Source: Caulobacter flavus
GTDB lineage: Bacteria > Pseudomonadota > Alphaproteobacteria > Caulobacterales > Caulobacteraceae
Direction: 5' to 3'
Length of the DNA: 64,000 nucleotides
Assembly: GCF_003722335.1 (NCBI RefSeq)
Contig: NZ_CP026100.1
Span: 5,120,001 to 5,184,000, forward strand
Position numbers and translations under genes: made by a program. Below, piece after piece: positions 1 through 64,000 of the stretch; within the stretch, counting starts at the first letter, position 1, and every line of letters begins with the position of its first letter. Under the pieces are notes generated by a model, which had not been told where the DNA came from, did no database searches, and saw nothing but the letters and a program-made list of their open reading frames with translations.

Positions 1-992
1 CGCGCCTGGCTGCGGGTGCGGTTCACCCGCCAGTGGCGATACATCCTGGCGTGCAGGAACTCGCGAAGGCGCGCCAGATCTTCCAGCATGTCCGAGGAGA
101 ACGACACCAGGGCGTGCGGCAGGGCCCGCACCTCGTCGGCCGAGGCCACGCCGGTGATGGCCGCGCGCTGCAGGGTCTCGCCCATGACGTCGTCGACCAT
201 GGCGCCGATCATCCGGCGCACGGCCTCCAGGCGGGTGATGCGGGCGTCGAGCTCGGGACGCTCGCTGCGGACGGCCGCCAGGATCGGGCCGATCAGCGGC
301 ACGTCCATCAGTTCGTCCAGCGTGAACAGGCCCGCCTCGACCCCGTCGTCGATGTCGTGGTTGTTGTAGGCGATGTCGTCCGACAGGGCCGCGACCTGCG
401 CTTCCGCCGACGCCCAGGTGTCGAGCTTGAGGCCGTACTCGCCGTCGTACTTGGAGATCGCCTTCCACGACGGCTGGCCAAGCTTATGGATGACGGGGCC
501 GTTGTGCTTGATGACCCCTTCGAGGGTCTCCCAGGTCAGGTTCAGGCCGACGAAATCGGGATAGCGGTGCTCCAACTCGGTCACGACCCGGAAGGTCTGG
601 ACGTTGTGGTCGAAGCCGCCGAAGTCCTTGGTCTTCAGTTCCAGCTCGTCCTCGCCGGCGTGACCGAACGGCGGGTGGCCCAGATCGTGGGCCAGGGCGA
701 TGGTCTCGGCCAGGTCGGCGTCCAGCCCGAGCGCGGTGGCCAGCGAGCGCGCGATCTGCGCCACTTCCAGCGAATGGGTCAGGCGCGTGCGGAACTGGTC
801 GCCTTCGTGGGCGACGAACACCTGGGTCTTTTCCTTCAGGCGACGGAAGGCCGAGGTGTGGATGATGCGGTCCCGGTCGCGCGCGAACGGCGTGCGGGTG
901 CGGCTCTCGTCTTCCTGGTAGCGCCGGCCGCGTGACTTGGCCGGATCCTCGGCGTAGGGGGCGCGGGGGACGGCGAACGGAGACGTCGACAT
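1..992 (-). CDS. dgt: deoxyguanosinetriphosphate triphosphohydrolase-like protein, 3' end missing
   Basis: An HD-superfamily dNTP triphosphohydrolase that removes tripolyphosphate from dNTPs. The ATG at 992-990 opens [16 protein letters not shown], and the family signature follows: [19 protein letters not shown], then [12 protein letters not shown] (the H of the HD site), then [15 protein letters not shown]. About 330 residues are present; the family is usually near 400, so the C-terminus lies beyond the left edge. It is divergent from erpA with 77 bp between start codons. The plus-strand frame over the same bases is a GC shadow. Confidence 0.93.
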
Positions 993-1069
993 GAGCGGCC
1001 TTTGCTGATCGCCCCTTTTCCCGGGACGCGGACGCCCTCATATAGGCGATAGATCGAGTTTCCACAGCC

Positions 1070-1402
1070 ATGACCGACACCGCCGTTACGCTTTCTTCCA
1101 ACGCCGCCCGCCGGCTGCACGCCCTGTCCCAGGCCGAAGGGCACGAAGTGATGCTTCGTGTGGCGGTCGACGGCGGCGGCTGCTCCGGCTTCCAGTATCG
1201 CTTCGACCTGGTTCAGGCCGCGCAGGACGACGACCTGAAGATCGAGCGCGACGGCGCTGCGGCCCTGGTCGACGTGGTCTCGCTGGCCCTGCTCAAGGGT
1301 TCGGAGATCGATTTCGTCGACGAACTGGCCGGCGCCGAGTTCCGGGTCAGGAATCCCAACGCCAAGTCCAGCTGCGGCTGCGGCGTCAGCTTCTCGATCT
1401 GA
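1070..1402 (+). CDS. erpA: iron-sulfur cluster insertion protein of the HesB/IscA/ErpA family
   Basis: A 110-residue A-type carrier that passes Fe-S clusters to apoproteins in the cytoplasm. The three conserved cysteines are visible: one in DGGGCSGFQY and two in the C-terminal SSCGCGVSF motif. Length is typical of the family. The start ATG at 1070 lies in the short divergent space shared with dgt. ErpA and IscA are hard to separate by sequence alone; the N-terminal VTLSSNAARRLHAL and the absence of isc/suf neighbours make ErpA the better name. Confidence 0.9.
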   Translation: MTDTAVTLSSNAARRLHALSQAEGHEVMLRVAVDGGGCSGFQYRFDLVQAAQDDDLKIERDGAAALVDVVSLALLKGSEIDFVDELAGAEFRVRNPNAKSSCGCGVSFSI

Positions 1403-1469
1403 CGCCCCTTCCAGCCCCTCTCGAGTTTATGGCGTGACACGCGCTAAACTAGGCTCTACGGTTCCCGCG

Positions 1470-1553
1470 ATGATCCTCGCCGCCAGCCAACAGCTGTTTT
1501 GGTACTTTAGCTATCCGACGCCTCTGGCGCCGGGAGGGGATCGTTTGGCCTGA
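1470..1553 (+). CDS. aromatic-amino-acid leader peptide of the DAHP synthase gene
   Basis: A 27-codon reading frame starting at ATG 1470 and ending at TGA 1551. Codons 10-15 (1497-1514) read FWYFSY, so five of six consecutive residues are Phe, Trp or Tyr. Directly downstream come a hairpin and a Rho-independent terminator, and then the gene for the first enzyme of aromatic amino acid synthesis. This is the layout of transcription attenuation, where ribosome stalling at Phe/Trp/Tyr codons would favour read-through. The Shine-Dalgarno sequence is weak. An imperfect Caulobacter-like -10 element, GCTAAACT, lies at 1443-1450. Sequence and layout are seen directly; the regulation is inferred. Confidence 0.8.
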   Translation: MILAASQQLFWYFSYPTPLAPGGDRLA

Positions 1554-1612
1554 GACCAGGCCGCCAAAAACGCCTTTCACCAGCCGCCAGGGGTTCCCCG
1601 GGCGGCTTTTTT
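1547..1612 (+). terminator. attenuator: pause hairpin and Rho-independent terminator before the DAHP synthase gene
   Basis: A first hairpin pairs GGCCTG (1547-1552) with CAGGCC (1557-1562) over the leader stop codon. A second, stronger hairpin pairs GCCGCC with GGCGGC, with a GGG/CCC inner stem (about 1583-1606), and is followed by six T residues (1607-1612). A competing pairing is possible between 1521-1529 (CCTCTGGCG) and 1585-1593 (CGCCAGGGG), which would remove the terminator's left arm and act as antiterminator. Which fold wins was not computed. Confidence 0.78.
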
Positions 1613-1649
1613 GATGGCCGCCGGACCCGCGAATTTTCCGGAGCACGCC

Positions 1650-2747
1650 ATGCCATCCTCGACCGCCGCCAACCTCGTCTCGCTGCCCATTCCCACCGAC
1701 GACCTGCGCATTTCCCGCCTGCAGACTCTCAGCCCGCCCGCCCAGGTGATCGGCGAAGCCCCCTCCACCTCGTCCACGGCCGAGATCGTCGAGGGCTCGC
1801 GCCAGGCGGTGCACGAGATCCTGCACGGCCGCGACGACCGACTGGTGGTGGTGATCGGCCCCTGCTCGATCCACGATCCCAAGGCCGCCATCGACTACGC
1901 CAGCCGCCTGGCCGCCGAGCGCGAACGCCACGCCGGCGAGCTGGAAGTGATCATGCGCGTCTACTTCGAGAAGCCGCGCACGACGGTGGGCTGGAAGGGC
2001 CTGATCAACGACCCGGGCCTCGACGGCGGCTTCCACATCAACGAGGGCCTGCGCCTGGCGCGCCGGGTGCTGCTCGACGTCTCGGCCCAGGGCCTGCCGG
2101 CGGCCTGCGAGTTCCTCGACGTGACGACCCCGCAGTACATCGCCGACCTGGTGGCCTGGGGCGCGATCGGCGCCCGCACCACCGAAAGCCAGATCCACCG
2201 CGAGATGGCCTCGGGCCTGTCGTGCCCGGTCGGCTTCAAGAACGGCACCAACGGCGACGTGAAGGTCGCGGTCGACGCCGTCACCGCCGCCGCCCAGCCG
2301 CACCATTTCCTGGCCGTCACCAAGGAAGGCCGCGCGGCCATCGCCACCACCACCGGCAACGCCGATAGCCACGTGGTGCTGCGCGGCGGAAAGACCCCCA
2401 ACTACGACGCCGCCAGCGTCGCGGCCGCCGCCCAGGCCCTGGCCAAGGCAGGCCTGCCGCCGCGCCTGATGGTCGACGCCAGCCACGCCAACAGCGGCAA
2501 GAACCACGAGAACCAGCCCGCCGTGGTCGCCGACATCGCCGCCCAGGTGGCGACCGGCGCCTCGCCGATCATGGGCGTGATGATCGAGAGCAACCTCGTG
2601 GCCGGCCGCCAGGACATCGTGCCCGGCCAGCCGCTGACCTACGGCCAATCGGTAACCGACGCCTGCATCGACTGGGACACCTCGGTCCGCGTGCTGGACG
2701 AACTGGCCGCCGCCGTGCGCGCCGGCCGTCAGGCCCGCAAGGCGTAG
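1650..2747 (+). CDS. aroG: 3-deoxy-7-phosphoheptulonate (DAHP) synthase, class I
   Basis: Condenses phosphoenolpyruvate and erythrose 4-phosphate in the first step of the shikimate pathway. Family motifs include VVVIGPCSIHDPKAA, MRVYFEKPRTTVGWKG, CEFLDVTTPQYIADL, the KNGTNGDV segment and LMVDASHANSGKNH. The start at 1650 (MPSSTAANL) is preferred over the in-frame ATG at 1611 because GGAG lies at 1640-1643 and the 1611 codon falls on the terminator T-tract. The product is 365 residues, close to AroF/G/H enzymes. Expression is probably controlled by the leader-peptide attenuator just upstream. The isozyme letter is uncertain. Confidence 0.92.
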   Translation: MPSSTAANLVSLPIPTDDLRISRLQTLSPPAQVIGEAPSTSSTAEIVEGSRQAVHEILHGRDDRLVVVIGPCSIHDPKAAIDYASRLAAERERHAGELEVIMRVYFEKPRTTVGWKGLINDPGLDGGFHINEGLRLARRVLLDVSAQGLPAACEFLDVTTPQYIADLVAWGAIGARTTESQIHREMASGLSCPVGFKNGTNGDVKVAVDAVTAAAQPHHFLAVTKEGRAAIATTTGNADSHVVLRGGKTPNYDAASVAAAAQALAKAGLPPRLMVDASHANSGKNHENQPAVVADIAAQVATGASPIMGVMIESNLVAGRQDIVPGQPLTYGQSVTDACIDWDTSVRVLDELAAAVRAGRQARKA

Positions 2748-2758
2748 GCGCCATGGAC

Positions 2759-2784
2759 GGAGGAGCGCCGGCGGGCGCTCCTCC
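2759..2784 (+). terminator. hairpin downstream of the DAHP synthase gene
   Basis: A perfect 11-bp inverted repeat (GGAGGAGCGCC at 2759-2769 and its complement at 2774-2784, loop GGCG) follows the stop codon of the DAHP synthase gene. There is no clear T-run, so it may act as a weak terminator or an RNA-stabilising stem. Confidence 0.6.
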
Positions 2785-2864
2785 CTATCCCCCGAAATCT
2801 CTTTGGTATGGCTTGAGCGCGGGGCCGGCGCCCCCTAGCCTCCGCGCCTCTATCGGAGCCCGCC

Positions 2865-3653
2865 ATGCGCATCGCCACCTGGAACGTCAATTCGGTCAAC
2901 GCCCGCCTGGACAACGTCCTGGCCTGGTTCGAGGCCGAGGCGCCCGACGTCGCGGTGCTGCAGGAGATCAAGTGCGTCGACGAGAAGTTCCCGGCCGAGG
3001 CCTTCGAGCGCCTGGGCTACAACGTCGTCGTCCACGGCCAGAAGACCTACAACGGGGTGGCCCTGCTCTCGAAGCATCCGGTCGAGGACGTCCGCAAGGG
3101 CCTGCCCCTGCTGGAGGGCGACGCCGAGGACGAGCAGGCCCGCTACGTCGAGGCGGTGATCTCGGGGCCCAAGCCGGTGCGGGTAATTGGCATCTACCTG
3201 CCCAACGGCAATCCGATCGGCACCGAGAAGTTCGCCTACAAGCTGTCGTGGATGCGCCGCCTGCACGAACACGCCAAGGGCCTGCTCGCTTTCGAGGAGC
3301 CGATGGTCATCGCCGGCGACTACAACGTCATTCCCGAGGTCGAGGACGTGGCCAATCCCGAGGCCTGGCTGGGCGACGCCCTGTTCCAGCCCGAGAGCCG
3401 CGCCGCCTTCCGGGCGCTGAAGAACCTCGGCTTCACCGACGCCTACATGCAGGCCGACGGCGCGCCCGGCGGCTACACCTTCTGGGACTACCAGGCCGGC
3501 GCCTGGCCCCGGAACCTGGGCATCCGCATCGACCACCTGCTGCTTTCGCCCCAGGCCGCCGACAAGCTGGCGCAGGTGAAGATCCACCGCGACGAGCGCG
3601 ACAAGGAAAAGCCCTCCGACCACGTGCCGGTGGTGGCGACCCTGAACCTCTGA
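2865..3653 (+). CDS. xthA: exodeoxyribonuclease III (AP endonuclease)
   Basis: A 262-residue endonuclease/exonuclease/phosphatase-family enzyme that cuts DNA at abasic sites in base-excision repair. The order of motifs is canonical: MRIATWNVNSVNARL at the N-terminus, VLQEIKC with the metal-binding Glu, YLPNGNP, the catalytic GDYNVIP segment, and SDHVPVVA at the C-terminus. Length is standard. It stands alone, between the DAHP synthase hairpin and an unrelated membrane-anchored protein gene. Confidence 0.95.
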   Translation: MRIATWNVNSVNARLDNVLAWFEAEAPDVAVLQEIKCVDEKFPAEAFERLGYNVVVHGQKTYNGVALLSKHPVEDVRKGLPLLEGDAEDEQARYVEAVISGPKPVRVIGIYLPNGNPIGTEKFAYKLSWMRRLHEHAKGLLAFEEPMVIAGDYNVIPEVEDVANPEAWLGDALFQPESRAAFRALKNLGFTDAYMQADGAPGGYTFWDYQAGAWPRNLGIRIDHLLLSPQAADKLAQVKIHRDERDKEKPSDHVPVVATLNL

Positions 3654-3719
3654 CGTTCCGGGGCGACCGGTAGCGGGCACCCCTGTCGCGAATCCGCGAA
3701 CGCCGCTAGCCTCCGCGCC

Positions 3720-4607
3720 ATGAGCGAGTTCTGGCGCCTCCTGTTGCTCGTCGCCATCGCCGGGTCGGCCGTCACCTTCATGGGCAGCGCGGCCATCTGG
3801 TTCATGGACGAAGAGCGTCGCATCCGCCGCGCCCTCCGCCACGTGCTGAAGGGCGAGCCCGAGACCGTCATCGTCGCGCATGGGCGGGGCAAGGGCGTCG
3901 GCTTTTCGTTCGACACCAACACCGCCGCCGTGGCCTGGGACGCCGGGACCTGGTGCCTGCTCTATCGCATCGACGAACTGATGGGCGCCGAACTGTCGGT
4001 CGACAACCAGGTGGTCGGCCGGGTGTTCCGGGGCGAACAGCGCCGGGCCATCGACCAGATCGTGCAGCAGGCCAGCCGCGTCTGCCTGCGCCTGATCTTC
4101 GATGATCCGCGCCATCCCGACTTCGAGCTGGACCTGTGGCTGGAGGGCGACGAGCAGCAGCGCCAGAGCCGCTCGCCCGCCCTGGCGATCCAGGAGGCCA
4201 ATCGCTGGCTGGCCCGGGCCGAGGCGATCGTGCGTCGGCCGCTGGCGCCGCGCGGCGCCGCCGCCAAGGCCGCCGAGCCCGAGATCGCCCGCAGGCCCGA
4301 GCCGGCGGCGCCGGTCGACAAGCCCAAGCCCTATCGTTCGGCCCGCGAGGCCGTGACCGCCGGCGCGGGCGCCGCCGCCGTCGCCACCGCGCCGCTGTTC
4401 GAGGAGATCGACGACGGTCCCGAGACCGCCGATCCGCCATGGTCGGACCCCGAGGCGCCGATCCAGGCCTGGGCCGACGACGGCGACACCACCGACGAGC
4501 CGGCCTATCTGCCGCCCGAACGTCCCTACAAGCCAGTGTCGAAGGCTGCCCGGGAATCCCGGGGCGACCAGGACGAGCTGCCGTTCGACCTGGACGACGA
4601 GGACTAA
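3720..4607 (+). CDS. membrane-anchored protein of unknown function with an acidic proline-rich tail
   Basis: No family was recognised. The 295-residue product has one N-terminal membrane segment (about residues 5-27). Residues 35-150 form a compact region that may be globular, with a run EERRIRRALRHVL and the phrase GRGKGVGFSFDTN. From about residue 150 to the end it is rich in Ala, Pro, Glu and Asp and probably disordered, ending in DLPFDLDDED-like acidic sequence. It could be an inner-membrane anchor for a cytoplasmic tail. The start ATG at 3720 follows a 66-bp gap after xthA. Confidence 0.7.
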   Translation: MSEFWRLLLLVAIAGSAVTFMGSAAIWFMDEERRIRRALRHVLKGEPETVIVAHGRGKGVGFSFDTNTAAVAWDAGTWCLLYRIDELMGAELSVDNQVVGRVFRGEQRRAIDQIVQQASRVCLRLIFDDPRHPDFELDLWLEGDEQQRQSRSPALAIQEANRWLARAEAIVRRPLAPRGAAAKAAEPEIARRPEPAAPVDKPKPYRSAREAVTAGAGAAAVATAPLFEEIDDGPETADPPWSDPEAPIQAWADDGDTTDEPAYLPPERPYKPVSKAARESRGDQDELPFDLDDED

Positions 4608-4679
4608 GCCACTCCCTCCCGCGTGGGTTGCGAAACGCCGCCGATTGGGCCACGCTCGGACGTTCCGTGGAGCCGCGCC

Positions 4680-5048
4680 ATGATCCGCCTCGCCGCCCTC
4701 GCCCTGCCCCTGCTGCTGGCCGCTCCCGCCATGGCCCAGACGCCGGCGACCCCGGCGCCGCAGAAGCTTGTGCTGAACTTGGCCGATCGCGACGGCGACG
4801 GCGTGGTCAGCCCGGCCGAGGCGGCCGAGCACCTGGCGTCCGGCGACGCCGCCGAACTGCCCGCCGCCCAGCCGGCGAGCGCGCCGCATCGCGGTCCCCG
4901 CATCAGGCCTGGACGCGCCAAGGCCGAGCCGGCCGACGAAGCCGGCTTTCCTGGCCTGTCGATGAAGCGCCGCTTCGTCGAGGCCAGCGAGTTCGAACAG
5001 GCGCTGGAATATCGCTTCCTGGAAGAGCTGAAAGACAGGCGCAAGTAG
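4680..5048 (+). CDS. periplasmic single EF-hand protein
   Basis: A 122-residue product from the ATG at 4680, chosen because it begins a clean signal peptide (MIRLAALALPLLLAAPAMAQ). The mature part contains one full EF-hand loop, DRDGDGVVSPAE, at about residues 37-48, which should bind Ca2+. The rest is low-complexity Ala/Pro sequence and a helical C-terminus with KRRFVEASEFEQALEYRFLEE. Small secreted EF-hand proteins like this are common in Caulobacter relatives and mostly have no assigned role. A longer in-frame start at 4623 would bury the signal peptide. Confidence 0.78.
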   Translation: MIRLAALALPLLLAAPAMAQTPATPAPQKLVLNLADRDGDGVVSPAEAAEHLASGDAAELPAAQPASAPHRGPRIRPGRAKAEPADEAGFPGLSMKRRFVEASEFEQALEYRFLEELKDRRK

Positions 5049-5127
5049 CGGTAGTCCTTTCCGCAAGCGGACAAGCCGCGCCGGCCAAGGTTCCACCCAT
5101 TTTTTGCCGACTGCGGCGATCCCGCAG

Positions 5128-5144
5128 TTGCGAATAACTCTCAA
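5128..5144. promoter_or_regulatory. Fur-like operator before the TonB receptor gene
   Basis: TTGCGAATAACTCTCAA is an imperfect 17-bp palindrome (13 of 17 positions symmetric) of the AT-rich type bound by Fur in alphaproteobacteria. It lies 62 bp before the receptor start codon. Iron control of a TonB receptor is usual; the assignment here is inferred from pattern only. Confidence 0.45.
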
Positions 5145-5206
5145 CATCCGTATGACGCCCGGCCTTAATGCGATTGATACGCACGAGCGTAAGTACGGGG
5201 CGAGTG

Positions 5207-7717
5207 ATGAAGCGAGCGATGATGACGACCGCGGCCATGGCCGTGGCGATGGGCGCGGCCGGCCAGGCCTGGAGCCAGGACGAGAAGGCCGAGCGCCTGC
5301 CGAAAGTCAGCATCGAGGCGACCGCCGCCGCTCCGCCCGCCGCCGCCTACCAGGCCAATGATCCGGTCGACTCGGGCACCTCGAAGATCAGCCGCCGCGC
5401 CCTCGAGGACCGCACGCCCGGCAACGGCGACGTCATCGAGACCCTGAAGATCCTGCCCTACGCCAACTTCGACTCCAACCAGGGCCTGGCCACGCAGGAA
5501 AGCATCCAGGACCAGCGTCCTGCCAACATCTCGATCTCCGGCGGGCAGTTCTACGACAACTACTTCTCGATCGACGGCATCGGCGTGAACAGCCGCCTGG
5601 ACGTCGTCAATCTCGGTGGCTCCAACCTGCAGAACTACAACGAGACCGGCGGCGGCAGCGCTCAGTCGATCTGGCTCGACACCAACCTGATCGAGAGCCT
5701 GACGGTGCGCGACAGCAATGTCTCGGCCCAGTACGGCGGCTTCACCGGCGGCGTGGTCCAGGTCGAGACGCGCCAGCCGTCGCACGTCTTCGGCGGCACG
5801 CTGACGGTCGGTTGCACCAACGACAGCATGACCTCGTTCAAGATCCCGGCGAAGACCTTGGCGCTCCTGGGCGGCGTCAAGCCGGAGCATCCCAACTACG
5901 AAAAGTGCAAGGTCAACGCGACGGTCGACCTGCCGATCAACGAGAAGGTCCGCGTCCTGCTCGGCGCCGGCCGGCAGGAAACCGAGATGACCTACTACCG
6001 CGCCGCCAACTATGGCGGCGGCGCGTTCGGCCTGAAGAGCCGCAGCACCAACGCCCTGGCCAAGGTCGAGGTCGACCTCGCGCCGGACCTCGTGCTGCGC
6101 GGCCAGGTGGCCTACAGCCCCTACACAAGCGAGAATTCCGCCGACAACGCCCGCAACGCGGTCATGACCCAGCAGGGCGGCGGCCTGACCGGCAAGCTGG
6201 AACTGGCCGGCAAGCGCGACCAGGCCAACTGGACGCTGGCCGCCACCTACGCCAAGGCCAAGAGCGGCCGCGAGGCGCCGGACCCCAATTTCTCGTGGTC
6301 GTCGGCCTCGAACTACGCCGACTGGTGCTCCAGCACCAACTGCACCGAAGGCAGCTTCGGCGACCTCGACCAATGGCAGGAAGACATCGGCCTGCAGGCC
6401 CGCTGGAACCAGCCGTTCATGGGCGGCGACCTGCGCCTGGGCGCCGACTACGGCCATGTCGAGGCCCGCAAGACCCGCCCCGAGGACAACTACGCCTACA
6501 GCCAGGGCACGGTCAGCAGCCGCGTCACCTGCGTGGCGGGCGACGTGGCCTGCAAGGAGGGCGACATCGTCCTGCTCAGCGCCATCTACTACCAGGCCTA
6601 CGACGCCCGGGTCAGCCTCGACTCGGTGTCGGCCTTCGCCGAGTACGAAGTCAGCCGCGGCCCGCTGACCGTGCGCGGCGGGTTGCGCTACGACCATGAG
6701 AGCCTGCTGGCCAACCACAGCTTCGCCCCCCGCCTGTCGGTGGTCTACGAACTGCCGTGGGAGGTCACCGCCACGGTCGGCGCGAACCGCTACTACTCGC
6801 GCGACTTCCTGGGCTACGCGATCAAGTCGCAGTACCCCGGCACCAGGGTCTATCGCCGCACCACCTCGACGGTGAACGGCCAACTGGTGGCCGGCGCCTG
6901 GACGCTCAACACCCACACCGTCACGGCCGGCGTCGCGGGCACCGGCGTCAAGACGCCCTACTCCGACGAACTGACCTTCGCCCTGGCCAAGCCGGTCTTC
7001 GGCGGCGTGGCCCGGATCAAGGGCGTGGCCCGCGAGAGCCGCGACCAGTTCACCGCCGGCGTCGTCACGGTGAACCAGTACATCCGCGAGACCAACGGCC
7101 AGACCTACACCTACAACACCACCAGCCTGGGCAACGACGGCGAGACCTCGTTCCGCGGCCTGTCGGCCGAATGGAGCCGGGGCTTTGGTCGCCACACCGT
7201 CTCGCTGAACGGCTCGTGGTCGAAGACCGAGGACAACCTCAGCGACGGCTACTATGAGGATCCGTCGGACGAGACGGAGTACGGCGACGAGCTGATCTAC
7301 TACAAGGGCGAGGTCCGCACCCTGACGGGCGTAATCGCCGAGAACCAGCGGCTGAACTACGCCGCGCCGGGCCTGATCAACGGTGACTGGAGCGCGGACT
7401 GGTGGAAGGGCCGCGTGCGGACCAACCTCAACGCCCGCTGGCGCTCGGGGTACGACCAGATCGAAGACCTGGGAACCTACCAGACCGTAAGCGGCGTGCG
7501 CTACGCGATATGGGACGTGGTCCGCTACAAGTCGCAGACGACGTTCAACGCCAACGTCTCGGCCCTGGTGGCCCAGACCGCCTATGGCGAGGCGCGCCTC
7601 GACCTGCGGATCACCAACCTGCTCGACACACTGCCGCAGACGGTCACCGCCGCGTCGACGAGCAAGCCCTACCGCATGGGCCGCTCGTTCTGGGTGGGCA
7701 TGAGCTACAAGTTCTAA
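5207..7717 (+). CDS. TonB-dependent outer-membrane receptor
   Basis: An 836-residue receptor that imports a ligand through the outer membrane using TonB energy. The ATG at 5207 starts MKRAMMTTAAMAVAMGAAGQAWSQ, a signal peptide; the frame also opens further upstream, with no signal. A plug domain follows (PANISISGGQFYDNYFSIDGIGVNS, then NVSAQYGGFTGGVVQVETRQP), and a long beta-barrel ends in WVGMSYKF with the terminal Phe of barrel proteins. A di-haem peroxidase gene starts 4 bp after its stop, so they are probably co-transcribed. The ligand is unknown; the Fur-like box points to iron. Confidence 0.9.
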   Translation: MKRAMMTTAAMAVAMGAAGQAWSQDEKAERLPKVSIEATAAAPPAAAYQANDPVDSGTSKISRRALEDRTPGNGDVIETLKILPYANFDSNQGLATQESIQDQRPANISISGGQFYDNYFSIDGIGVNSRLDVVNLGGSNLQNYNETGGGSAQSIWLDTNLIESLTVRDSNVSAQYGGFTGGVVQVETRQPSHVFGGTLTVGCTNDSMTSFKIPAKTLALLGGVKPEHPNYEKCKVNATVDLPINEKVRVLLGAGRQETEMTYYRAANYGGGAFGLKSRSTNALAKVEVDLAPDLVLRGQVAYSPYTSENSADNARNAVMTQQGGGLTGKLELAGKRDQANWTLAATYAKAKSGREAPDPNFSWSSASNYADWCSSTNCTEGSFGDLDQWQEDIGLQARWNQPFMGGDLRLGADYGHVEARKTRPEDNYAYSQGTVSSRVTCVAGDVACKEGDIVLLSAIYYQAYDARVSLDSVSAFAEYEVSRGPLTVRGGLRYDHESLLANHSFAPRLSVVYELPWEVTATVGANRYYSRDFLGYAIKSQYPGTRVYRRTTSTVNGQLVAGAWTLNTHTVTAGVAGTGVKTPYSDELTFALAKPVFGGVARIKGVARESRDQFTAGVVTVNQYIRETNGQTYTYNTTSLGNDGETSFRGLSAEWSRGFGRHTVSLNGSWSKTEDNLSDGYYEDPSDETEYGDELIYYKGEVRTLTGVIAENQRLNYAAPGLINGDWSADWWKGRVRTNLNARWRSGYDQIEDLGTYQTVSGVRYAIWDVVRYKSQTTFNANVSALVAQTAYGEARLDLRITNLLDTLPQTVTAASTSKPYRMGRSFWVGMSYKF

Positions 7718-7720
7718 GCC

Positions 7721-8800
7721 ATGAAGCGCGCGGCGAATCTCCTTCTTTTGCTGGGAACGGCGGCGGCCTTGATCGGGCTGGCGCCGGCGCCCGACCCGAC
7801 GGCGCTTCGCCGCGCCGCCTTCGCGGGCAAGCCCGACAGCTGGCCAGCTCCCGCCCTGCTGCCGGGCGCCAGCTTCACGCCGTTCGGCGCCTTGCCCGCC
7901 CCGGCGATCCCGGCCGACAATCCGCAGACGCCCGAAAAGATCGCCCTGGGCCGCAAGCTGTTCGACGACCCCAAGCTGTCGGGCTCGGGCCAGATCGCCT
8001 GCGCCTCGTGCCACAATCCCGAACTGGCCTTCGGCGACGGGGTGAAGACCTCGTTCGGCCACGACCGCCAGCGCGGGCGCCGCAACGCGCCCACCTTGAG
8101 CGTCGTGGCCTGGCGCACGCCGCTGTTCTGGGACGGTCGCGCCGGCAGCCTGGAGACCCAGGCCCTGGGCCCGGTCGTCGACCACAAGGAGATGGCCGGC
8201 GACCCGCGCGAGATCGAGCGCCGCCTGGCCGCCGATCCCGACTATCGCAAGGACTTCAAGGCGGTGTTCGGGGCCCGCCGGCCAACCATGCAGGACGCCG
8301 CCAAGGCCCTGGCCGCCTACCAGCGCACCCTCAAGCCGCGCAGCAGCAAGTGGGACCGCGTGCTGTCGCTGGGCGGCCGGGTGCTGACCGACCAGGAACT
8401 GCAGGGCCTGGAGCTGTTCCAGGGCAAGGCCGGCTGCGTCAACTGCCACAACGGCCCGCTGCTGTCGGACGGCAAGTTCCACAACATCGGCCTCAGCTTC
8501 TACGGCCGCAAGCTGCAGGACCTGGGCCGCTACGAGGTCAGCGGCGACCCGGCCGACGTCGGCGCGTTCCTGACGCCGTCGCTGCGCGGGATCTCCAGGA
8601 CCGGCCCCTACATGCACAACGGCACCTTTCCCACGCTGGAGGGCACGGTGAACTTCTACAACGAAGGCGGCGCCCGCCCCCGCCCCAAGGCCGACCAGGT
8701 CGGCGACCGCCTGTTCCCGACCACGACGCCCCTGCTCAAGCCCCTGGGCCTGACGCGGGAGGAGAAGGCGGCGCTGGTGGCGTTCCTGGAGACACTCTAG
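7721..8800 (+). CDS. di-haem cytochrome c peroxidase / MauG-family protein
   Basis: A 359-residue periplasmic protein with an N-terminal hydrophobic signal (MKRAANLLLLLGTAAALIGLAPA). It has two c-type haem sites, CASCH and CVNCH, about 156 residues apart, with the family context LGRKLFDD, RNAPTLSVVAWRTPLFWDGRAGSLE and LRGISRTGPYMHNGTFPTLE. It reduces hydrogen peroxide or oxidises a protein partner. Directly following the TonB receptor gene, it may work on the same metal or ligand, as in similar receptor-peroxidase pairs. That link is inference. Confidence 0.9.
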   Translation: MKRAANLLLLLGTAAALIGLAPAPDPTALRRAAFAGKPDSWPAPALLPGASFTPFGALPAPAIPADNPQTPEKIALGRKLFDDPKLSGSGQIACASCHNPELAFGDGVKTSFGHDRQRGRRNAPTLSVVAWRTPLFWDGRAGSLETQALGPVVDHKEMAGDPREIERRLAADPDYRKDFKAVFGARRPTMQDAAKALAAYQRTLKPRSSKWDRVLSLGGRVLTDQELQGLELFQGKAGCVNCHNGPLLSDGKFHNIGLSFYGRKLQDLGRYEVSGDPADVGAFLTPSLRGISRTGPYMHNGTFPTLEGTVNFYNEGGARPRPKADQVGDRLFPTTTPLLKPLGLTREEKAALVAFLETL

Positions 8801-9117
8801 GTCGCGCTGCGCTGGCCCCCTCCGGGGCACCTCCCAGAGGGAGAGGATCTATTGGCTACGAACCTCCCCCCGTGGGGACTGTTGCGAAATTCGGAACGTC
8901 GAAGAACAGACCAGAATCCGTTCGAGAACAGTTCGGAATCAAAAGGGGAAAGTCGTTCTTGTTTTACCCCATTATGCAACGATCCCCCCGTGGGGGAGGC
9001 GATCGCGATAGCGATCGGTGGGGGGAGTTGGGCCAGACCGGCCGATGCCTCGAAAGCTGAAAACGGCCCCCCTCCGGCCTTCGGCCGCCTCCCCCAGAGG
9101 GGGAGGTTCTGGAAAGC
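8801..9117. repeat. intergenic palindromic repeat cluster (copy 1 at 8984-9110)
   Basis: This 317-bp gap holds no gene. Bases 8984-9110 are a complex repeat: GGGGGAGG-type ends, then a GATCGCGATAGCGATC palindrome, the phrase ATGCCTCGAAAGCTGAAA, then CCGGCCTTCGGCCG and a closing CCCCCAGAGGGGG palindrome. The same structure appears inverted at 40278-40404 and in shortened form at 41373-41464. Bases 8812-8850 and 8870-8880 hold fragments of the same motif, so several pieces may be nested here. Confidence 0.8.
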
Positions 9118-9867
9118 CTACCCCTTGACCGCGTAGGCGATCGGGGTCTCGAAGCGGCGACGGTTCCAGTCGGAGTCGCGGGGGGCCTTGGGGAACGGGG
9201 CGGCGGTGGAAAGGAGGTCCATGGCCGCGGCGTCGAGCGCGCGATCGCCGCTGCTCTCGACGATCACCGCCCGCGACATCCGGCCGAAGCGGTCGAGGGT
9301 GAAGGCCACCACCACTACGCCCTGGCTGCGGCGGCGCTTGAGGGCCTCGGGCATGGTCTTGCGGGCCTCGATCCACGACAGCACCTGGGCGGCGTAGGGA
9401 TCGTGGGTCTTGGCCAACTCGCCGCGCGCCTGCACCGGCGCTCCGCCGCCGGCCGGGGCGGACGCCGCCGAAGCGGCGACGGCCACCGGGGTCGCGGTGG
9501 AGGTCGAGCGGGTCTCGGCCTGCTGGGGCGCAACCTGCGGCGCGGCGATCAAGGGATCGGGCGCGGGGATCGGGACCGGGCGCGGCCGGATCGGCGAGAC
9601 GGCGCGCGCCTCGCGCGGCACGGCCCGCTCGCGCTTTTCGGCCGACGCCTGGGAGGGCGAAGGCTCCGGGCTGGGGGCCAGCGCCTCGAACAGCGCCGCC
9701 TCCATGGCCGGCGGTTCGGACAGCCCGGGCATGGCGCGGACGAAGCCGACCAACCCGACGGCCACGGCCGCGTGCAGGCCCACCGAGACGCCGGCGGCGA
9801 GGATCTTGTCCCTGCTCCGTCGGCCCGACCGGGGCCGCTCCACGCCTATGGATTCCGCGACACTCAT
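9118..9867 (-). CDS. TonB-like energy transducer
   Basis: A 249-residue TonB-type protein. From the ATG at 9867 it has a short cytoplasmic N-terminus, one membrane helix (about residues 25-45, AAGVSVGLHAAVAVGLVGF), a long Pro/Ala-rich periplasmic linker (residues 60-150), and a C-terminal domain of about 95 residues starting DPYAAQVLSWIEARKTMPEAL and containing GVVVVAFTLDRFGRM, the usual TonB C-terminal fold. It couples the proton motive force to outer-membrane receptors; two receptors are encoded within 5 kb. No exbB/exbD genes are nearby. Confidence 0.85.
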   Translation of the reverse strand: MSVAESIGVERPRSGRRSRDKILAAGVSVGLHAAVAVGLVGFVRAMPGLSEPPAMEAALFEALAPSPEPSPSQASAEKRERAVPREARAVSPIRPRPVPIPAPDPLIAAPQVAPQQAETRSTSTATPVAVAASAASAPAGGGAPVQARGELAKTHDPYAAQVLSWIEARKTMPEALKRRRSQGVVVVAFTLDRFGRMSRAVIVESSGDRALDAAAMDLLSTAAPFPKAPRDSDWNRRRFETPIAYAVKG

Positions 9868-9926
9868 AAGAATGCGTCGCATCTACAGGATGGACGGCTC
9901 CGGCACAATGTCCGGGCGTCTACGGA

Positions 9927-10664
9927 TCAGGCCGCCTTGAGGGTCTGCGCGCCCATCTCCGCGGCGAAGGCGGGGTAGAAGGTCGCCAGCATCCGCTCGG
10001 CATAGGCCACGAGGTTGCAGAACCCCTCGGCCCGGCGACGGATCGGCGAGTCGAAGAACGGCGTCAGGATCTGGGCCAGCACGCCGAAGACGATGGCGTC
10101 GACGCTGGTCGGCCGCTCGCCCATCATGAAGGCCTTGTCGCCCAGCAGCTCCGACAGGGCCGTCAGCGACCAGGACGCCAGCTCGACGATCTCGTCGGGG
10201 GAGTGCCGGGCGACGCCGACGGCCTTGAGATTGGTCTCGACGGCGTCGAGCAGGCCCGCCTTCAGGTCCTGGCGCATGGCCTCGGGCGCGCCGTCGAACC
10301 AGCGGGCCGGCCCCTTCTCGAAATTGTCGAAGTCGAAGAAGCGGAAGTAGCAGTTGGCCCAGCCCAGTTGGTTCTCGACCATCCGCTCGATCGCCCAGGC
10401 CTGAGCGCGCTCGGCGCGGGTCAGGCCCGCGTCCAGGTCGACGCCGTAGCTACGCTCCAGATAGGCGCGGATGAAGGTGGAGTCGGCGACCTTGACGCCG
10501 TCGTCGTCGATCCAGGGCAGCTGGCCCTTGGGCGAGGTCTCCGGATGGGCCGGGACCTTCTGGTAGGCCAGCCCGGCCATCATCAGGTGGATCTCGGTCT
10601 TGGTGACGTAGGGGCTGCCTTCGGGAAGACCGTAGGCCGGGCCGGCGGCGTAGAGCGTGATCAT
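9927..10664 (-). CDS. glutathione S-transferase family protein
   Basis: A 245-residue protein with an N-terminal thioredoxin-like half (ITLYAAGPAYGLPEGSPYVTK, then KGQLPWIDDDGVKVADSTFIRAYLE) and an all-helical C-terminal half, the GST/Tom37-like architecture. The ATG at 10664 has AGGGACC upstream and starts the fold directly; the longer frame from 10727 adds an unlikely extension. It is divergent from a WYL regulator gene, with a strong palindrome between them, so it is probably that regulator's target. Substrate unknown. Confidence 0.85.
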   Translation of the reverse strand: MITLYAAGPAYGLPEGSPYVTKTEIHLMMAGLAYQKVPAHPETSPKGQLPWIDDDGVKVADSTFIRAYLERSYGVDLDAGLTRAERAQAWAIERMVENQLGWANCYFRFFDFDNFEKGPARWFDGAPEAMRQDLKAGLLDAVETNLKAVGVARHSPDEIVELASWSLTALSELLGDKAFMMGERPTSVDAIVFGVLAQILTPFFDSPIRRRAEGFCNLVAYAERMLATFYPAFAAEMGAQTLKAA

Positions 10665-10715
10665 CTCGAGGTCCCTCTCGTGCGGTATTGCGATGAGGAC
10701 AGACTGCCGCCACCC

Positions 10716-10737
10716 TGCTGCCAGCATGCTGTCAGCA
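10716..10737. promoter_or_regulatory. 22-bp palindromic operator between the GST and WYL-regulator genes
   Basis: A nearly perfect palindrome (20 of 22 positions symmetric) built on TGCTG...CAGCATGCTG...CAGCA. It lies between two divergent genes, 23 bp before the regulator ATG and 52 bp before the GST ATG. This is the expected place for autoregulation and control of the GST gene. Confidence 0.65.
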
Positions 10738-10759
10738 ACGATCCGGCACAGTGAGACCC

Positions 10760-11500
10760 ATGAGACGCGCTGAACGCCTATTCCAGATCATCCAGATCCT
10801 TCGCCGCAGCCGCGCGCCGGTCACCGCCGACGCCATCGCCGCCGAACTGGAGACCTCCAAGCGCAGCGTCTATCGCGACATCGCCGCATTGGTCGGTCAG
10901 AGGGCGCCCATCCGCGGCGAGGCGGGCGTCGGCTACGTGCTGGAGGCCGGATACGACATGCCGCCCCTGATGCTGACGCCGGACGAGATCGAAGCCGCCG
11001 TGCTGGGCGCCCAATGGGTGGCCGGCCGGGGCGATCCCGCCCTGGCCACCGCCGCCCGCGACCTGATCGCGAAAATCGCCGCGGCGGTGCCCGACAACCT
11101 GCGCCCCTACGTGCTGGAGCCGGCCACCCGGGCCCCTGCCCCGTGGAACCCGACGCCCGACAACATCGACATGGCCCAGACCCGCGCCTGGATCCACGCC
11201 GGCCGCAAGATCCGCCTGGACTATCGCGACGAGAAGGGCGCGGTCAGCCAACGGATCGTCTGGCCGGTGACCGTCGGCTACATGGCCACCACGCGCATGC
11301 TGATCGCCTGGTGCGAGCTGCGCGACGACTTCCGCAACTTCCGCACCGACCGGGTGGTGGCCGCCGAGTTCCTCGACGACCGCCACGGCCAGCGCCCCGC
11401 CGTGCTGCGCGCCCGCTGGCAGCGGCAGATGGAGGAGGAATGGGCCGCCTACGACGCAGCCCACGCCGCCAAGGGCCTCATTCCGCATAGCCCGGGCTAG
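10760..11500 (+). CDS. YafY-type HTH/WYL-domain transcriptional regulator
   Basis: A 246-residue cytoplasmic regulator. Residues 1-65 form a DeoR-like winged helix (RRAERLFQIIQILRRSR, ADAIAAELETSKRSVYRDIAAL), and residues 130-215 form a WYL domain (RAWIHAGRKIRLDYRDEKG, IVWPVTVGYM, MLIAWCELRDDFRNFRTDRV). The start ATG at 10760 is preferred to the GTG at 10751. WYL domains sense ligands or DNA ends. Divergence from a GST gene and the shared palindrome suggest local control. Confidence 0.88.
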   Translation: MRRAERLFQIIQILRRSRAPVTADAIAAELETSKRSVYRDIAALVGQRAPIRGEAGVGYVLEAGYDMPPLMLTPDEIEAAVLGAQWVAGRGDPALATAARDLIAKIAAAVPDNLRPYVLEPATRAPAPWNPTPDNIDMAQTRAWIHAGRKIRLDYRDEKGAVSQRIVWPVTVGYMATTRMLIAWCELRDDFRNFRTDRVVAAEFLDDRHGQRPAVLRARWQRQMEEEWAAYDAAHAAKGLIPHSPG

Positions 11501-11597
11501 GCGGGTCGTCGGAGGCTCACGCGCCCGCTAGGCGGACAAAGGATATTTCCGAATGGAAACAATATCCCTCGCAAATCCACGCCGCCTCCATCATTTC

Positions 11598-11625
11598 TGC
11601 GAATGAGTTTGCATTTGACTCGCAA
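11598..11625. promoter_or_regulatory. Fur-like operator before the ferrisiderophore-type receptor
   Basis: Two overlapping AT-rich imperfect repeats, TGCGAATGAGTTTGCA (11598-11613) and TTGCATTTGACTCGCAA (11609-11625), together bounded by TGCGA and TCGCA. They lie about 50 bp before the receptor ATG. The pattern resembles alphaproteobacterial Fur boxes, and the downstream operon is of the iron-uptake type. Inferred by pattern. Confidence 0.5.
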
Positions 11626-11672
11626 TTAAACCGCCGTTAGCTGCGACCCATTCTTAAATATCGGGGGTCTGC

Positions 11673-13982
11673 ATGAAGTCGCGGTTGATGATGGCGAGCG
11701 CTGTCGGCGTTTGGGCGGTGCTGGCGGGGTCGGCCTGGGCCGAGGCCCCGGCCGCCACGGCGCCGGACGCCCCGACGCAGGTCGACCAGGTGGTCGTCAC
11801 CGGCGAGAAGGCCAGCCGCAGCGTGCAGGACACCGTCACCAGCGTGGCCGTGACCACCGCCCGCACCATCGAGCGCGAGCAGATCCGCGACTTCTACGAC
11901 GTGATCGCCAAGACCGCGAACATGAGCGAGACCTACGGCAAGAGCGGCTTCACGATCCGGGGCGTGGCCAACAACAACGTCTCGGGCGGCGGCACCGGCG
12001 GCCTGGCCACGGTCTATGTCGACGGCGCGGCCATCCCGGAACGCGCCATGTACGGCGGCCCGCTGGACATGTGGGACGTAGGCCAGGTCGAGATCTTCCG
12101 CGGCCCGCAATCGACGCTGCAGGGCCGCAACGCCCTGGCCGGCGCGGTGATCGTGCGCACCACCGACCCGACCTCGGACTGGAACTTCAAGGTGCGCGCC
12201 AGCACGGCCAGCGGCGACGACCGCTCGATCGCCTTCGCCGGCGGCGGCCCGATCGTCGCCGACCAGCTGGCCTTCCGCGTGGCCTTCGAGGACCACACCG
12301 CCGACGGCTTCATCTACAACACCACGCGCAAGGCCGACGACGACACGCTCGACAGCCGCATGATCCGCGGCAAGCTGCTGCTGACCCCGGCCTCGGCCGA
12401 GGGCTTCAAGGCCATCGCCACCTACAGCCGCAACGAGCGCAAGTCGGGCTATCTCTACACCTACAGCCGCACCGACACGCCGGACTACTACGACCACCGC
12501 GTCACCACGACCAACTCGCCCAATACCAGCGACATCACCACCGACATCGCCACGCTCGAGGTCGAGCAGAAGCTTAGCCAGCGGTTCATCCTGTCGGGCG
12601 TGGCCTCGTGGAGCCAGGTCGACCTGGTGCAGCGCTATGACGGCGACCTGGGCCCGCAGACCCTGTCCTACGGCGGCCAGGATGAGATGATCGAGACGTC
12701 CAGCCAGGAAGTGCGCCTGAACTACGAGGGCGAGCGCCTGAAGGGCCTGGTCGGCCTCTATCACGCCACCCGCGACGCCGAGCGCAAGTCGGCCAGCCTG
12801 ACCAACGTAGAGTTCCCGCGCGCCACCCTGGTCAGCGTGCTGACCGGGCAGCTGGTCAGCGGCGGTTATCCCCTGGCCCTGGCACAGGCGACCGCCAACC
12901 AGTTCGCCACGGCCTACATCGCCCAGCTGCCGGTCATCCCCGTCGACTACAGCTCCGACGCGCCGGAACTGGTGGAGACCACCGCGATCTTCGCCGACGG
13001 GACCTTCGCCCTGACGCCCAGGCTCAGCGTGCTGGGCGGCTTCCGCTACGATCGCGAGAAGAACACCCAGAGCTCGGTGCAGACCGCCCTCTTCGCCGGG
13101 ACCTATCCCAACCCAGCCAACTTCCCGACCGCCTACGCGCCCTTCGTGGTGCTGGTGAACCAGTTCGTCGGCTCGATGGTCGCCCAGGCCGGCGCGCCCT
13201 CGCCCAAGACGACGCGCGAGTTCGAGGCCTTCCTGCCCAAGATCGGCGCCAAGTACGCCTGGACCGACGACATCTCGACCAGCTTCGTGGTGCAGCGCGG
13301 CTACCGTTCTGGCGGCACGGCGATCAACACCGCCCGTTCCACCGTCGTCGCCTACGATCCGGAATACACCTGGAACTACGAACTTTCGCTGCGCACCTAC
13401 TGGCCGCAGTGGGGCCTGACGGCCAACGCCAACGCCTACTATGTCGACTGGACCGACCAGCAGGTGTCGCTGAACCTGGGCCTGAACGCCTACGACTACC
13501 AGGTCGAGAACGCCGGCAGCTCGCACCTCTACGGCTTCGAGGTCGAGCTGGCCCAGCGCCTGTCGGCCAAGGCCAGCTGGTACGCCTCGCTGGGCCACAC
13601 CAGGACCGAGTTCGACGAGTTCAACGTCGACACCGGCGCCGACACCCGCAACCTGTCGGGCTCGGAATTCCCCTACGCCCCGCACTGGACGTTCTCGATC
13701 GGCGGCGACTACCGGTTCGGCAACGGCCTGGTGGCCAACCTGAACGCCAACTACCGCGACCGGTCCTACACCGAGGCCGGCGGCGAGCAGGACGGCCGCA
13801 TCGCAGGCGAACGCACCCTGGTCAACGGCCGCTTCGGCTACGAGAGCGACCGCTGGGGCGCCTACGTGTTCGGCAAGAACCTGCTGAACGAGAAGTACAG
13901 CCAGTACAGCCGCGAGGACGTGCCGGTGGCCCTGCTGGGCGAGCCGCGCGTGCTGGGCGTCAGCCTGGAGGCGCGCTGGTGA
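11673..13982 (+). CDS. TonB-dependent ferrisiderophore-type receptor
   Basis: A 769-residue outer-membrane receptor. Signal peptide MKSRLMMASAVGVWAVLAGSAWA, then a TonB-box-like DQVVVTGEKA, then the plug (GKSGFTIRGVANNNVSGGG, VYVDGAAIPERAM, EIFRGPQSTLQGRNALAGAV) and a beta-barrel ending GVSLEARW. It is the first gene of a translationally coupled set: the next gene begins at a GTG overlapping its stop by 4 bp and the third overlaps by 1 bp. The accessory membrane genes are of the kind found with siderophore receptors. Confidence 0.92.
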   Translation: MKSRLMMASAVGVWAVLAGSAWAEAPAATAPDAPTQVDQVVVTGEKASRSVQDTVTSVAVTTARTIEREQIRDFYDVIAKTANMSETYGKSGFTIRGVANNNVSGGGTGGLATVYVDGAAIPERAMYGGPLDMWDVGQVEIFRGPQSTLQGRNALAGAVIVRTTDPTSDWNFKVRASTASGDDRSIAFAGGGPIVADQLAFRVAFEDHTADGFIYNTTRKADDDTLDSRMIRGKLLLTPASAEGFKAIATYSRNERKSGYLYTYSRTDTPDYYDHRVTTTNSPNTSDITTDIATLEVEQKLSQRFILSGVASWSQVDLVQRYDGDLGPQTLSYGGQDEMIETSSQEVRLNYEGERLKGLVGLYHATRDAERKSASLTNVEFPRATLVSVLTGQLVSGGYPLALAQATANQFATAYIAQLPVIPVDYSSDAPELVETTAIFADGTFALTPRLSVLGGFRYDREKNTQSSVQTALFAGTYPNPANFPTAYAPFVVLVNQFVGSMVAQAGAPSPKTTREFEAFLPKIGAKYAWTDDISTSFVVQRGYRSGGTAINTARSTVVAYDPEYTWNYELSLRTYWPQWGLTANANAYYVDWTDQQVSLNLGLNAYDYQVENAGSSHLYGFEVELAQRLSAKASWYASLGHTRTEFDEFNVDTGADTRNLSGSEFPYAPHWTFSIGGDYRFGNGLVANLNANYRDRSYTEAGGEQDGRIAGERTLVNGRFGYESDRWGAYVFGKNLLNEKYSQYSREDVPVALLGEPRVLGVSLEARW

Positions 13983-14554
13983 TCGGGTTGGGAGGCCTCG
14001 CCCTCGCCCCGCTGGCGCTCGGCGGCGCGCTGCTGCTGCGGCGCGCCTGGACCCATGCCGACGCGCGCCGGCCCTGGCTGATCGTCGGCGGCTGGGTGCT
14101 GCTGGCGGTCGCCGTCGCCGCGTCCGTACCGTTGCTGGGCGCGGCTCGGGGCCCGTCGATCGTGCTGGCCCTGGCCTCGACCGTGGCCCTGGCGGTCGTG
14201 GCCGCCGGGGTCGAGCTGCGTGAGGCCAGGCGCAAGGCAAGGCCCCAGGTTCTGGGCGAACTGGCGCTGGAGCCCTCGGACCGCCGGCGCGTAGCCTGGC
14301 GCGGCTGGCTGCGCGGCTTTCTCGCCGGCCCGCTGGGCGGGGCAGCCGCCATGGCCGTGGGCCTGGCGGTCGCCGTCTGCTTCCCCGCCGAGGTCAAGAC
14401 CCGCCTGATCGTCGGCGGCATGCTGGTGCCGTTCCTGTGGGCCGGCGGCATGGCCTGGACCCTGTCGGACGACAAGATCCTGCGCGCCCTGGCCGTACTG
14501 GTCGGCGTCACCGTCGCCGGCTTCGGCGCCGTGTTCCTGAAGGGCTCTCTCTGA
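13979..14554 (+). CDS. membrane protein of the iron-uptake DUF3649-like type
   Basis: A 191-residue hydrophobic protein read from the GTG at 13979, which overlaps the receptor stop as GTGA. At least five membrane segments are visible, two near the N-terminus (ALAPLALGGALLL, LIVGGWVLLAVAVAAS) and two or three at the C-terminus (GGAAAMAVGLAVAVCF, LIVGGMLVPFLWAGGMAWTL, LAVLVGVTVAGFGAVF). The C-terminal part matches the small partner usually placed between a TonB receptor and a PepSY protein; the N-terminal part may be a DUF3325-like partner fused to it. Family naming is by memory of layout. Confidence 0.72.
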   Translation: MIGLGGLALAPLALGGALLLRRAWTHADARRPWLIVGGWVLLAVAVAASVPLLGAARGPSIVLALASTVALAVVAAGVELREARRKARPQVLGELALEPSDRRRVAWRGWLRGFLAGPLGGAAAMAVGLAVAVCFPAEVKTRLIVGGMLVPFLWAGGMAWTLSDDKILRALAVLVGVTVAGFGAVFLKGSL

Positions 14555-16053
14555 TGCACGCCCCGCAACCCAAACAGAAACCCGCCGGCAAGCCGATCTG
14601 GCCGAAGGTCCCCGCCGGCTTCGTCCGCGCCATGCTGGCCGGCCATTCGGCGCTGGGCCTGGCTTTCGCCGCCCTCATCTATCTCGTCTGCTTCTCGGGC
14701 GCGGTGGCGGTGTTCACCAACGAGTTCAATCGCTGGGAGCAGCCCACCGCCCCGGTGCTGCACGGCGTGACGCCCGCCGCGGTCGGCGCGGCCTTCGACG
14801 AGGTTCTGGCCAAAAACCCCAAGGCCCACGACCTGTTCATCCGCATGCCCGAGCCCGCCCTGCCCCGCCTGTCGGTGCACGGCGACGACGCCAAGGGCGG
14901 CGAGCACACCTGGTTCGCCGACGCCTCGGGCAGGATCGTCGCCGAGCAGCGCACGCCGTGGAGCGAGTTCCAGGCCAAGATGCACACCGTGCTGCACCTG
15001 CCGGGCAGCTGGGGCTTCTTCCTGGTGGGACTGACAGGCGTTGCTCTGCTGTCGTCGCTGGTCTCTGGCGTGCTGTCGCATCCGCGTGTGTTCAAGGACG
15101 CCTTCGCCTTTCGGTGGGGCGGCTCCAAGCGCCTGCAGGAGGCCGACCTGCACAACCGCATCTCGGTGTGGGGTCTGCCCTTCCACGTGGTGGTGTCGCT
15201 GACTGGCGCGTTCCTGGGCCTTTCGGTCCTGATCGTCGGGGTGCTGGCCATGGTGGTGTTCGACGGGAACCGCGACAAGGTCTTCGCCCTGTTCAGCGGC
15301 CCGGCCGTGGCCGACGACCCGCGTCCCGCGCCGGTGGTGGACGTGGCCAAGGGCCTCTCCGTACTGCAGGCCAGGCATCCGCAGGCGGGCTTCAACTACA
15401 TCTTCGTCGAGCACCCCGGCGAGACCGGCCAGCACATGAGCATCAACCGCGTCACGCCCGGCAGGCTGTCGCGCGGCGAGATGTTCATCGTCGACGGCAA
15501 CGCCAAGGTCCTGGGCGAAGCCGGCTTCGAGAGCGGCAATGTCGGCATGGCCATCTACGCCAGCCTCACCCCGCTGCACTTCGGCTGGTTCGGCGGCTGG
15601 CCGGTGAAGGTGGCGTACTTCCTGCTCGGCCTGGGCCTGACGGCCGTGACCGCCAGCGGCGTGGCCATCTGGCTGGCCCGCAGGCGCGACAAGGGCCGCC
15701 CGGCCCCGCGCTGGGAGCGGGTGTGGGTCGCCTTCTGCTGGAGCCAGCCCCTGGCCTACGGCGTCAGCGCCATCGTCGCCCTGCTGGCCCAGGGCGTCCC
15801 GCCCGTCGCCGTCTGGGGGGCCGCGACCCTGCTGGCCAGCGCCAGCGCCGTCCTCTGGACGCCGCGGGTGATCTCGATCCGCTTGCGCCTGGCTTCGGCG
15901 GTGAGCCTGGTGCTGGCGGCCCTGGTCCACATCGCCCTCAACACCGGCCACGTGGTCGATCCGGTCGCCTGGATCATGGACGCCTCGCTTGTGCTGGGCG
16001 CCGTGGCCCTGGCCGTGTCGGTGAAGCTCACCAAGGCGCCGGCCGCGGCCTGA
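14554..16053 (+). CDS. PepSY-associated membrane protein of the iron-uptake operon
   Basis: A 499-residue inner-membrane protein starting at the ATG that shares one base with the preceding TGA. Membrane segments occur at about residues 30-55, 150-175, 215-240, 345-370 and several at the C-terminus. Family features include GHSALGLAFAALIYLVCFSGAVAVF, the histidine-bearing HTVLHLPGSWG segment and LTPLHFGWFGGWPVKVAYFLLGL. Such proteins are thought to reduce or release iron from siderophores after uptake. It ends the operon, followed by a strong terminator. Confidence 0.85.
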   Translation: MHAPQPKQKPAGKPIWPKVPAGFVRAMLAGHSALGLAFAALIYLVCFSGAVAVFTNEFNRWEQPTAPVLHGVTPAAVGAAFDEVLAKNPKAHDLFIRMPEPALPRLSVHGDDAKGGEHTWFADASGRIVAEQRTPWSEFQAKMHTVLHLPGSWGFFLVGLTGVALLSSLVSGVLSHPRVFKDAFAFRWGGSKRLQEADLHNRISVWGLPFHVVVSLTGAFLGLSVLIVGVLAMVVFDGNRDKVFALFSGPAVADDPRPAPVVDVAKGLSVLQARHPQAGFNYIFVEHPGETGQHMSINRVTPGRLSRGEMFIVDGNAKVLGEAGFESGNVGMAIYASLTPLHFGWFGGWPVKVAYFLLGLGLTAVTASGVAIWLARRRDKGRPAPRWERVWVAFCWSQPLAYGVSAIVALLAQGVPPVAVWGAATLLASASAVLWTPRVISIRLRLASAVSLVLAALVHIALNTGHVVDPVAWIMDASLVLGAVALAVSVKLTKAPAAA

Positions 16054-16085
16054 TCCCGCCGCCCGAAACCACGCCGCGAAAGACG

Positions 16086-16114
16086 AAGGCCCGCCGGCGA
16101 CGGCGGGCCTTTTT
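16086..16114 (+). terminator. Rho-independent terminator of the TonB receptor operon
   Basis: An 11-bp perfect stem (AAGGCCCGCCG and its complement, loop GCGA) runs straight into a T-tract, 33 bp after the PepSY gene stop codon. It separates the iron operon from the tRNA/island boundary. Confidence 0.9.
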
Positions 16115-16144
16115 CGTTGGCTGTGCAAGCCTTCCCTTCAACGC

Positions 16145-16172
16145 TTGAGCGACGGGGCAAGACCGGCTAAGC
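16145..16172 (+). promoter_or_regulatory. original promoter of the disrupted tRNA-Gly gene
   Basis: TTGAGCG at 16145-16151 and GCTAAGC at 16166-16172 resemble the Caulobacter housekeeping -35 and -10 elements. They lie about 30-55 bp before the tRNA 5' stub. After island insertion this promoter no longer faces a complete tRNA gene. Assigned by consensus match and position only. Confidence 0.45.
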
Positions 16173-16199
16173 ACGACCTCCACGGTCGTTTGCGACCCG

Positions 16200-16239
16200 T
16201 GCGGGCGTAGTTCAGAGGTAGAACGTCAGCTTCCCAAGC
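16200..16239 (+). repeat. attL: 40-bp direct repeat, orphan 5' half of tRNA-Gly(CCC)
   Basis: Identical to 30311-30350. It covers the acceptor 5' strand, D arm, anticodon arm 5' strand and anticodon loop, then diverges at 16240. The stub cannot form a tRNA. Confidence 0.93.
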
Positions 16240-16266
16240 GCCCGATATGCGTGTCGAAACAATCGC

Positions 16267-16413
16267 TTAGCTGTAAATCGCGATCAATTTCGCTCTAACG
16301 ATTTCAATCGTTTGCGAGCGCTGCGTAAACGCATCAACTTCTGAAAAAGACGAAGTCCTAGAACGTGTCGACGCAGACGGACCCTGGTCCGGTATGTCAG
16401 GCTTGATAGGCAT
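16267..16413 (-). CDS. possible 48-residue small protein at the left end of the island
   Basis: A 49-codon frame from ATG 16413 to TAA 16267, preceded by a fair Shine-Dalgarno sequence (AAGGGAAGCGA). It begins MPIKPDIPDQGPSAS and ends in ERLIAIYS-like hydrophobic sequence after EIVRAK. Codon use is much less GC-rich at third positions than in core genes. No family recognised. It may be noncoding; the rest of 16240-16700 shows no other supported gene, only a CCTCGTGAGG inverted repeat at about 16429-16438. Confidence 0.3.
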   Translation of the reverse strand: MPIKPDIPDQGPSASTRSRTSSFSEVDAFTQRSQTIEIVRAKLIAIYS

Positions 16414-16700
16414 TCGCTTCCCTTATACCTCGTGAGGATCCGAGGTCTCTCTATGGAGGTTTTCAGCGCTGCTGCGACTTGGCGGGGAACGCGACATGAA
16501 GACGACACCAAACTGACAGCTTGCTGATGTTGTTTGACTTCGCCCGCCCCATCGAGCGGGTTGGTGTGCGTTGTGCGAGTGGCCAAAACAGTTCACCCAC
16601 TGGGTTTTCAAGCTGGGGTAAGGACGAGGAGGTGGATCTCGAAGGGGGATCAACCGTGTCCACGCCTCCTGTCTTCGCGCAGCAGCAAAACTTGTAGTCC

Positions 16701-17456
16701 TTACCCGGTCGTCGTTTCGTGCTTCATCGCCTCGGCGGCCAGAGCAACATGCTCAGGGATGCGCCCGCTGGCCTTGCGCTCGCTATAGCGGTCAACGAGG
16801 TAGTCGGCGCGGTCGCGGGTCAACAGCGTGAACTTCACCAGCTCCTCCATCACGTCCACGACCCGCTCGTAATAGCTGGACGGCTTCATGCGGTCGTTGT
16901 CGTCGAACTCCTTGTAGGCCATGGCGACCGACGACTGGTTGGGAATGGTGATCATCCGCATCCATCGGCCCAGCAGGCGCAGGGTGTTCACCGCGTTGAA
17001 CGACTGCGACCCGCCGCTCACCTGCATGACCGCCAAGGTTCTCCCCTGGGTAGGGCGGACGCTGCCGATCTCCAGCGGTATCCAGTCGATCTGAGCCTTC
17101 ATGATCCCGCTGATAGCCCCGTGGCGCTCCGGGCTGCACCAGACCTGCCCCTCCGACCACAGCGACAGGGCGCGTAGCTCCTGGACTTTCGGATGGTCCG
17201 GGGTCGTGGCGTCGGGCAGCGGCAGGTCGCGAGGATCGAAGATGCGGGTTTCACAGCCCAACGCCTGGAGGATGCGGGCGGCCTCCTCGACCAGAAGGCG
17301 GCTGAAGGAGCGCTCCCGTAGCGACCCATAGAGCAGCAGGATGCGGGGCGGATGCTTGGAGGGCGCGGCGACTTCGAGCCGGGCCTGATCGACCTGAGCG
17401 AGGAACTTAGGGTCGAGAGCGGGGAGGTCGGTCACGGGCAACTCCAAAAGCGTCAT
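16701..17456 (-). CDS. arsH: ArsH NADPH-dependent organoarsenical oxidase
   Basis: A 251-residue flavoprotein of the ArsH family, which oxidises trivalent methylarsenicals and related compounds to less toxic forms. Motifs: [27 protein letters not shown] (the flavin phosphate-binding loop), [21 protein letters not shown] and [23 protein letters not shown]. The ATG at 17456 ([15 protein letters not shown]) is the likely start; the frame opens further upstream but runs into the ArsR operator. It is divergent from arsR with a 33-bp gap holding two palindromes, so it is probably arsenite-inducible. Confidence 0.93.
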
Positions 17457-17463
17457 TGAACTG

Positions 17464-17492
17464 TCGAATAATTCGAGCATATTGGAAATATG
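17464..17492. promoter_or_regulatory. two ArsR-type palindromic operators
   Basis: TCGAATAATTCGA (17464-17476) and CATATTGGAAATATG (17478-17492) are both perfect inverted repeats and lie back to back between arsH and arsR. The second overlaps the arsR start codon. This suits a repressor that controls both divergent transcripts. Confidence 0.7.
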
Positions 17493-17861
17493 GAATCGAA
17501 AGCCGCTGTCAATATGCTGTCCGCCCTCGGCCATGAGGGGCGTCTGGCCATCTTCCGCCTGCTGGTAAAGGCCGGTCCCGTAGGGATTGCGGCTGGCGAC
17601 ATCGCCCGGACGCTGAACGTCCTACCCAACAGCCTGTCGGCCAACCTCAACGTCCTCTCGCACGCCGACCTGATCACATCTCGCCGCGAAGGGCGGTCGA
17701 TCATCTACTCGGCGGACTACGGCGCGATGAGCGGCCTGCTGGGCTTCCTGATGGAGGACTGCTGCAACGGCTCGCCCCAGATATGCGCGCCGCTGAGCGC
17801 CATCGTCGCCAAGGCCGAGGCTTGCGACGGAACCTGCCTGACGGAAAAGGAGTCCGCATGA
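17490..17861 (+). CDS. arsR: ArsR arsenite-responsive repressor
   Basis: A 123-residue winged-helix repressor of the ArsR/SmtB family. Core: [18 protein letters not shown], the recognition region [25 protein letters not shown], and the wing [14 protein letters not shown]. Several cysteines lie at the C-terminus ([10 protein letters not shown], then C and DGTC), the likely As(III) site of one ArsR subclass rather than the helix-3 CVCDLC type. It leads the operon arsR-arsC-aqpS-arsC and overlaps the next gene as ATGA. Confidence 0.92.
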
Positions 17862-18391
17862 GCGCCGACCATCCCCAAATGAACGTGCTGTTCCTCTGCA
17901 CCCACAACTCGGCTCGGTCGATCATGGCCGAGTGCATCATGAACCGGGTCGGCGGGGGCCGATTCAAGGCCTATTCGGCGGGCTCGATGGCGAGCGGCGA
18001 GGTCAACCCGCACGCCCTCAACCTGCTCAAGCACCTGAACTACAAGACCGACGATCTGCGCTCAAAGAACTGGGACGAGTTCGCCGCGCTGAACAATCCC
18101 GACGCCCCCGAACTCGATTTCGTGTTCACCGTCTGCGACCACGCCGCCGGCGAGGTCTGCCCGATCTGGCCGGGCCAGCCGATGAGCGCCCACTGGGGCA
18201 TTCCCAACCCTGGCGACGCGGAGGGCTCCGAGGCCGAGATCGCCCTAGCCTTCGCCGAGGCCTATCGCCAGCTGGATAGGCGCATCACCCTGTTCTGCGC
18301 CCTGCCGATGAAGTCCCTGGACCGTCTATCGCTGCAACGCCGTCTCGACGAGATCGGCCAGACCAAGACCTCGGACAACACGGCGGCCTGA
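17858..18391 (+). CDS. arsC: arsenate reductase, low-molecular-weight phosphatase (thioredoxin-linked) type
   Basis: A 177-residue reductase turning arsenate into arsenite. It belongs to the phosphotyrosine-phosphatase fold: the P-loop CTHNSARS lies at about residues 14-21 in VLFLCTHNSARSIMAE, and further cysteines occur in VFTVCDHAAGEVCPIWPG. It is translationally coupled to arsR. A second, unrelated reductase is encoded three genes on, which is unusual in so short an operon. Confidence 0.92.
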   Translation: MSADHPQMNVLFLCTHNSARSIMAECIMNRVGGGRFKAYSAGSMASGEVNPHALNLLKHLNYKTDDLRSKNWDEFAALNNPDAPELDFVFTVCDHAAGEVCPIWPGQPMSAHWGIPNPGDAEGSEAEIALAFAEAYRQLDRRITLFCALPMKSLDRLSLQRRLDEIGQTKTSDNTAA

Positions 18392-18395
18392 TCGG

Positions 18396-19070
18396 ATGGA
18401 GCGGTTCAGCGTCTCGCGCCGCCTTGTCGCGGAAGGCCTAGGCTCGACCCTGCTGCTGGCGGTGGTGATCGGCTCGGGGATCATGGGCGAGCGCCTGGCT
18501 GGCGGGAACGTCGCCATCGCCTTGCTCGGCAACACCCTGGCCACGGGCGCGGCCCTGGTGGTGCTGATCTGGGTCTTCGGGCCGATCTCCGGGGCGCATT
18601 TCAACCCAGCGGTGACCCTGGTGGCGGCCCTGCGGCGGGACCTGCCGTGGTCGCTGACGCCAGGCTACCTCCTGGCGCAGATCGGCGGGGCGATCCTGGG
18701 CGCGTGGTGCGCTCACGCGATGTTCGGCGAGGCGATCTTCCAGGTCTCGACCAAGCTGAGGGACGGCGGCGCGCAGGCCTTCTCCGAGGCCGTCGCCACC
18801 TTCGGCCTGCTGGCGACCATCCTGGGGACCTCGCGGTTCCGACCGGACAGCACGCCAATGGCGGTCGGCCTCTACATCACCGCCGCCTACTGGTTCACCG
18901 CCTCGACCTCGTTCGCGAACCCGGCGGTGACGGTGGCGCGGAGCCTGTCGGACACCTTCGCCGGGATCGCGCCCTCCAGCGCCCCGGCCTTCATCCTTGC
19001 CCAGCTGTTCGGCGCGCTCCTCGCGGCGGGCGTCTTCGGCTGGCTCCTCAAGACGGACACGACCCCATGA
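18396..19070 (+). CDS. aqpS: aquaglyceroporin, probable arsenite channel
   Basis: A 224-residue inner-membrane MIP-family channel with six membrane segments. The two pore motifs are FNPAVT (about residues 68-73) and FANPAVT (about 170-176). In Sinorhizobium meliloti the homologous aqpS sits in an ars operon and lets arsenite leave the cell down its gradient. The same role is likely here because no ArsB or Acr3 pump is encoded. The next gene starts with an ATGA overlap at its stop. Confidence 0.92.
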   Translation: MERFSVSRRLVAEGLGSTLLLAVVIGSGIMGERLAGGNVAIALLGNTLATGAALVVLIWVFGPISGAHFNPAVTLVAALRRDLPWSLTPGYLLAQIGGAILGAWCAHAMFGEAIFQVSTKLRDGGAQAFSEAVATFGLLATILGTSRFRPDSTPMAVGLYITAAYWFTASTSFANPAVTVARSLSDTFAGIAPSSAPAFILAQLFGALLAAGVFGWLLKTDTTP

Positions 19071-19480
19071 GCGACGCTGACTTTCCGATCGTCATCTTCC
19101 ACAACCCGGCCTGCGGCACGTCACGCAACACGGTCGCCATGGTTCAGGCCGCTGGCTACGCGCCCAAGGTGGTAGAGTATCTTCAAGCTGGCTGGACCCA
19201 TGACCAACTTCGAGAGTTGGCGGGTGAGGCTGGTCTCACATTCCGAGCCCTCATGCGCGAGAAGGGCACACCCGCCGAGGCGCTGGGGCTGCTGGCAGAC
19301 GGCGTGGACGAGGCGCGCATACTCGACGCCATGGTCGAGCACCCGATCCTCGTGAACCGCCCCCTCGTCGTGACGCCGAAGGGCGTGAAGCTCTGTCGCC
19401 CCTCCGAGGTGGTGCTCGACCTACTGGACCGGAAGCCGGAGAGCTTCACCAAGGAGGACGGCGAGGTGGTTAAGCTCTGA
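19067..19480 (+). CDS. arsC: arsenate reductase, glutaredoxin-linked ArsC type
   Basis: A 137-residue protein of the ArsC/Spx fold. The active site is in IVIFHNPACGTSRNT, with Cys followed three residues later by Arg; downstream are HPILVNRPLVVTPKGVKLCRP and the usual C-terminal helix. It reduces arsenate with glutathione/glutaredoxin, so the operon encodes two chemically different arsenate reductases. It is the last gene of the arsenic operon; 207 bp of unassigned sequence, with a GTGATCTTGGATCAC palindrome near 19601, separate it from the MazG-like gene. Confidence 0.93.
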   Translation: MSDADFPIVIFHNPACGTSRNTVAMVQAAGYAPKVVEYLQAGWTHDQLRELAGEAGLTFRALMREKGTPAEALGLLADGVDEARILDAMVEHPILVNRPLVVTPKGVKLCRPSEVVLDLLDRKPESFTKEDGEVVKL

Positions 19481-19687
19481 GCCTCAGTCGCGATGTTCGG
19501 TCTCCGCGTGCGGTACATGCGGGCTGGAATTCTGTGACGTTTCGCGCAACGTCCGTAGCGCCTAGTGCCAAGCGCTACCGGCGACCGGACGAGGCCACCC
19601 GCGTGATCTTGGATCACTGCTCAGCGAACATGGATATAGAGAAGGGAATCGGTCAGGCTTCCAACCCGGCGTTGAGGGGAAACGACC

Positions 19688-20863
19688 GTGGATGATCAAT
19701 ATGAGGCGTTGAGCCTATCCGCGTATGCAGCGGGTGCGGCTCGAACGGACCGAGGGGTGGACGGCCAGTCTCTGGCATTTCCGCTTCTGGGGCTGTTCGG
19801 TGAAACCGGCAGCCTCCTCAGCGAACTCAAGAAGAAGCAGCGCGATAAAGCCGCCTCGCGCGCCTACGCTGACGCTGTCGCCGATGAACTGGGGGACGTG
19901 CTCTGGTACTTGGCGTCAATCGCGAACCGAGGCGGAATCAGCTTGAATGCGGTTGCCGCTCATGTGGTGCGGAACGATGCTGAATGGGCTGGAGTCGAAA
20001 TCCCAGATCTCACCTTCGAGACCCTCCAGCCCCACAACATTCCCCGCACAGGTCAAGCTCAGCCAGATTTTGAGACAACTCTCCTGGCCCTCGCTGATGA
20101 AGTAGGCGGACTTGTACGGGCTCACCGTGAGGGCGAGATCCAGCACGGCGGGGCGACGCTCGCCCTGCCGTTGTCGAGGATTTTCAAGCTCCTGTTACGT
20201 GCCTCGCGCGAAGCGGGGATGACGCTGGAAAGTGCCGCGATCAAGAATCTATACAAGACCCAAGATCGCTGGCCGGATGAGCGTCGCTATCCTGCCGCCT
20301 TCGATGAAGGCTGCGACGAGGATGAGCAATTACCCAGGCAGATGACGATCGACATTTTTGAAAAGAAGGTTGGTGGATACCCTTTCGTCTTCCAGCGCTG
20401 CAACGAACTTTTCATCGGAGATCGTCTAACCGACAACTCACACGAACCGGATGATTATCGTTTTCATGACGTCTTCCATTTCGCATTTGTGGCGATACTC
20501 AGCTGGTCGCCGGTGATCCGGTCCCTACTGCGGCTCAAACGCAAAAGCTTGCCGAAGACGGACGAAACGGAAGATGGCGCACGCGCAATTCTCATCGAAG
20601 AGGGCATCTCGACCTGGGTCTTCGGCCAAGCCGCACCGCTGCAGCTCTTCGAGGGAATGAATCCCGGGCAAATGCCGATTGGTATCTTGAAGCAAGTTCG
20701 CCAGTTTGCGTCCGGCTACGAGCCACAGGTGTGCCCTCTGTGGCTGTGGGAGGAGGCGTTGCTCCAAGGTTATGCCGCCTTTCGTTTCCTCAAGACGCAC
20801 CGGCGGGGGCGAGTCATTGTGGATTTCAACAACCGGCAATTACGTATAGAGCCCCTGCCGTGA
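19688..20863 (+). CDS. double MazG-like nucleotide pyrophosphohydrolase with MazG C-terminal-type domain
   Basis: A 391-residue protein from a GTG start with GAGGGGAA upstream. Residues 25-85 carry a MazG domain with the metal-binding pattern GLFGETGSLLSELKKK (E39, E46) and DELGDVLWYL (E67, D70). Residues 128-200 look like a second, weaker MazG repeat (LADEVGGLVRAHREGE, NLYKTQDRWP). Residues 215-391 form a separate domain with DDYRFHDVFHFAFVAILSWSPV and IEEGISTWVFGQA, similar to C-terminal domains known from some MazG proteins. Predicted to hydrolyse NTPs or dNTPs to monophosphates. Its stop shares a base with the next ATG. Confidence 0.82.
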   Translation: MDDQYEALSLSAYAAGAARTDRGVDGQSLAFPLLGLFGETGSLLSELKKKQRDKAASRAYADAVADELGDVLWYLASIANRGGISLNAVAAHVVRNDAEWAGVEIPDLTFETLQPHNIPRTGQAQPDFETTLLALADEVGGLVRAHREGEIQHGGATLALPLSRIFKLLLRASREAGMTLESAAIKNLYKTQDRWPDERRYPAAFDEGCDEDEQLPRQMTIDIFEKKVGGYPFVFQRCNELFIGDRLTDNSHEPDDYRFHDVFHFAFVAILSWSPVIRSLLRLKRKSLPKTDETEDGARAILIEEGISTWVFGQAAPLQLFEGMNPGQMPIGILKQVRQFASGYEPQVCPLWLWEEALLQGYAAFRFLKTHRRGRVIVDFNNRQLRIEPLP

Positions 20864-21534
20864 TGACCCCGACCGACTTCGTCGCCGCGCTTGAGCGAGC
20901 AGCCCTCCCGGACGTTTTTAACCCTTGGCGAGACCATTGCGCCGTCCATGATCTGGACGACGCCGCCGAGCGTCGTCGCGAAAACCTCAGGCTGGTGCTC
21001 GAACAGGCGCTGGAGGGGGGCGTGACCACCATGTGGGTTGCCCGCGATCTTGGATATCGGGGCGGCCGACGCACCGGTGTCCCCCTAACGGACGAGGTAC
21101 ATCTGGCTTCCGCAGGGGCGTTGTTCCGCGATGTTGCCCTGACGCGCGCCACTCATGGGCCGGTTGTGGCCGAACGGACCGCTGCCGTGGTTTGGCGAGT
21201 ACTGGAACAGGTCCGTCAGCCCGTAGTGCTTTGGAATGTCTTTCCCTTCCATCCGCACGAGGCAGGCGATCCGATGTCGAACCGTTGCCATACGCGCGCC
21301 GAACGGGAGGCCACTTGGCCGCTTCTGGAGGCATTGATCGGAATGATCCGACCTGAACGGATTGTCGCCATTGGTCGCGACGCCAGCATGGCGTTGGCCG
21401 ATCTCGGGGTCACATCGTTCTCCGTGCGACATCCCAGCTACGGTGGACAGTCCGAGTTTATCGCTGGGATGCAGGATCTCTACGCCCTAACCGACGAGCC
21501 TCCGCTTTTCGCGGCATCGGCCGGAAGGGCCTAG
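20863..21534 (+). CDS. uracil-DNA-glycosylase-superfamily protein
   Basis: A 223-residue protein starting at the ATG in the TGATG overlap. UDG-fold motifs: VFNPWRD (residues 18-24), WVARDLGYRGGRRTG (58-72) as the first active-site loop, WNVFPFHP (124-131), IVAIGRDA, and the base-flipping-type HPSYGG (190-195). It does not match the classical Ung motif GQDPYH, so substrate range is open. It is coupled to the MazG-like gene, and its TAG stop overlaps the TAG of the convergent thymidylate-synthase-like gene in a single CTAG. Confidence 0.8.
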   Translation: MTPTDFVAALERAALPDVFNPWRDHCAVHDLDDAAERRRENLRLVLEQALEGGVTTMWVARDLGYRGGRRTGVPLTDEVHLASAGALFRDVALTRATHGPVVAERTAAVVWRVLEQVRQPVVLWNVFPFHPHEAGDPMSNRCHTRAEREATWPLLEALIGMIRPERIVAIGRDASMALADLGVTSFSVRHPSYGGQSEFIAGMQDLYALTDEPPLFAASAGRA

Positions 21535-22277
21535 GCGGCCTGATCACAGGCCGCCAGCAACTTCTGAACTTCGCCGCGCGGCTGATCGGCAACGGCGTGG
21601 GTCGAGACGATCGTCAGCGATCCAACCTGCAGGCCAGCTTCTTCAGCCACGAAGGCCATCAGACGACCTAAGCCGATGAAATTGCCCAGCAGCTTCTCCA
21701 CATAGTAGTGGTTGCGGTACATCACAGTCAGGTCCAGCCGCTCGCCGTTGGGTGTCTTGCGGGGTTTGAAACTGCCGTGACTCAGGCATTGCCCACCGTA
21801 GGAAACGCGCGTCGCATCCCGGTTCGGGTCGAAGATCGTGAACTCGTACTTATTCCGAGCAGTTACCGCCGGGTCAGACAGCCGATCAATGATGTCGGCC
21901 AGTTGGTTGACCGTTTCGCCGGTTGCTGTCCCCACGTTGATCATGCGTTCAAAGTAGTAACCCGACCATCGCTCGTTTTTGCCGGCTGCGGGTAAGACGC
22001 GGGTCATGAAGCGATCATAAAAGGCTGGCGCACCGTGCCGGCGATAGAGCGCGTTCGGAAAGATCGTGTTCGCCACCGTTTCGATGGGCTTCTTGTCCTT
22101 CTCCCGTAGGAATGTGTCCACGACTGAAACGACGGGATCAGCCAGCGTGGATTTCGCCAACGGATCAGCGATGTCCAAGATGACATTGTGCGCCTCACCG
22201 CCCTCCTTGAGGACGGCGCGCAGGCCTTCGCGCCAGGCTGTGGCGCAATCAGGCTGCGACGGGATCGCCAGATACAT
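21531..22277 (-). CDS. thymidylate-synthase-superfamily enzyme
   Basis: A 248-residue protein from the ATG at 22277 (AAGGAAAA upstream). Its C-terminal two thirds follow thymidylate synthase order: WSGYYFERMINVG, VNQLADIIDRL, RNKYEFTIFDPNRD, a candidate catalytic Cys164 in GGQCLSHGSF, then MYRNHYYVEKLLGNFIGLGRLMAF and LQVGSLTIVSTHA. Key ThyA features are changed: PCH becomes QCLSH and the QRS-D stretch becomes YRNHYY. A changed nucleotide substrate or C5 chemistry on pyrimidines is plausible. It is the last gene of the minus-strand operon and overlaps the peptidase gene by 29 bp. Confidence 0.78.
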   Translation of the reverse strand: MYLAIPSQPDCATAWREGLRAVLKEGGEAHNVILDIADPLAKSTLADPVVSVVDTFLREKDKKPIETVANTIFPNALYRRHGAPAFYDRFMTRVLPAAGKNERWSGYYFERMINVGTATGETVNQLADIIDRLSDPAVTARNKYEFTIFDPNRDATRVSYGGQCLSHGSFKPRKTPNGERLDLTVMYRNHYYVEKLLGNFIGLGRLMAFVAEEAGLQVGSLTIVSTHAVADQPRGEVQKLLAACDQAA

Positions 22278-22926
22278 CGGACTTTTCCTTGAATAGGGCG
22301 GTGCCAAACAAGCTCGCCGCCACGTAGGAACGGGGCAGCCAGGCGTGACCATCCACTCCCCAGCCGTTGCCCCAGCTATTACGCACCAGCACAGCGGGTT
22401 CTCCGCCAACTTCGCCATGTCCGACTGCCAGGACGGCGTGCCTGATCGCGGGGTCGGGTGGTCCACTGTGCAGCTGGACTACACCGAACGCATCTGGAGT
22501 GAAGAATCCCTGCGATAACATCATCAGCATCAGGACGAGGCGTCCGCTTTCAAGTGATGCGACGAGGTGGTCCCAGCTCGGCGCAGCGGGAGCTCCGATG
22601 CAGTGATAGACTGGGTCATTGAAATCCGGCGCGGCCCATGGTTCCGGCAAGGTTGCCAGGTACGGCCAGACGGTCTCCAGAGGTTGACCGTCTTCCGCCA
22701 ACGCCTCGATGATCGAAGGAAGGGTTGCCCCTACTTGAGATGGCCGTTTGGCCCGGCGCTGCGCATGGAAAAAAGCTGCTTCGCATGAAAGGGGCGGCCA
22801 AGGGGCGCGCAGCCCAGCGTGCGCATCGCTCGCAGCAAACGCCAAACAAGTAGGCCGGCGACCTTGGTCGCGTGCCGGCCCGAGCCGATTTCGCAGGTCA
22901 ATCTGGACCGAGATGCTTCCGGTCAT
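22249..22926 (-). CDS. papain-like (C1-type) cysteine peptidase
   Basis: A 225-residue protein with the complete papain signature: the oxyanion Gln21 and catalytic Cys27 in RDQGRRPTCLAFA, His163 in IRHAVLAVGHG, and Asn183 in VRNSWGNGWGVDGHAWLP. There is no signal peptide and no pro-region, so it should act in the cytoplasm, unlike secreted cathepsins. The gene just upstream, overlapping by 4 bp, encodes a chagasin-like domain; chagasins are inhibitors of exactly this peptidase family. Target proteins are unknown. Confidence 0.88.
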   Translation of the reverse strand: MTGSISVQIDLRNRLGPARDQGRRPTCLAFAASDAHAGLRAPWPPLSCEAAFFHAQRRAKRPSQVGATLPSIIEALAEDGQPLETVWPYLATLPEPWAAPDFNDPVYHCIGAPAAPSWDHLVASLESGRLVLMLMMLSQGFFTPDAFGVVQLHSGPPDPAIRHAVLAVGHGEVGGEPAVLVRNSWGNGWGVDGHAWLPRSYVAASLFGTALFKEKSDVSGDPVAA

Positions 22927-23951
22927 GCAGCGCCCAGCCGAAGCCGCCGCTCGGCCCGCGATAGTCCACCGGCTTCCGGGCCGCTGAAGTCCAGCCGAAC
23001 AGAAAATGCGTCGATTGCCGCCTCAGGTTGCCAAGGGCGAATTTGGCGCAAGGTGACGTTTTCAGTCGAGGTTTCGGTCGCGGCGATCAAAATTCGACGA
23101 AGGTAGGGGCCACCCACGGCGTCGCCTTCAACACCGCTCCTGATATCCGAAATGGCGGTGAAGCCTGCGTCGGACAGCGGCCGCACATCCCAGAGGAAGC
23201 CGGCTGAGCCCTTCTCCTGCAACTCCACAACAATATGGTCGTTGGATCCGCCATCCAGACGGCCGCCGTCGTCCCGTTCGGTCAAGACCCAAACATTGCC
23301 TTTGTAGGTTTCGGGCCTGAAGTCGCCGAGCAGCGTTACTTTAAGCTTCCTCCGCGGGACGGCGAGAAGGGCGATGCGGTTTGCCCCGGAGATCATGCCA
23401 TAGCGTTCTAGCGTGCGTACCGTAGCCTCGTAGCTCGCTCCGAGTCGCAATGAGAGCTGATAGACGATCTCAGGCCGAACGAGATCGTCGATACGCCACG
23501 CTTGCCGACCGCAGTGAAGTTGAATGAGCCACTTCGGCATCAGCATCGCCGAAGCGAAGGCGTCGGCTTCAGCTTCCTGATAGCCATCGCGCCGATCGCG
23601 AATCCGCAACTCTTCGAGGGAGCCACGCCGTAGGATTTGCTCTTCGTCATCGAGGCTCGGACGATGCCCCATCAGCCGATGCCCCAGTTCGTGGGCCGCC
23701 GTAAAGCGCTGGATGCTCAGAGGACGTTCGGTCGTAACCAAAATTCCCGGGGACGGCACATCAACATAGGCACCCAGTAGGCCTTTGAGCGGCCGCACAA
23801 GCAGCGGAAGGTCAAGTTGAGCGATGATGGCAAAGATATCGACCGCGCTGGGCTCGGCCTGTATCTGGTCTCGCAGCTTGAGGTCGCGCTGAAGTCGCCC
23901 GGCAGCCTGCACGCCGTTGCGCACCGCGTCGCTATAGTTTGTGGCAGCCAC
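22923..23951 (-). CDS. ImmA/IrrE metallopeptidase fused to a chagasin-like inhibitor domain
   Basis: A 342-residue protein read from a GTG at 23951. Residues 40-140 form an ImmA/IrrE zinc peptidase: AAHELGHRLMGH (H87, E88, H91) and a third-ligand helix EAEADAFASAMLMP. Residues 235-322 resemble the inhibitor I42 (chagasin) fold with its three binding loops: KGSAGFLW (247-254, like NPTTGYxW), VGGPY (279-283, like GxGG) and RPWQ (305-308). ImmA-type enzymes usually cleave a partner XRE repressor, and one is encoded just upstream. The fusion suggests a sensor that holds the next gene's papain-like peptidase in check. Confidence 0.85.
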   Translation of the reverse strand: MAATNYSDAVRNGVQAAGRLQRDLKLRDQIQAEPSAVDIFAIIAQLDLPLLVRPLKGLLGAYVDVPSPGILVTTERPLSIQRFTAAHELGHRLMGHRPSLDDEEQILRRGSLEELRIRDRRDGYQEAEADAFASAMLMPKWLIQLHCGRQAWRIDDLVRPEIVYQLSLRLGASYEATVRTLERYGMISGANRIALLAVPRRKLKVTLLGDFRPETYKGNVWVLTERDDGGRLDGGSNDHIVVELQEKGSAGFLWDVRPLSDAGFTAISDIRSGVEGDAVGGPYLRRILIAATETSTENVTLRQIRPWQPEAAIDAFSVRLDFSGPEAGGLSRAERRLRLGAA

Positions 23952-24301
23952 TACGCCCCCGATGCCGATTTTGATCGAAGGTACTGAGCGAAGCGCGTCA
24001 GTTCTGTCCGATCGTCTTCAGACATGTCGGCAGCCAAGCGCGCCAGATGAACGACATCCGGCGGCAGTTCGCTTGCCTGCTCTTCTCCGGTGAGATAGCC
24101 GACGGTTTGGCGATACAAGCGGGCCAACCGAACAAGCTCGGTCGCTTCGACGCGTCGTTGGCCGCTTTCGATCCCGGTCAACGCTGTACGCGTCAATCGC
24201 AAATGTGCAGCAACTTCATCCTGCTTGAGGCCCAGATATTCGCGCGCCTCCTTTAGTCGCTCGCCTAGACGCTTGCGGTCGCCCTCTTCATCACCGGGCA
24301 T
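23951..24301 (-). CDS. XRE-family repressor of the peptidase operon
   Basis: A 116-residue DNA-binding protein. The helix-turn-helix is at residues 8-65: RLGERLKEAREYLGLKQDEVAAHLRLTRTALTGIESGQRRVEATELVRLARLY (in pieces GLKQDEVAAHL and RLTRTALTGIESGQRR). The ATG at 24301 shares a base with the ACP-like stop; a TTG one codon earlier is possible. Its stop TAG overlaps the next GTG. XRE-ImmA pairs are typical of phage-like or stress switches where the peptidase inactivates the repressor. Confidence 0.87.
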   Translation of the reverse strand: MPGDEEGDRKRLGERLKEAREYLGLKQDEVAAHLRLTRTALTGIESGQRRVEATELVRLARLYRQTVGYLTGEEQASELPPDVVHLARLAADMSEDDRTELTRFAQYLRSKSASGA

Positions 24302-24648
24302 CAATGGCCTCCCGGATGCTTCTTGTGCCAGGCCGTCTCGATCCGGGGCACCATGTGGGCCAGAGCCTCGTCGATCGAGTCATAACCGCCGGTGCGAACG
24401 ATGTTCTTAGGTTCGAAGCCCAAGATCGGTTCGAGCGCGCAGGTAATCTCCACCACAGTCAACGAGTCCAAGCGCATTTTGACTGCTCGAAGGGCAGTTG
24501 GCTCGGAAGGAAGGGTTATGCCCTGCATCCCGGCCTCGTCTTGAGCAAGCTGGGTCAGCTCGTTCAGCAAGCAGCTAACGATCTCTTGCATGGGGAAAGC
24601 CTTCAGATCAGGCTTTTCCATAGTGGGGGCGGGCGCGTCATCGGACAT
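24301..24648 (-). CDS. acyl-carrier-protein-like phosphopantetheine acceptor
   Basis: A 115-residue protein whose C-terminal half resembles carrier proteins: MRLDSLTVVEITCALEPILGF places a candidate phosphopantetheine Ser62 in a DSL motif at the start of helix II, followed by YDSIDEALAHMVPRIE as helices III and IV. The N-terminal 20 residues are an extra extension. No fatty-acid, polyketide or peptide synthase gene is near, so it may be a diverged carrier or a structural adaptor. It is the first gene of a five-gene overlapping operon. The spacing before 24836 holds a likely operator. Confidence 0.7.
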   Translation of the reverse strand: MSDDAPAPTMEKPDLKAFPMQEIVSCLLNELTQLAQDEAGMQGITLPSEPTALRAVKMRLDSLTVVEITCALEPILGFEPKNIVRTGGYDSIDEALAHMVPRIETAWHKKHPGGH

Positions 24649-24680
24649 AATAACAATGTAATGTCGGATTTCCGGACATT
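24642..24680. promoter_or_regulatory. three-half-site operator for the XRE regulator
   Basis: AATGTC...GACATT forms an imperfect 21-bp palindrome at 24660-24680 around CGG/CCG arms, and a third half-site CGGACAT overlaps the ACP-like start codon (24642-24648). The half-site is approximately ATGTC(C/G)G. Position at the head of the operon suits autorepression by the encoded XRE protein. Confidence 0.55.
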
Positions 24681-24835
24681 CAAGGCAAAGGTTAGTACGA
24701 GGCTGAAATCAACGTCCGCGCGGGTGGAAGGCAATCACAGCCCCCTTCTAGCTACCCATTTTGCCTTCGCGCACACCCTTGGCCCCGAGAATCCCGCCCA
24801 GTAGATGGTGATGCTCCATCGTCCAGGAGCATCAG

Positions 24836-25552
24836 ATGCAACGGTTCGTCGCCTACTACAGGGTCTCCACCAAGCGGCAGGGCGAGAGCGGCCTGGGCCT
24901 CGACGCCCAGCGCGACGCCGTCCGCGCCTATGTTGCCGGCCGGGCGGTGGTCGCCGAGTTTGAGGAGGTGGAGAGCGGCAAGAAGGCGGACAGGCCTGCT
25001 CTGGAGGCCGCCCTTCGGGCCTGCCGGCTGCACGGGGCCATCCTGGTCATCGCCAAGCTCGACCGATTGTCCCGGAGCGTCACCTTCATCTCGAAGCTGA
25101 TGGACGAGGGCGTCCAGTTCGTCGCCTGCGATCTGCCCCACGCCAACGCCCTCACCGTCGGCATCATGGCCAGCGTCGCCCAGTTCGAGCGCGAAATGAT
25201 CTCGACCAGGACCCGCCAGGCCCTCGCCGCCGCCAAGGCTCGCGGTGTCGTCCTGGGCGGTCGCCGTGGCGATCACCGGATCGAGGACCACGCCACTGTC
25301 GGTCGTATGCGTTCAACTCGGGTGAGGTCCGAACGCGCAACAAGCGCCGCCGGCGACGTCATGGCGGTCGTGGAAGACATTCGTGGTGGCGGTGAGCGAT
25401 CGTTGCAGGCTTTGGCTGACGAGCTCAACGCTCGGAAGATTTTCGCGCCGCGCGGTGGTCTTTGGTCGGCGGGGCAGGTCAGACGAACCGTGCTCCGAGC
25501 CCAGACCGTTTCGCCGGTGGACCAAAAAGAATGCCTACATCAGGCGTCTTGA
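24836..25552 (+). CDS. serine recombinase (resolvase/invertase family)
   Basis: A 238-residue recombinase with AGGAG before the ATG at 24836. The catalytic domain starts MQRFVAYYRVSTKRQGESGLGL (Ser in YRVST), continues with AILVIAKLDRLSRS (second Arg motif) and QFEREMISTRTRQALAAAKARG (helix E). The C-terminal 90 residues include a helix-turn-helix-like SLQALADELNARKI. It is the size of resolvases or DNA invertases. It marks an internal boundary: upstream lies the peptidase operon, downstream an AT-rich segment with nested inverted repeats. Confidence 0.88.
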   Translation: MQRFVAYYRVSTKRQGESGLGLDAQRDAVRAYVAGRAVVAEFEEVESGKKADRPALEAALRACRLHGAILVIAKLDRLSRSVTFISKLMDEGVQFVACDLPHANALTVGIMASVAQFEREMISTRTRQALAAAKARGVVLGGRRGDHRIEDHATVGRMRSTRVRSERATSAAGDVMAVVEDIRGGGERSLQALADELNARKIFAPRGGLWSAGQVRRTVLRAQTVSPVDQKECLHQAS

Positions 25553-25892
25553 CGATCCGGAAAGTTGTGGTAACCGCGCATGCGTTGTTAATAGTAGATA
25601 TAACAATATCTCTTATTTGATATATTTCTATTGGTTGGAGAAGCGCGCTTCGCGCGCACAACGTGATTTGCTTCGCCCGGAGCGCTACGCGCTCTCGGGA
25701 CTGCACAAATCACGTTGTTGAACTCAGATTGTCACTTGTGTCCGGGGTGTGGACTTGCGACAAAGTCCCTCGACCTCGATGGTCACTCTCCTGCGGTGCT
25801 GAGCGCCGCATCGCGGCGCTACCAGCTTCGTTTGCAGTGCGTCGTCTATCCTACCGGGTCATCAGGGATGGTTCCGGTCAAAATAGAACCTG
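25553..25892. repeat. AT-rich gap with nested inverted repeats (hairpin 25658-25718)
   Basis: No gene is supported in this 340-bp gap. Bases 25560-25640 are unusually AT-rich for this genome. A GCGCGC/GCGCGC stem follows at 25642-25657, and then a 13-bp perfect inverted repeat (ACAACGTGATTTG at 25658-25670, complement at 25706-25718) that encloses a second stem, CCCGGAGCGC with GCGCTCTCGGG. This could be a recombination site for the serine recombinase, an extruded single-strand origin, or a two-way terminator. Confidence 0.6.
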
Positions 25893-26930
25893 ATGTCCAC
25901 TCCAAAACCCACCCGGGTTCCCACTCGGGATCAGCTGCGGCGCGCGAGCGCTGCTGTATTCGCGTCTCCTTGGTCGGTCGGCACGGCCTCTGACGGCTCT
26001 CCGAGCCTTCTTGGCCGGGACGCCATCCAAATGATGCTCGCTGAGCTTCCTGCCCGCGAACAAGATGCAGGCCGTAGAGTCCTTGCTGCGATGGAAGGGC
26101 AGTTGCAGACATACACGCCCGCACTTCTCGGGATATTCGAAAAGCGAGATGCGATCCGCGCGCGCTGGGCTGAGGCGGCCCAAAGGCCCTTTGTGCCCAG
26201 GGTCAGAGCGGTCCTGCGTCAGGCCATCGGGTGCGCGATCTACGCAGATTCAAGCGCGGGGCTTGAGCGCTTGGCGGTGGGTGATCGGCCTCCTCCCGAA
26301 GGACCCGCGGTGGAGACCAGCTGTTCGGCTGTGTTCGACGCGTTGCTCGGAACTGCGGAACGAGTTCCTCCGATTTCGGCGTCGTTCATTAACGAGCCTG
26401 AAGTTTGGATCTCGGCGCAGAAGCCATCACCAGCAGAAGCTTCGCGCTGCTCCACCGGCAAGGCGGAGCTGCAGCAAGCGATCAACTATATGACCGCCCG
26501 CGCTTGGCGGCACCATGTTGTGCCTGGAGCTTGGCGGCTTCGGCTGGTCGCCGGCAGCGCCCTTCAGCGGGAAATCCGGAAGTATCGTGACGACGACACC
26601 GAGCGCGGACGAGCTCGACACATCGCGGGTCAGGCGATCTTGAAGATCTCCGCCAAGATTGGACGCGATGCTTTCCGGATGATGGCGCGGAGCAGAGACG
26701 ATGATGTCGGCAGCCTCCGTGCCTACCTCGAAGAGCTTCGGGCGGTCATGTCGCAAGCCGCTCAGCGGGGGGGTGAAGAAGGGCTGCGCCAGCTCGTTGA
26801 GGAAGGTGTCCACGGGCCTGTCACCGACAAGAGGCGTCACCGACGAGTGAAACGTTGGGAGGCGGCCAAGGAGCTCCTGACGCACCTCGGCGACGGCATC
26901 GAAGCCGAGCCACTCGCCAGCAGCAGCTAG
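25893..26930 (+). CDS. unknown island protein
   Basis: A 345-residue frame starting at ATG 25893 with no clear Shine-Dalgarno sequence. No family recognised. It looks soluble and helical, with basic stretches (HRRVKRWEAAKELLTHL near the C-terminus, ALQREIRKYRDDDTERGRARH in the middle). Two features are SKIGRDAFRMMARSRDDD and AAQRGGEEGLRQLVEEGVHG. Its TAG stop shares CTAG with the stop of the convergent XRE gene. Codon use is less GC-biased than in core genes. Confidence 0.6.
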   Translation: MSTPKPTRVPTRDQLRRASAAVFASPWSVGTASDGSPSLLGRDAIQMMLAELPAREQDAGRRVLAAMEGQLQTYTPALLGIFEKRDAIRARWAEAAQRPFVPRVRAVLRQAIGCAIYADSSAGLERLAVGDRPPPEGPAVETSCSAVFDALLGTAERVPPISASFINEPEVWISAQKPSPAEASRCSTGKAELQQAINYMTARAWRHHVVPGAWRLRLVAGSALQREIRKYRDDDTERGRARHIAGQAILKISAKIGRDAFRMMARSRDDDVGSLRAYLEELRAVMSQAAQRGGEEGLRQLVEEGVHGPVTDKRRHRRVKRWEAAKELLTHLGDGIEAEPLASSS

Positions 26931-27187
26931 AAGTCCAACCTGTCCGGCATCGCCGCCGCCAAAGCCGCCATCAGGTCGCCGGCAGGATTGCCCAGCGCCT
27001 TGGCGATGGCGATGAACTCCACCACATCGATCCGGCGTTCCCGGCCTTCGATCTTGGAGACAAAGGAACGCGGCTTTCCAAGGCGGTCCGCCAGCTCACG
27101 CTGAGTCAAACCGGCCTCTTTCCGCTTCTCGACCAAGAAGCCGATCGCCACTCCGTATGCCGTCGAGGAGACCCAAGGTCTCTGCAT
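26927..27187 (-). CDS. small XRE-family DNA-binding protein
   Basis: An 86-residue regulator from ATG 27187 (MQRPWVSSTAYGV). Helix-turn-helix: LVEKRKEAGLTQRELADRLGKPRSFVSKIEGRERRIDVVEFIAIAKALG in overlapping parts, of the kind that usually autoregulates. A perfect 15-bp palindrome lies 49 bp upstream, between this gene and the divergent lipoprotein gene. A longer frame from 27238 is possible but would run into that operator. Confidence 0.82.
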   Translation of the reverse strand: MQRPWVSSTAYGVAIGFLVEKRKEAGLTQRELADRLGKPRSFVSKIEGRERRIDVVEFIAIAKALGNPAGDLMAALAAAMPDRLDF

Positions 27188-27235
27188 GGTCGCCGCCTGT
27201 TCCCAGAGCGGCGCTTCTGCTATGCGCGGCGTCAG

Positions 27236-27250
27236 CACCCATCATGGGTG
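27236..27250. promoter_or_regulatory. perfect 15-bp operator between the XRE and lipoprotein genes
   Basis: CACCCATCATGGGTG is a perfect palindrome with a single central base. It lies between divergent genes, 27 bp before the lipoprotein ATG and 49 bp from the XRE ATG. The small XRE protein is the obvious candidate binder. Confidence 0.6.
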
Positions 27251-27276
27251 CAATTGTTCTGCATTTGGGGGGATGT

Positions 27277-27819
27277 ATGCGCGGAGTGAGTTGGGTTCGT
27301 GCGCTGGTGGCGACGCCTTTCGTCGGAGCTTGCATGGCCAGCCTGTTGGCGGGCTGTAGCGGCCGCGATCCTGACGCCTATCCGAAGGCTTTGGCCGAGG
27401 ACGCCCACGTCGCCCTACTTGGAGCCCTGAAAGATCCTGCCAGCGCCCTTTTTCAAGACGTCGCTTGGTCCACTGGAGTTGATGGTCCGACCATCTGCGG
27501 GCTGGTGAACTCGAAAAACAGCATGGGCGGCTACACCGGTATGCAGCGGTTTGTTCGAACCTTCTCGCCCGATGACGCGGCCATTCTCGAGCAGGTGGCG
27601 AAGGGGGAGACTTCTAAGGACCTCGCCCGTCATGAGCTCAAGGCCAATCGGCTCATAGCTGAGAGCCACAATCGGTTTCCCGACAACGGCGAGGCTATCA
27701 AACCGACTTCTCTGCTCGTGACCGAGGAGCAGGTAGGTAAGAGCAAAATGGACCATGTCTGGGCGTCGAGATGTGGATTTCCCGACCCTGTCGCCTCCCC
27801 GAACGCCTTCACCAATTAA
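27277..27819 (+). CDS. predicted lipoprotein of unknown function
   Basis: A 180-residue product from ATG 27277 (GGGGGGAT upstream). The N-terminus MRGVSWVRALVATPFVGACMASLLAGC is a lipoprotein signal with lipobox LLAGC, so it should be anchored in a membrane facing the periplasm. The mature part includes DPASALFQDVAWS and TICGLVNSKNSMGGYTGMQRFV, a pattern seen in small phage- or island-borne proteins of no known function. It is probably controlled by the adjacent XRE protein. Confidence 0.75.
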   Translation: MRGVSWVRALVATPFVGACMASLLAGCSGRDPDAYPKALAEDAHVALLGALKDPASALFQDVAWSTGVDGPTICGLVNSKNSMGGYTGMQRFVRTFSPDDAAILEQVAKGETSKDLARHELKANRLIAESHNRFPDNGEAIKPTSLLVTEEQVGKSKMDHVWASRCGFPDPVASPNAFTN

Positions 27820-27981
27820 GTTCTTCGGTCTGCCGACTGTGACGGGGGTAATCCTGTTCCTTCCGACACCAAGTTAGTCTTTGGCGGCGGCGGCGGTAAA
27901 ACGCCATACTCTTCAGATGCTTCCCACCCGACGAGCATTGATCGAACCGCTACGGTGATCTTCACATCAACGGAGATCATC

Positions 27982-28257
27982 ATGACCAATCGGTCGTTTT
28001 CGAACTTCCTCGTCAGTCAGATCATCACGGCCAACACCACGCCGGCCGATCTGGCCCGGGACCTGAACTACAAGAGTCCCCTCATCGTCGATCAATGGGT
28101 CGCCGGTGAGGGTCTGCCCGACGCTGGCCTGCTTCCCCGGATCATCGAAGCTCTGAACGCCGACCCGGTGATCGCGGCGATGGCCTGGCTGTCGGCCAAA
28201 GTGCCCGAGTTGGCTGAGCCCCTGCAGGCGGTGGTCATCGAGCAGGTGACGGCATGA
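27982..28257 (+). CDS. small putative HTH protein
   Basis: A 91-residue protein with CGGAG before ATG 27982. Residues 15-70 look like a helix-turn-helix of the phage repressor type (ANTTPADLARDLNYKSPLIVDQWVAGEGLPDAGLLPRIIEAL in parts NTTPADLARDL and LIVDQWVAGEGLPD). It overlaps the next gene as ATGA, so the two are translated together. Function unknown. Confidence 0.6.
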   Translation: MTNRSFSNFLVSQIITANTTPADLARDLNYKSPLIVDQWVAGEGLPDAGLLPRIIEALNADPVIAAMAWLSAKVPELAEPLQAVVIEQVTA

Positions 28258-28430
28258 CCCTGCACGACTTCGTCGTCCGCTATTTCGAACTGTTCATTCT
28301 GGCCTACTTGGTCATCGCGACCATCGTCATCATCCGGAAGCACCAGCGGCGATGGCGGCGGGAGGCTGAAGCCAGGAAAGGCGAGACCAGCTGTCCGCCA
28401 GTTCAACCCGACGACCCCGCCCGTCGCTGA
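28254..28430 (+). CDS. 58-residue single-span membrane protein
   Basis: A frame of 58 codons starting in the ATGA overlap with the preceding gene and ending at TGA 28430. Residues 10-27 (YFELFILAYLVIATIVII) form one membrane helix, followed by a strongly basic stretch (RKHQRRWRREAEARK) that would stay in the cytoplasm. The coupling, GC-rich codon use and clean topology support a real gene. A toxin-like or adaptor role is possible but unproven. Confidence 0.6.
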   Translation: MTLHDFVVRYFELFILAYLVIATIVIIRKHQRRWRREAEARKGETSCPPVQPDDPARR

Positions 28431-28790
28431 CCGCGCCCGAGTCTCTGCGCAACCGCATCGATTTCCCGACTCGGGAAGCGGTCACAGGGGCTCGAAACGA
28501 CCTGCTCCGCTACCAGGGTAGCGGGCGGGGTTTGCGAGTCTCCTGGACGAGAAAATGGACGCTACCCCACGCTGCGTTTCAAGCGGCACGACGCAGAAAA
28601 ATGCCTACATCCATCCGCTTGCATCCAGTGAGGCCTTGGACTATTCAGCCGCCCTCCCGTTCTCGCGGGGGCGACTTCAGCGCTCTGAAGAGGTTGTCGG
28701 ACCTCAAACCGATACCCCCAGTGCCGCCCGCGGGCGCGCTGCATCCGGTCTCCGCTCACCGGTTCAGGAGCGGGCAGTCGGTACTGTCTC
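28431..28790. repeat. gap with an 8-bp inverted repeat; no supported gene
   Basis: CCCGAGTC at 28436-28443 and GACTCGGG at 28468-28475 form a perfect stem with a 24-base loop, straight after the small membrane protein gene; it may be a terminator without a T-run. Frames crossing the rest of the gap on either strand lack start signals and family matches. The excisionase-like gene must be transcribed from a promoter in this stretch. Confidence 0.5.
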
Positions 28791-29108
28791 ATGACATCCC
28801 TGGCCACCTCACGCGACCTCTCGGTCGCGCCTCGACCCGCGAACGACGCGGGCCGCGTACTTCCCCGTCTCCTGAACGCCAAGGAGGCTGCGCAATACCT
28901 AGGCTTTGAAACAAGGGACGTGCTCAAGTCCATTCCAGTCAAGCCGATCGAACTCAGCGTCACTGGTTCTGGATCTAGCAAGCGCTGGGACCGACGAGCC
29001 ATCGACCAATGGCTCAATGAAAAAAGTGGTCTCCTGTCGCGCCCGGCGCTGGAGAGCGGTCATGACGTGGCCCAGGCCGAATTTGACGCTTGGCTTGCCG
29101 CCCAATGA
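28791..29108 (+). CDS. AlpA/excisionase-like helix-turn-helix protein
   Basis: A 105-residue DNA-binding protein starting at ATG 28791. The core LLNAKEAAQYLGFETRDVLKSIPVKPIELSVTGSGSSKRW resembles MerR-like excisionase domains (AKEAAQYLGF, then a wing, then RWDRRAIDQWL). It overlaps the integrase start as ATGA, so both are made together. A role in directing excision or regulating integrase is likely. Confidence 0.75.
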   Translation: MTSLATSRDLSVAPRPANDAGRVLPRLLNAKEAAQYLGFETRDVLKSIPVKPIELSVTGSGSSKRWDRRAIDQWLNEKSGLLSRPALESGHDVAQAEFDAWLAAQ

Positions 29109-30211
29109 AACGGTGCACTCTTGGCCTGCCGCACGCTCATCGGGTGATGAACCGGTCATCCAACGGTACGGTGAGGATTTATTGGTATCGAACGCGGGGC
29201 GGGGAGCAGATCGGCAAGTTCGTCGGCGCAAGCTATGCGGAGGCGATCGCGCTGGAGACGGCTGGTGCTCAGGAAGTCATCGCGGCCTACGCGCGCAAGC
29301 CTGAAAGGCCGGAGGCCAATGCAGCGACGCTTCGAGGCGTGATTGTTCGCTACAAGGCGTCTCCCACCGGCTTTCTGCGTCTAGCGGACAAGACGAAGGT
29401 CAACTGGCGACGTAGCCTGGACCTGATCGACGCAAAGTTCGGCAATCTCACCACCAAGGCTGTCAGTGCGAAGGGGGTCAAGAAAGCGATGATCGCATGG
29501 CGCGACGGCTTCAAGGATACGCCGCGCCAAGCTGACGCCCACATGACCGTGTTGAAACGCTTGCTGTCGTGGGCCGTTGAAAATGAAGAGATCGAGAAGA
29601 ACCCGATTGAAAGGGTGGAGGGGATCTACAAGTCCAACCGCGCGGCCTTGATCGTCGAACCCGACGCGCTGGAAGCGATCCTAGAGCGAGCAACGCCTGA
29701 AGCGCAGCTCGCTATCCGATTTGCTGCCGCAACCGGCGTGCGCCGTGAAGATCTCTGTGAGATCGAATGGAGCTTTTTGCGGGAGAACCATCTTCTATTT
29801 CCCACCAACAAGAGCTCCGGCAGGAAGATTGTTCGCGTGCCCCTGCTAGGAGAGGCCTGGGCGGTTGTGGAAGAGCTCAAAAAGCAACGTGAACAAGCTA
29901 TCGCTGAGGGGCGGGTGCCATCAGCGTTCATGTTCGTGACCGATCGGAAGACACCTTGGAAACCGGACTCTCTCACGCAGGCCTTTGCTCGGGCCGCTAA
30001 AGCCGCCGGCGTCGTTGGTCGTAGACTGAACGATTTGCGGGGAACCGCGATCACCAAGTTTGTCGTTGCGGGCTTCGACAACGATACCATCGCGGACATC
30101 GTTGGTTGGGAAGTGACAAGGGTCGCCAACATCCGGAAGCACTACGTCGACTCCTGGAATGTCGCTGAGCGCCTCATGCAGCAGCTTGAGCGATCCAGAC
30201 AGACGGGCTAA
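29105..30211 (+). CDS. tyrosine-recombinase integrase of the island
   Basis: A 368-residue integrase ending 100 bp from attR. An N-terminal arm-binding region and a SAM-like core-binding domain (residues 70-170) precede the catalytic domain. Catalytic residues: R213 in ATGVRREDL, R312 in LNDLRGTAITKF, W335 in IVGWEVTRV and the nucleophile Y347 in RKHYVDS. The His that normally precedes DLR by one position is Asn (N309), an odd but tolerated change in some integrases. It catalyses insertion at the tRNA-Gly anticodon loop. Confidence 0.92.
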   Translation: MKRCTLGLPHAHRVMNRSSNGTVRIYWYRTRGGEQIGKFVGASYAEAIALETAGAQEVIAAYARKPERPEANAATLRGVIVRYKASPTGFLRLADKTKVNWRRSLDLIDAKFGNLTTKAVSAKGVKKAMIAWRDGFKDTPRQADAHMTVLKRLLSWAVENEEIEKNPIERVEGIYKSNRAALIVEPDALEAILERATPEAQLAIRFAAATGVRREDLCEIEWSFLRENHLLFPTNKSSGRKIVRVPLLGEAWAVVEELKKQREQAIAEGRVPSAFMFVTDRKTPWKPDSLTQAFARAAKAAGVVGRRLNDLRGTAITKFVVAGFDNDTIADIVGWEVTRVANIRKHYVDSWNVAERLMQQLERSRQTG

Positions 30212-30310
30212 AGGGAGCGACCTGTCGCAAGGTGCTGTGTAAACCGCGCTGTAAACTGACCTGAAGCGTTGTCGTTTTGGATTGTTTACCGCATTGAAAA
30301 CACACAAAAA

Positions 30311-30350
30311 TGCGGGCGTAGTTCAGAGGTAGAACGTCAGCTTCCCAAGC
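30311..30350 (+). repeat. attR: 40-bp direct repeat, 5' half of the intact tRNA-Gly(CCC)
   Basis: Identical to 16200-16239. Here it continues into the remaining half of the tRNA gene. The crossover therefore lies in or near the anticodon loop, and the 5' half of the functional tRNA was brought in by the island. Confidence 0.93.
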
Positions 30351-30386
30351 TGAATGTCGGGGGTTCGATTCCCCCCGCCCGCTCCA
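30312..30386 (+). tRNA. tRNA-Gly, anticodon CCC
   Basis: A 75-base cloverleaf with encoded CCA. The acceptor stem pairs GCGGGCG with CGCCCGC; the anticodon loop TTCCCAA (30342-30348) gives anticodon CCC (30344-30346), reading GGG; the T arm is GGGGG-TTCGATT-CCCCC. It serves as the island's attachment site. Its 5' flank now belongs to the island, so its promoter must be supplied by island DNA; TTGTCG at 30269-30274 is a weak -35 candidate. Confidence 0.96.
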
Positions 30387-30469
30387 ATCCCCTCCATCCC
30401 ATCGACATTGACGCCCGCCCTCGCGGGGCGCAGATTCGACGTCAAACAGACGTTCGGGAGGAGAACGCG

Positions 30470-31057
30470 ATGGCCGATGGCGAGGATCATCCCCGCGCGC
30501 GCTTCCACGCCATGACCGAGGGCACGGCAGAGGACTGGGCGATCATCGCCAAGGCCGCCGGCGACTACGGGCGCGAGCTGCCCGACCGGCTGATCAGGCA
30601 CCTGCAACTGCTGGCGGGCGACTGCGGCGGGTTCGCGGTCGACCGGCTGGAGCACAGCCTGCAGACCGCCACCCGCGCCCATCTGGCCGGCGAGGACGAG
30701 GAATACGTCGTCTGCGCCCTGCTCCACGACATCGGCGACATCCTGGGCCCGCGCAACCACGCCGACATCGCCGCCGCCATCGTCCAGCCCTTCGTGTCGG
30801 AGGCCAACCACTGGATGGTGGCCAACCACGCGATCTTCCAGGGCTACTACTTCTTCCACCACCTGGGGCTGGACCGCGACATGCGGGAGACCTTCCGGGG
30901 CCACCCGCACTTCGAACGCACGGCGAAGTTCTGTCACCAATACGACCAGCCGGCCTTCGATCCGGTCTACGAGACCCTGCCGCTGGAGGCGTTCGAACCG
31001 ATGCTCCGGCGCGTGATGAGCACGCCGAAGCGATCGATCTACCTGCGCCCGGAATGA
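30470..31057 (+). CDS. HD-domain protein, PhnZ-like
   Basis: A 195-residue protein with GGGAGGAG before ATG 30470. The metal site is RLEHSLQTATRA, then ALLHDIGD, then NHADIAAAIVQPFVS and WMVANHAIFQGYYFFHH. This arrangement is closer to the diiron HD oxygenases (PhnZ and relatives) than to nucleotide phosphohydrolases. The substrate is unknown; no phosphonate genes are near. First core gene after the island. Confidence 0.8.
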   Translation: MADGEDHPRARFHAMTEGTAEDWAIIAKAAGDYGRELPDRLIRHLQLLAGDCGGFAVDRLEHSLQTATRAHLAGEDEEYVVCALLHDIGDILGPRNHADIAAAIVQPFVSEANHWMVANHAIFQGYYFFHHLGLDRDMRETFRGHPHFERTAKFCHQYDQPAFDPVYETLPLEAFEPMLRRVMSTPKRSIYLRPE

Positions 31058-31138
31058 GCACCCGCGAAGATTGCATCCCCTCGAAACACGCCTAAGCTTT
31101 TCCGGGACGGGCGATCAGGCCCAGCGGGGGAAAAAAGC

Positions 31139-31627
31139 ATGGCCGAGCTCAAGGCAGCCCTGTGCCCGCACTGCGGCACGCACAACAACTTCTACGCCGA
31201 TCGGGCGCTCGCCGCCGTCTGCGGCCGCTGCGAGCGCAAGGTGTTCGAGCGGCGGGCGCTGGCCGTCCTGCCCGACGACATTCTCCGCCACTCCACGCCG
31301 GACGAGCCGCCCCCTGGCAAGATACCGGTGCTGCTGATCTGCTTTGGCCGCGTGCCGGGCAGCATGGTGTCGATAGACGTCCACCGCTACGCCCAGCGCT
31401 TCGAGCCCCAGGTTCGGGTCCTGACCATCGACCCGCTGGAGCACGACGCCTTCGCCACCCGCTACGCCGTGCGGGCCATTCCCACCGGCATACTCCTGCG
31501 CGGCGGACGCGAGGTGGACCGGACGACCGGCGCGCCTTCCGAGCGGAGGGATCCGATCGCCCGCATGCTGCAGAGGCAGGGTTTCTCGCCGCCCCTGTTC
31601 GGAGACGCGCCGACGACGCAGGCCTGA
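31139..31627 (+). CDS. thioredoxin-fold protein with zinc ribbon but no CxxC active site
   Basis: A 162-residue protein. Residues 9-31 form a zinc ribbon (CPHCGTHNN and CGRC), as in thioredoxin 2. The following domain has thioredoxin-like strands (IPVLLICFGRV, VRVLTIDPLEHDAFATRYAVRAIPTGILLRGG with the cis-Pro motif IPT). The WCGPC site is replaced by CFGRVPGS, so only one Cys remains and normal disulfide exchange is unlikely. Possibly a chaperone-like relative. Confidence 0.75.
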   Translation: MAELKAALCPHCGTHNNFYADRALAAVCGRCERKVFERRALAVLPDDILRHSTPDEPPPGKIPVLLICFGRVPGSMVSIDVHRYAQRFEPQVRVLTIDPLEHDAFATRYAVRAIPTGILLRGGREVDRTTGAPSERRDPIARMLQRQGFSPPLFGDAPTTQA

Positions 31628-31634
31628 ACGCGTC

Positions 31635-32525
31635 CTACTGGACGCGCTCGACCTTGATCCCGCGCTTGGCCAGCAGAGTCTGGACGCTGTCGGGACCGAC
31701 CAGGTGGCCGGCGCCGACGGCGACGAAGCTGACGCCCTTGCCGTCCAGCTTGGTCTTCAGTTCGTCGGCCCAGGCGGTGTTCCGGGCGACGATCAGGGTG
31801 CTGTAGAGCGGCTTGTACTTGGTGCGCATCTCGGTGACGAACTGGCCCTCCAGGGCCTTCACGTCGCCGTCGGCCCAGGCCTTGACCAGGGCGTCGAGCT
31901 TGGCGGGGCCTTCGTCGACCTCCTCCAGGGTCGCTTGCAGCAGCGCCACCTCGTCGGCCTGCGGCAGGTCGGCGAAGAAGCGGATCTGCTGCTCGGCCGT
32001 CTCCAGCGACGCCACGCCCTTGCCGCCGGCCTTCAGCTCGGCGGTCAGCACCTGCTCGACGCCCTTCTTGGGATCGAAGCCGGCCTTGATCATCGGCGCC
32101 ATGGCCAGGGTGATGGCGGCCATCCAGGGACGGAAGGCCTCGAGGCCCGCCGCCGGCACGCCCATTTCCTGGCCGTAGGTCTTGGTCTTCTCCCAGTCGG
32201 CGGGCGCCAGCTTCTTCGACAGCGGCGTGGCCTGGTCGATGCCGTACTTGATGATGAGCGGCTGCATGACGGCCATGTCGTCGGCGCCCACCACTTCCAG
32301 CACCAGTTCGTCGGTCGACTTCAGCGCCGCGTCCAGCTTGGGCGAGCGCCACTGGGTCTCGGGCCGCAGCACGTGGACCGTGCCGAAGAGATAGATGGTC
32401 GAGTCGTGGTCCTGGATCTTCCACAGCGCCGGATCGGCCAGGGCCTGGGTGGCGGCCCCCAGGGCGATGACGGAGGCGAGGCCGGCGACGACGCGACGGG
32501 CGGCTTTGGCGGACGAGCGGAGCAT
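31635..32525 (-). CDS. TraB/GumN-family secreted protein
   Basis: A 296-residue protein with a signal peptide (AARRVVAGLASVIALGAATQALA). Family marks: ALWKIQDHDSTIYLFGTVHVL near the N-terminus and FVAVGAGHLVGPDSVQTLLAKRGIKVERV at the C-terminus, both GH-containing metal-site motifs of the TIKI/TraB/GumN superfamily. Eukaryotic relatives are metalloproteases; bacterial substrates are unknown. A second copy of the family lies at 35333-36208. The start at ATG 32525 is chosen for its signal peptide. Confidence 0.85.
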   Translation of the reverse strand: MLRSSAKAARRVVAGLASVIALGAATQALADPALWKIQDHDSTIYLFGTVHVLRPETQWRSPKLDAALKSTDELVLEVVGADDMAVMQPLIIKYGIDQATPLSKKLAPADWEKTKTYGQEMGVPAAGLEAFRPWMAAITLAMAPMIKAGFDPKKGVEQVLTAELKAGGKGVASLETAEQQIRFFADLPQADEVALLQATLEEVDEGPAKLDALVKAWADGDVKALEGQFVTEMRTKYKPLYSTLIVARNTAWADELKTKLDGKGVSFVAVGAGHLVGPDSVQTLLAKRGIKVERVQ

Positions 32526-32572
32526 TCGGATCCTCTTGGGTGAAACGGTTGGGAAAAGGTCGGGGCGACCGG

Positions 32573-33247
32573 TCAGTCGACGAAGCCCCGTCGCCAGGCC
32601 ACGATCATCGAGATCAGCAGATAGGCGATCATGTTGATGTTGACGGCGTCCCACAGCGTCAGGGCCGGCAGCAGGAAGAGCCTTTCGCCGGCCGCCCACA
32701 GGAACAGCAGCCCCTGCAGCAGGCCGTAGGAGACCGCGGCCGTCTCGGCCATGGTGCGGCGCATCAGCTCGTCGCTGCGCACCCACAGCGTGATGTTGCC
32801 GGCCGTCTGCACCAAAAACAGCGCGATCAGGCCGGTCATCACCGCCGAGGCCAGCAGCGGCGACAGCGGCACGAACAGGGCCGCGGCCAGGGGCGGCGCG
32901 GCCAGCATGCCGGCGGCCAGCACCAGCACCCCGCCCTGCCCGGCGTAGAAGCTGGCCTGGGCGGGCGTCGCGGCCCGGGCCGCCTCGTCGCCGTTGATCC
33001 GGCGGCCGAGCGCCTTGCGGCTGAGGCTGACCAGAACGGTCACCAGGCCGACCGCCACCAGGAAGGTCGCCAGGCCCAGCGAGACCACGTCGCTGGTGGA
33101 GAATTCCACGTCGCGCCAGTAGCCCTGGCGCTTCATCCAGATCAGGGCCCGGCCGGCCGCGAAGCCGACGGGCGCGCCGACGGCCATCAGGATCAGCGCC
33201 CGGCGGGCGCGCGGCGAGAGCTTATGGGCGGTGGAAGCGACGCTCAT
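32573..33247 (-). CDS. multi-spanning membrane protein next to an HTH regulator
   Basis: A 224-residue protein with about six hydrophobic segments (ALILMAVGAPVGFAAG, VVSLGLATFLVAVGLVTVLVSL, GGVLVLAAGMLAAPPLAAALFV, LLASAVMTGLIALFLV, AAVSYGLLQGLLFLWA, NINMIAYLLISMIVAW). No enzyme motif is seen. Its start overlaps closely with the XRE gene upstream, a two- or three-gene unit with another membrane protein. Function unknown. Confidence 0.75.
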   Translation of the reverse strand: MSVASTAHKLSPRARRALILMAVGAPVGFAAGRALIWMKRQGYWRDVEFSTSDVVSLGLATFLVAVGLVTVLVSLSRKALGRRINGDEAARAATPAQASFYAGQGGVLVLAAGMLAAPPLAAALFVPLSPLLASAVMTGLIALFLVQTAGNITLWVRSDELMRRTMAETAAVSYGLLQGLLFLWAAGERLFLLPALTLWDAVNINMIAYLLISMIVAWRRGFVD

Positions 33248-33248
33248 G

Positions 33249-33443
33249 TCAGTCTTCGTCCTGGAAGATGGCTTCGATGGGCTGGCCGAACAGGCGGGCG
33301 ATCTTGAAGGCCAGCGGCAGGCTGGGATCGTACTTGCCCGTCTCCAGCGCGTTGACGGTCTGGCGCGAGACGTCGAGGCGCTGGGCGAGATCCGCCTGGC
33401 TCCAGTCGCGTTCGGCGCGCAGCACCTTGAGGCGGTTCTTCAT
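33249..33443 (-). CDS. small XRE-family regulator
   Basis: A 64-residue protein that is almost wholly a helix-turn-helix (LKVLRAERDWSQADLAQRLDVSRQTVNALETGKYDPSL). This class is common beside two-component-like membrane protein genes in many bacteria, where it represses the unit. It is separated by 1 bp from the downstream membrane gene and 7 bp from the upstream one, so all three form one operon. Confidence 0.87.
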   Translation of the reverse strand: MKNRLKVLRAERDWSQADLAQRLDVSRQTVNALETGKYDPSLPLAFKIARLFGQPIEAIFQDED

Positions 33444-33450
33444 CGGGCCC

Positions 33451-33903
33451 TCAGCGTCGCGCCAACCACCAGCCGGCCCAGAACAGGCCGTAGCCGACCA
33501 GCTGGCAGCCGCCCAGCAGCCCCATGCCCAGCAACACCGCCTGGGCCGTGCTCATGTCGGACGGCAGCAGCGGCTCGACCGTCCTGGGCATGGTGTGGAG
33601 CAGGATGAACGGCACGGCGGCGGCCGCGAGGCCCGTCGAGCCGCCCCAGTACCAGGACCACTTGTGGGCCTCGCGCGCGGCCTCGTCGGCGACGCGCCAC
33701 CAGCGCGCGCACAGCCACAGCATCAGGGCCATGACCGCGACCACCGCCAGCGAGATCGCGATTAGCGAAAAGACGGCCAGCTCGGGCTTCAGCTTGGCCA
33801 GTTCGGCGATCACGGCGGCCGCGACGCCCAGCACGAAGGCCGCGCCCAGCGAAGCGACCACGGTGGTCACCAGCCGTCGTCGCGCCAGTCCCTGCCCCGC
33901 CAT
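33451..33903 (-). CDS. membrane protein at the head of the XRE unit
   Basis: A 150-residue protein with four membrane helices (TVVASLGAAFVLGVAAAVIAEL, LAVFSLIAISLAVVAVMALML, GSTGLAAAAVPFILL, AVLLGMGLLGGCQLVGYGLFWAGWW). ATG 33903 has AGGGG upstream; earlier in-frame ATGs (33942, 33963) fall inside the putative promoter/operator. Similar in layout to small membrane proteins paired with YozG-like XRE regulators. Function unknown. Confidence 0.72.
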   Translation of the reverse strand: MAGQGLARRRLVTTVVASLGAAFVLGVAAAVIAELAKLKPELAVFSLIAISLAVVAVMALMLWLCARWWRVADEAAREAHKWSWYWGGSTGLAAAAVPFILLHTMPRTVEPLLPSDMSTAQAVLLGMGLLGGCQLVGYGLFWAGWWLARR

Positions 33904-33916
33904 GCCAAGCCCCCTA

Positions 33917-33962
33917 GTCAAAATGACAAGGAACTTTGACATCAGAACACGGAGTGGTGTCA
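33917..33962 (-). promoter_or_regulatory. promoter/operator of the membrane protein-XRE unit
   Basis: On the minus strand TTGACA (33962-33957) is a consensus -35. The region also holds repeated TGACA/TGTCA half-sites, including the perfect inverted repeat GTCAAAATGAC at 33917-33927. This is a suitable place for autoregulation by the XRE protein of the unit. Confidence 0.45.
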
Positions 33963-33985
33963 AGGACGCTGGACAGAATTCCCGT

Positions 33986-34252
33986 TTAGGCGGCGGCGCG
34001 CCCGCTGCGCCAGTGCAGCGGCGCCGGCGTGGCGACGCCCAGCGCCTTGGCCAGCCAGTGGGCCTTGGGATCGGCGTGGATCAGCCAGCCGTACTGCGAG
34101 AAGCGGTCGCCGTAGTCGTCCCAACGGATCACCCGCCCGTCGGCGTCGCACCGCCACACCGCCTTGTCGCAGCCGGGAATGCGCTCGGCGCGCTCCCAGG
34201 CGGCCACACGCTGGCTGTGGGTCGAGAACGGACCGGAGAAGAGGCGGTTCAT
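33986..34252 (-). CDS. small conserved-looking protein of unknown function
   Basis: An 88-residue product from ATG 34252. It is rich in aromatic and charged residues (SQRVAAWERAERIPGCDKAVWRCDADGRVIRWDDYGDRFSQYGW in parts). The D-G-R-V-I-R-W-D-D-Y-G phrase and the repeated Trp suggest a compact beta-rich fold. No family recognised. The frame continues to 34351, but the shorter start avoids an improbable Cys/Ser-rich leader. Confidence 0.55.
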   Translation of the reverse strand: MNRLFSGPFSTHSQRVAAWERAERIPGCDKAVWRCDADGRVIRWDDYGDRFSQYGWLIHADPKAHWLAKALGVATPAPLHWRSGRAAA

Positions 34253-34420
34253 GACGCGGCTCCAATCGACGCGGCGCGGATCCGACAAACGAATCTGCGT
34301 GTAATCGCAACAACTGGACACTAGCACTTGGTGACGGTTAACGCCGCCCACACCACATGTAGTGCGACGCCATGCCGCGCGACAGCTTGAACATGTTCAT
34401 CGACTTGCCTTTTGAGCGAC

Positions 34421-35305
34421 TCAGGACGGCGTAAGCGGCCGCCGCGCGGCGTCCAGCGCCACGTGGACGTCGGCGCGCGGCGGCAGGTCGTGGGCGCACC
34501 AGGCGGTCAGGCGTTCGTAGTGGTCGAGGAAGCGCTCAAGCGCCGGCGGATCCATGCCGCCCGAAGCGCCCCCGGCAGCCAGCCGGGCCTGCAGCCTGGC
34601 CTCCTGCTCGCGGCGCCAGGCGCGCACGGCGGCGAAGTCGGGCGCGGTCAGCACGGCCAGCCAGTCGATGCAGGCGAAGAGGTCTCGATAGGGGCCGGCC
34701 AGTGCCGCGTCGACGAAGCCGCGCCACGCGCCGTCCGGGTCCTCGTCGCGCTCCAGGGCGTTGACCGGGCTTGCCAGGGCTTCGGGTCCCTGAGGCCGCG
34801 CGCCCAGGCACCAGCCCTCCAGCAGCACCACGTCGGCCGGACCGTCGAACACCGGCCAGGCCGCGCGCGGCGCGCGATCGTCGGCGGCCTTGTCGAAGCG
34901 CGGCAGGACCGTTCTCTCCTGCCCCGCCAGACCATCCAGCACCGAAAGGCCCAAGGCGACGTCGTGCGTGCCCGGCGGCCCGCGCGTGGCCAGCAGCGGA
35001 TGGACGTCGCGCGCCAGGACCCGGCGCTCGGCGCGGGTCAGGCAGAGGTCGTCCAGCGACAGGACGGCGGCCTTCAGCCCCGCCTCGGCCAGAAGGCGGG
35101 CGACCGCCGCCACCAGGGTCGACTTGCCCGCTCCCTGCGGGCCCGACAGGCCGGCGACGAACCCCGGCCGGCCATGCGCGCGGGCCGCCGCGATCAGCCG
35201 CTCGGCCAACGGCCGATGCAGGACGCGGAAGGTCTCGGCGAAGCCGGCGTCGAGCCGCTCGTCGCGCATGAAGTCGGCAAGCCAGGCGGGGTCGGGCGCG
35301 ATCAT
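34421..35305 (-). CDS. D-glycerate 3-kinase-like P-loop kinase
   Basis: A 294-residue cytoplasmic kinase. Walker A is in FVAGLSGPQGAGKSTLVAAVARLL, followed by VLSLDDLCLTRAER (Walker B-like), the substrate loop HPLLATRGPPGTHDVALGL and VVLLEGWCLGARPQ. This order matches plant-type glycerate kinase and its bacterial relatives, which phosphorylate glycerate to 3-phosphoglycerate. The ATG at 35305 is preferred to a GTG at 35320. It lies alone beside TraB/GumN genes. Confidence 0.8.
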   Translation of the reverse strand: MIAPDPAWLADFMRDERLDAGFAETFRVLHRPLAERLIAAARAHGRPGFVAGLSGPQGAGKSTLVAAVARLLAEAGLKAAVLSLDDLCLTRAERRVLARDVHPLLATRGPPGTHDVALGLSVLDGLAGQERTVLPRFDKAADDRAPRAAWPVFDGPADVVLLEGWCLGARPQGPEALASPVNALERDEDPDGAWRGFVDAALAGPYRDLFACIDWLAVLTAPDFAAVRAWRREQEARLQARLAAGGASGGMDPPALERFLDHYERLTAWCAHDLPPRADVHVALDAARRPLTPS

Positions 35306-35332
35306 GCCCCGACCATGCACCGCTTCGCGCGG

Positions 35333-36208
35333 TTACTGCACCCGCCGCACGCGATAGCCGCGCGCCTTCATCAGGGCCGGCAGGCCGTCGGGGCCGGCCA
35401 TGTGCAGGGCCCCGACCGTGACCAGCTCGACGCCAGAGCCGGCCATCTCGCGGTCGAGCACGTCGGCCCAGGCCAGGTTGCGGCGCCTTAGCAGGGCCTC
35501 GTAGAGCTGCGGCCGATCTTGGCGCATGCCCTCGACCAGGATCGCCCCCAGGCGGTCGACGTCGCCCTTCAGCCAGGCCTGTTGCAGATCGACGCCCCGG
35601 CGCGGCGGGGCGTTCTGCTCGGCGGCCACGTCGTCGAGGTACTGCACCTCCACCATCTCGGGCAGGTCGGCGAACAGCCGCAGCTGCTGCTCGAAGCTCT
35701 CGAAGGCCAGCACCGGCTTTTCGGCGCGCACCGCCTGGCGTGTAACGGCGGCGTCGGCCCCGTCCTCCACCGAACCGCCCGCCTGGGTCATCGGCAGCAT
35801 CGACAGCATCATCGCCGCCGCCCACGGGCGCAGGCGGTCGACGCGGTCGAGGCTGGCGCCGCGGCTGTCGAGGGCCGCGCGCAGGCTGGCCACGGTGCGC
35901 GGCGGCAGCTTCTCGGTCAGGGAGCGGTCGAGATCGACGCCGTAGCGGTCGACCAGCGCCTTGACCGCAACGGGATCGGCGTCGACGCGGGTCTCGAACC
36001 ACAGCTTGTCGGCGCGGGCGTAAGCGCGGTCGAAGGCCGGGGTGCGCCAGCGCACGTCGGGCGACAGCACGTGCATCGAACCGAACAGGTAGATGCGGGA
36101 ATCGCCGTCGCTGACCTCCCACATGGCCGGCGCCGCGCGGGCGACGCCCGACAGACCCGCCAGCGCGACCAAGGCCGCCGCCGCGCCCCTAACCCAAGCC
36201 AGAACCAT
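35333..36208 (-). CDS. second TraB/GumN-family secreted protein
   Basis: A 291-residue protein with signal peptide VRGAAAALVALAGLSGVARA. Same domain order as 31635-32525: MWEVSDGDSRIYLFGSMHVL, LRPWAAAMMLSMLPM, and the C-terminal VTVGALHMAGPDGLPALMKARGYRVRRV. It keeps both family motifs, with clear sequence divergence between the two, so they are older paralogues. Role unknown. Confidence 0.85.
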   Translation of the reverse strand: MVLAWVRGAAAALVALAGLSGVARAAPAMWEVSDGDSRIYLFGSMHVLSPDVRWRTPAFDRAYARADKLWFETRVDADPVAVKALVDRYGVDLDRSLTEKLPPRTVASLRAALDSRGASLDRVDRLRPWAAAMMLSMLPMTQAGGSVEDGADAAVTRQAVRAEKPVLAFESFEQQLRLFADLPEMVEVQYLDDVAAEQNAPPRRGVDLQQAWLKGDVDRLGAILVEGMRQDRPQLYEALLRRRNLAWADVLDREMAGSGVELVTVGALHMAGPDGLPALMKARGYRVRRVQ

Positions 36209-36284
36209 ACGCCGTCCCCGACCAAAACTCGGGGATCACGCTAGGACGAAGCGGGTTAACCAGGCGAGCGCGCCGCGCCGCGGC

Positions 36285-37313
36285 CTAACGCCACGCCTTG
36301 AAGTGCTTGGAGAGCTTCAGCCCCTGGCGCTGGTAGTGCGAACCGCCTTCGCCATAGAGGCGCGCGGGCCGTTCGGTCAGGGGCTCGTAGACCAGGCGGG
36401 CCACGGTCTGGCCGTCCTCCAGCAGGAACGGCGTCTCATGGCTGCGCACCTCGAGCACGCCCTTGGAGCCGACGGCGCCGGCCTCCTCGGTGCCGAAGCC
36501 CGGATCGAAGAAGCCGGCGTAGTGGACGCGGAACTCGCCGACCGACGGGTCGATCGGGGTCATTTCGGCCGCTTCCATCACCGGGATCTCGACGTCGTCC
36601 TTCGAGGCCAGGATGTAGAACTCGCCCGGATCGAGCAGCAGCTCGCCGTGGCGGGTCTCCAGCGGCTCCCAGAAGTCACGCGGATCGTGGCCATCCTCGT
36701 GGTCGAGGTCGACGACGCCGGCGTGGCGCCGGCCGCGGAAGCCGACGATGCCGGTCTCGCCCGGGGTCAGGTCGACGCCGACGCTGCGGATCGCCAGCTT
36801 GACCGGATCGCCGAGCTTGAGGCGCAGCTGGTTGAGGCGAGTGCCGGCGCGGACCAGCACCGAGAAGGTCTGCGGCGCGATCTCGATGTAGAGCGGACCC
36901 TCGTAGCCGGCTTCGATGTCGTCGAAGGCCTTGGAGTGGTCGCTCAGCAGACGGACGAAGACGTCGACCCGGCCGGTCGAGCTCTTGGGATTGCCGCGGG
37001 CGGCGACGTTGGCCGGCAGGGCCAGACGCTCCTGTATCTCGGCGATGTAGACGCAGCCCTTCTCGAGCACTGCGCCCTTGGACAGGTCCAGCTCGTGCAT
37101 GGCCACGTCCTTGAGGCGGTCGGGCACGCGGCGCGAGACGCCCGGCAGGAACGAGGCGCGCACCCGCCAGCAGCGCACGCCCAGGCGCAGGTCCAGGCTG
37201 GCCGGCTGAACCTGGTCGCGGTCGAACGGGGTCTGCGAGGTGATCGCCTCCTGGGCGATCAGCGACTCGATGGTCTGGCAGGGCAGAATCCCTGCGGCGT
37301 GGGCGTCGGTCAT
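36285..37313 (-). CDS. dcd: 2'-deoxycytidine 5'-triphosphate deaminase
   Basis: A 342-residue enzyme that deaminates dCTP to dUTP for dTMP synthesis. ATG 37313 begins MTDAHAAGILPCQTIESLIAQ; motifs include PASLDLRLGVRCWRV, ARGNPKSSTGRVDVFVRLL, FDDIEAGYEGPLYIEI and the C-terminal RLYGEGGSHYQRQGLKLSKH. It is nearly twice the length of E. coli Dcd because the alphaproteobacterial form has two dUTPase-fold halves. The open frame continues on the opposite strand of metZ, but this is a shadow. Confidence 0.92.
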   Translation of the reverse strand: MTDAHAAGILPCQTIESLIAQEAITSQTPFDRDQVQPASLDLRLGVRCWRVRASFLPGVSRRVPDRLKDVAMHELDLSKGAVLEKGCVYIAEIQERLALPANVAARGNPKSSTGRVDVFVRLLSDHSKAFDDIEAGYEGPLYIEIAPQTFSVLVRAGTRLNQLRLKLGDPVKLAIRSVGVDLTPGETGIVGFRGRRHAGVVDLDHEDGHDPRDFWEPLETRHGELLLDPGEFYILASKDDVEIPVMEAAEMTPIDPSVGEFRVHYAGFFDPGFGTEEAGAVGSKGVLEVRSHETPFLLEDGQTVARLVYEPLTERPARLYGEGGSHYQRQGLKLSKHFKAWR

Positions 37314-37547
37314 CGGCGGCACACTCTCTAAAGCGCCGCCGCGAGGCAAGGGCGCGATAGGAGCCGGTGCGAGAATCTGGGGGCCGCCAGCCGCCATTTC
37401 ATGACGCCCGCCAGGCGACCTTGGCCGCCGTCGTGCTCGCCCGCCGCGCTCGGACCGTGACGAAGCACGGAAAGATCGCCTATACCCACCGCGATTGCGT
37501 CGGCGGCAAGTTGTCGATGCGGGCCTTTTCGTCGTCGGGAGTACGCC

Positions 37548-38732
37548 GTGTCCGAAGATCCGAAGAACTGGGACGTCGCCACAAAGCTGATCCGTGGAGG
37601 CCTCGCCCGTTCGCCGTTCATGGAGACCGCCGAGGCGCTCTATCTGACGCAGGGCTTCACCTACGACAGCGCCGAGGGCGCCGATCGCCGCTTCTCGGGC
37701 GAGGATCCGGGCTTCGTCTATTCGCGCTTCAACAACCCGACCGTGAAGATGTTCGAGGACCGCCTGGCCCTGCTGGAAGGCGCCGAGGTGTGCCGCGCCA
37801 CGGCCACGGGCATGGCCGCCGTCCACTCGGCCCTGATGGGCCTGGTGAGGGCCGGCGATCACGTTGTGGCCGGCAACGCCCTCTTCGGCTCGTGCCGCTG
37901 GCTGGTCGCCGAATGGCTGCCGCGCTTCGGCGTCGAGACCACCTTCGTCGACGCCACCGACATCAAGGCCTGGGAAGAGGCCATCCGCCCCAACACCAAG
38001 GCCGTGCTGATCGAGACGCCCTCGAACCCGGTGCTGGCGATCACCGACATCCGCGCGGTGTCGGACCTGGCCCACGCCGTCGGCGCCAAGGTCATCGTCG
38101 ACAACGTGTTCGCCACCCCGATCTTCCAGCAGCCGCTGGAGCTGGGCGCCGACGTCGTCGTCTATTCGGCCACCAAGCACATCGACGGCCAGGGCCGGGT
38201 GCTGGGCGGTGCGATCCTGACCACCGAGGCGATCAACGAGGAATTCTACCGCGACAGCATGCGCCACACCGGCCCGTCGCTGTCGCCGTTCAACGCCTGG
38301 GTGATGCTCAAGGGCCTGGAGACGCTGGACCTGCGCGTGCGCCGCCAGACCGACAGCGCCGCCGCCCTGGCCGACGTCATGGCCCAGCACAAGAAAGTCA
38401 CGCAGGTCCTCTACCCGTTCCGCGCCGACCACCCGGGCCACGAAGTCGCCAGGAAGCAAATGACCGGCGGCGGCACCGTGATCGCGCTGGACCTCGGCTC
38501 GCGCGAGGCGGCGTTCAAGTTCCTGAACGCGCTGGAGATCGTCGACATCTCCAACAACCTGGGCGACGCCAAGTCGATGGCCACCCATCCGCCGACCACC
38601 ACGCACCGCTCCGTGCCGGAAGAGATGCGCCCGCTGCTGGGCGTGACCGAGGGTGGTGTGCGCCTGTCCGTGGGCCTCGAAAGCCTGGCTGACCTGACCC
38701 GCGACGTGACCCGTGCGCTCGACCAGGCGTGA
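37548..38732 (+). CDS. metZ: O-succinylhomoserine sulfhydrylase
   Basis: A 394-residue PLP enzyme of the Cys/Met-metabolism family that makes homocysteine from an acylated homoserine and sulfide. Motifs: YSRFNNPTVKMFEDRLALLEGAE, PSNPVLAITDI, VIVDNVFATP, and the PLP lysine in VVVYSATKHIDGQGRVLGG. Length and motifs fit MetZ better than MetY or MetC. The upstream 234-bp gap holds a CCGTG-ACGAAG-CACGG hairpin (37454-37469) but no recognised SAM riboswitch. apaG overlaps its 3' end. Confidence 0.9.
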   Translation: MSEDPKNWDVATKLIRGGLARSPFMETAEALYLTQGFTYDSAEGADRRFSGEDPGFVYSRFNNPTVKMFEDRLALLEGAEVCRATATGMAAVHSALMGLVRAGDHVVAGNALFGSCRWLVAEWLPRFGVETTFVDATDIKAWEEAIRPNTKAVLIETPSNPVLAITDIRAVSDLAHAVGAKVIVDNVFATPIFQQPLELGADVVVYSATKHIDGQGRVLGGAILTTEAINEEFYRDSMRHTGPSLSPFNAWVMLKGLETLDLRVRRQTDSAAALADVMAQHKKVTQVLYPFRADHPGHEVARKQMTGGGTVIALDLGSREAAFKFLNALEIVDISNNLGDAKSMATHPPTTTHRSVPEEMRPLLGVTEGGVRLSVGLESLADLTRDVTRALDQA

Positions 38733-39177
38733 TTCAAGCCCGCCCCTGAAGCGGATCCGTCGGCGCCGCGGCCCCGACACCGGCATCTACGAGGCCCGCA
38801 CGCGCGACATCGTCGTGCGGGTCGCGCCCTGCTACCTGCCCGAGGAATCCTCGCCCGAGCAGGGCCTCTACCTGTGGGCCTACACCGTCGAGATCGAGAA
38901 CCACGGCGTCGAGACCGTGCATCTCGTCGCGCGGTGGTGGAAGGTCACCGACGCGATGAACCGCAGCAACGAGGTCGAGGGCTCGGGCGTGGTCGGCGAG
39001 CAGCCGGAACTGCGGCCGCGCGAGGCCTTCCGCTACGTCTCCAACTGCCCGCTGCCGACCACCTCGGGCACGATGGTCGGCCGCTACCAGATGGTCACCG
39101 AGGCCGGCGAGGCGTTCGACGCGCAGATCCCCGAGTTCTCGCTGCACCTGCCCGGCGCGGCGCGGCGTACGAACTAG
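38713..39177 (+). CDS. apaG: ApaG-family protein
   Basis: A 154-residue protein with an immunoglobulin-like ApaG (DUF525) domain: YEARTRDIVVRVAPCYLPEESSPEQGLYLWAYTVEIENHG in parts, then RWWKVTDAMNRSNEVEGSGVVGEQPELRPREAFRY and GTMVGRYQMV. The GTG at 38713 overlaps the end of metZ by 20 bp. ApaG binds nucleotides and is linked to Co2+/Mg2+ homeostasis in other bacteria; its exact role is unsettled. Confidence 0.9.
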   Translation: MRSTRRDSSPPLKRIRRRRGPDTGIYEARTRDIVVRVAPCYLPEESSPEQGLYLWAYTVEIENHGVETVHLVARWWKVTDAMNRSNEVEGSGVVGEQPELRPREAFRYVSNCPLPTTSGTMVGRYQMVTEAGEAFDAQIPEFSLHLPGAARRTN

Positions 39178-39249
39178 CGCGGCAATGGCGTTCCCAAGAA
39201 CACAACCTTGAGCTAGCACGTCGTCATCCACGATCGGGGAGCCAGGGCG

Positions 39250-39885
39250 ATGACGAACTACACCATCCAGGTCTTGAACCAGTCGCGGTCCGAGAAGAGC
39301 TACGCGCTCTTCATGCAGACGCCCCAGGTCGTCGCCAACGGCGGCGCGCCGCAGGTCTACACCAACGCCTGGGCGACCTTCGGGGCCGTCACCAACGGCG
39401 GCTTCGACCGGATCACCTTCGACGAGTCGACCTACGCCTACTGGAGCGAGCCGCCGGCCGGCCCCATGCTGAGCGGCGGGGTGATGCCGGTGAACCCCGA
39501 AACGCGGGACACGGTCGCCTTCAGCGGCGGTTCGCCGACCGGCTTCGTCACCGTCACGAGCCCAGGCACGGCCCAGGCAGGATCGTTCTCGATCGTCACG
39601 AGCACCGACTTCACGCCGGCCAACGGCTATCTGCTGGGCGTGGCGGGCGTCTCGAACTCGCCGATCCCGACGCCCAGCGCCACGTTCGAGGCCCTGCCGA
39701 ACGAGATCTACAACATCACGCCGGTCAACAAGTTCTACGTCGCCGAAGGCTCCTACACGCCCGGCCAGGTGATCGACGTCGCGGCGGCGGGCGCCACCGC
39801 CGCGATCGACTTCAGCGGCCGCCCGCAGACCACGGCCACCATCGTGCAGCAGCCGGACGGCAGCTTCTCGCTGACCTACGAGTGA
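39250..39885 (+). CDS. unknown beta-rich protein related to the next gene
   Basis: A 211-residue protein with a Thr/Gly/Val-rich, probably beta-sandwich sequence and no signal peptide. The N-terminus NYTIQVLNQSRSEKSYALFMQTPQV resembles the start of the product at 39982 (DYEFTLINQSDDVQNSTVLVFQKAA), so the two share a domain. The C-terminal part (VAEGSYTPGQVIDVAAAGATAAIDF) is extra. No known function. Confidence 0.65.
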   Translation: MTNYTIQVLNQSRSEKSYALFMQTPQVVANGGAPQVYTNAWATFGAVTNGGFDRITFDESTYAYWSEPPAGPMLSGGVMPVNPETRDTVAFSGGSPTGFVTVTSPGTAQAGSFSIVTSTDFTPANGYLLGVAGVSNSPIPTPSATFEALPNEIYNITPVNKFYVAEGSYTPGQVIDVAAAGATAAIDFSGRPQTTATIVQQPDGSFSLTYE

Positions 39886-39981
39886 CGAGACGGCCCCGAA
39901 ACGGGGCTGTTGCCAAGTAACGGCGTTCTGCGTTTACTTCCCTGGCGGCGCCAGACCGCGAAAACACAGGGAGGTTGCGGC

Positions 39982-40269
39982 GTGGCCGACTACGAGTTCA
40001 CCCTCATCAACCAGAGCGACGACGTCCAGAACTCGACGGTCTTGGTGTTTCAGAAGGCGGCGGCCAAGCCGGTGAGCCTGGCGCGGTCGATCCCGCCGGG
40101 CGGCTCGTCGAAGATCAGCTTCAACAATCTCGAACCCAGCGCCCAGGCCTATCTGGTGCTGGGCGAGCGACCGCACCTCGACGACGGCGGGCCGCCGGAG
40201 GGTTCGGTGCGGCTGGACCTGGACCTGACGCACGAATACGTCATCAAGCGGCCGGAAGGGCGGCACTAG
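39982..40269 (+). CDS. small unknown protein, paralogue of the preceding N-terminal domain
   Basis: A 95-residue product from GTG 39982 with GGGAGG upstream. It consists of one domain like the first 100 residues of the previous gene's product, with the shared pattern of (D/N)Y-x-(I/F)-x-(V/L)-(L/I)NQS and a following (L/M)(V/F)Q segment. A longer frame from 39910 lacks a ribosome site. Both genes may form an operon; a partner or substrate is not evident. Confidence 0.6.
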   Translation: MADYEFTLINQSDDVQNSTVLVFQKAAAKPVSLARSIPPGGSSKISFNNLEPSAQAYLVLGERPHLDDGGPPEGSVRLDLDLTHEYVIKRPEGRH

Positions 40270-40277
40270 GGCCAAGA

Positions 40278-40404
40278 AACCTCCCCCTCTGGGGAGGCGG
40301 CCGAAGGCCGGCGGGCCCGCTTTCAGCTTTCGAGGCATGGGGGAAGTTCGCAATCACTCCCCCCACCGATCGCTACGCGATCGCCTCCCCCAAAGGGGGA
40401 GGTT
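40278..40404. repeat. intergenic palindromic repeat, copy 2 (inverted)
   Basis: Read in reverse, this 127-bp stretch matches 8984-9110: CCCCC/GGGGG ends, a GATCGC...GCGATC palindrome, the shared phrase ATGCCTCGAAAGCTGAAA and CCGGCCTTCGGCCG. It lies between converging genes, where it could end transcription both ways. Confidence 0.85.
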
Positions 40405-40413
40405 CCCGATCGC

Positions 40414-41322
40414 CTAAGCCGCGCCGTCGGGCTCGAGCGCGTAGACGCGCGAGCAGTACTCGCAGGTCACGTGGATCTTGCCGTCGGGCTCGATCATCTC
40501 GGCCTTCTCTTCCGGCGAGAACGACTGCAGCACCACGCCGATCCGCTCTTCGGAGCAGCGGCAGAAGGCGCGCAGCGGCTTCTCGTCGATCAGGCGCACG
40601 CCGTCCTCGTTGAACAGGCGCCACAGCAGGGTGGCGGTCGGCACGGTCGGGTCGATCAGTTCGTCCTCGCCCGTGGTCTCGAACAGCGCCTGGGCGTGGT
40701 TCCAGGCCTCCTTGGTCTCGCCGCGCGTCTCGTCGCCGGCGATGGTCTGGATCAGGATGCCGCCGGCGCGCCAGGTCATGCCCTCGCCGGTGTCGACCTG
40801 GCCGACGGCCAGGCGCACGCGGGTCGGGATCTGCTCGGACTGCATGAAGTACTGCTCGGCGCACAGGGCCAGGCTCTCGCCCTCGATGGCCGTGACGCCC
40901 TGGTATCGCTCCATGTCGGCGCCCTGGTCAAGGGTCATGATGAACACGCCGCCGCCCAGCAGGGTCTTGGCGCCCGGACGCGCGAAGCCTTCCGAAACGG
41001 CCGCCACCTCGTCCGGATCGAACCGGCAGTAGCCGCGCAGGCCGCCGCTGGTGTCGTAGTCGACGACGACGTAGCGCACCGGGCCGTCGCCCTGGGCCTG
41101 GACGATCAGGCGGCCCTCGAACTTCAGGCTCGAACCGACCAGGGCGGCCAGCGCGCAGGCCTCGCCCAGCAGGTTGGCCACGGGCTCGGGGTAGGAATGG
41201 CGGGTCAGCACCTCGTTGACCGCTTCGCCCAGCCGCACGACGCGGCCACGCACGGGCAGGCCTTCGATCTGGAAGGCGGAAACGAGGTCGTCGGACAGGA
41301 TCTGGGGGGCGGCGTCGGTCAT
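40414..41322 (-). CDS. hslO: Hsp33 redox-regulated chaperone
   Basis: A 302-residue holdase activated by oxidation. The C-terminal zinc-binding cysteines are present as FCRCS and CEYC, which form disulfides under oxidative stress. The N-terminal part has GRVVRLGEAVNEVLTRHSYPEPVANLLGEACALAALVG and LLGGGVFIMTLDQG, as in the family. Length is standard. Repeats on both sides separate it from its neighbours. Confidence 0.94.
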   Translation of the reverse strand: MTDAAPQILSDDLVSAFQIEGLPVRGRVVRLGEAVNEVLTRHSYPEPVANLLGEACALAALVGSSLKFEGRLIVQAQGDGPVRYVVVDYDTSGGLRGYCRFDPDEVAAVSEGFARPGAKTLLGGGVFIMTLDQGADMERYQGVTAIEGESLALCAEQYFMQSEQIPTRVRLAVGQVDTGEGMTWRAGGILIQTIAGDETRGETKEAWNHAQALFETTGEDELIDPTVPTATLLWRLFNEDGVRLIDEKPLRAFCRCSEERIGVVLQSFSPEEKAEMIEPDGKIHVTCEYCSRVYALEPDGAA

Positions 41323-41372
41323 GGGGCGGTTAGATAGGCGCTTCCACGAAAAATGCGAGGGGGGCGTGCAAA

Positions 41373-41464
41373 ACCCCCTCCGGCCCTCCGGGCCACCTCC
41401 CCCAGAGGGGGAGGATCTAGATGCTCCCCCTCTGGGGGAGCTGTCGCGAAGCGACTGAGGGGGT
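41373..41464. repeat. intergenic palindromic repeat, shortened copy 3
   Basis: About 90 bp made of the terminal palindromes of the same family (CCTCCCCCAGAGGGGGAGG at 41396-41414, then CTCCCCCTCTGGGGGAG), a TCGCGAAGCGA stem and flanking CCCCCT/AGGGGG arms. It lacks the ATGCCTCGAAAGCTGAAA segment. It sits between hslO and the M20 peptidase gene. Confidence 0.75.
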
Positions 41465-41475
41465 AGCCGAAGGCG

Positions 41476-42795
41476 CTACTTCCTCGCCAGGTAGTCCAAG
41501 GCCATGAACACCTCGGCCTTCACGCCGGTCTCCAGCACCGCCTCGTCGATGTCGAAGTACGGCGAGTGGTTGGCCGGCGCGCCGGCGGCCGGGACGTCGG
41601 CCTTGCGGCCGCCCAGCTGGACGAACACGGCCGGGACCTTCTGGCCATAGAGGGAGAAATCCTCGGCCCCGGTGACCAGGGCGGCCTGGTCGTCGACCTT
41701 GCCGGGCGAGGCCTTCTCCAGCGGGGCCTTGACCCACTTCGACAGGGCCGCGTCGTTCCAGGTGACCGGATAGGGCTGGGTGAACACCGCCTCGGCCTTG
41801 GCGCCATAGCGGTCGCCGATGGCGGCCACGGCCTTCTGGGTCTTGGCGATCACCTCGGCCTTGCGCTCGGGCGTGAAGGTGCGGAGCGTGCCGCTCATCA
41901 CCAGGTCTTCGGGGATGATGTTGTTGCGCACGCCCATGTTGATGGTGGCGATGGTCAGCACCGTCGGCGAGGTTCCGACGTCGATCTGGCGGGCGGCGAT
42001 CTGGTTCAGGGCCTGGACGATGTCGGCCGAGATGCTGGCCATGTCGATGCCGGCCCAGGGGCGCGCGCCGTGGGTCTGCTTGCCCTTGACCGTGATGGTC
42101 AGGCGGTCGGCGCCGGCATAGAAGCCCTCGGGACGATAGTTCAGGGCGTGGGCGTCGCCCGGGCCGATGTGCAGGCCGAAGATGGCGTCGACCTTGGGAT
42201 TGTCGAGCGCGCCGTCGGCGATCATCAGCTTGGCGCCGCCCTCGTCGCCGGCCTGGGGCCCCTCCTCGGCCGGCTGGAAGATGAAGACCACCGTGCCGGC
42301 GATGTCGTTCTTCATGCCCGCCAGCACCGTGGCCGCGCCCAGCAGCATGGCCACGTGGGTGTCGTGGCCGCAGGCATGCATCACCGGGACAGTCTTGCCC
42401 TCCCAGGTGGCGGTGGCCTTGGAGGCGAACGACAGGCCAGTCTTCTCCAGCACCGGCAGGGCGTCCATGTCGGCGCGCAGGGCCACGACCTTGCCGGGCT
42501 TGCCGCCCTTCAGCACGCCCACCACGCCGGTCTTGCCGACCCCTTCGCGAACCTCCAGGCCCAGGGCCTTCAGCTCCCTGGCCACCAGGGCGGCGGTGCG
42601 GACCTCCTGGTTGCCCAGTTCCGGATGCTCGTGGACGTCGCGCCGCCAGGCCACGACCTTGGGCTGGACCGCCTTGGCGGCCGCTTCGACCTTGCCCCCC
42701 TCTCCCTTGCTTCCAGCGGGCGCGGCCAAGGCTGGAACCGACAAGAAGCCCGCCGCCGTCAGGGCCAGAACCGAAACCGTCTTGAGCGCGCCCAT
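41476..42795 (-). CDS. exported M20-family amidohydrolase/peptidase
   Basis: A 439-residue zinc hydrolase of the hippurate hydrolase/amidohydrolase group. ATG 42795 gives a signal peptide (MGALKTVSVLALTAAGFLSVPALA). Motifs: VVALRADMDALPV, MHACGHDTHVAMLLGAA (metal site) and VFIFQPAEEGPQAGDEGGAKLMI. It cleaves N-acyl amino acids or related amides; the substrate is not evident. Location is probably periplasmic. Confidence 0.9.
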   Translation of the reverse strand: MGALKTVSVLALTAAGFLSVPALAAPAGSKGEGGKVEAAAKAVQPKVVAWRRDVHEHPELGNQEVRTAALVARELKALGLEVREGVGKTGVVGVLKGGKPGKVVALRADMDALPVLEKTGLSFASKATATWEGKTVPVMHACGHDTHVAMLLGAATVLAGMKNDIAGTVVFIFQPAEEGPQAGDEGGAKLMIADGALDNPKVDAIFGLHIGPGDAHALNYRPEGFYAGADRLTITVKGKQTHGARPWAGIDMASISADIVQALNQIAARQIDVGTSPTVLTIATINMGVRNNIIPEDLVMSGTLRTFTPERKAEVIAKTQKAVAAIGDRYGAKAEAVFTQPYPVTWNDAALSKWVKAPLEKASPGKVDDQAALVTGAEDFSLYGQKVPAVFVQLGGRKADVPAAGAPANHSPYFDIDEAVLETGVKAEVFMALDYLARK

Positions 42796-42915
42796 TCCCG
42801 ACTCCTTGAGAAGACTTTCCGCCGAGCTTGGCGGTTCCTCCACCGTGGTCAAGGCCGCGCGCGCTTTACCTAAGGAACGGCTTTGCAGGATCGTCACGGA
42901 GACTAAGCTTCGTCC

Positions 42916-43650
42916 ATGACCGAGCCCACATTCGACTCCCCGACGTTTGACTCAAGGGACGATGGCGAAGCGCTGGATCCCGCCTCCGGCGTCATCCGGC
43001 CGCGCCACGCCGCCACCCTGATCGTAGTGCGCGACGACGGTCCCGCGCCCCGGGTGCTGATGGGCCGGCGCAACCGCGGCCACGCCTTCATGGCCAGCAA
43101 GTGGGTGTTTCCCGGCGGGCGGGTCGATCGCGGCGACTACGGCGCGCCCTCTGCCACCGAGCTGGATCCCGAGGTCGCCACGCGCCTGACGGCCGAGCCG
43201 CGTCATCCCTCGCCCACGCGGCTGGCCCGGGCCCTGGCCCTGGCGGCCGTGCGCGAGACCTTCGAGGAGACGGGCCTCCTGCTGGCCAGGCCGGCGCCCG
43301 CCCGCCCCGGAGCCGGGGCCTGGCGGCCGTTCCTGGCCCAGGGCGCGCTGCCCGACCTGTCGCCGCTGGCCTTCGTGGCCCGGGCCATCACCCCGCCCTA
43401 CCGGCCGCGCCGGTTCGACGCCCGCTTCTTCATGGCCCCGGCCAGCGCCCTGCTGAGCCTGGATCCACAACCCGACTGCGGCGAACTGGACGAGATCGCG
43501 TGGGTGACCTTCGACGAGACGCGCGACCTTGATCTGCCCAGCATCACCCGCATGGTGCTGCGCGAGACGGCCCTGCGCCTGAAGGACCCCGGCCGTCCCG
43601 CGCCGTTCATGCGATTCCTGCGCGGCAACGCCGTGATGACGGAGCTCTGA
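42916..43650 (+). CDS. Nudix hydrolase-family protein
   Basis: A 244-residue protein. The Nudix box is spread over LARALALAAVRETFEETGLLLA, containing the REx2EExG core (RETFEETG), with the preceding VFPGGRVDRGD as the usual upstream glycine-rich strand. Larger than MutT, it belongs to the longer CoA/nucleotide diphosphate-type group. It may hydrolyse an NDP-linked compound. The following DUF6265-like gene starts 2 bp after its stop. Confidence 0.85.
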   Translation: MTEPTFDSPTFDSRDDGEALDPASGVIRPRHAATLIVVRDDGPAPRVLMGRRNRGHAFMASKWVFPGGRVDRGDYGAPSATELDPEVATRLTAEPRHPSPTRLARALALAAVRETFEETGLLLARPAPARPGAGAWRPFLAQGALPDLSPLAFVARAITPPYRPRRFDARFFMAPASALLSLDPQPDCGELDEIAWVTFDETRDLDLPSITRMVLRETALRLKDPGRPAPFMRFLRGNAVMTEL

Positions 43651-43652
43651 CC

Positions 43653-44099
43653 ATGCTCGCCCTCCTCTTCGCCCTGCAGGCCGCCCCGGCCGCGCCCGCC
43701 ATCGACCAGGCCGCCTTCCTGGCCGGCTGCTGGCGGCAGGAGCGCCCGAACGGCGTGGTCGAGGAGCAGTGGCTGGCGCCCGGCGGCGGCATGATGCTGG
43801 GCATGGGCCGCACGGTCCGCGACGGCGCGGCGAGGAGCTACGAGTTCACGCGAATCCAGGAAGCCGACGGGCGACTCACCTTCTTCGCCATACCCTCGGG
43901 CCAGCCGGCCGCGGCCTTTCCGCTGAAGAGCGCCGCCCCTGGCGAGCTGGTCTTCGAGAATCCCGCCCACGACTTCCCCCAGCGCGTGATCTACAAAAGC
44001 CAGGGCGAGAACGGCCTTTTGGGCCGGATCGAGGGCGAAATCGGCGGCAAGGCGCGATCCGTCGACTTCCCCTACAAACGATGTTCAGGCGCCGATTGA
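43653..44099 (+). CDS. DUF6265-like protein
   Basis: A 148-residue protein with an N-terminal hydrophobic stretch likely to be a signal (MLALLFALQAAPAAPAIDQA). The core (FLAGCWRQERPNGVVEEQWLAPGGGMMLGMGRTV, FENPAHDFPQRVIYKSQ in parts) is characteristic of a common family of small beta-rich proteins without assigned function. It is coupled to the Nudix gene. Confidence 0.8.
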   Translation: MLALLFALQAAPAAPAIDQAAFLAGCWRQERPNGVVEEQWLAPGGGMMLGMGRTVRDGAARSYEFTRIQEADGRLTFFAIPSGQPAAAFPLKSAAPGELVFENPAHDFPQRVIYKSQGENGLLGRIEGEIGGKARSVDFPYKRCSGAD

Positions 44100-44180
44100 C
44101 TTTGCCCCGTTCATGCGTATGTTCCGCGCCTCTCATTTCGACCGCGCGGAGACCTGCGCGACCACCGCAGGGATACGACC

Positions 44181-44348
44181 ATGGCCAAACCGGCTTCGAT
44201 CAAGATCCGCCTGAATTCGACGGCGGACACCGGCTTCTTCTACGTGACCAAGAAGAACGCCCGCACCAAGACCGAGAAGATGGTGCTGAAGAAGTACGAT
44301 CCGGTCATCCGCAAGCACGTCGAATTCCGCGAAGGCAAGATCAAGTAA
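44181..44348 (+). CDS. rpmG: 50S ribosomal protein L33
   Basis: A 55-residue basic ribosomal protein ([20 protein letters not shown], then [21 protein letters not shown]). This is the Cys-less, zinc-free form usual in alphaproteobacteria. A strong terminator follows 29 bp downstream. It is often found near divK-pleD in Caulobacter. Confidence 0.96.
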
Positions 44349-44376
44349 GATCGCCTCGTCGCACCGACGATTCTCG

Positions 44377-44408
44377 AAAACGCCCGGCGGCAACGTCGGG
44401 CGTTTTTG
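44377..44408 (+). terminator. Rho-independent terminator of rpmG
   Basis: CGCCCGGC and GTCGGGCG arms around GGCAAC, flanked by AAAA and a TTTTT run. A classic strong terminator after a highly expressed gene. Confidence 0.9.
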
Positions 44409-44438
44409 TTTTTCCGGTCCCCAGTCCAGGATACGCGC

Positions 44439-45191
44439 GTGATCGTTCGCCTCGCCCTCGCCTTCTCCGTCATGGCCGCCCTGCCCGCCTGCGCCCAGCC
44501 CGCGCCGGTGCAGAGCTACGAGGTGGTCCGCACCTACCCCCACGACCGCCAGGCCTTCACCGAGGGGCTTCTGGTGCGCGACGGCCAGCTCTACGAGAGC
44601 ACGGGCCTGGAAGGCCGCTCGTGGGTGCGCAAGGTGGACCTGGAGACCGGCGCGGTGCAGCAGCAGGCCGCGCTGGAGCCCAAGTACTTCGGCGAGGGAA
44701 TCGTCGACTGGGGCGACGAGATCGTCCAGCTGACCTGGCAGAACGGCGTCGGCTTCGTGCGCGACCGGGCGACCTTCGCCGTCAAGTCGACCTTCAGCTA
44801 CACCGGCGAAGGCTGGGCGCTGACCAAGGACGACCGCCGCATCATCATGAGCGACGGCACCGCCGAGCTGCGGTTCCTGGATCCCAAGACCCTGAAGGAA
44901 ACCGGCCGGGTGAAGGTCACCGACGACGGCAAGCCGGTGGACCAGATCAACGAGCTGGAATTCATCAAGGGCGAGGTCTGGGCCAATGTCTGGCAGACCG
45001 ACCAGATCATCCGCATCGATCCCAAGACCGGCAAGGTGGTCGGCCGCCTCGACCTGTCGGGCCTGCTGACGCCGCAGGAAGCCGCCCGCGCCGACGTGCT
45101 GAACGGCATCGCCTACGACGCCAAGGCGGATCGGATCTTCGTCACGGGCAAGTTCTGGCCGTGGCTGTTCGAGATCAAGGTGGGCAAGTAG
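44439..45191 (+). CDS. glutaminyl-peptide cyclotransferase (plant-type) lipoprotein
   Basis: A 250-residue enzyme that turns N-terminal glutamine into pyroglutamate. GTG 44439 begins a signal peptide ending in a lipobox-like LPAC; an ATG at 44406 falls within the rpmG terminator and is not used. Five-bladed propeller motifs are present: TYPHDRQAFTEGLLVRDGQLYESTGLEGRS, KYFGEGIVDWGDEIVQLTWQNG, SYTGEGWAL, INELEFIKGEVWANVWQTD and VLNGIAYDA. Confidence 0.87.
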   Translation: MIVRLALAFSVMAALPACAQPAPVQSYEVVRTYPHDRQAFTEGLLVRDGQLYESTGLEGRSWVRKVDLETGAVQQQAALEPKYFGEGIVDWGDEIVQLTWQNGVGFVRDRATFAVKSTFSYTGEGWALTKDDRRIIMSDGTAELRFLDPKTLKETGRVKVTDDGKPVDQINELEFIKGEVWANVWQTDQIIRIDPKTGKVVGRLDLSGLLTPQEAARADVLNGIAYDAKADRIFVTGKFWPWLFEIKVGK

Positions 45192-45212
45192 GCCTTCTCC
45201 ACCCCGTCGTCG

Positions 45213-45322
45213 CTTCCCTAGGCCCTGTGCCTAGGGCCCATGGTTCAACCGCTCAGACCTGAGATGCACGCCCGCGATCTGAGCGGGGGCGCGATGGACC
45301 CTGGGCACAGGGCCCAGGGAAG
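45213..45322. terminator. large inverted repeat between convergent genes
   Basis: Arms of about 22-30 bases (45213-45240 and 45295-45322) match at 20 of the best 22 positions, with CCCTGTGCC as core. Inside is a second perfect pair, CGCTCAGA at 45250-45257 with TCTGAGCG at 45278-45285. Located between the cyclotransferase gene and pleD, which converge, it may end transcription both ways. Confidence 0.6.
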
Positions 45323-45353
45323 CAATCATCTAGAGACTTGGAAAAGGCGGCGC

Positions 45354-46718
45354 TCAGGCCGCCTTGCAGACCACGGCGTTGCGGCCGGCGGCCTTGGCTT
45401 CGTAGACGCCGCTGTCGGCGCGCTTGAGCAGGGCCTCGGGGGTGTCGCCGGCGCCGGTGGTGGCCGAGACGCCGACCGAGATCGTCACCGTCAGCATTTC
45501 CTGGCCGCCGGCCACGCGGAACGGCGAGCCGGCCACGTGCATGCGGATCCGCTCGGCGATGCGCACGGCGTCGGCCAGCTGGGTGTCGGGCATGATCACC
45601 GTGAACTCCTCGCCGCCGTAGCGGCAAGGCAGATCGATGGCGCGGACGTTGGAGGCCAGGCGCAAGGCGAATTCGCGCAGCACCTCGTCGCCGACGTCGT
45701 GGCCGAAGCCGTCGTTGATCTTCTTGAAGTAATCGATGTCGATCAGCAGGGCCGAAACCGGGTCGCCGCCCATGGTGGCGCGGTTGACCAGGGCCGACAG
45801 CTGGCCGGTCATGTAGCGGCGGTTGTGCAGGCCGGTCAGCGGGTCGGTGACGGCCAGCTCCAGCGAGTGGTCGAGGTTGTTGCGCAGATAGTCGGTGTAG
45901 CGCTTGCGGCGCACCTGGGTGCGGACGCGGGCGGCCAGCTCCTGCGGGTCGATCGGGCGCGGCAGCACGTCGTTGACGCCGATGTCCAGCGCCTTGACCA
46001 TCCGCGGACGGTCGTCGGGATCGACCACGGCCAGGATCGGCAGGTGACGGGTGCGTTCGCTGGAGCGCAGGGTCGCCGAGAAGCGCAGGCCGTCGAAGCC
46101 GCGGGCGGCGGCGTTGACGATGACCAGGTCCACCGGACCGCTGGCGCTGATTTCGGCCTTGGCCAGGTCGGTCTCGATCACCGGACGGTGCTCGACCGCC
46201 AGTTCGGCGGCCACGCGCTGGGCCTGGCGTTCGTTGTCGTCGACGATCAGCACGCGGCCGCCGATGCCGTCCAGGCGGGCGGCGGCGCCGGCGATCACGC
46301 CGATGCGGCGGCCCGAGGCCTCGCGCTGGCGCAGTTCGTCGATGACCATCTTCAGGCGGGTCAGGCTGCGCACGCGGGCGAACAGCATGACGTCGTCGAT
46401 GGGTTTCGTCAGGAAGTCGGCGGCGCCGGCCTCCAGGCCCTGGATGCGGTCGCCACGCCCGTCGAGGGCGGTGACCAGCACCACCGGGATATGGCGGGTG
46501 GCGGCGTCTTCCTTGAGCTTGCGGCAGACGGTGAAGCCGTCCATGCCGGGCATCATCACGTCCAGCAGGATGATGTCGGGCAGTTCCTCGGCCGCCTTCG
46601 CCAGGGCCGTCGGGCCGTCATAGGCGTAGGAGACCTGATAATACTCGGCCGAAAGCTTGGCCTCGAGCAGGCGCACATTGGCCTCGATGTCGTCGACGAC
46701 GAGGATTCGCGCGCTCAC
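45354..46718 (-). CDS. pleD: PleD diguanylate cyclase response regulator
   Basis: A 454-residue protein with two receiver domains and a GGDEF domain. Phospho-acceptor D53 lies in IILLDVMMPG; the second receiver (residues 154-270) is degenerate. GGEEF is at residues 368-372, and the c-di-GMP inhibitory site RxxD is R359-D362. These positions match C. crescentus PleD, which makes c-di-GMP during the swarmer-to-stalked transition. It follows divK by 6 bp. Confidence 0.97.
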   Translation of the reverse strand: MSARILVVDDIEANVRLLEAKLSAEYYQVSYAYDGPTALAKAAEELPDIILLDVMMPGMDGFTVCRKLKEDAATRHIPVVLVTALDGRGDRIQGLEAGAADFLTKPIDDVMLFARVRSLTRLKMVIDELRQREASGRRIGVIAGAAARLDGIGGRVLIVDDNERQAQRVAAELAVEHRPVIETDLAKAEISASGPVDLVIVNAAARGFDGLRFSATLRSSERTRHLPILAVVDPDDRPRMVKALDIGVNDVLPRPIDPQELAARVRTQVRRKRYTDYLRNNLDHSLELAVTDPLTGLHNRRYMTGQLSALVNRATMGGDPVSALLIDIDYFKKINDGFGHDVGDEVLREFALRLASNVRAIDLPCRYGGEEFTVIMPDTQLADAVRIAERIRMHVAGSPFRVAGGQEMLTVTISVGVSATTGAGDTPEALLKRADSGVYEAKAAGRNAVVCKAA

Positions 46719-46724
46719 GGCCTG

Positions 46725-47093
46725 TTACCTCTCCAGCAGTCGGCGGATGGTGTCGAGGAAGTGCGACACCGAGATGGGCTTCGAGATGTAGGCCTCGCAG
46801 CCGCCCTCGCGAATCCGCTCCTCGTCGCCCTTCATCGCAAATGCCGTAACAGCGACCACGGGTATATGTGACAGATCGTCGTCCTCTTTGAGCCACTTGG
46901 TCACTTCCAGGCCCGAGATCTCGGGCAGCTGGATGTCCATGAGGATCAGATTCGGGCGATGCTCGCGGGCGATCGACAACGCCTGCAGTCCCTCGCGGGT
47001 CTGCAGGGTCTCATAGCCCTGGGCTTCGAGCAGATCATGAAAGAGCTTCATGTTCAGCTCGTTATCCTCGACGATGAGGACCTTCTTCGTCAT
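46725..47093 (-). CDS. divK: DivK single-domain response regulator
   Basis: A 122-residue receiver protein that controls the cell-cycle kinases through DivL-CckA in Caulobacter. D53 in [10 protein letters not shown] is the phospho-acceptor; K105-type lysine is in [14 protein letters not shown] 47093 ([14 protein letters not shown]) is preferred to an earlier start at 47108. It is first in the divK-pleD unit and has a CtrA-like box about 80 bp upstream. Confidence 0.97.
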
Positions 47094-47172
47094 CCTGACC
47101 CCGACCATACGGTCCGTGGCGACACGTGAGGGATTCGCGCCGCTTCTTCATCCTCAGATCGCACGAATATCC

Positions 47173-47187
47173 TTAAGCCCGCGCTAA
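47173..47187. promoter_or_regulatory. CtrA-like binding site upstream of divK
   Basis: TTAA-N7-CTAA, one base from the CtrA consensus TTAA-N7-TTAA, sits in the divergent gap between divK and the HAD-like gene. CtrA control of divK is established in C. crescentus to my knowledge; here it is a pattern match. Confidence 0.5.
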
Positions 47188-47216
47188 TCGCGTTTCCAAC
47201 GACCGATCGCACACAA

Positions 47217-47873
47217 ATGGACGCCCGCTCTCTCGACCTCAAGACCTGCACGCTAGACGCGCACCGACCGCTCGTCATCGTCGATGTCGACGAAGTGCTG
47301 GCCCAGTTCATGGCCGGCTTTGGCGCGTTCGTCGCCCGGCACGGCTTCGAACTGCGCGTCGACCGCTTCGCGCTGTTCCAGAACATCTATCGCCCCGGCG
47401 AGACCGAGCACCTGGACCTGATCGCCGGCCGGGCGCTGTTCGACGACTTCTTCCGCGATGGCGGCGAGGACCTCGAGCCCGCCGCGGGCGCGGCAGACGC
47501 CCTGGCCGACCTGTCGCTGAACGCCAACGTGGTGATCCTGACCAACGCCCCCGAGCACGGCCGCCAGACCCGCGCCCGCTGGCTGAAGACCCATGGCTTC
47601 GACTATCCACTGATCATCAATTCGGGTCCCAAGGGCCCGTCGGCGGCCGATCTGGCCGGGCGGGTCAAGGCCCCGGCGGTATTTGTCGACGACCTTTTGC
47701 CGCAGCTGGAATCGGTGGCCGCCAGCGCCCCGGCCGTCGGCCGCTTCCAGATGGTGGCCGACGAGCGCCTGCGCCCGCTGGCGCCCAGCGCGCCCGACCG
47801 CCACGCCCGCATCGACCTGTGGCCCGACCTCAAGGTCGCCATCCGCGAGGCGCTGGCGCTCGACGGGCGATGA
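47217..47873 (+). CDS. HAD-superfamily hydrolase
   Basis: A 218-residue protein with HAD motifs: motif I DVDEVL (residues 23-28), motif II VVILTNAPE, motif III Lys in NSGPKGPSA, and motif IV VDDLLPQLESV. This points to a phosphatase with unknown substrate. It is divergent from divK and 10 bp before dinB. The first Asp pair in DVDEV has Glu after D-V-D, as in many HAD phosphatases. Confidence 0.82.
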   Translation: MDARSLDLKTCTLDAHRPLVIVDVDEVLAQFMAGFGAFVARHGFELRVDRFALFQNIYRPGETEHLDLIAGRALFDDFFRDGGEDLEPAAGAADALADLSLNANVVILTNAPEHGRQTRARWLKTHGFDYPLIINSGPKGPSAADLAGRVKAPAVFVDDLLPQLESVAASAPAVGRFQMVADERLRPLAPSAPDRHARIDLWPDLKVAIREALALDGR

Positions 47874-47883
47874 AGGCCCCCGG

Positions 47884-49139
47884 ATGAAGGCTCTCTGCAG
47901 AGACTGTCTGTGGACCGGCGAGCGCAAGGCGCCGCGCTGCCCGTCGTGCGGCTCGCCGCGCACCGTCTTCCACGAGGAGCTGGGCGCCCTGTCCATGGCG
48001 CACCTGGACTGCGACGCCTTCTACGCCTCGGTGGAGAAGCGCGACGATCCGTCCCTGCGCGACAAGCCGGTGATCGTCGGCGGCGGCAAGCGCGGGGTGG
48101 TCACCACGGCCTGCTACATCGCCCGGATGAGCGGGGCGCGCTCGGCCATGCCGATGTACAAGGCGCTGCAGCTGTGCCCCGACGCCGTCGTGGTGAAGCC
48201 CAACTTTGCCAAGTACAAGCACGAGAGCGCGCTGATCATGGCCCGCCTCTCGAACCTGACGCCGCTGGTCCAGCCGCTGTCGCTGGACGAGGCCTGGATC
48301 GACCTTTCGGGCACCGAGCGCCTGCACGGCGCGCCGCCGGCGGTGATGCTGGCCAAGGTGCAGAGGGAGATCGAAGTCGAGCAGAACCTCACCGTCTCCA
48401 TCGGCCTGGCCCCCAACAAGTTCCTGGCCAAGATCGCCTCGGAACTGGACAAGCCGCGCGGCTTCTCGGCGATCGGCGCGGCCGAGGCGGTGGCGTTCCT
48501 GGCGACCAAGCCCGTTTCGATCCTGCCCGGCGTCGGGCCCGCCACCGTCTCGACCTTGCATGGCCTTGGCCTGCGCACCGTGGGCGACATCGCCAACGCC
48601 GACCTCAAGACCCTGGCCAAGGAACTGGGCGCGGGCGGTCTGCGGCTGCACCGCCTGGCCCACGGCGAGGACGCCCGGGCCGTCGATCCCGACAGCGTGC
48701 GCAAGACCATCAGCGCCGAAACCACCTTCAACGACGACCTCTTCCGCCGCGAGGACCTGGAGGACCAGCTGTGGCCCCTCTGGAGAAGGTGGCCAGGCAG
48801 GTGAGGCGCGAGGAGGTGGCCGGTCGGGTGGCGACGCTGAAGCTGCGCACGCCCGACTTCAAGATTCACACCCGTCGCCGCACCCTGCCCGTCCCCACCC
48901 AGACGGCCCAGACCCTGTTCCAAGTGGCGCGCGAACTGCTGGCCGCCGAACCGCCCGGCCGTTCCTACCGCCTGATCGGCGCGGGCCTGACCGAGTTCGT
49001 CCCCGCCGTCGGCGCGGCCGACGACTTCTTCGCCGGCGACGAACGCCGGGCCCTGAAGAGCGAGACCGCCGTCGACGCCCTGCGCGGCAAGTACGGCCTG
49101 GGCGCGGTCGTCACCGGCCGGGCGCTGAAGAACCGCTAG
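47884..49139 (+). pseudogene. dinB: DNA polymerase IV gene with a frameshift
   Basis: Bases 47884-48774 encode a Y-family polymerase: a zinc-finger-like start (CRDCLWTGERKAPRCPSCG), MAHLDCDAFYASVEKRDDP, SLDEAWIDL, SIGLAPNKFLAKIASELDKPRG and an HhH at ILPGVGPATV. After EDLEDQLWPL the frame changes; the next frame to 49139 continues as EKVARQVRREEVAGRVATLKLRTPDFK, the expected little-finger domain. One base is missing near 48775-48783, by comparison with the expected LWPLLEKV. It may be a real mutation or a sequencing error. Confidence 0.82.
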
Positions 49140-49172
49140 GGTCCGTACTCAATTGCGCGAACAATTCTGCTT

Positions 49173-49284
49173 GTCATCCCGGCCGAAGGGCCGCGTAGCG
49201 GACCGTAGAGCCGGGACCCAGGGGCCACCTGCATTGCGCCGGCTCCTGGGTCCCGGATAAGCGCTTCGCGCTTTCCGGGATGAC
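49173..49284. repeat. dispersed inverted repeat with GTCATCCCGG ends
   Basis: GTCATCCCGG at 49173-49182 pairs with CCGGGATGAC at 49275-49284; inside, CCGGGACCCAGG (49211-49222) pairs with CCTGGGTCCCGG (49245-49256), and GCGCTTCGCGC forms a small stem. Repeats of this type are scattered in intergenic spaces of alphaproteobacteria. No gene in 49140-49341. Confidence 0.8.
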
Positions 49285-49341
49285 GGGCGATAGGCGATTG
49301 AATTTCTTCGATCCGATATCCCGCTCAATTGTGTCCACGCC

Positions 49342-50238
49342 CTAGGCCTTCACCAGGGCCTCGCCGGCCATCGTCCGCACCGCCGCCGTCAGCCGGTCCA
49401 GCAGCCGCGCCGCCAGCCGGGTGCGCTGCCAGTAGAGCGCGACGAGAATGGACCGGCCTGGCGGCAGCTCCACCAGGCGCCCCGAGGCCAGATGAGGGGC
49501 GGCCAGGCTGCGCGGGGTCATCGCCCAGCCCAGCCCCGCCAGGTTCATGTCGAGCATGCCTTGCGTGGCCGGGGTCCAGTGCACTGGGCCTTCCGGACGG
49601 ACGCCCAGGGCCTCGTGCGCCCAGCGCGCCTGCAGGCCGTCGCGACGGTCGAAGCGCAGCAGCGGCGCGTGTCGCAGGCGCTCGGCGTCGAAGCCGCCCG
49701 GGAACGCGCGGGCCATGAAGGCCGGGCTGGCGGTGGCCACGTACTCGATCGCGCCCAGCGGATAGGTCTTGCAGCCGACCACCGGCGCGGGATCGGCGGT
49801 GACCGCCGCCAGCACCTCGCCGTCGCGCAGCCGCTCGGCGGTGTGGGCCTCGTCGTCCATGACCAGGTCGAGCATGGCCCCGGTCTCCTCGGCGAACCGC
49901 GCCGCGGCCAGCGGGAACCAGGTGCTGACGCTGTCGGCGTTGACGGCGATGCGGACCACGGCCGGACCTTCCGACAGGTCGGCCAGGCGCGGCAGGTCGG
50001 CGACGAGATCGCCCTCCAGCAGCCGCACCTGCTCCACATGGGCGCACAGCCGCGCGCCGATGGCGGTGGGCCGGCAGGGCTGGCCGCGCGTCAGCAGCAC
50101 CGCGCCAAGCCGCTCCTCCAGCCCCTTCACCCGCTGCGACACCGCAGACGGGGTGACGCCCAGCACGGCGGCGGCCTTGTCGAAGGCGCCTTCGCGCGCG
50201 ACCGCCGCCACGGCCGCCAGCGACGCATAGTCCAGCAT
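49342..50238 (-). CDS. LysR-family ArgP/LysG-type regulator
   Basis: A 298-residue LysR regulator. HTH: LAAVAAVAREGAFDKAAAVLGVTPSAVSQRVKGLEERLGAVLLTRG. The effector domain follows (VRIAVNADSVSTWFPLAAARFAEE, as in ArgP/IciA). It is divergent from lysE, the classic arrangement in which the regulator senses Lys or Arg and turns on the exporter. ATG 50238 starts MLDYASLAAVA; the longer frame is a shadow. Confidence 0.88.
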   Translation of the reverse strand: MLDYASLAAVAAVAREGAFDKAAAVLGVTPSAVSQRVKGLEERLGAVLLTRGQPCRPTAIGARLCAHVEQVRLLEGDLVADLPRLADLSEGPAVVRIAVNADSVSTWFPLAAARFAEETGAMLDLVMDDEAHTAERLRDGEVLAAVTADPAPVVGCKTYPLGAIEYVATASPAFMARAFPGGFDAERLRHAPLLRFDRRDGLQARWAHEALGVRPEGPVHWTPATQGMLDMNLAGLGWAMTPRSLAAPHLASGRLVELPPGRSILVALYWQRTRLAARLLDRLTAAVRTMAGEALVKA

Positions 50239-50246
50239 TAGCCTGC

Positions 50247-50261
50247 CTAATTTCGATTTAG
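50247..50261. promoter_or_regulatory. LysR-type operator between the regulator and lysE
   Basis: CTAATTTCGATTTAG is a near-palindrome in the 67-bp divergent gap, the expected binding place of the regulator. Confidence 0.5.
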
Positions 50262-50305
50262 TATCCTTAGTTAGACTACAGGCGCGCCCACGGCCATCAA
50301 GCGGC

Positions 50306-50947
50306 ATGAGCACCGCCCTCCTCCCCGCCTTCGCCCTGCCCGCCTTCACGAAGGGCTGCGCCCTCTCGGCCGGCCTGATCGTCGCCATCGGCGCGCAGAA
50401 CATGTTCGTGCTGCGCCAGGGGCTGAAGCGCGAGCACGTCCTGCCGATCGTGCTGTTCTGCGCCCTGGCCGACGCCTCGCTGATCATCGCGGGCGTCAAC
50501 GGACTGGGCGCGGTGCTGTCGCTGGTTCCGGGCCTGTCCCTGGCGCTGAGCCTCGGCGGCGCGGCCTTCCTGGGCTGGTACGGCGTCAGCGCCCTGCGGC
50601 GCGCGGCCAATCCCGAGGCGCTGGCCCTGGCCGACCAGCCGAGCATCACGCTGGGCGCGGCGCTGGCCGGAACGGCCGCCTTCACCTTCCTGAACCCGCA
50701 CGTCTACATCGACACGGTGATGCTGATGGGCGCGGTCGGCGCCAGCCTGCCGGCGCCCGAACGCCCGCTGTTCATGGCCGGCGCGGCCCTGGCCAGCCTG
50801 TCGTGGTTCTCGGCCCTGGGCTTCGGCGCCCGCTTCCTGGTTCCGCTGTTCGCGCGCCCGACCGCCTGGCGCGTGCTCGACATCGTCATCGGCGCGGTGA
50901 TGCTGCTGCTGGCGGCCAGCCTGCTGATCGGCGCGGCCAGGCCCTAG
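50306..50947 (+). CDS. lysE: LysE/ArgO-type amino acid exporter
   Basis: A 213-residue inner-membrane exporter with six membrane segments. Motifs: FTKGCALSAGLIVAIGAQNMFVLRQGLKREHVLPIVLFCALADASLII at the start, GAAFLGWYGVSALRRA, and AFTFLNPHVYIDTVMLMG. This fits the LysE/ArgO branch, which removes excess basic amino acids. Regulated by the divergent LysR gene. Confidence 0.92.
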   Translation: MSTALLPAFALPAFTKGCALSAGLIVAIGAQNMFVLRQGLKREHVLPIVLFCALADASLIIAGVNGLGAVLSLVPGLSLALSLGGAAFLGWYGVSALRRAANPEALALADQPSITLGAALAGTAAFTFLNPHVYIDTVMLMGAVGASLPAPERPLFMAGAALASLSWFSALGFGARFLVPLFARPTAWRVLDIVIGAVMLLLAASLLIGAARP

Positions 50948-50962
50948 ATCACACCCCAGAGG

Positions 50963-51010
50963 ACTCTGCTTGACAGAGTTATGCATCGAGATCACTCTGC
51001 ACCACAGAGA
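50963..51010 (+). promoter_or_regulatory. two spaced inverted repeats overlapping a -35 element
   Basis: ACTCTG-CTTGA-CAGAGT (50963-50979) and ACTCTG-CACCA-CAGAGA (50994-51010) have the same arms and the same 5-bp spacer, 31 bp centre to centre, three helical turns. TTGACA at 50970-50975 falls in the first. Probable cooperative operator for the winged-helix protein encoded at 51608. Confidence 0.6.
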
Positions 51011-51035
51011 GCTTTGAAGCTCCGTGGAGGATGTG

Positions 51036-51605
51036 ATGGTGCTGAGCAAGACCGAGGCCGCCGCCGCGCTGGCCGACATACACGAAACCAACCGCCGGGG
51101 CGCCACCCTGCGGGGCTATCGGATCGGCGGGCCGATCCTGATGCTGTGGAGCGTGATCTGGATGCTGGGCTATCTCGGCATGGGCCTGTTGCCGCCGCAC
51201 CAGTGGGGCTGGGCTTGGCTGGTGCTCGACACCGTCGGCGCGATCGGCTCGATCCTGCTGGCCAGGCCCGCCGAGAAGGCCGTGCGCGACTCCGGCGCCA
51301 AGGCGGGCGGCGCGACCCTGAAGATGATCGGCGGCATGGCCGTGGCCATCGTCTTCGTGATGTCGACCTTCTACGTCCTGAAACCGACCGACCCGGCCGC
51401 CTACCTGGCCTTTCCCGGCCTGATGGTCGGCGCGATCTACGGGGCCGTGGGCGTGTTCGTGGCCCGGCGCTACCTGGCGATCGGCGCGGCGATGTTCGCC
51501 CTGACCCTGATCGGCTTCTACGCCTTCCCCGAGGTGCTGGCCTTCTGGATGGCCGCCGCCAGCCTGGGGCTGTTCGTCAGCGGCGTCTGGCTGGCGAGGG
51601 CGTGA
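51036..51605 (+). CDS. membrane protein of unknown function
   Basis: A 189-residue protein with about five membrane helices (GPILMLWSVIWMLGYLGMGLL, WGWAWLVLDTVGAIGSILLA, MIGGMAVAIVFVMSTFYVL, LAFPGLMVGAIYGAVGVFVA, AAMFALTLIGFYAF, then LAFWMAAASLGLFV). ATG 51036 has GGAGG upstream; GTG 51024 is an alternative. It is co-transcribed with the winged-helix gene, the usual layout for this pair, which probably autoregulates. Confidence 0.75.
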   Translation: MVLSKTEAAAALADIHETNRRGATLRGYRIGGPILMLWSVIWMLGYLGMGLLPPHQWGWAWLVLDTVGAIGSILLARPAEKAVRDSGAKAGGATLKMIGGMAVAIVFVMSTFYVLKPTDPAAYLAFPGLMVGAIYGAVGVFVARRYLAIGAAMFALTLIGFYAFPEVLAFWMAAASLGLFVSGVWLARA

Positions 51606-51607
51606 GC

Positions 51608-51904
51608 ATGGCGCAGGCCGACGACCTGATCCACCAGCCCTTGCGCCTGAAGATCATGGCCGCGCTCTATGCCGAGCGCGACCGCGATCCGCCCGAGTTC
51701 TCGCGGTTGAAGGCCATCACCCAGGCCACCGACGGCAATCTCGGCAGCCACCTGACCGCCCTGGAGAAGGCCGGCTATGTCGAGATCCTGAAGGACCACG
51801 TGGGCAAGCGGCCCCGCACCCGGGCGGCGCTGACGGCGACCGGCGCCAAGGCGTTCCGGGGCCACGTGGCCTATCTGCGGGAACTGGTCGAGGGCATCGA
51901 CTGA
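51608..51904 (+). CDS. winged-helix transcriptional regulator
   Basis: A 98-residue DNA-binding protein of the HTH_34/MarR-like group: LIHQPLRLKIMAALYAERDRDPPEFSRLKAITQATDGNLGSHLTALEKAGYVEI in parts (recognition helix TDGNLGSHLTALEKAGY), then a wing KRPRTRAALTATGAKAF. Small single-domain proteins of this type often repress their own operon. ATG 51608 follows the membrane gene; GTG 51602 is an alternative. Confidence 0.85.
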   Translation: MAQADDLIHQPLRLKIMAALYAERDRDPPEFSRLKAITQATDGNLGSHLTALEKAGYVEILKDHVGKRPRTRAALTATGAKAFRGHVAYLRELVEGID

Positions 51905-51925
51905 CGAAGACGCGGCGGGCGGGGC

Positions 51926-52804
51926 TTAATGCCCCGCCCCAGCCCGTTCGGCCCGCGCCTTGCGAACCATTTCCATGCTCTTGGCGACACGCTCGGCCTT
52001 GCAGGCCTCGTTGCTCTGGCCCTTGGCCTCCAGGTCCACGCACTGGCGGGCGGCGACCATCGGCGGGACCATGTCGATCGGCTCGGACGAGGCGTCGCCG
52101 CGGTTCACGACCGCGCGCAGCTTGCCCAGATAGCCCAGCACGCCCCGCTGGCTGGCGACCGCCTCGGGCTCTTGCTCACCCTCCTTGGGCGGGGCCGGCA
52201 GGGCAGCGACGAGCTTGTCGATCTCCAGCCTGGCCAGGTCGGCCTTGGCGGCGTCGAACTCGCCTAGTTCGCGACGGGCGTTGGCCGCCCGGCCCTGTAT
52301 GCCCATCCAGCGAGCGTCGCCCGGCTTGGCCGGCTCGGCCTCGGCGCCTTGCGCGAATTCGCGCTGGTAGCGGGCCTTGCGGACCGGATCCTCGTCGACC
52401 TGCCAACTGGCCTGCAGGACCAGCCACAAGGGGTCGCCGTCGCCCTTCAGCGATCGTTCCAGCCAAGCGGCGCGATAGTAGGAGGAGTCGCCGGCCAGGA
52501 CCTTGTAGGCGTCGGAGGCCAGCAGCGCCGGAAGCTGCTTCAGCTCGGGCTTGGTGAAATCGCGGTACATGACCAGGCCGTTGCCCGGACACACCGGCAG
52601 CGGCATCGGGAACTCCCAGCTGCCGTAGGGCTTGCCGTCGGGTCGCTGGCCCCAGGTGCTGTAGGAAGCGGTGCCGGCGTGGGTGAAGCGCTCGCCGCCG
52701 ACGGCGCACTTCATCTCGATCGGATACGGCGTGCCCGCCTGGGCCGCGCCCGCCAGGCCCGTCGCGAAAGCCGCCGCCGCGGCCATGATCAACCAAGACT
52801 TCAT
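51926..52804 (-). CDS. secreted protein of unknown function
   Basis: A 292-residue protein with a signal peptide (MKSWLIMAAAAAFATGLAGAAQA). It carries a repeated Cys pattern (MKCAVGGERF, LPVCPGNGLV, ARQCVDLEAK, EACKAERVAK) and a long alpha-helical part (residues 120-210) rich in Arg/Glu/Ala. No family recognised. It lies between a regulator unit and the rod-shape operon, on the same strand as the latter; the 75 bp after rodA separate them. Confidence 0.7.
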   Translation of the reverse strand: MKSWLIMAAAAAFATGLAGAAQAGTPYPIEMKCAVGGERFTHAGTASYSTWGQRPDGKPYGSWEFPMPLPVCPGNGLVMYRDFTKPELKQLPALLASDAYKVLAGDSSYYRAAWLERSLKGDGDPLWLVLQASWQVDEDPVRKARYQREFAQGAEAEPAKPGDARWMGIQGRAANARRELGEFDAAKADLARLEIDKLVAALPAPPKEGEQEPEAVASQRGVLGYLGKLRAVVNRGDASSEPIDMVPPMVAARQCVDLEAKGQSNEACKAERVAKSMEMVRKARAERAGAGH

Positions 52805-52879
52805 GCGTCCCCTCCCTGCAATGAAGAGGAGACTGGCACTCAAATTGACGCACGTAAATAGGAGACGCGGAGGCGTCTC

Positions 52880-54037
52880 CTACATCAGCGAGCCCTTGCC
52901 GCTGGTCACTTCGGTATAGCGGTGCACGCGCACGGCCTGGACGAGGCCAAAGCCGATCATCACCGTCATCATCACGGTGCCGCCGTACGACAGCATCGGC
53001 ATGGGCACGCCCACCACGGGCGCCAGGCCCATGACCATCGCGCCGTTGATCAGCACGTAGAGGGCGAAGGTCGCCGTCACGCCCGACGCCGCCAGCCTCC
53101 CGAAGTGGCTGTGGCTGATCGAGGCGATGCGCAGGGCCATGAAGATCACCACGCCGTACAGCGCCAGCACCCAAAGGCAGCCGACGAAGCCGAACTCCTC
53201 GGCCAGGGTGGCGAAGATGAAGTCGGTCTGCTTTTCGGGCAGGAAGTTCAGCTGGCTCTGAGAGCCCAGGCCGAAGCCCTTGCCCAGCAGGCCGCCCGAG
53301 CCGAGGGCGATCTTCGACTGGTAGATGTGGTAGCCCGAACCAGACTGGTCGGCCTCGGGGTTGAGGAAGGTCAGCACCCGCTTGCGCTGATAGTCGTGCA
53401 GCACGAACAGCACGAAGGGAGGAATGGCCACCAGGGCGCCGATGACGCCGGCGGCGATCACACGCCAGGACAAGCCCGCCAGCACGACGATGGCCAGGCC
53501 GGTCATGACGATCAGCATGGCCGTGCCCAGGTCGGGCTGGTGGGCCACCAGCAGCACCGGCGCGCCGATCATCGCCGCCGGCACCAGCAGCCGCCAGGAG
53601 AACCGGGCGCTGTCGGCCGACAGGCCGTGGTAGTAGCGGGCCAGGGCCAGCACCACGCCGATCTTCATGATCTCGGACGGCTGGAATCGGAAGCCGCCGA
53701 TCGACAGCCAGCGCTGGGCGCCCAGCGACACGTCGCCGACCACCTCCACCGCCACCAGCAGCAGCAGGCCGACGCCATAGATCGGATAGGCCAGGGTGAA
53801 CCAGACCCGCAGGTCGACCATCGCCAGGATGATCATCATGATGAAGTAGAGGCCAAAGCGCAGCAGGTGCTTGTCGGCCCAGGGCTCCCACGAGGCGCCC
53901 GCGATCGAGAACAGCATCAGGGCCCCCGAGCCCGCGATCAGGCAGAGGAGCAGGCAGAAGGTCCAGTCGATCTCCATGAACTTGATGATCGGCCGGTCGC
54001 GTTCGCCGGGCCGGGAGAGGCCGCCGCTGAGGGTCAT
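52880..54037 (-). CDS. rodA: RodA peptidoglycan glycosyltransferase
   Basis: A 385-residue SEDS-family enzyme with ten membrane segments that polymerises lipid II with PBP2 during elongation. Motifs: LGAQRWLSIGGFRFQPSEIMKIGVVLALARYY, VAHQPDLGTAMLIV, PEADQSGSGYHIYQSKIALGSGGLLGKGFG and LPEKQTDFIFATLAEEFGFVG. It overlaps mrdA by 4 bp and is last in the operon. Confidence 0.96.
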   Translation of the reverse strand: MTLSGGLSRPGERDRPIIKFMEIDWTFCLLLCLIAGSGALMLFSIAGASWEPWADKHLLRFGLYFIMMIILAMVDLRVWFTLAYPIYGVGLLLLVAVEVVGDVSLGAQRWLSIGGFRFQPSEIMKIGVVLALARYYHGLSADSARFSWRLLVPAAMIGAPVLLVAHQPDLGTAMLIVMTGLAIVVLAGLSWRVIAAGVIGALVAIPPFVLFVLHDYQRKRVLTFLNPEADQSGSGYHIYQSKIALGSGGLLGKGFGLGSQSQLNFLPEKQTDFIFATLAEEFGFVGCLWVLALYGVVIFMALRIASISHSHFGRLAASGVTATFALYVLINGAMVMGLAPVVGVPMPMLSYGGTVMMTVMIGFGLVQAVRVHRYTEVTSGKGSLM

Positions 54038-56073
54038 ATGTGGCCTCCCTGGGGTGGCTGGCCGGTCGTCGGGGTCGCCTCGGGCGGCGGCGGAGCGCCC
54101 TCCTCCGGCTCGTCGGGCGCGGCGCCTTCGACGACGCCGTCGGCGGTCTCGACCGGAGCCTCGGGCAGAGGCATGGGACGTTCGATGCGAGCGCGGATCT
54201 CCGGATCCTTCAGCAGAGCCACGCGCATCACCTCGCGGGCGCGCGGGGCGCCGGCGGTGGCGCCGCCGAGACCGCCGTGCTCGACCAGCACCGCCACGGC
54301 GTAGCGCGGGTCGTCGAAGGGCGCGAAGGCCACGAACAGGTTGTGGTCCTTGAGCTTCCACTGCACCGAGGCGCTGTTGCGGCTCTTGGCCTTGTCGTAG
54401 CTGCGGACCTGGGCCGTGCCGGTCTTGCCGGCCATCTGCACGTCGCCCAGGCCCAGCTGGCTCTGGCGATAGGCCGTGCCGCGCACGTCGTTGGCCACCG
54501 CCGCCATGCCGCCGCGCACGTAGTCGAGGTGCTCCTTGGAGAACGGCAGGTCGGGCACGTCGGCGCCGCTGGGCTGCTCGACGCCGCCGACCGACTTGAT
54601 CAGGCGCGGGTTCAGCGCCTTGCGGCCGTTGGCCAGGCGCGCGGTCATCACCGCCAGCTGCAGGGCGTTGACGCTCAGCGCGCCCTGGCCGATGCCGTAG
54701 CTGGGGGTCTCGCCCGGAAACCAGATCTGGTTGGCCGGATTGCGCTTGAAGGCGCGCTTCTTCCATTCGCGGTCGGGGACGATGCCCTTCTTCTGGCCAG
54801 GAATGCCGATGTCGAAGATCTCGCCGAAGCCCATGCCCCGCGCGGCGGTGGCGATGGCGTCGGGGCCGATCTTCAGCGCCGTCTGGTAGAAGTAGATGTC
54901 GCACGAGTTCTTGATGGCGTCGTGCATGTTCTGGGCGCCGTGGCCGCCCTTCTGCCAGCAGCGCCAGGTGCGGCCGCCATAGTACCAGCTGCCCGGGCAG
55001 TTGATGCGGATGTTCGGGTCGATGCCCGCGGCCAGGGCCGCCAGGCCCACCGTCGGCTTGAAGGTCGAGCCCGGCGGATAGGTGCCGGTCATCGCCTTGT
55101 CGAGCAGCGGCTTGCGCTCGTATTCAGACAGCGCCCGGTACTCCGCGCCCGACAGACCCTTGACGAAGCGGTTGGCGTCGAAGCTGGGAGCCGAGACCAT
55201 GGCCAGCAGGTCGCCGTTGCGGATGTCCATCACGACGATCGCGCCGCTTTCCTCGCCCATCACCTCGAGGGCGCGGTTCTGGATGTCGGCGTCGAGGGTG
55301 AGGCGCACTTCCTTGCCGGGCGTGGCGGGGATGTCGCCGGCCGGGTCCAGGCTGACCACGCGGCCCTGCGCGTCGACCTCGGCCTTGATGGCCCCGGCCC
55401 GCCCGCGCAGGTCGAGGTCGAAGGCCTTTTCCACGCCCTGGCGGCCGATGCGGAAGCCGGGGTTGTGCAGCAGCTCCTGGTCCTGGGTCGGATCCTTCTT
55501 GGCCGCCTCGACGTCGCGATCGGAGACCTTGGCGACATAGCCGATGACGTGGGCGAAGGCGCCGCCGAACGGATAGACCCGCACCTCGCCCATGTCGGCG
55601 CTGATGTTGGGCAGTTCGGGCGCGCGGATGTTGATCCGGGAGAATTCCTCCCAGGTCATGTCCTCCATCACCACGACCGGCGCCTTGCGCGGGGCGTTGT
55701 TGATCTCCTTGAGGAGACGGGCCCGACGGCTGCCGTCGATGGGCACCAGGGTCGCCAGGTCGTCGAGCGTCGCCTCGACGTCCATGCCCTTCTCCTTGAT
55801 CACCATCAGGCGGAAGTTGGGGCGGTTCGAGGCCAGGGCCACGCCGTTGCGATCGAGGATCAGGCCGCGCGGCGGCGGCACCAGGCGGTAGTTGAACTGG
55901 TTGCCGGCCGAAAGCTTCTGGTAGCGCTGGGCCTCGACCAGCTGCAGCTGGGCTAGGCGGCCCGTCAGGGTCAGCAGGCCCGCGCCGGCTAGGCCGCCGA
56001 GCAGGAACGCGCGACGGTGGAACACCCCCTGCCGCTCGTTGACCTCGAAGAAGAAGATCGACGGTTCGCTCAT
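54034..56073 (-). CDS. mrdA: penicillin-binding protein 2
   Basis: A 679-residue transpeptidase for lateral wall synthesis. An N-terminal anchor (FLLGGLAGAGLLTLTG, residues 23-38), a pedestal region, and a transpeptidase domain with S336-xx-K339 (GSTFKP), SCD at 390-392 (IKNSCDIYFY) and KTG in MAGKTGTAQVR. A Pro/Glu-rich tail of about 50 residues follows. Fourth gene of the mreBCD-mrdA-rodA operon; overlaps rodA, and 4 bp separate it from mreD. Confidence 0.96.
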   Translation of the reverse strand: MSEPSIFFFEVNERQGVFHRRAFLLGGLAGAGLLTLTGRLAQLQLVEAQRYQKLSAGNQFNYRLVPPPRGLILDRNGVALASNRPNFRLMVIKEKGMDVEATLDDLATLVPIDGSRRARLLKEINNAPRKAPVVVMEDMTWEEFSRINIRAPELPNISADMGEVRVYPFGGAFAHVIGYVAKVSDRDVEAAKKDPTQDQELLHNPGFRIGRQGVEKAFDLDLRGRAGAIKAEVDAQGRVVSLDPAGDIPATPGKEVRLTLDADIQNRALEVMGEESGAIVVMDIRNGDLLAMVSAPSFDANRFVKGLSGAEYRALSEYERKPLLDKAMTGTYPPGSTFKPTVGLAALAAGIDPNIRINCPGSWYYGGRTWRCWQKGGHGAQNMHDAIKNSCDIYFYQTALKIGPDAIATAARGMGFGEIFDIGIPGQKKGIVPDREWKKRAFKRNPANQIWFPGETPSYGIGQGALSVNALQLAVMTARLANGRKALNPRLIKSVGGVEQPSGADVPDLPFSKEHLDYVRGGMAAVANDVRGTAYRQSQLGLGDVQMAGKTGTAQVRSYDKAKSRNSASVQWKLKDHNLFVAFAPFDDPRYAVAVLVEHGGLGGATAGAPRAREVMRVALLKDPEIRARIERPMPLPEAPVETADGVVEGAAPDEPEEGAPPPPEATPTTGQPPQGGHI

Positions 56074-56077
56074 CGCC

Positions 56078-56587
56078 TCACCGGAACCGGACGTCGGCGT
56101 CTTCGAAGCGATCGATCAGCCGGTGAGCGAACGGGAACAGCAGCGCCGTGGCCAGGAACTGCCAGAACACGGCCACCAGGCTGGGCATGGCCAGGCTGTC
56201 CATCATCGTGAACAGGAAGCCGGCGGTCATCGACAGCGCGCTGGCGCCGGCGTACCAGGCCCACAGCATCGGCCGGCTCTGGCCGGTCAGCATGTTGCGC
56301 GCCGCCAGCACGCTGGCGTAGGCGACCAGCAGCGACAGGCCCCACAGGCCCGTGGGACCGCCCCAGAAGGTGTCGAGGAACAGGCCCAGCAGCAGCAGCG
56401 CGAACGGCGCCAGGATCGAGGGCCGGATCACCGCCCAGGCGAAGGCCGGGACCATGGCGAAGACGGGCTCGGGCAGCTGCAGGCCCCACATGCGGATCGG
56501 GGCTGCGAACAGGATCGTCGCCAGGATCACGAACAGCATGGGGACGCCCAGCCAGCGCCCCGGGTTGAGGGGCCGGGCGCCGGTCAT
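56078..56587 (-). CDS. mreD: MreD rod-shape protein
   Basis: A 169-residue membrane protein with five or six helices (MLFVILATILFAAPIRM, PVFAMVPAFAWAVIRPSIL, APFALLLLGLFLDTFWGG, LWGLSLLVAYASVLAAR, ALSMTAGFLFTMMDSLAMPSLVAVFWQFLATALLFPF in parts). The segment PSILAPFALLLLGLFLD is typical of MreD. It overlaps mreC by 4 bp. Works with MreB and MreC in the elongation complex. Confidence 0.9.
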   Translation of the reverse strand: MTGARPLNPGRWLGVPMLFVILATILFAAPIRMWGLQLPEPVFAMVPAFAWAVIRPSILAPFALLLLGLFLDTFWGGPTGLWGLSLLVAYASVLAARNMLTGQSRPMLWAWYAGASALSMTAGFLFTMMDSLAMPSLVAVFWQFLATALLFPFAHRLIDRFEDADVRFR

Positions 56588-57705
56588 TGCGGCGTCCGGG
56601 CCGGCGCGGTCGCCGGCGTGCTGGTCGAGGGACGGGTCGCGGCGGGCGGCCTGGCCGTCGGCGCTGGCGTCGAGGCGGTCGCGGGCCTGGGCGCGACGGG
56701 CCTGGGCGCGGCCGGGGCGGCGCCCGTCGTCGCGGGCGTGCCGGCGGCGGGGGTCGCGGGCGGCGGGGCGGCCGGACGGGCCGGGCCCAGGATCGACTGC
56801 TCGGGGTTCTCGGTGATCACCGGCGGCAGCACCTTGGTCGCCAGGGCCTGCTGGTCGGCCAGCTGGGCGAAGTCCTTGAACAGCAGGATGCGGATGTAGT
56901 CGATCGAGGTGCTGTCGGCGAACAGCACCACGCGCCAGCGGCCGTCCAGGCCCTTCACGGCCGCGCCCACCGGCAGGCCACGCGGCACGACGCCGCCGTC
57001 GCCCGAGGTCACCACGCGGTCGCCCGCCTGGATCGGCTCGGAGCCGCGCAGGTAGTCGAGCTTGGGATTAGGGCCGCCGTCGCCGGTCAGGATGGCGCGC
57101 GAGTTGGTGCGGTCGATCATCACCGGCGTGCGCGAGGCGATGTCGGTCAGCAGCAGCACGCGGCTGGCGCCGGGCGCGACGCCGACGATGCGGCCGACGA
57201 GGCCGCGCTCGTTCATCACCGGATTGCCGACCACGACGCCCTTTTCCTTGCCGGCGTCGGCCAGGCGGGTGTTGGCAAACGGCCCGCGGCTGTCGGCCAC
57301 CACGCGGGCGGCGACCATCGGGATGGGCGGATCGGTCTTCAGGCCCAGCAGCGACTTGTAGCGCTCGTTCTCGTCGACGAGGGCCAGGTACTTGTCGCGA
57401 TAGGTCCGCATCTCCTTGAGCTCGGCCTTCAGGCGCGCGTTCTCGGAGCCGGCGAAGAAGTAGTTGCGCACCGCGTCGACGCCGACGCCGGTCCAGCGGC
57501 CGGGCACGGCGATGACGCCGCTGACCGGCTTTGCCACCGTGTCGACCGTCTGGCGGGTGACGCCGTAGGCCTGCTGCTGCAGCGTCTCGCGCCGGTCGGC
57601 CAGGAGGAAGGCCACCGCAATCACGACCGCGACGATGAGCGCCACGGCCGCGGTCCAGGTGAGCGGCACTTTCAGGTCGCCGAGCGGACCTTCGCGAAAG
57701 GGCAC
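56584..57705 (-). CDS. mreC: MreC rod-shape protein
   Basis: A 373-residue periplasmic scaffold with one N-terminal membrane helix (WTAAVALIVAVVIAVAFLL). A coiled coil (NARLKAELKEMRTYRDKYLALVDENERYKSLL in parts) precedes the beta domains (MVAARVVADSRGPF, VVVGNPVMNERGLVGRIV, LLLTDIASRTPVMIDRT). A Pro/Ala/Thr-rich tail of about 75 residues is unusual in length. GTG 57705 is chosen with CAGGAGAACAG upstream. Confidence 0.93.
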   Translation of the reverse strand: MPFREGPLGDLKVPLTWTAAVALIVAVVIAVAFLLADRRETLQQQAYGVTRQTVDTVAKPVSGVIAVPGRWTGVGVDAVRNYFFAGSENARLKAELKEMRTYRDKYLALVDENERYKSLLGLKTDPPIPMVAARVVADSRGPFANTRLADAGKEKGVVVGNPVMNERGLVGRIVGVAPGASRVLLLTDIASRTPVMIDRTNSRAILTGDGGPNPKLDYLRGSEPIQAGDRVVTSGDGGVVPRGLPVGAAVKGLDGRWRVVLFADSTSIDYIRILLFKDFAQLADQQALATKVLPPVITENPEQSILGPARPAAPPPATPAAGTPATTGAAPAAPRPVAPRPATASTPAPTARPPAATRPSTSTPATAPARTPQ

Positions 57706-57754
57706 GAACTGTTCTCCTGGCGCCCCCCGGCGCCGATACGGATTGTACTAGGGC

Positions 57755-59164
<1,410 letters not shown>

Positions 59165-60043
59165 CTAGCCGAGCGCCGCCATGACGACTCCGACGGCCGT
59201 AACGGCCCCGGCGACCAGCTGAAACAGGCTCAACCGCTCGGCGAAGAGACGGCGGCCGGCCAGGGCCGCCATCGGCATCTCGACGACGCCCACCGCCCTC
59301 ACCGGCCCCACCGGCGACAGCGCCATGGCCGTGAACCACAGGCCCGAGGCCGCCGCGCCGCAGAAACCCGCGCCCAGCGACTTGCGCCAGGCGGCCAGCA
59401 CGGCGACCACGGCGTCGGGATTGCGCACCAGCAGGATCGAGGTCAGCACCACCGACTGGATGGCCTGGACGACCATCACCGTCACGAAGGCCGAATAGGC
59501 CAGGTGGGCGGGATCGAAGGTCAGCGAGGCCTGGCGAAAGCAGTTGGCGCTGAGGGCGAACATCGCCCCCGAGCCCAGGCCGGCCAGGACCGCGCCACGC
59601 TTGAGCGTGACCGCCCCGCGCGGCCAGGACAGGGCCGCCAGGCCCGCGGTGGCCACCAGGCCGCCGGCCCACTGCATGGCCGTGATCCGGTCGCCGAACA
59701 GCAGCGCGCCCCAGACCAGGGCGAACGGCAGGCCGCTCTGCTGCATGGCCGTGCCCAGCGCGAAGGACGAGCGCTGCATGGCGACCAGCAGCGCCGCCGT
59801 CGCCGCCATCTGCAGGCCCGCGCCGGCGACGGCGCCCAGCCAGAAACGGGCCGTCAGATTGGCCTGCGGGTCCTTGGTCAGCAGGAAGGCGATCCCGGCG
59901 AAGACGATCGCGAACGGCAGGCCGAACAGGAACCGCACGAGGGTTGCGCCCCAAGGGCCCGCCCCGCCCATCACCGAGCGCTGCGCCGCGTTGCGGGCGA
60001 CCTGCAGGGCCGCGGCGGCGATGGTGATGGGGATCCAGATCAT
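59165..60043 (-). CDS. EamA-family (DMT) transporter
   Basis: A 292-residue inner-membrane protein with ten helices and the two-repeat EamA pattern: WGATLVRFLFGLPFAIVFAG, LWGALLFGDRITAMQWAGGLVATAGLAAL in the first half and VEMPMAALAGRRLFAERLSLFQLVAGAVTAVGVV in the second. Probably exports metabolites; substrate unknown. The upstream methyltransferase gene overlaps it by 4 bp. Confidence 0.88.
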   Translation of the reverse strand: MIWIPITIAAAALQVARNAAQRSVMGGAGPWGATLVRFLFGLPFAIVFAGIAFLLTKDPQANLTARFWLGAVAGAGLQMAATAALLVAMQRSSFALGTAMQQSGLPFALVWGALLFGDRITAMQWAGGLVATAGLAALSWPRGAVTLKRGAVLAGLGSGAMFALSANCFRQASLTFDPAHLAYSAFVTVMVVQAIQSVVLTSILLVRNPDAVVAVLAAWRKSLGAGFCGAAASGLWFTAMALSPVGPVRAVGVVEMPMAALAGRRLFAERLSLFQLVAGAVTAVGVVMAALG

Positions 60044-60624
60044 GCCGCTCTCTTGGCCGCCACCAGCACGCCCGAGGCCCAGTCCATGCCGACGATCGCG
60101 AAGCGCGGATCGCCCGCCAGGCGCAGCACCAGGTCGTCGACCCGCGCCTGGTGGCCTTCGGGCCAGTTGGGCTGGGGCGACATGTCGTCGACCACGTAGA
60201 CGCCGCCGACCTGCAGCAGGCGCAGGGCGTCTTCCAGCCCCTCGTACTTGCCCGGCATGGCGTCGGCGAAGATCAGGTCGAAGCCGCCGTCGTTCTGACC
60301 GGCCAGATAGGCCGCGCCGTCCTCGGTGATGAAGTCGACGCGCGGATCCTCGCCCAGCACTTCACGCGCCACGGCCTGGACCTCGGGGTTGTTGTCGACG
60401 GTGGCCAGGCGTGCGTCCTCGTCCATGCCGTCCAGCAGCCAGGCGGTCGCCGAGCCGGTGCCCGTGCCCATCTCCAGCAGCGCCTTGCGACCGACGGCCA
60501 GCGTGCGGAGCATTTCGCCGATGCGCGCCTCGGACGACATGTCGAAGCCGGCCTCGATGGTGCGCCTGGCGATCTCGTGCCAGCGGGGCGGCGAAGCTAC
60601 GCTGTTTTCCAAGGTCGAACCCAT
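60040..60624 (-). CDS. O-methyltransferase family protein
   Basis: A 194-residue SAM-dependent enzyme of the catechol-O-methyltransferase-like group. SAM site: LLEMGTGTGSATAWLLDG (motif I), LATVDNNPEVQAVA, then DLIFADAMPGKYEGLEDAL and GGVYVVDDM. It overlaps the transporter gene, so both may act on one product. Substrate unknown. Confidence 0.87.
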   Translation of the reverse strand: MGSTLENSVASPPRWHEIARRTIEAGFDMSSEARIGEMLRTLAVGRKALLEMGTGTGSATAWLLDGMDEDARLATVDNNPEVQAVAREVLGEDPRVDFITEDGAAYLAGQNDGGFDLIFADAMPGKYEGLEDALRLLQVGGVYVVDDMSPQPNWPEGHQARVDDLVLRLAGDPRFAIVGMDWASGVLVAAKRAA

Positions 60625-60747
60625 CGATCGGCTCCTTATGCCGCCCTTACGCCGGCGGCGGGTTTACGAATGGCGCCCTGACGCGGGGCGGCGTCAGAAC
60701 AGCGGGGTTGGCGCACATAAGCTGCGTTTCCTAACAAGGCGTTCACC

Positions 60748-61221
60748 ATGTCTCTCCATCCGCTCCGTCAAGCCGCTCAGTTTCTGCTGGGCGTCCCGAC
60801 CGACGGTATCGATCCGACGCTCGACCGCATGCTGGAACTGGCCCAGGCCACGCCGCTCTGCTTCGTGGCGGTGACCGGGCCGGACGCCGCCGAGGCCATG
60901 GGGCAGCTGTGGCGACGCGGCTACCAGCGGGTGGAAATCGCCCGCCGGGCCACCTGCGCGGCCGCCGACGAGCGCAGCGACGTGCTGCTGGTCGTGGGCT
61001 GCCCCACGGCCGACGACATGCGCGCGACCGCAGCCTCGACCCTGGGCCTGCTGCGCCCGGGCGGGGTGATGGTGATCGACGTCGGCGCCGTGGTCGACGC
61101 CGAACAGCGCGCCGCGCTGTGCGAAGGCCTGGCACAGCTGGGTCTCGACGTGCAGCCGCAGGCGCACCTCGCCGCCGAGATCCTGGCGACGCGTCGCTGG
61201 GGCTGGCGCAAGGCGGCCTGA
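60748..61221 (+). CDS. protein of unknown function
   Basis: A 157-residue protein from ATG 60748, with no signal peptide. It looks like a truncated Rossmann-type fold: LCFVAVTGPDAAEAMGQLW, DVLLVVGCPTADDMRAT and LLRPGGVMVIDVGAVVDA resemble strands of a methyltransferase-like domain, with no complete SAM motif. No close family recognised. It converges with leuA, 42 bp away. Confidence 0.65.
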   Translation: MSLHPLRQAAQFLLGVPTDGIDPTLDRMLELAQATPLCFVAVTGPDAAEAMGQLWRRGYQRVEIARRATCAAADERSDVLLVVGCPTADDMRATAASTLGLLRPGGVMVIDVGAVVDAEQRAALCEGLAQLGLDVQPQAHLAAEILATRRWGWRKAA

Positions 61222-61263
61222 GACCGCCCTACCCCGTCACGAACGGAAGACCGCCAGCGAGCC

Positions 61264-62853
61264 TCAGAAGCCGCTGGCGATGGCCGCCGGCGCGCTCTTC
61301 TCCTTGCGGGCGAAGAGGTTGTTGAGGGCGTTGACGTAGGCCTTGGCCGAGGCGGTCAGGGTGTCGGTGTCGGCGGCCGCGCCGGTGGCGATGCGGCCGT
61401 CCTCTTCCAGGCGCACCGAGACCTGGGCCTGGGCGTCGGTGCCTTCGGTGACCGCGTGCACCTGGAACAGGCGCAGGGCGGCGCTGTGGGGCACGATCTT
61501 GTGGATCGCGTTGAACACCGCGTCGACCGGACCATCGCCCGAGGCCTCGGCGCTCTTGGCCTGGCCGTCGACGTCCAGGGTCAGTTCGGCCGACTGGCCT
61601 TCGGTGCCGGCCACGACGCGCAGGTGCGAGACGCGGATCTTCTCCGAGCCGCGCGCCAGGGCGTCGTCGACCAGGGCGATGATGTCGTCGTCGTAGACGT
61701 GCTTCTTGCGGTCGGCCAGATCCTTGAAGCGGCCGAAGGCCTCCTTCAGGGCGTTCTGGCCCAGCTCGTAGCCCAGGTCCTTCAGCTTGGCGCGGAAGGC
61801 GTGGCTGCCCGAGTGCTTGCCCATGACCAGGCTGGACGGCGCCTGGCCGACCGATTCCGGAGTCATGATCTCGTAGGTCTCGCGGTTCTTGAGCATGCCG
61901 TCCTGGTGGATGCCGCTCTCGTGCGCGAAGGCGTTCTTGCCGACGATGGCCTTGTTGTACTGCACCGGGAAGCCGGTGATGGCCGATACGTAGCGGCTGG
62001 CGCGGGTGATGTGGGTGGTGTCGATGCCGGTCTGGAAGGGCAGCTTGTCGCCGCGCACCTTCAGGGCCATCACCACCTCTTCCAGCGCGGCGTTGCCGGC
62101 GCGCTCGCCCAGGCCGTTGATGGCGCACTCGATCTGGCGGGCGCCGCCCTGCACGCCGGCCAGGCTGTTGGCCACGGCCAGGCCCAGGTCGTTGTGGCAG
62201 TGGGTCGAGAAGATCACCTTGTCGGCGCCCTCGACGTTGTTGACCATCCAGTTGAACAGGTCGGCGTATTCCGACGGATAGGTGTAGCCCACCGTGTCGG
62301 GCAGGTTGATCGTCGTGGCCCCGGCCTTGATGGCGGTCTCGATGGCGCGACGCAGGAACTGGCGGTCGCTGCGGGTGGCGTCCTCGGCCGACCACTCGAC
62401 GTCGTCGCGCAGGTTGCGGGCGTGGGTCACCGAGCGGGCGATCACGTCGATGACGGCGTCGGGCTCCATCTGCAGCTTGTGCTTCATGTGCAGGTCGGAG
62501 GTGGCGATCACCACGTGGATGCGGCCGCGCTGGGTGGGGCGCAGGGCCTCGGCGCAGCGCTCGATATCCACCTGGTGGGCGCGGCACAGGCCGGCGATGG
62601 TCGAGTTCCTGACGATCTTGGCGATCTCGTTGACCGACTGGAAGTCGCCGTTCGAGGCGATCGGGAAGCCGGCCTCGATGATGTCGACCCCCATCTCCTC
62701 GAGGATCTTGGCCAGCTCCAGCTTCTCTTCCAGCGACATCGAGGCGCCGGGCGACTGTTCGCCGTCGCGCATGGTGGTGTCGAAGATGACGACGTTGTCG
62801 CGACCCGAACCGATCTTGGAATCAGCGGCGACGGGCGAGATGGGGGCGGTCAT
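61264..62853 (-). CDS. leuA: 2-isopropylmalate synthase
   Basis: A 529-residue enzyme making 2-isopropylmalate in leucine synthesis. Motifs: VIFDTTMRDGEQSPGASM (metal-binding D), NDLGLAVANSLAGVQGGARQIECAINGLGERAGN, and the C-terminal leucine-feedback domain (residues 400-520). It is preceded by a leucine-rich leader peptide, so it is likely attenuated by leucine. Confidence 0.96.
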   Translation of the reverse strand: MTAPISPVAADSKIGSGRDNVVIFDTTMRDGEQSPGASMSLEEKLELAKILEEMGVDIIEAGFPIASNGDFQSVNEIAKIVRNSTIAGLCRAHQVDIERCAEALRPTQRGRIHVVIATSDLHMKHKLQMEPDAVIDVIARSVTHARNLRDDVEWSAEDATRSDRQFLRRAIETAIKAGATTINLPDTVGYTYPSEYADLFNWMVNNVEGADKVIFSTHCHNDLGLAVANSLAGVQGGARQIECAINGLGERAGNAALEEVVMALKVRGDKLPFQTGIDTTHITRASRYVSAITGFPVQYNKAIVGKNAFAHESGIHQDGMLKNRETYEIMTPESVGQAPSSLVMGKHSGSHAFRAKLKDLGYELGQNALKEAFGRFKDLADRKKHVYDDDIIALVDDALARGSEKIRVSHLRVVAGTEGQSAELTLDVDGQAKSAEASGDGPVDAVFNAIHKIVPHSAALRLFQVHAVTEGTDAQAQVSVRLEEDGRIATGAAADTDTLTASAKAYVNALNNLFARKEKSAPAAIASGF

Positions 62854-62933
62854 GGAGGTGTCTTTCGCGAGGTCCGGAGGGCTGAAGGGTTGTTGTCCCC
62901 TGAGCGACCGGCCGCGACGATACGTACGCGCGG

Positions 62934-63002
62934 CTAGACGGACGCCCAGGGGCGGCTAAGCCCCAGCGCAAGGAGAAGAAGGTTGTCGCGTTCGCGGCAC
63001 AT
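62934..63002 (-). CDS. leuL: leucine leader peptide of leuA
   Basis: A 22-codon frame from ATG 63002 to TAG 62934, 80 bp before leuA. Codons 8-15 read LLLLALGL: six Leu in eight. This is the pattern of ribosome-mediated attenuation by leucyl-tRNA. AGGGG/CCCT pairing around 62890-62902 follows, but I see no T-run terminator, so control may be through Rho, translation or RNA pairing instead. Confidence 0.78.
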   Translation of the reverse strand: MCRERDNLLLLALGLSRPWASV

Positions 63003-63099
63003 GCGGGTTGTATTACCCAAACCCGCCAATTCCAGCAAGCCGTTTGCTCACAAGGCAGTCAATTCGCCGCGCCAGAGGCAATAAATACCCCAAACCAAA

Positions 63100-63834
63100 C
63101 TATTGGTCAGCTTGTTCTTCCTTGGCCTTCAGCCAATTGCGGGCGACCCAACCCGCGCCGATCCAGATCGCGGCCGCCACGACCAGCAGGATCACGTGCT
63201 GCACGCCCCCGCCCCGCATCGCCTGGACGATGGTGTTGCCGGCGAAGGCGGTCAGGGCGATCTTCGGGATGATGCCGATGGCCGTGCCGCCGACGAAGTC
63301 GCGCACCCGCATCGGGGTGACGCCGGCGGCCATGTTGACGACGATGAACGGCGCCGAGGGCACCAGGCGCACGATCAGGCTGGCCATGAAGCCGTTCTTG
63401 CCGATCAGCTTCATGAACTTGTGCACGCCGTCGCTGGGCAGGCTGGCCAGCATCTTGCCGCCGAACGCCCGGCCCACCCAGAAGCCGACCATCGACGAGA
63501 CCAGCGTGCCGATCCAGCTGTAGGCGAAGCCGGTCCAGGGCCCGAAGGCCACCACCGCCGCGGCGATCAGCACGAACTGCGGCACGCCGACGAAGGCCAG
63601 GGCCGCGAAGGCGCCGACGGCCACCGGCAGGGCCCAGGGACCATGGGCGGCGGTCAGCCAGTGCTCGACCGTGGTCTCGCCGTCGAGGCCCAGCAGCTGG
63701 GCGCCGAACAGGAAGACGATCCCCACCCCGCCGAACAGCACGAAGGAGACGGCCACCGCGCGCCAGGCGCGGGCGTCCATGTTGGTGAAGAAATCGATGA
63801 GACGGCGGATGATCACGGCCCCTGCCTCGCGCAT
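63100..63834 (-). CDS. VTT-domain (TVP38/TMEM64-like) membrane protein
   Basis: A 244-residue inner-membrane protein of the DedA-related VTT family. Core: PQFVLIAAAVVAFGPWTGFAYSWIGTLVSSMVGFWVGRAFG with the G-x-x-x-G-F pattern, then FMASLIVRLVPSAPFIVVNMAAGVT (the conserved R-x-x-P loop). It has about six helices. VTT proteins move lipids in several organisms. Start ATG 63834; a later start at 63780 is possible. Confidence 0.85.
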   Translation of the reverse strand: MREAGAVIIRRLIDFFTNMDARAWRAVAVSFVLFGGVGIVFLFGAQLLGLDGETTVEHWLTAAHGPWALPVAVGAFAALAFVGVPQFVLIAAAVVAFGPWTGFAYSWIGTLVSSMVGFWVGRAFGGKMLASLPSDGVHKFMKLIGKNGFMASLIVRLVPSAPFIVVNMAAGVTPMRVRDFVGGTAIGIIPKIALTAFAGNTIVQAMRGGGVQHVILLVVAAAIWIGAGWVARNWLKAKEEQADQ

Positions 63835-63981
63835 GGCTATCGCCGGGTCAAGCGCCGCGATGGCGTCAAAAGCGTGGCCGCTGCGCATTCGCGGCCAAAC
63901 TTCGCCGTTCAGGCGGGCGCCGGCGAGCGGATTCCCCCTTCACGACATTTACGTTGCGATAACGTCGTAGAGCGACGCTAG

Positions 63982-63990
63982 TTATCCACA
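63982..63990 (+). promoter_or_regulatory. consensus DnaA box at the right edge
   Basis: TTATCCACA matches the 9-mer DnaA site exactly. It lies in the gap after the VTT gene, probably upstream of a plus-strand gene beyond the window. One copy only, so more likely a DnaA-regulated promoter than an origin. Confidence 0.5.
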
Positions 63991-64000
63991 GGCCTGCAGG

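Follow-up and report, generated by a model that had tools for sequence, protein, structure and literature searches.

We analysed a window of 64,000 nucleotides from Caulobacter flavus, in which five minus-strand genes were all confirmed. They encode an acyl-carrier-like protein (P0001, 24301..24648, with a predicted phosphopantetheine site at D61-S62), a CapH-like XRE repressor (P0002, 23951..24301), a fusion of an ImmA/IrrE metallopeptidase with a chagasin-type inhibitor (P0003, 22923..23951), a papain-family C1 peptidase (P0004, 22249..22926; Q21, C27, H163 and N183) and an enzyme with a predicted thymidylate-synthase (TS) fold (P0005, 21531..22277; C164 and N199). The coordinates bear out the claimed overlaps of 1, 1, 4 and 29 bp between them; an alternative TTG start of the XRE gene at 24304 would give a 4-bp overlap with the carrier gene, the value in 10 of 13 annotated relatives. 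The domain calls of the original prediction stand in Pfam for XRE (HTH_31, 9.6e-12), ImmA (Peptidase_M78, 4.1e-9), chagasin (Inhibitor_I42, 7.7e-7) and papain (Peptidase_C1, 3e-9). Within P0003 both M78 and I42 exceed the Pfam cut-off, the HExxH-containing M78 domain taking residues 64-181 (23409..23762, minus strand), and the chagasin domain, also found by a family profile, residues 237-316 (23004..23243, minus strand). Two convergent plus-strand partners lay outside the five-gene set first proposed: P0006 (19688..20863), a predicted MazG + MazG_C nucleotide pyrophosphohydrolase (Pfam MazG_C 1.1e-74, MazG 2.5e-8), and P0007 (20863..21534), a candidate UDG-superfamily protein whose start was placed by homologue alignment.

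These genes recur together. With the TS-like protein as query, 102 loci were collected. All of them have XRE, ImmA and TS; the carrier is present in 100, MazG_C in 98, C1 in 91 and UDG in 87. They span Proteobacteria, Streptomyces, cyanobacteria, one haloarchaeal plasmid and viral contigs. A reciprocal search with the ImmA-chagasin protein returned 20 plasmids, 19 of them within the TS list of 23. In this gene-neighbourhood check the five genes behave as a single conserved unit, so one refutation that the original prediction had named for itself, a lack of co-occurrence in other genomes, fails. The genome loci were the top 80 out of 228, which biases the sample towards near relatives, and 14 of the 23 plasmid records were analysed. 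Near-copies are many (50 rows remain at <80% TS identity, 41 at <72%), and L048 duplicates L111, so that the 102 loci are 101 distinct ones. L018, one of the 14 plasmids, was left out as a 180-aa TS fragment only, by HMM; L003, L004 and L021-L023 are short excerpts of loci that entered the count as L019, L020 and L048-L050; and L024-L044 were left out as 21 weak matches (28-50 bits by HMM, frames of 488-780 aa) with no other module gene in ~3 kb. The family counts are not blind, because the HMMs were built from 14 of the same loci. The nearest relatives lie in Brevundimonas.

The XRE-ImmA pair is of the CapH/CapP type, in keeping with the switch proposed for it earlier: the best PADLOC match of P0002 is capH (8.2e-12), P0003 matches capP at 2.6e-16, and the ImmA family profile matches CapP (7t5t, 5.2e-11) and amoebiasin-2 (5.6e-8) in the PDB. 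HExxH is present in the ImmA of 102/102 loci. In CapH/CapP, ssDNA or DNA damage stimulates cleavage of the repressor by CapP. As in the CapH/CapP of CBASS, an XRE repressor gene adjoins an ImmA-type peptidase gene and there is a candidate palindromic operator, but here the ImmA bears a chagasin domain C-terminal to its peptidase domain. PADLOC found no CBASS cyclase (CD-NTase) or effector among the seven module proteins scanned, and CBASS membership was rejected for want of a cyclase match. The palindrome, AATGTCCGGAAATCCGACATT (24660..24680, minus strand), is separated by 11 bp from the downstream ATG of the carrier gene, and its core (24662-24678) has 1 mismatch against the family pattern TGTCNGANNNTCNGACA. 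This pattern occurs near the carrier gene in 64/91 papain-bearing loci, at a density of 69 matches in 20,020 bp versus 56 in 1,583,665 bp elsewhere. The operator-like palindrome reported ahead of the operon is therefore real and conserved, and the sequences support it as a candidate XRE binding site.

In the PDB, the papain family profile finds Blo t 1 at 1.6e-23, ficin at 2.4e-20 and cathepsin H at 3.2e-19, and the papain catalytic set of Gln, Cys, His and Asn is invariant in 13/13. A chagasin domain accompanies the papain in 90/91 loci and is absent from 11/11 papain-less loci; by motif, the 91 C1-bearing loci have L2 in 90, an RPW-type L6 in 86, and neither in one. That chagasin and papain go together, as first suggested, is supported as co-occurrence only (90/91 vs 0/11 loci), and because the C1-less rows form one clade (support 100/98), the link is, as read from the sequence tree, a single evolutionary contrast. 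The inhibitory loops of chagasin are L2, L4 and L6 (PMC2607524), and P0003 has loops in the places of these three. Unlike other chagasin-papain pairs, P0003 has an L2 without the NPTT letters, and its inhibitor domain shares a polypeptide with a metallopeptidase and is encoded in one operon with the presumed target. Among 101 genomes, the host included, the same three have the TS-like protein and strong C1 matches.

The carrier and TS-like identities also held, on other grounds than Pfam, where the window copies match no family (for P0005, PF00303 included): an acyl carrier protein (ACP) family profile, a sub-cut-off TS model match and a predicted fold. PP-binding is above cut-off in a Streptomyces homologue of the carrier, the family profile matches solved acyl carrier proteins at 2.5e-6, and DS, with the modified Ser, is found in 99/100 family members. 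By this profile and the Ser in DS, P0001 is classed as an acyl carrier protein, for which a phosphopantetheine arm is predicted. P0005 matches a methanogen TS model at 39.9 bits, far below the cut-off of 174.55 (E 3.2e-10), and its family has no PDB relative by sequence profile. The AF2 model of P0005 (pLDDT 92.8) is nearest to AfhB (VIA Z 18.2, 202 aligned, rmsd 3.4), with MilA (18.1, 202 aligned, rmsd 3.0) and ThyA (16.0, 198 aligned, rmsd 3.0) also matching, and predicts a thymidylate-synthase fold with a Cys where TS has its catalytic Cys. C164, which we take to stand at that place, is invariant in 33/33, aligns with the Pro-Cys of LuckyBarnes TS (hhalign, 76.9% probability) and lies two residues off the catalytic Cys in a weak alignment with host ThyA (hhalign, 18.9% probability). 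N199 presumably occupies the place of the Asn that reads uracil in ThyA; R188, the other ligand residue mapped, is replaced in cyanobacterial-type members. AfhB, a dCMP hydroxylase, and MilA, a CMP hydroxymethylase of nucleoside-antibiotic synthesis, are the nearest solved folds, but they share 16-18% identity with P0005 in the top rows and differ from it at this presumed uracil-reading Asn, which P0005 keeps. The single PF00303 match in the host genome is a separate gene, its own ThyA, and we rejected P0005 as a housekeeping TS because ThyA is encoded elsewhere.

The convergent partners would add nucleotide functions. P0007 passes the Pfam UDG cut-off narrowly (2.3e-5; 24.9 bits vs 24.3) and has a best PDB match of 0.013, while RHPSYGG is invariant in 7/7 aligned homologues. 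For the MazG_C domain, modelled alone (pLDDT 86.4), Foldseek returned nothing from the PDB within the E 0.001 limit. UDG and HMUDK_hel are mutually exclusive (UDG in 87/102 loci, HMUDK_hel in 13, both in 0, neither in 2), HMUDK_hel taking UDG's place in those 13. A PDB search with the HMUDK_hel profile gave no convincing relative (the top match, at 0.091, was an aquaporin), and HMUDK_hel relatives occur in 488 phage records; in LuckyBarnes the gene comes after a TS gene and two others with HMC glucosyltransferase annotations, likely a hypermodification cluster. PMC6449724 describes a phage route through 5hmdU, then a DNA kinase and later transfer. With phage thymidine hypermodification (5hmdU, 5-HMUDK, aGPT-PPlase) the module shares a TS-fold enzyme, MazG_C (phrog_229) and, in 13/102 related loci, HMUDK_hel homologues; it differs in its carrier protein, switch and papain-chagasin pair and, in the window lineage, in a UDG-like protein instead of HMUDK_hel. 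By HMM, the window has no match to a 5hmdU kinase/HMUDK_hel or an aGPT-PPlase. Genes added among the 102 loci include PPTase (4), dCTP deaminase (4), a second TS (5) and, in one locus, dTMP kinase. With MazG_C, a UDG-like protein and these nucleotide genes in the set, the weight shifts from proteolysis to nucleotide chemistry.

The module is mobile, as supported by plasmids, island repeats and conjugation or partition flanks. A 40-bp direct repeat bounds a 14.1 kb island at tRNA-Gly, its left copy at 16200..16239 (plus strand, common to the tRNA-Gly end) and its right copy at 30311..30350 (plus strand) in the 5' part of the tRNA-Gly, beside an integrase (29090..30211, plus strand; Phage_integrase 2.6e-14). 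The "tRNA island" of the original prediction was therefore right as an integration site and wrong as a tRNA cluster, there being one tRNA-Gly in the window. Conjugation or partition genes lie in the flanks of 45/102 loci, and 14/23 plasmid records are predicted conjugative. Some plasmids have neighbours annotated as defence-type (AbiE, caspase, CHAT, Cas6, ABC-3C); AbiEi was confirmed, and the caspase and CHAT neighbours had no PADLOC match. In tblastn, P0005, P0006, P0007 and a cyanobacterial TS had no match in 50,697 phage records, and a phage-gene reading was rejected on that result. The C1-less form is nevertheless present on three IMG/VR contigs; when viral sequences were scanned again with the cyanobacterial TS, no match was confirmed.

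We read the module as a probable conflict or defence system that has not been described before; its role and product we infer. Our preferred reading, which we hold tentatively and somewhat short of probable, is a mobile, self-regulated conflict module, probably for defence, with deoxypyrimidine nucleotide modification as its core chemistry. The trigger would be ssDNA or DNA damage, as for CapP; ImmA would then cut XRE, and with XRE lost the operon would fire. Holo-carrier protein and the TS-fold enzyme might make an unusual C5-substituted deoxyuridylate, which MazG_C would clear out of the host's nucleotides, while the base in DNA would be processed by UDG or, where present, HMUDK_hel. The papain would be kept inactive by co-produced ImmA until the complex is disturbed, and the net effect may be that replicating foreign DNA is poisoned or marked. 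Points for a conflict module are the kept gene set, the exclusion between UDG and HMUDK_hel, the CapH/CapP-type switch, the operator, the AfhB/MilA-like fold, the host ThyA and the defence-type neighbours. Counted against it are the module proteins without a PADLOC match (carrier, C1, TS, UDG, MazG_C and HMUDK_hel in PADLOC 2.0.0), the single contrast behind the C1-chagasin link and the bias of the loci to near relatives.

The conjugation and partition flanks would also suit an anti-restriction role, a point against the preferred reading. It is possible, though on balance unlikely, that the element protects itself: an incoming single-stranded plasmid or induced island would derepress the operon, and modified thymidine in element DNA would evade the new host's restriction, as in phages. 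The conjugative plasmids and mobility markers fit this, as do the phage relatives of HMUDK_hel, one of them in a likely hypermodification cluster, and the kinase-and-transfer route of PMC6449724. However, the window locus has no HMUDK_hel, no kinase or glycosyltransferase family was matched by Pfam in the seven module proteins, a base-excising UDG is ill-suited to retaining a modified base, and it is hard to see what the papain and its inhibitor would do. That pair is central to the mechanism of the original prediction, in which a trigger removes ImmA-chagasin and the cytoplasmic protease thereby released would kill the cell or stall it, the other genes being secondary. The kept C1 catalytic residues and the L2 motif in 90/91 C1-bearing loci agree with it, but the 11/102 loci without C1 and chagasin loops keep XRE, ImmA and TS in 11/11 and ACP in 9/11. 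The nucleotide genes therefore look like the core and the protease like something added to it, and we consider the papain improbable as the effector. Very improbable is a specialised nucleotide-metabolism or nucleoside-type product cluster under stress control, with no role against other replicons: MilA, an antibiotic enzyme, is a top fold match and dCTP deaminase or dTMP kinase occurs in some relatives, yet the annotated neighbourhoods examined held no recurrent export or tailoring gene, and both the mobility and a switch type known from defence speak against it.

A bolder version of the conflict module, a cross-domain immune system, seems to us improbable: the phosphopantetheine arm would capture a TS intermediate on deoxyuridylate or donate its group, giving a carrier-borne or hypermodified nucleotide, and the papain-chagasin pair would act as a lock, with papain loading, loss or phage attack sensed by ImmA before repressor cleavage. 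Like prokaryotic viperins, the module would make an antiviral nucleotide analogue, though with a TS fold where viperins use a radical-SAM enzyme. No description of the gene set was found in the open-licence literature, which does not establish its absence from print. If the reading is true, carrier-protein-assisted nucleotide modification would be new chemistry among microbial conflict systems, and the module a plasmid- and island-borne counterpart of phage thymine hypermodification. It would also hold, to our knowledge, the first switch with a protease inhibitor inside the repressor-cutting enzyme. Nearly every module gene has a candidate active site that is open to testing.

We found the five minus-strand genes where the original prediction had placed them, overlapping by 1, 1, 4 and 29 bp, and Pfam returned the domains it had called (HTH; Peptidase_M78 and Inhibitor_I42 on a single chain; Peptidase_C1), with no match in the same scan for the window's carrier protein or TS-like protein. 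As a unit the five-gene set stands, but it is incomplete: a MazG+MazG_C gene (19688-20863) and a UDG-superfamily protein gene (about 20863-21534), both on the plus strand and convergent to the operon, also belong to it. Like the earlier reading, which knew of no described system with this gene set, we found none, either in open-licence literature or with PADLOC, which returned no match for the carrier, C1, TS, UDG, MazG_C and HMUDK_hel proteins. No system known to us or found in that search joins these genes.

The genes travel together. Using the TS-like protein as query we collected 23 plasmid records and, from an alignment-based TS search, the best 80 of 228 genome relatives, and added three viral contigs (loci carry L-numbers). 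Purpose-built HMMs found XRE, ImmA and TS in 102/102 loci each, the carrier in 100, MazG_C in 98, C1 in 91, UDG in 87 and HMUDK_hel in 13, in a sample that is biased to near relatives and contains near-copies (41 rows lie below 72% TS identity). At L103, L126 and L050 the available sequence stops at the expected place of the missing gene; one further locus, L018, holds a TS fragment only. The possibility that the genes do not co-occur in other genomes thus falls away, and their co-occurrence is not chance. An independent search from ImmA-chagasin gave 20 plasmids, 19 of them already in the TS set; the twentieth match, on a Bacillus pumilus plasmid, covers 35% of the query. Among the host and 100 relatives, 3 of the 101 genomes carry the TS-like protein, the identical 3 have strong C1 matches, and 6 more have weak ones; 398 genomes sampled evenly across the phylum gave 24 matches, 4 (host included) above 190 bits. 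Given this rarity, the module is sporadic, as mobile genes are. The short flanks of 21 weak genome TS matches (L024-L044) carried no other module genes; these weak TS-like domains lie within reading frames of 488-780 aa and recur in a few families of the phylum.

The proposed tRNA island proved to be a 14.1-kb integrative island (16200-30350) at tRNA-Gly with an integrase at one end. Two direct copies of a 40-bp sequence, at 16200-16239 and 30311-30350, delimit it and share the 5' part of the tRNA. It contains a resolvase (24836-25552) and, at the end opposite the integrase, an NADPH-FMN reductase (Pfam FMN_red; 16701-17534) and a low-molecular-weight phosphatase family protein (LMWPc; 17783-18391), genes that we take to be of arsenic-operon type.

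The XRE-ImmA switch is well supported, and we hold it with considerable confidence. The two proteins resemble CapH and CapP, their best PADLOC matches being capH and capP, and the ImmA profile retrieved CapP (7t5t) first from the PDB, followed by IrrE, with amoebiasin and chagasin as separate matches; HExxH is present in ImmA of 102/102 loci. CapP is activated by ssDNA. The operator-like palindrome, too, recurs: of 91 C1-bearing loci, 64 have TGTCNGANNNTCNGACA (at most 2 mismatches) close to where the carrier gene starts and 27 lack it, with 69 matches in 20,020 bp near the carrier start against 56 in 1,583,665 bp elsewhere. Another palindrome, GGTAAGANNNTCTTACC, occupies the same place in 4/11 C1-less loci.

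In ImmA the chagasin domain comes after the peptidase domain, at the position where CapP and IrrE have a sensing domain. Papain residues Q21, C27, H163 and N183 are kept in 13/13 sequences. A hand-made motif test across the 102 loci scored an L2-type loop in 90/91 C1-bearing loci, with an RPW-type L6 as well in 86/91, and chagasin loops in 0/11 C1-less loci. In a mixed set of 19 ImmA proteins, 10 from loci with C1 and 9 from loci lacking it, Pfam (E 0.01) found I42 in 9; a separate scan of the 9 C1-less ones found it in none, which leaves 9/10 with C1. The loops, in the places of L2, L4 and L6, are those shown to be important in chagasin (PMC2607524); unlike chagasin's, the module's L2 loop lacks the NPTT letters. 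The predicted chagasin-papain pairing is thus borne out as co-occurrence, but not as independent events: C1-less rows form one clade in the TS tree (100/98), so the association is one evolutionary contrast; in the ImmA tree they group more weakly (74/80). The existence of C1-less relatives suggests a nucleotide core to which the protease was added.

The TS-like protein matched a methanogen TS model far below cut-off and no other sequence family. Its structure, as predicted from a 33-row alignment (mean pLDDT 92.8), is a thymidylate-synthase fold, for which Foldseek gave 396 matches at E ≤ 0.001; a second structural comparison ranked AfhB dCMP hydroxylase (Z 18.2) and MilA CMP hydroxymethylase (18.1), then ThyA (16.0). 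C164 and N199 are both invariant, in 50/50 rows and again in 33/33 rows. With hhalign, C164 aligned to the Pro-Cys of the TS of Brevibacterium phage LuckyBarnes; in a weaker alignment with host ThyA it falls two residues off, R188 meets an Arg and N199 the Asn of the PFN motif, positions that we take to be a phosphate ligand and a uracil-reading residue. These alignments favour uracil as the putative substrate; R188 is substituted in cyanobacterial-type members. A normal ThyA is encoded elsewhere in the host genome, some 82 kb away from the operon.

Nucleotide chemistry is probably the module's constant theme, as indicated by the exchange of UDG for HMUDK_hel and by additions in some loci: a dCTP deaminase, a dTMP kinase, a second TS, or a PPTase that adjoins the carrier gene (L007, L009) or lies elsewhere in the locus (L016, L020). 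UDG and HMUDK_hel are mutually exclusive (87 loci with UDG, 13 with HMUDK_hel, 0 with both, and 2 with neither, one of incomplete sequence). The carrier family profile matches acyl carrier proteins of solved structure (best 2.5e-6), and 99/100 members retain DS; for PP-binding, a homologue from Streptomyces scores above the cut-off and one from Allocoleopsis below it. The MazG_C domain (20279-20860), modelled alone, is confident (pLDDT 86.4) with no PDB match in Foldseek at E 0.001; its invariant D58, H63, D64 and H67 (domain numbering) could form a candidate metal site. In 5/102 loci (L019 901-2529; L006 14088-15140; L016 4602-5657; L115; L116) the module has beside it a second TS-family protein, which is longer and similar by tblastn to LuckyBarnes TS.

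By tblastn, 488 phage records contain relatives of HMUDK_hel (PF18723); among 20 listed, one is annotated alpha-glutamyl/putrescinyl thymine pyrophosphorylase. In LuckyBarnes (L131 2828-6843) TS, two genes annotated HMC glucosyltransferases and the HMUDK_hel protein, itself annotated hypothetical, are consecutive, likely a hypermodification cluster. The phage route, as outlined in PMC6449724, runs through 5hmdU incorporation, a DNA kinase and further transfer. For phage SP-15, a table in PMC5977210 includes an acyl carrier protein reductase with the genes presumed to work on that phage's dihydroxypentyl uracil, a lead that may hint at carrier-bound groups in uracil modification.

A conflict role for the module is plausible, and we hold it tentatively. 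The module may serve defence, or it may protect its mobile element by self-modification. HMUDK_hel and the conjugative setting lean to self-modification: 14/23 plasmid records are predicted conjugative, and conjugation or partition markers occur in 45/102 flanks (a set that includes L018 and excludes the window). UDG, by contrast, leans to defence, as do the neighbours annotated on several plasmids as AbiE, caspase, CHAT + S8 peptidase, Cas6 and ABC-3C; among these, PADLOC returned nothing for the caspase or for the CHAT protein. Other genes also recur beside the module. In 10/102 loci its neighbour is a calcineurin-type phosphoesterase, about 720 aa long in L006 and L007 (also L058, L059, L066, L067, L071, L104, L115, L116), and 9/102 loci have, near the module, a gene resembling the L008 strawberry-notch-type NTP hydrolase (L008, L048, L064, L106, L107, L109-L112).
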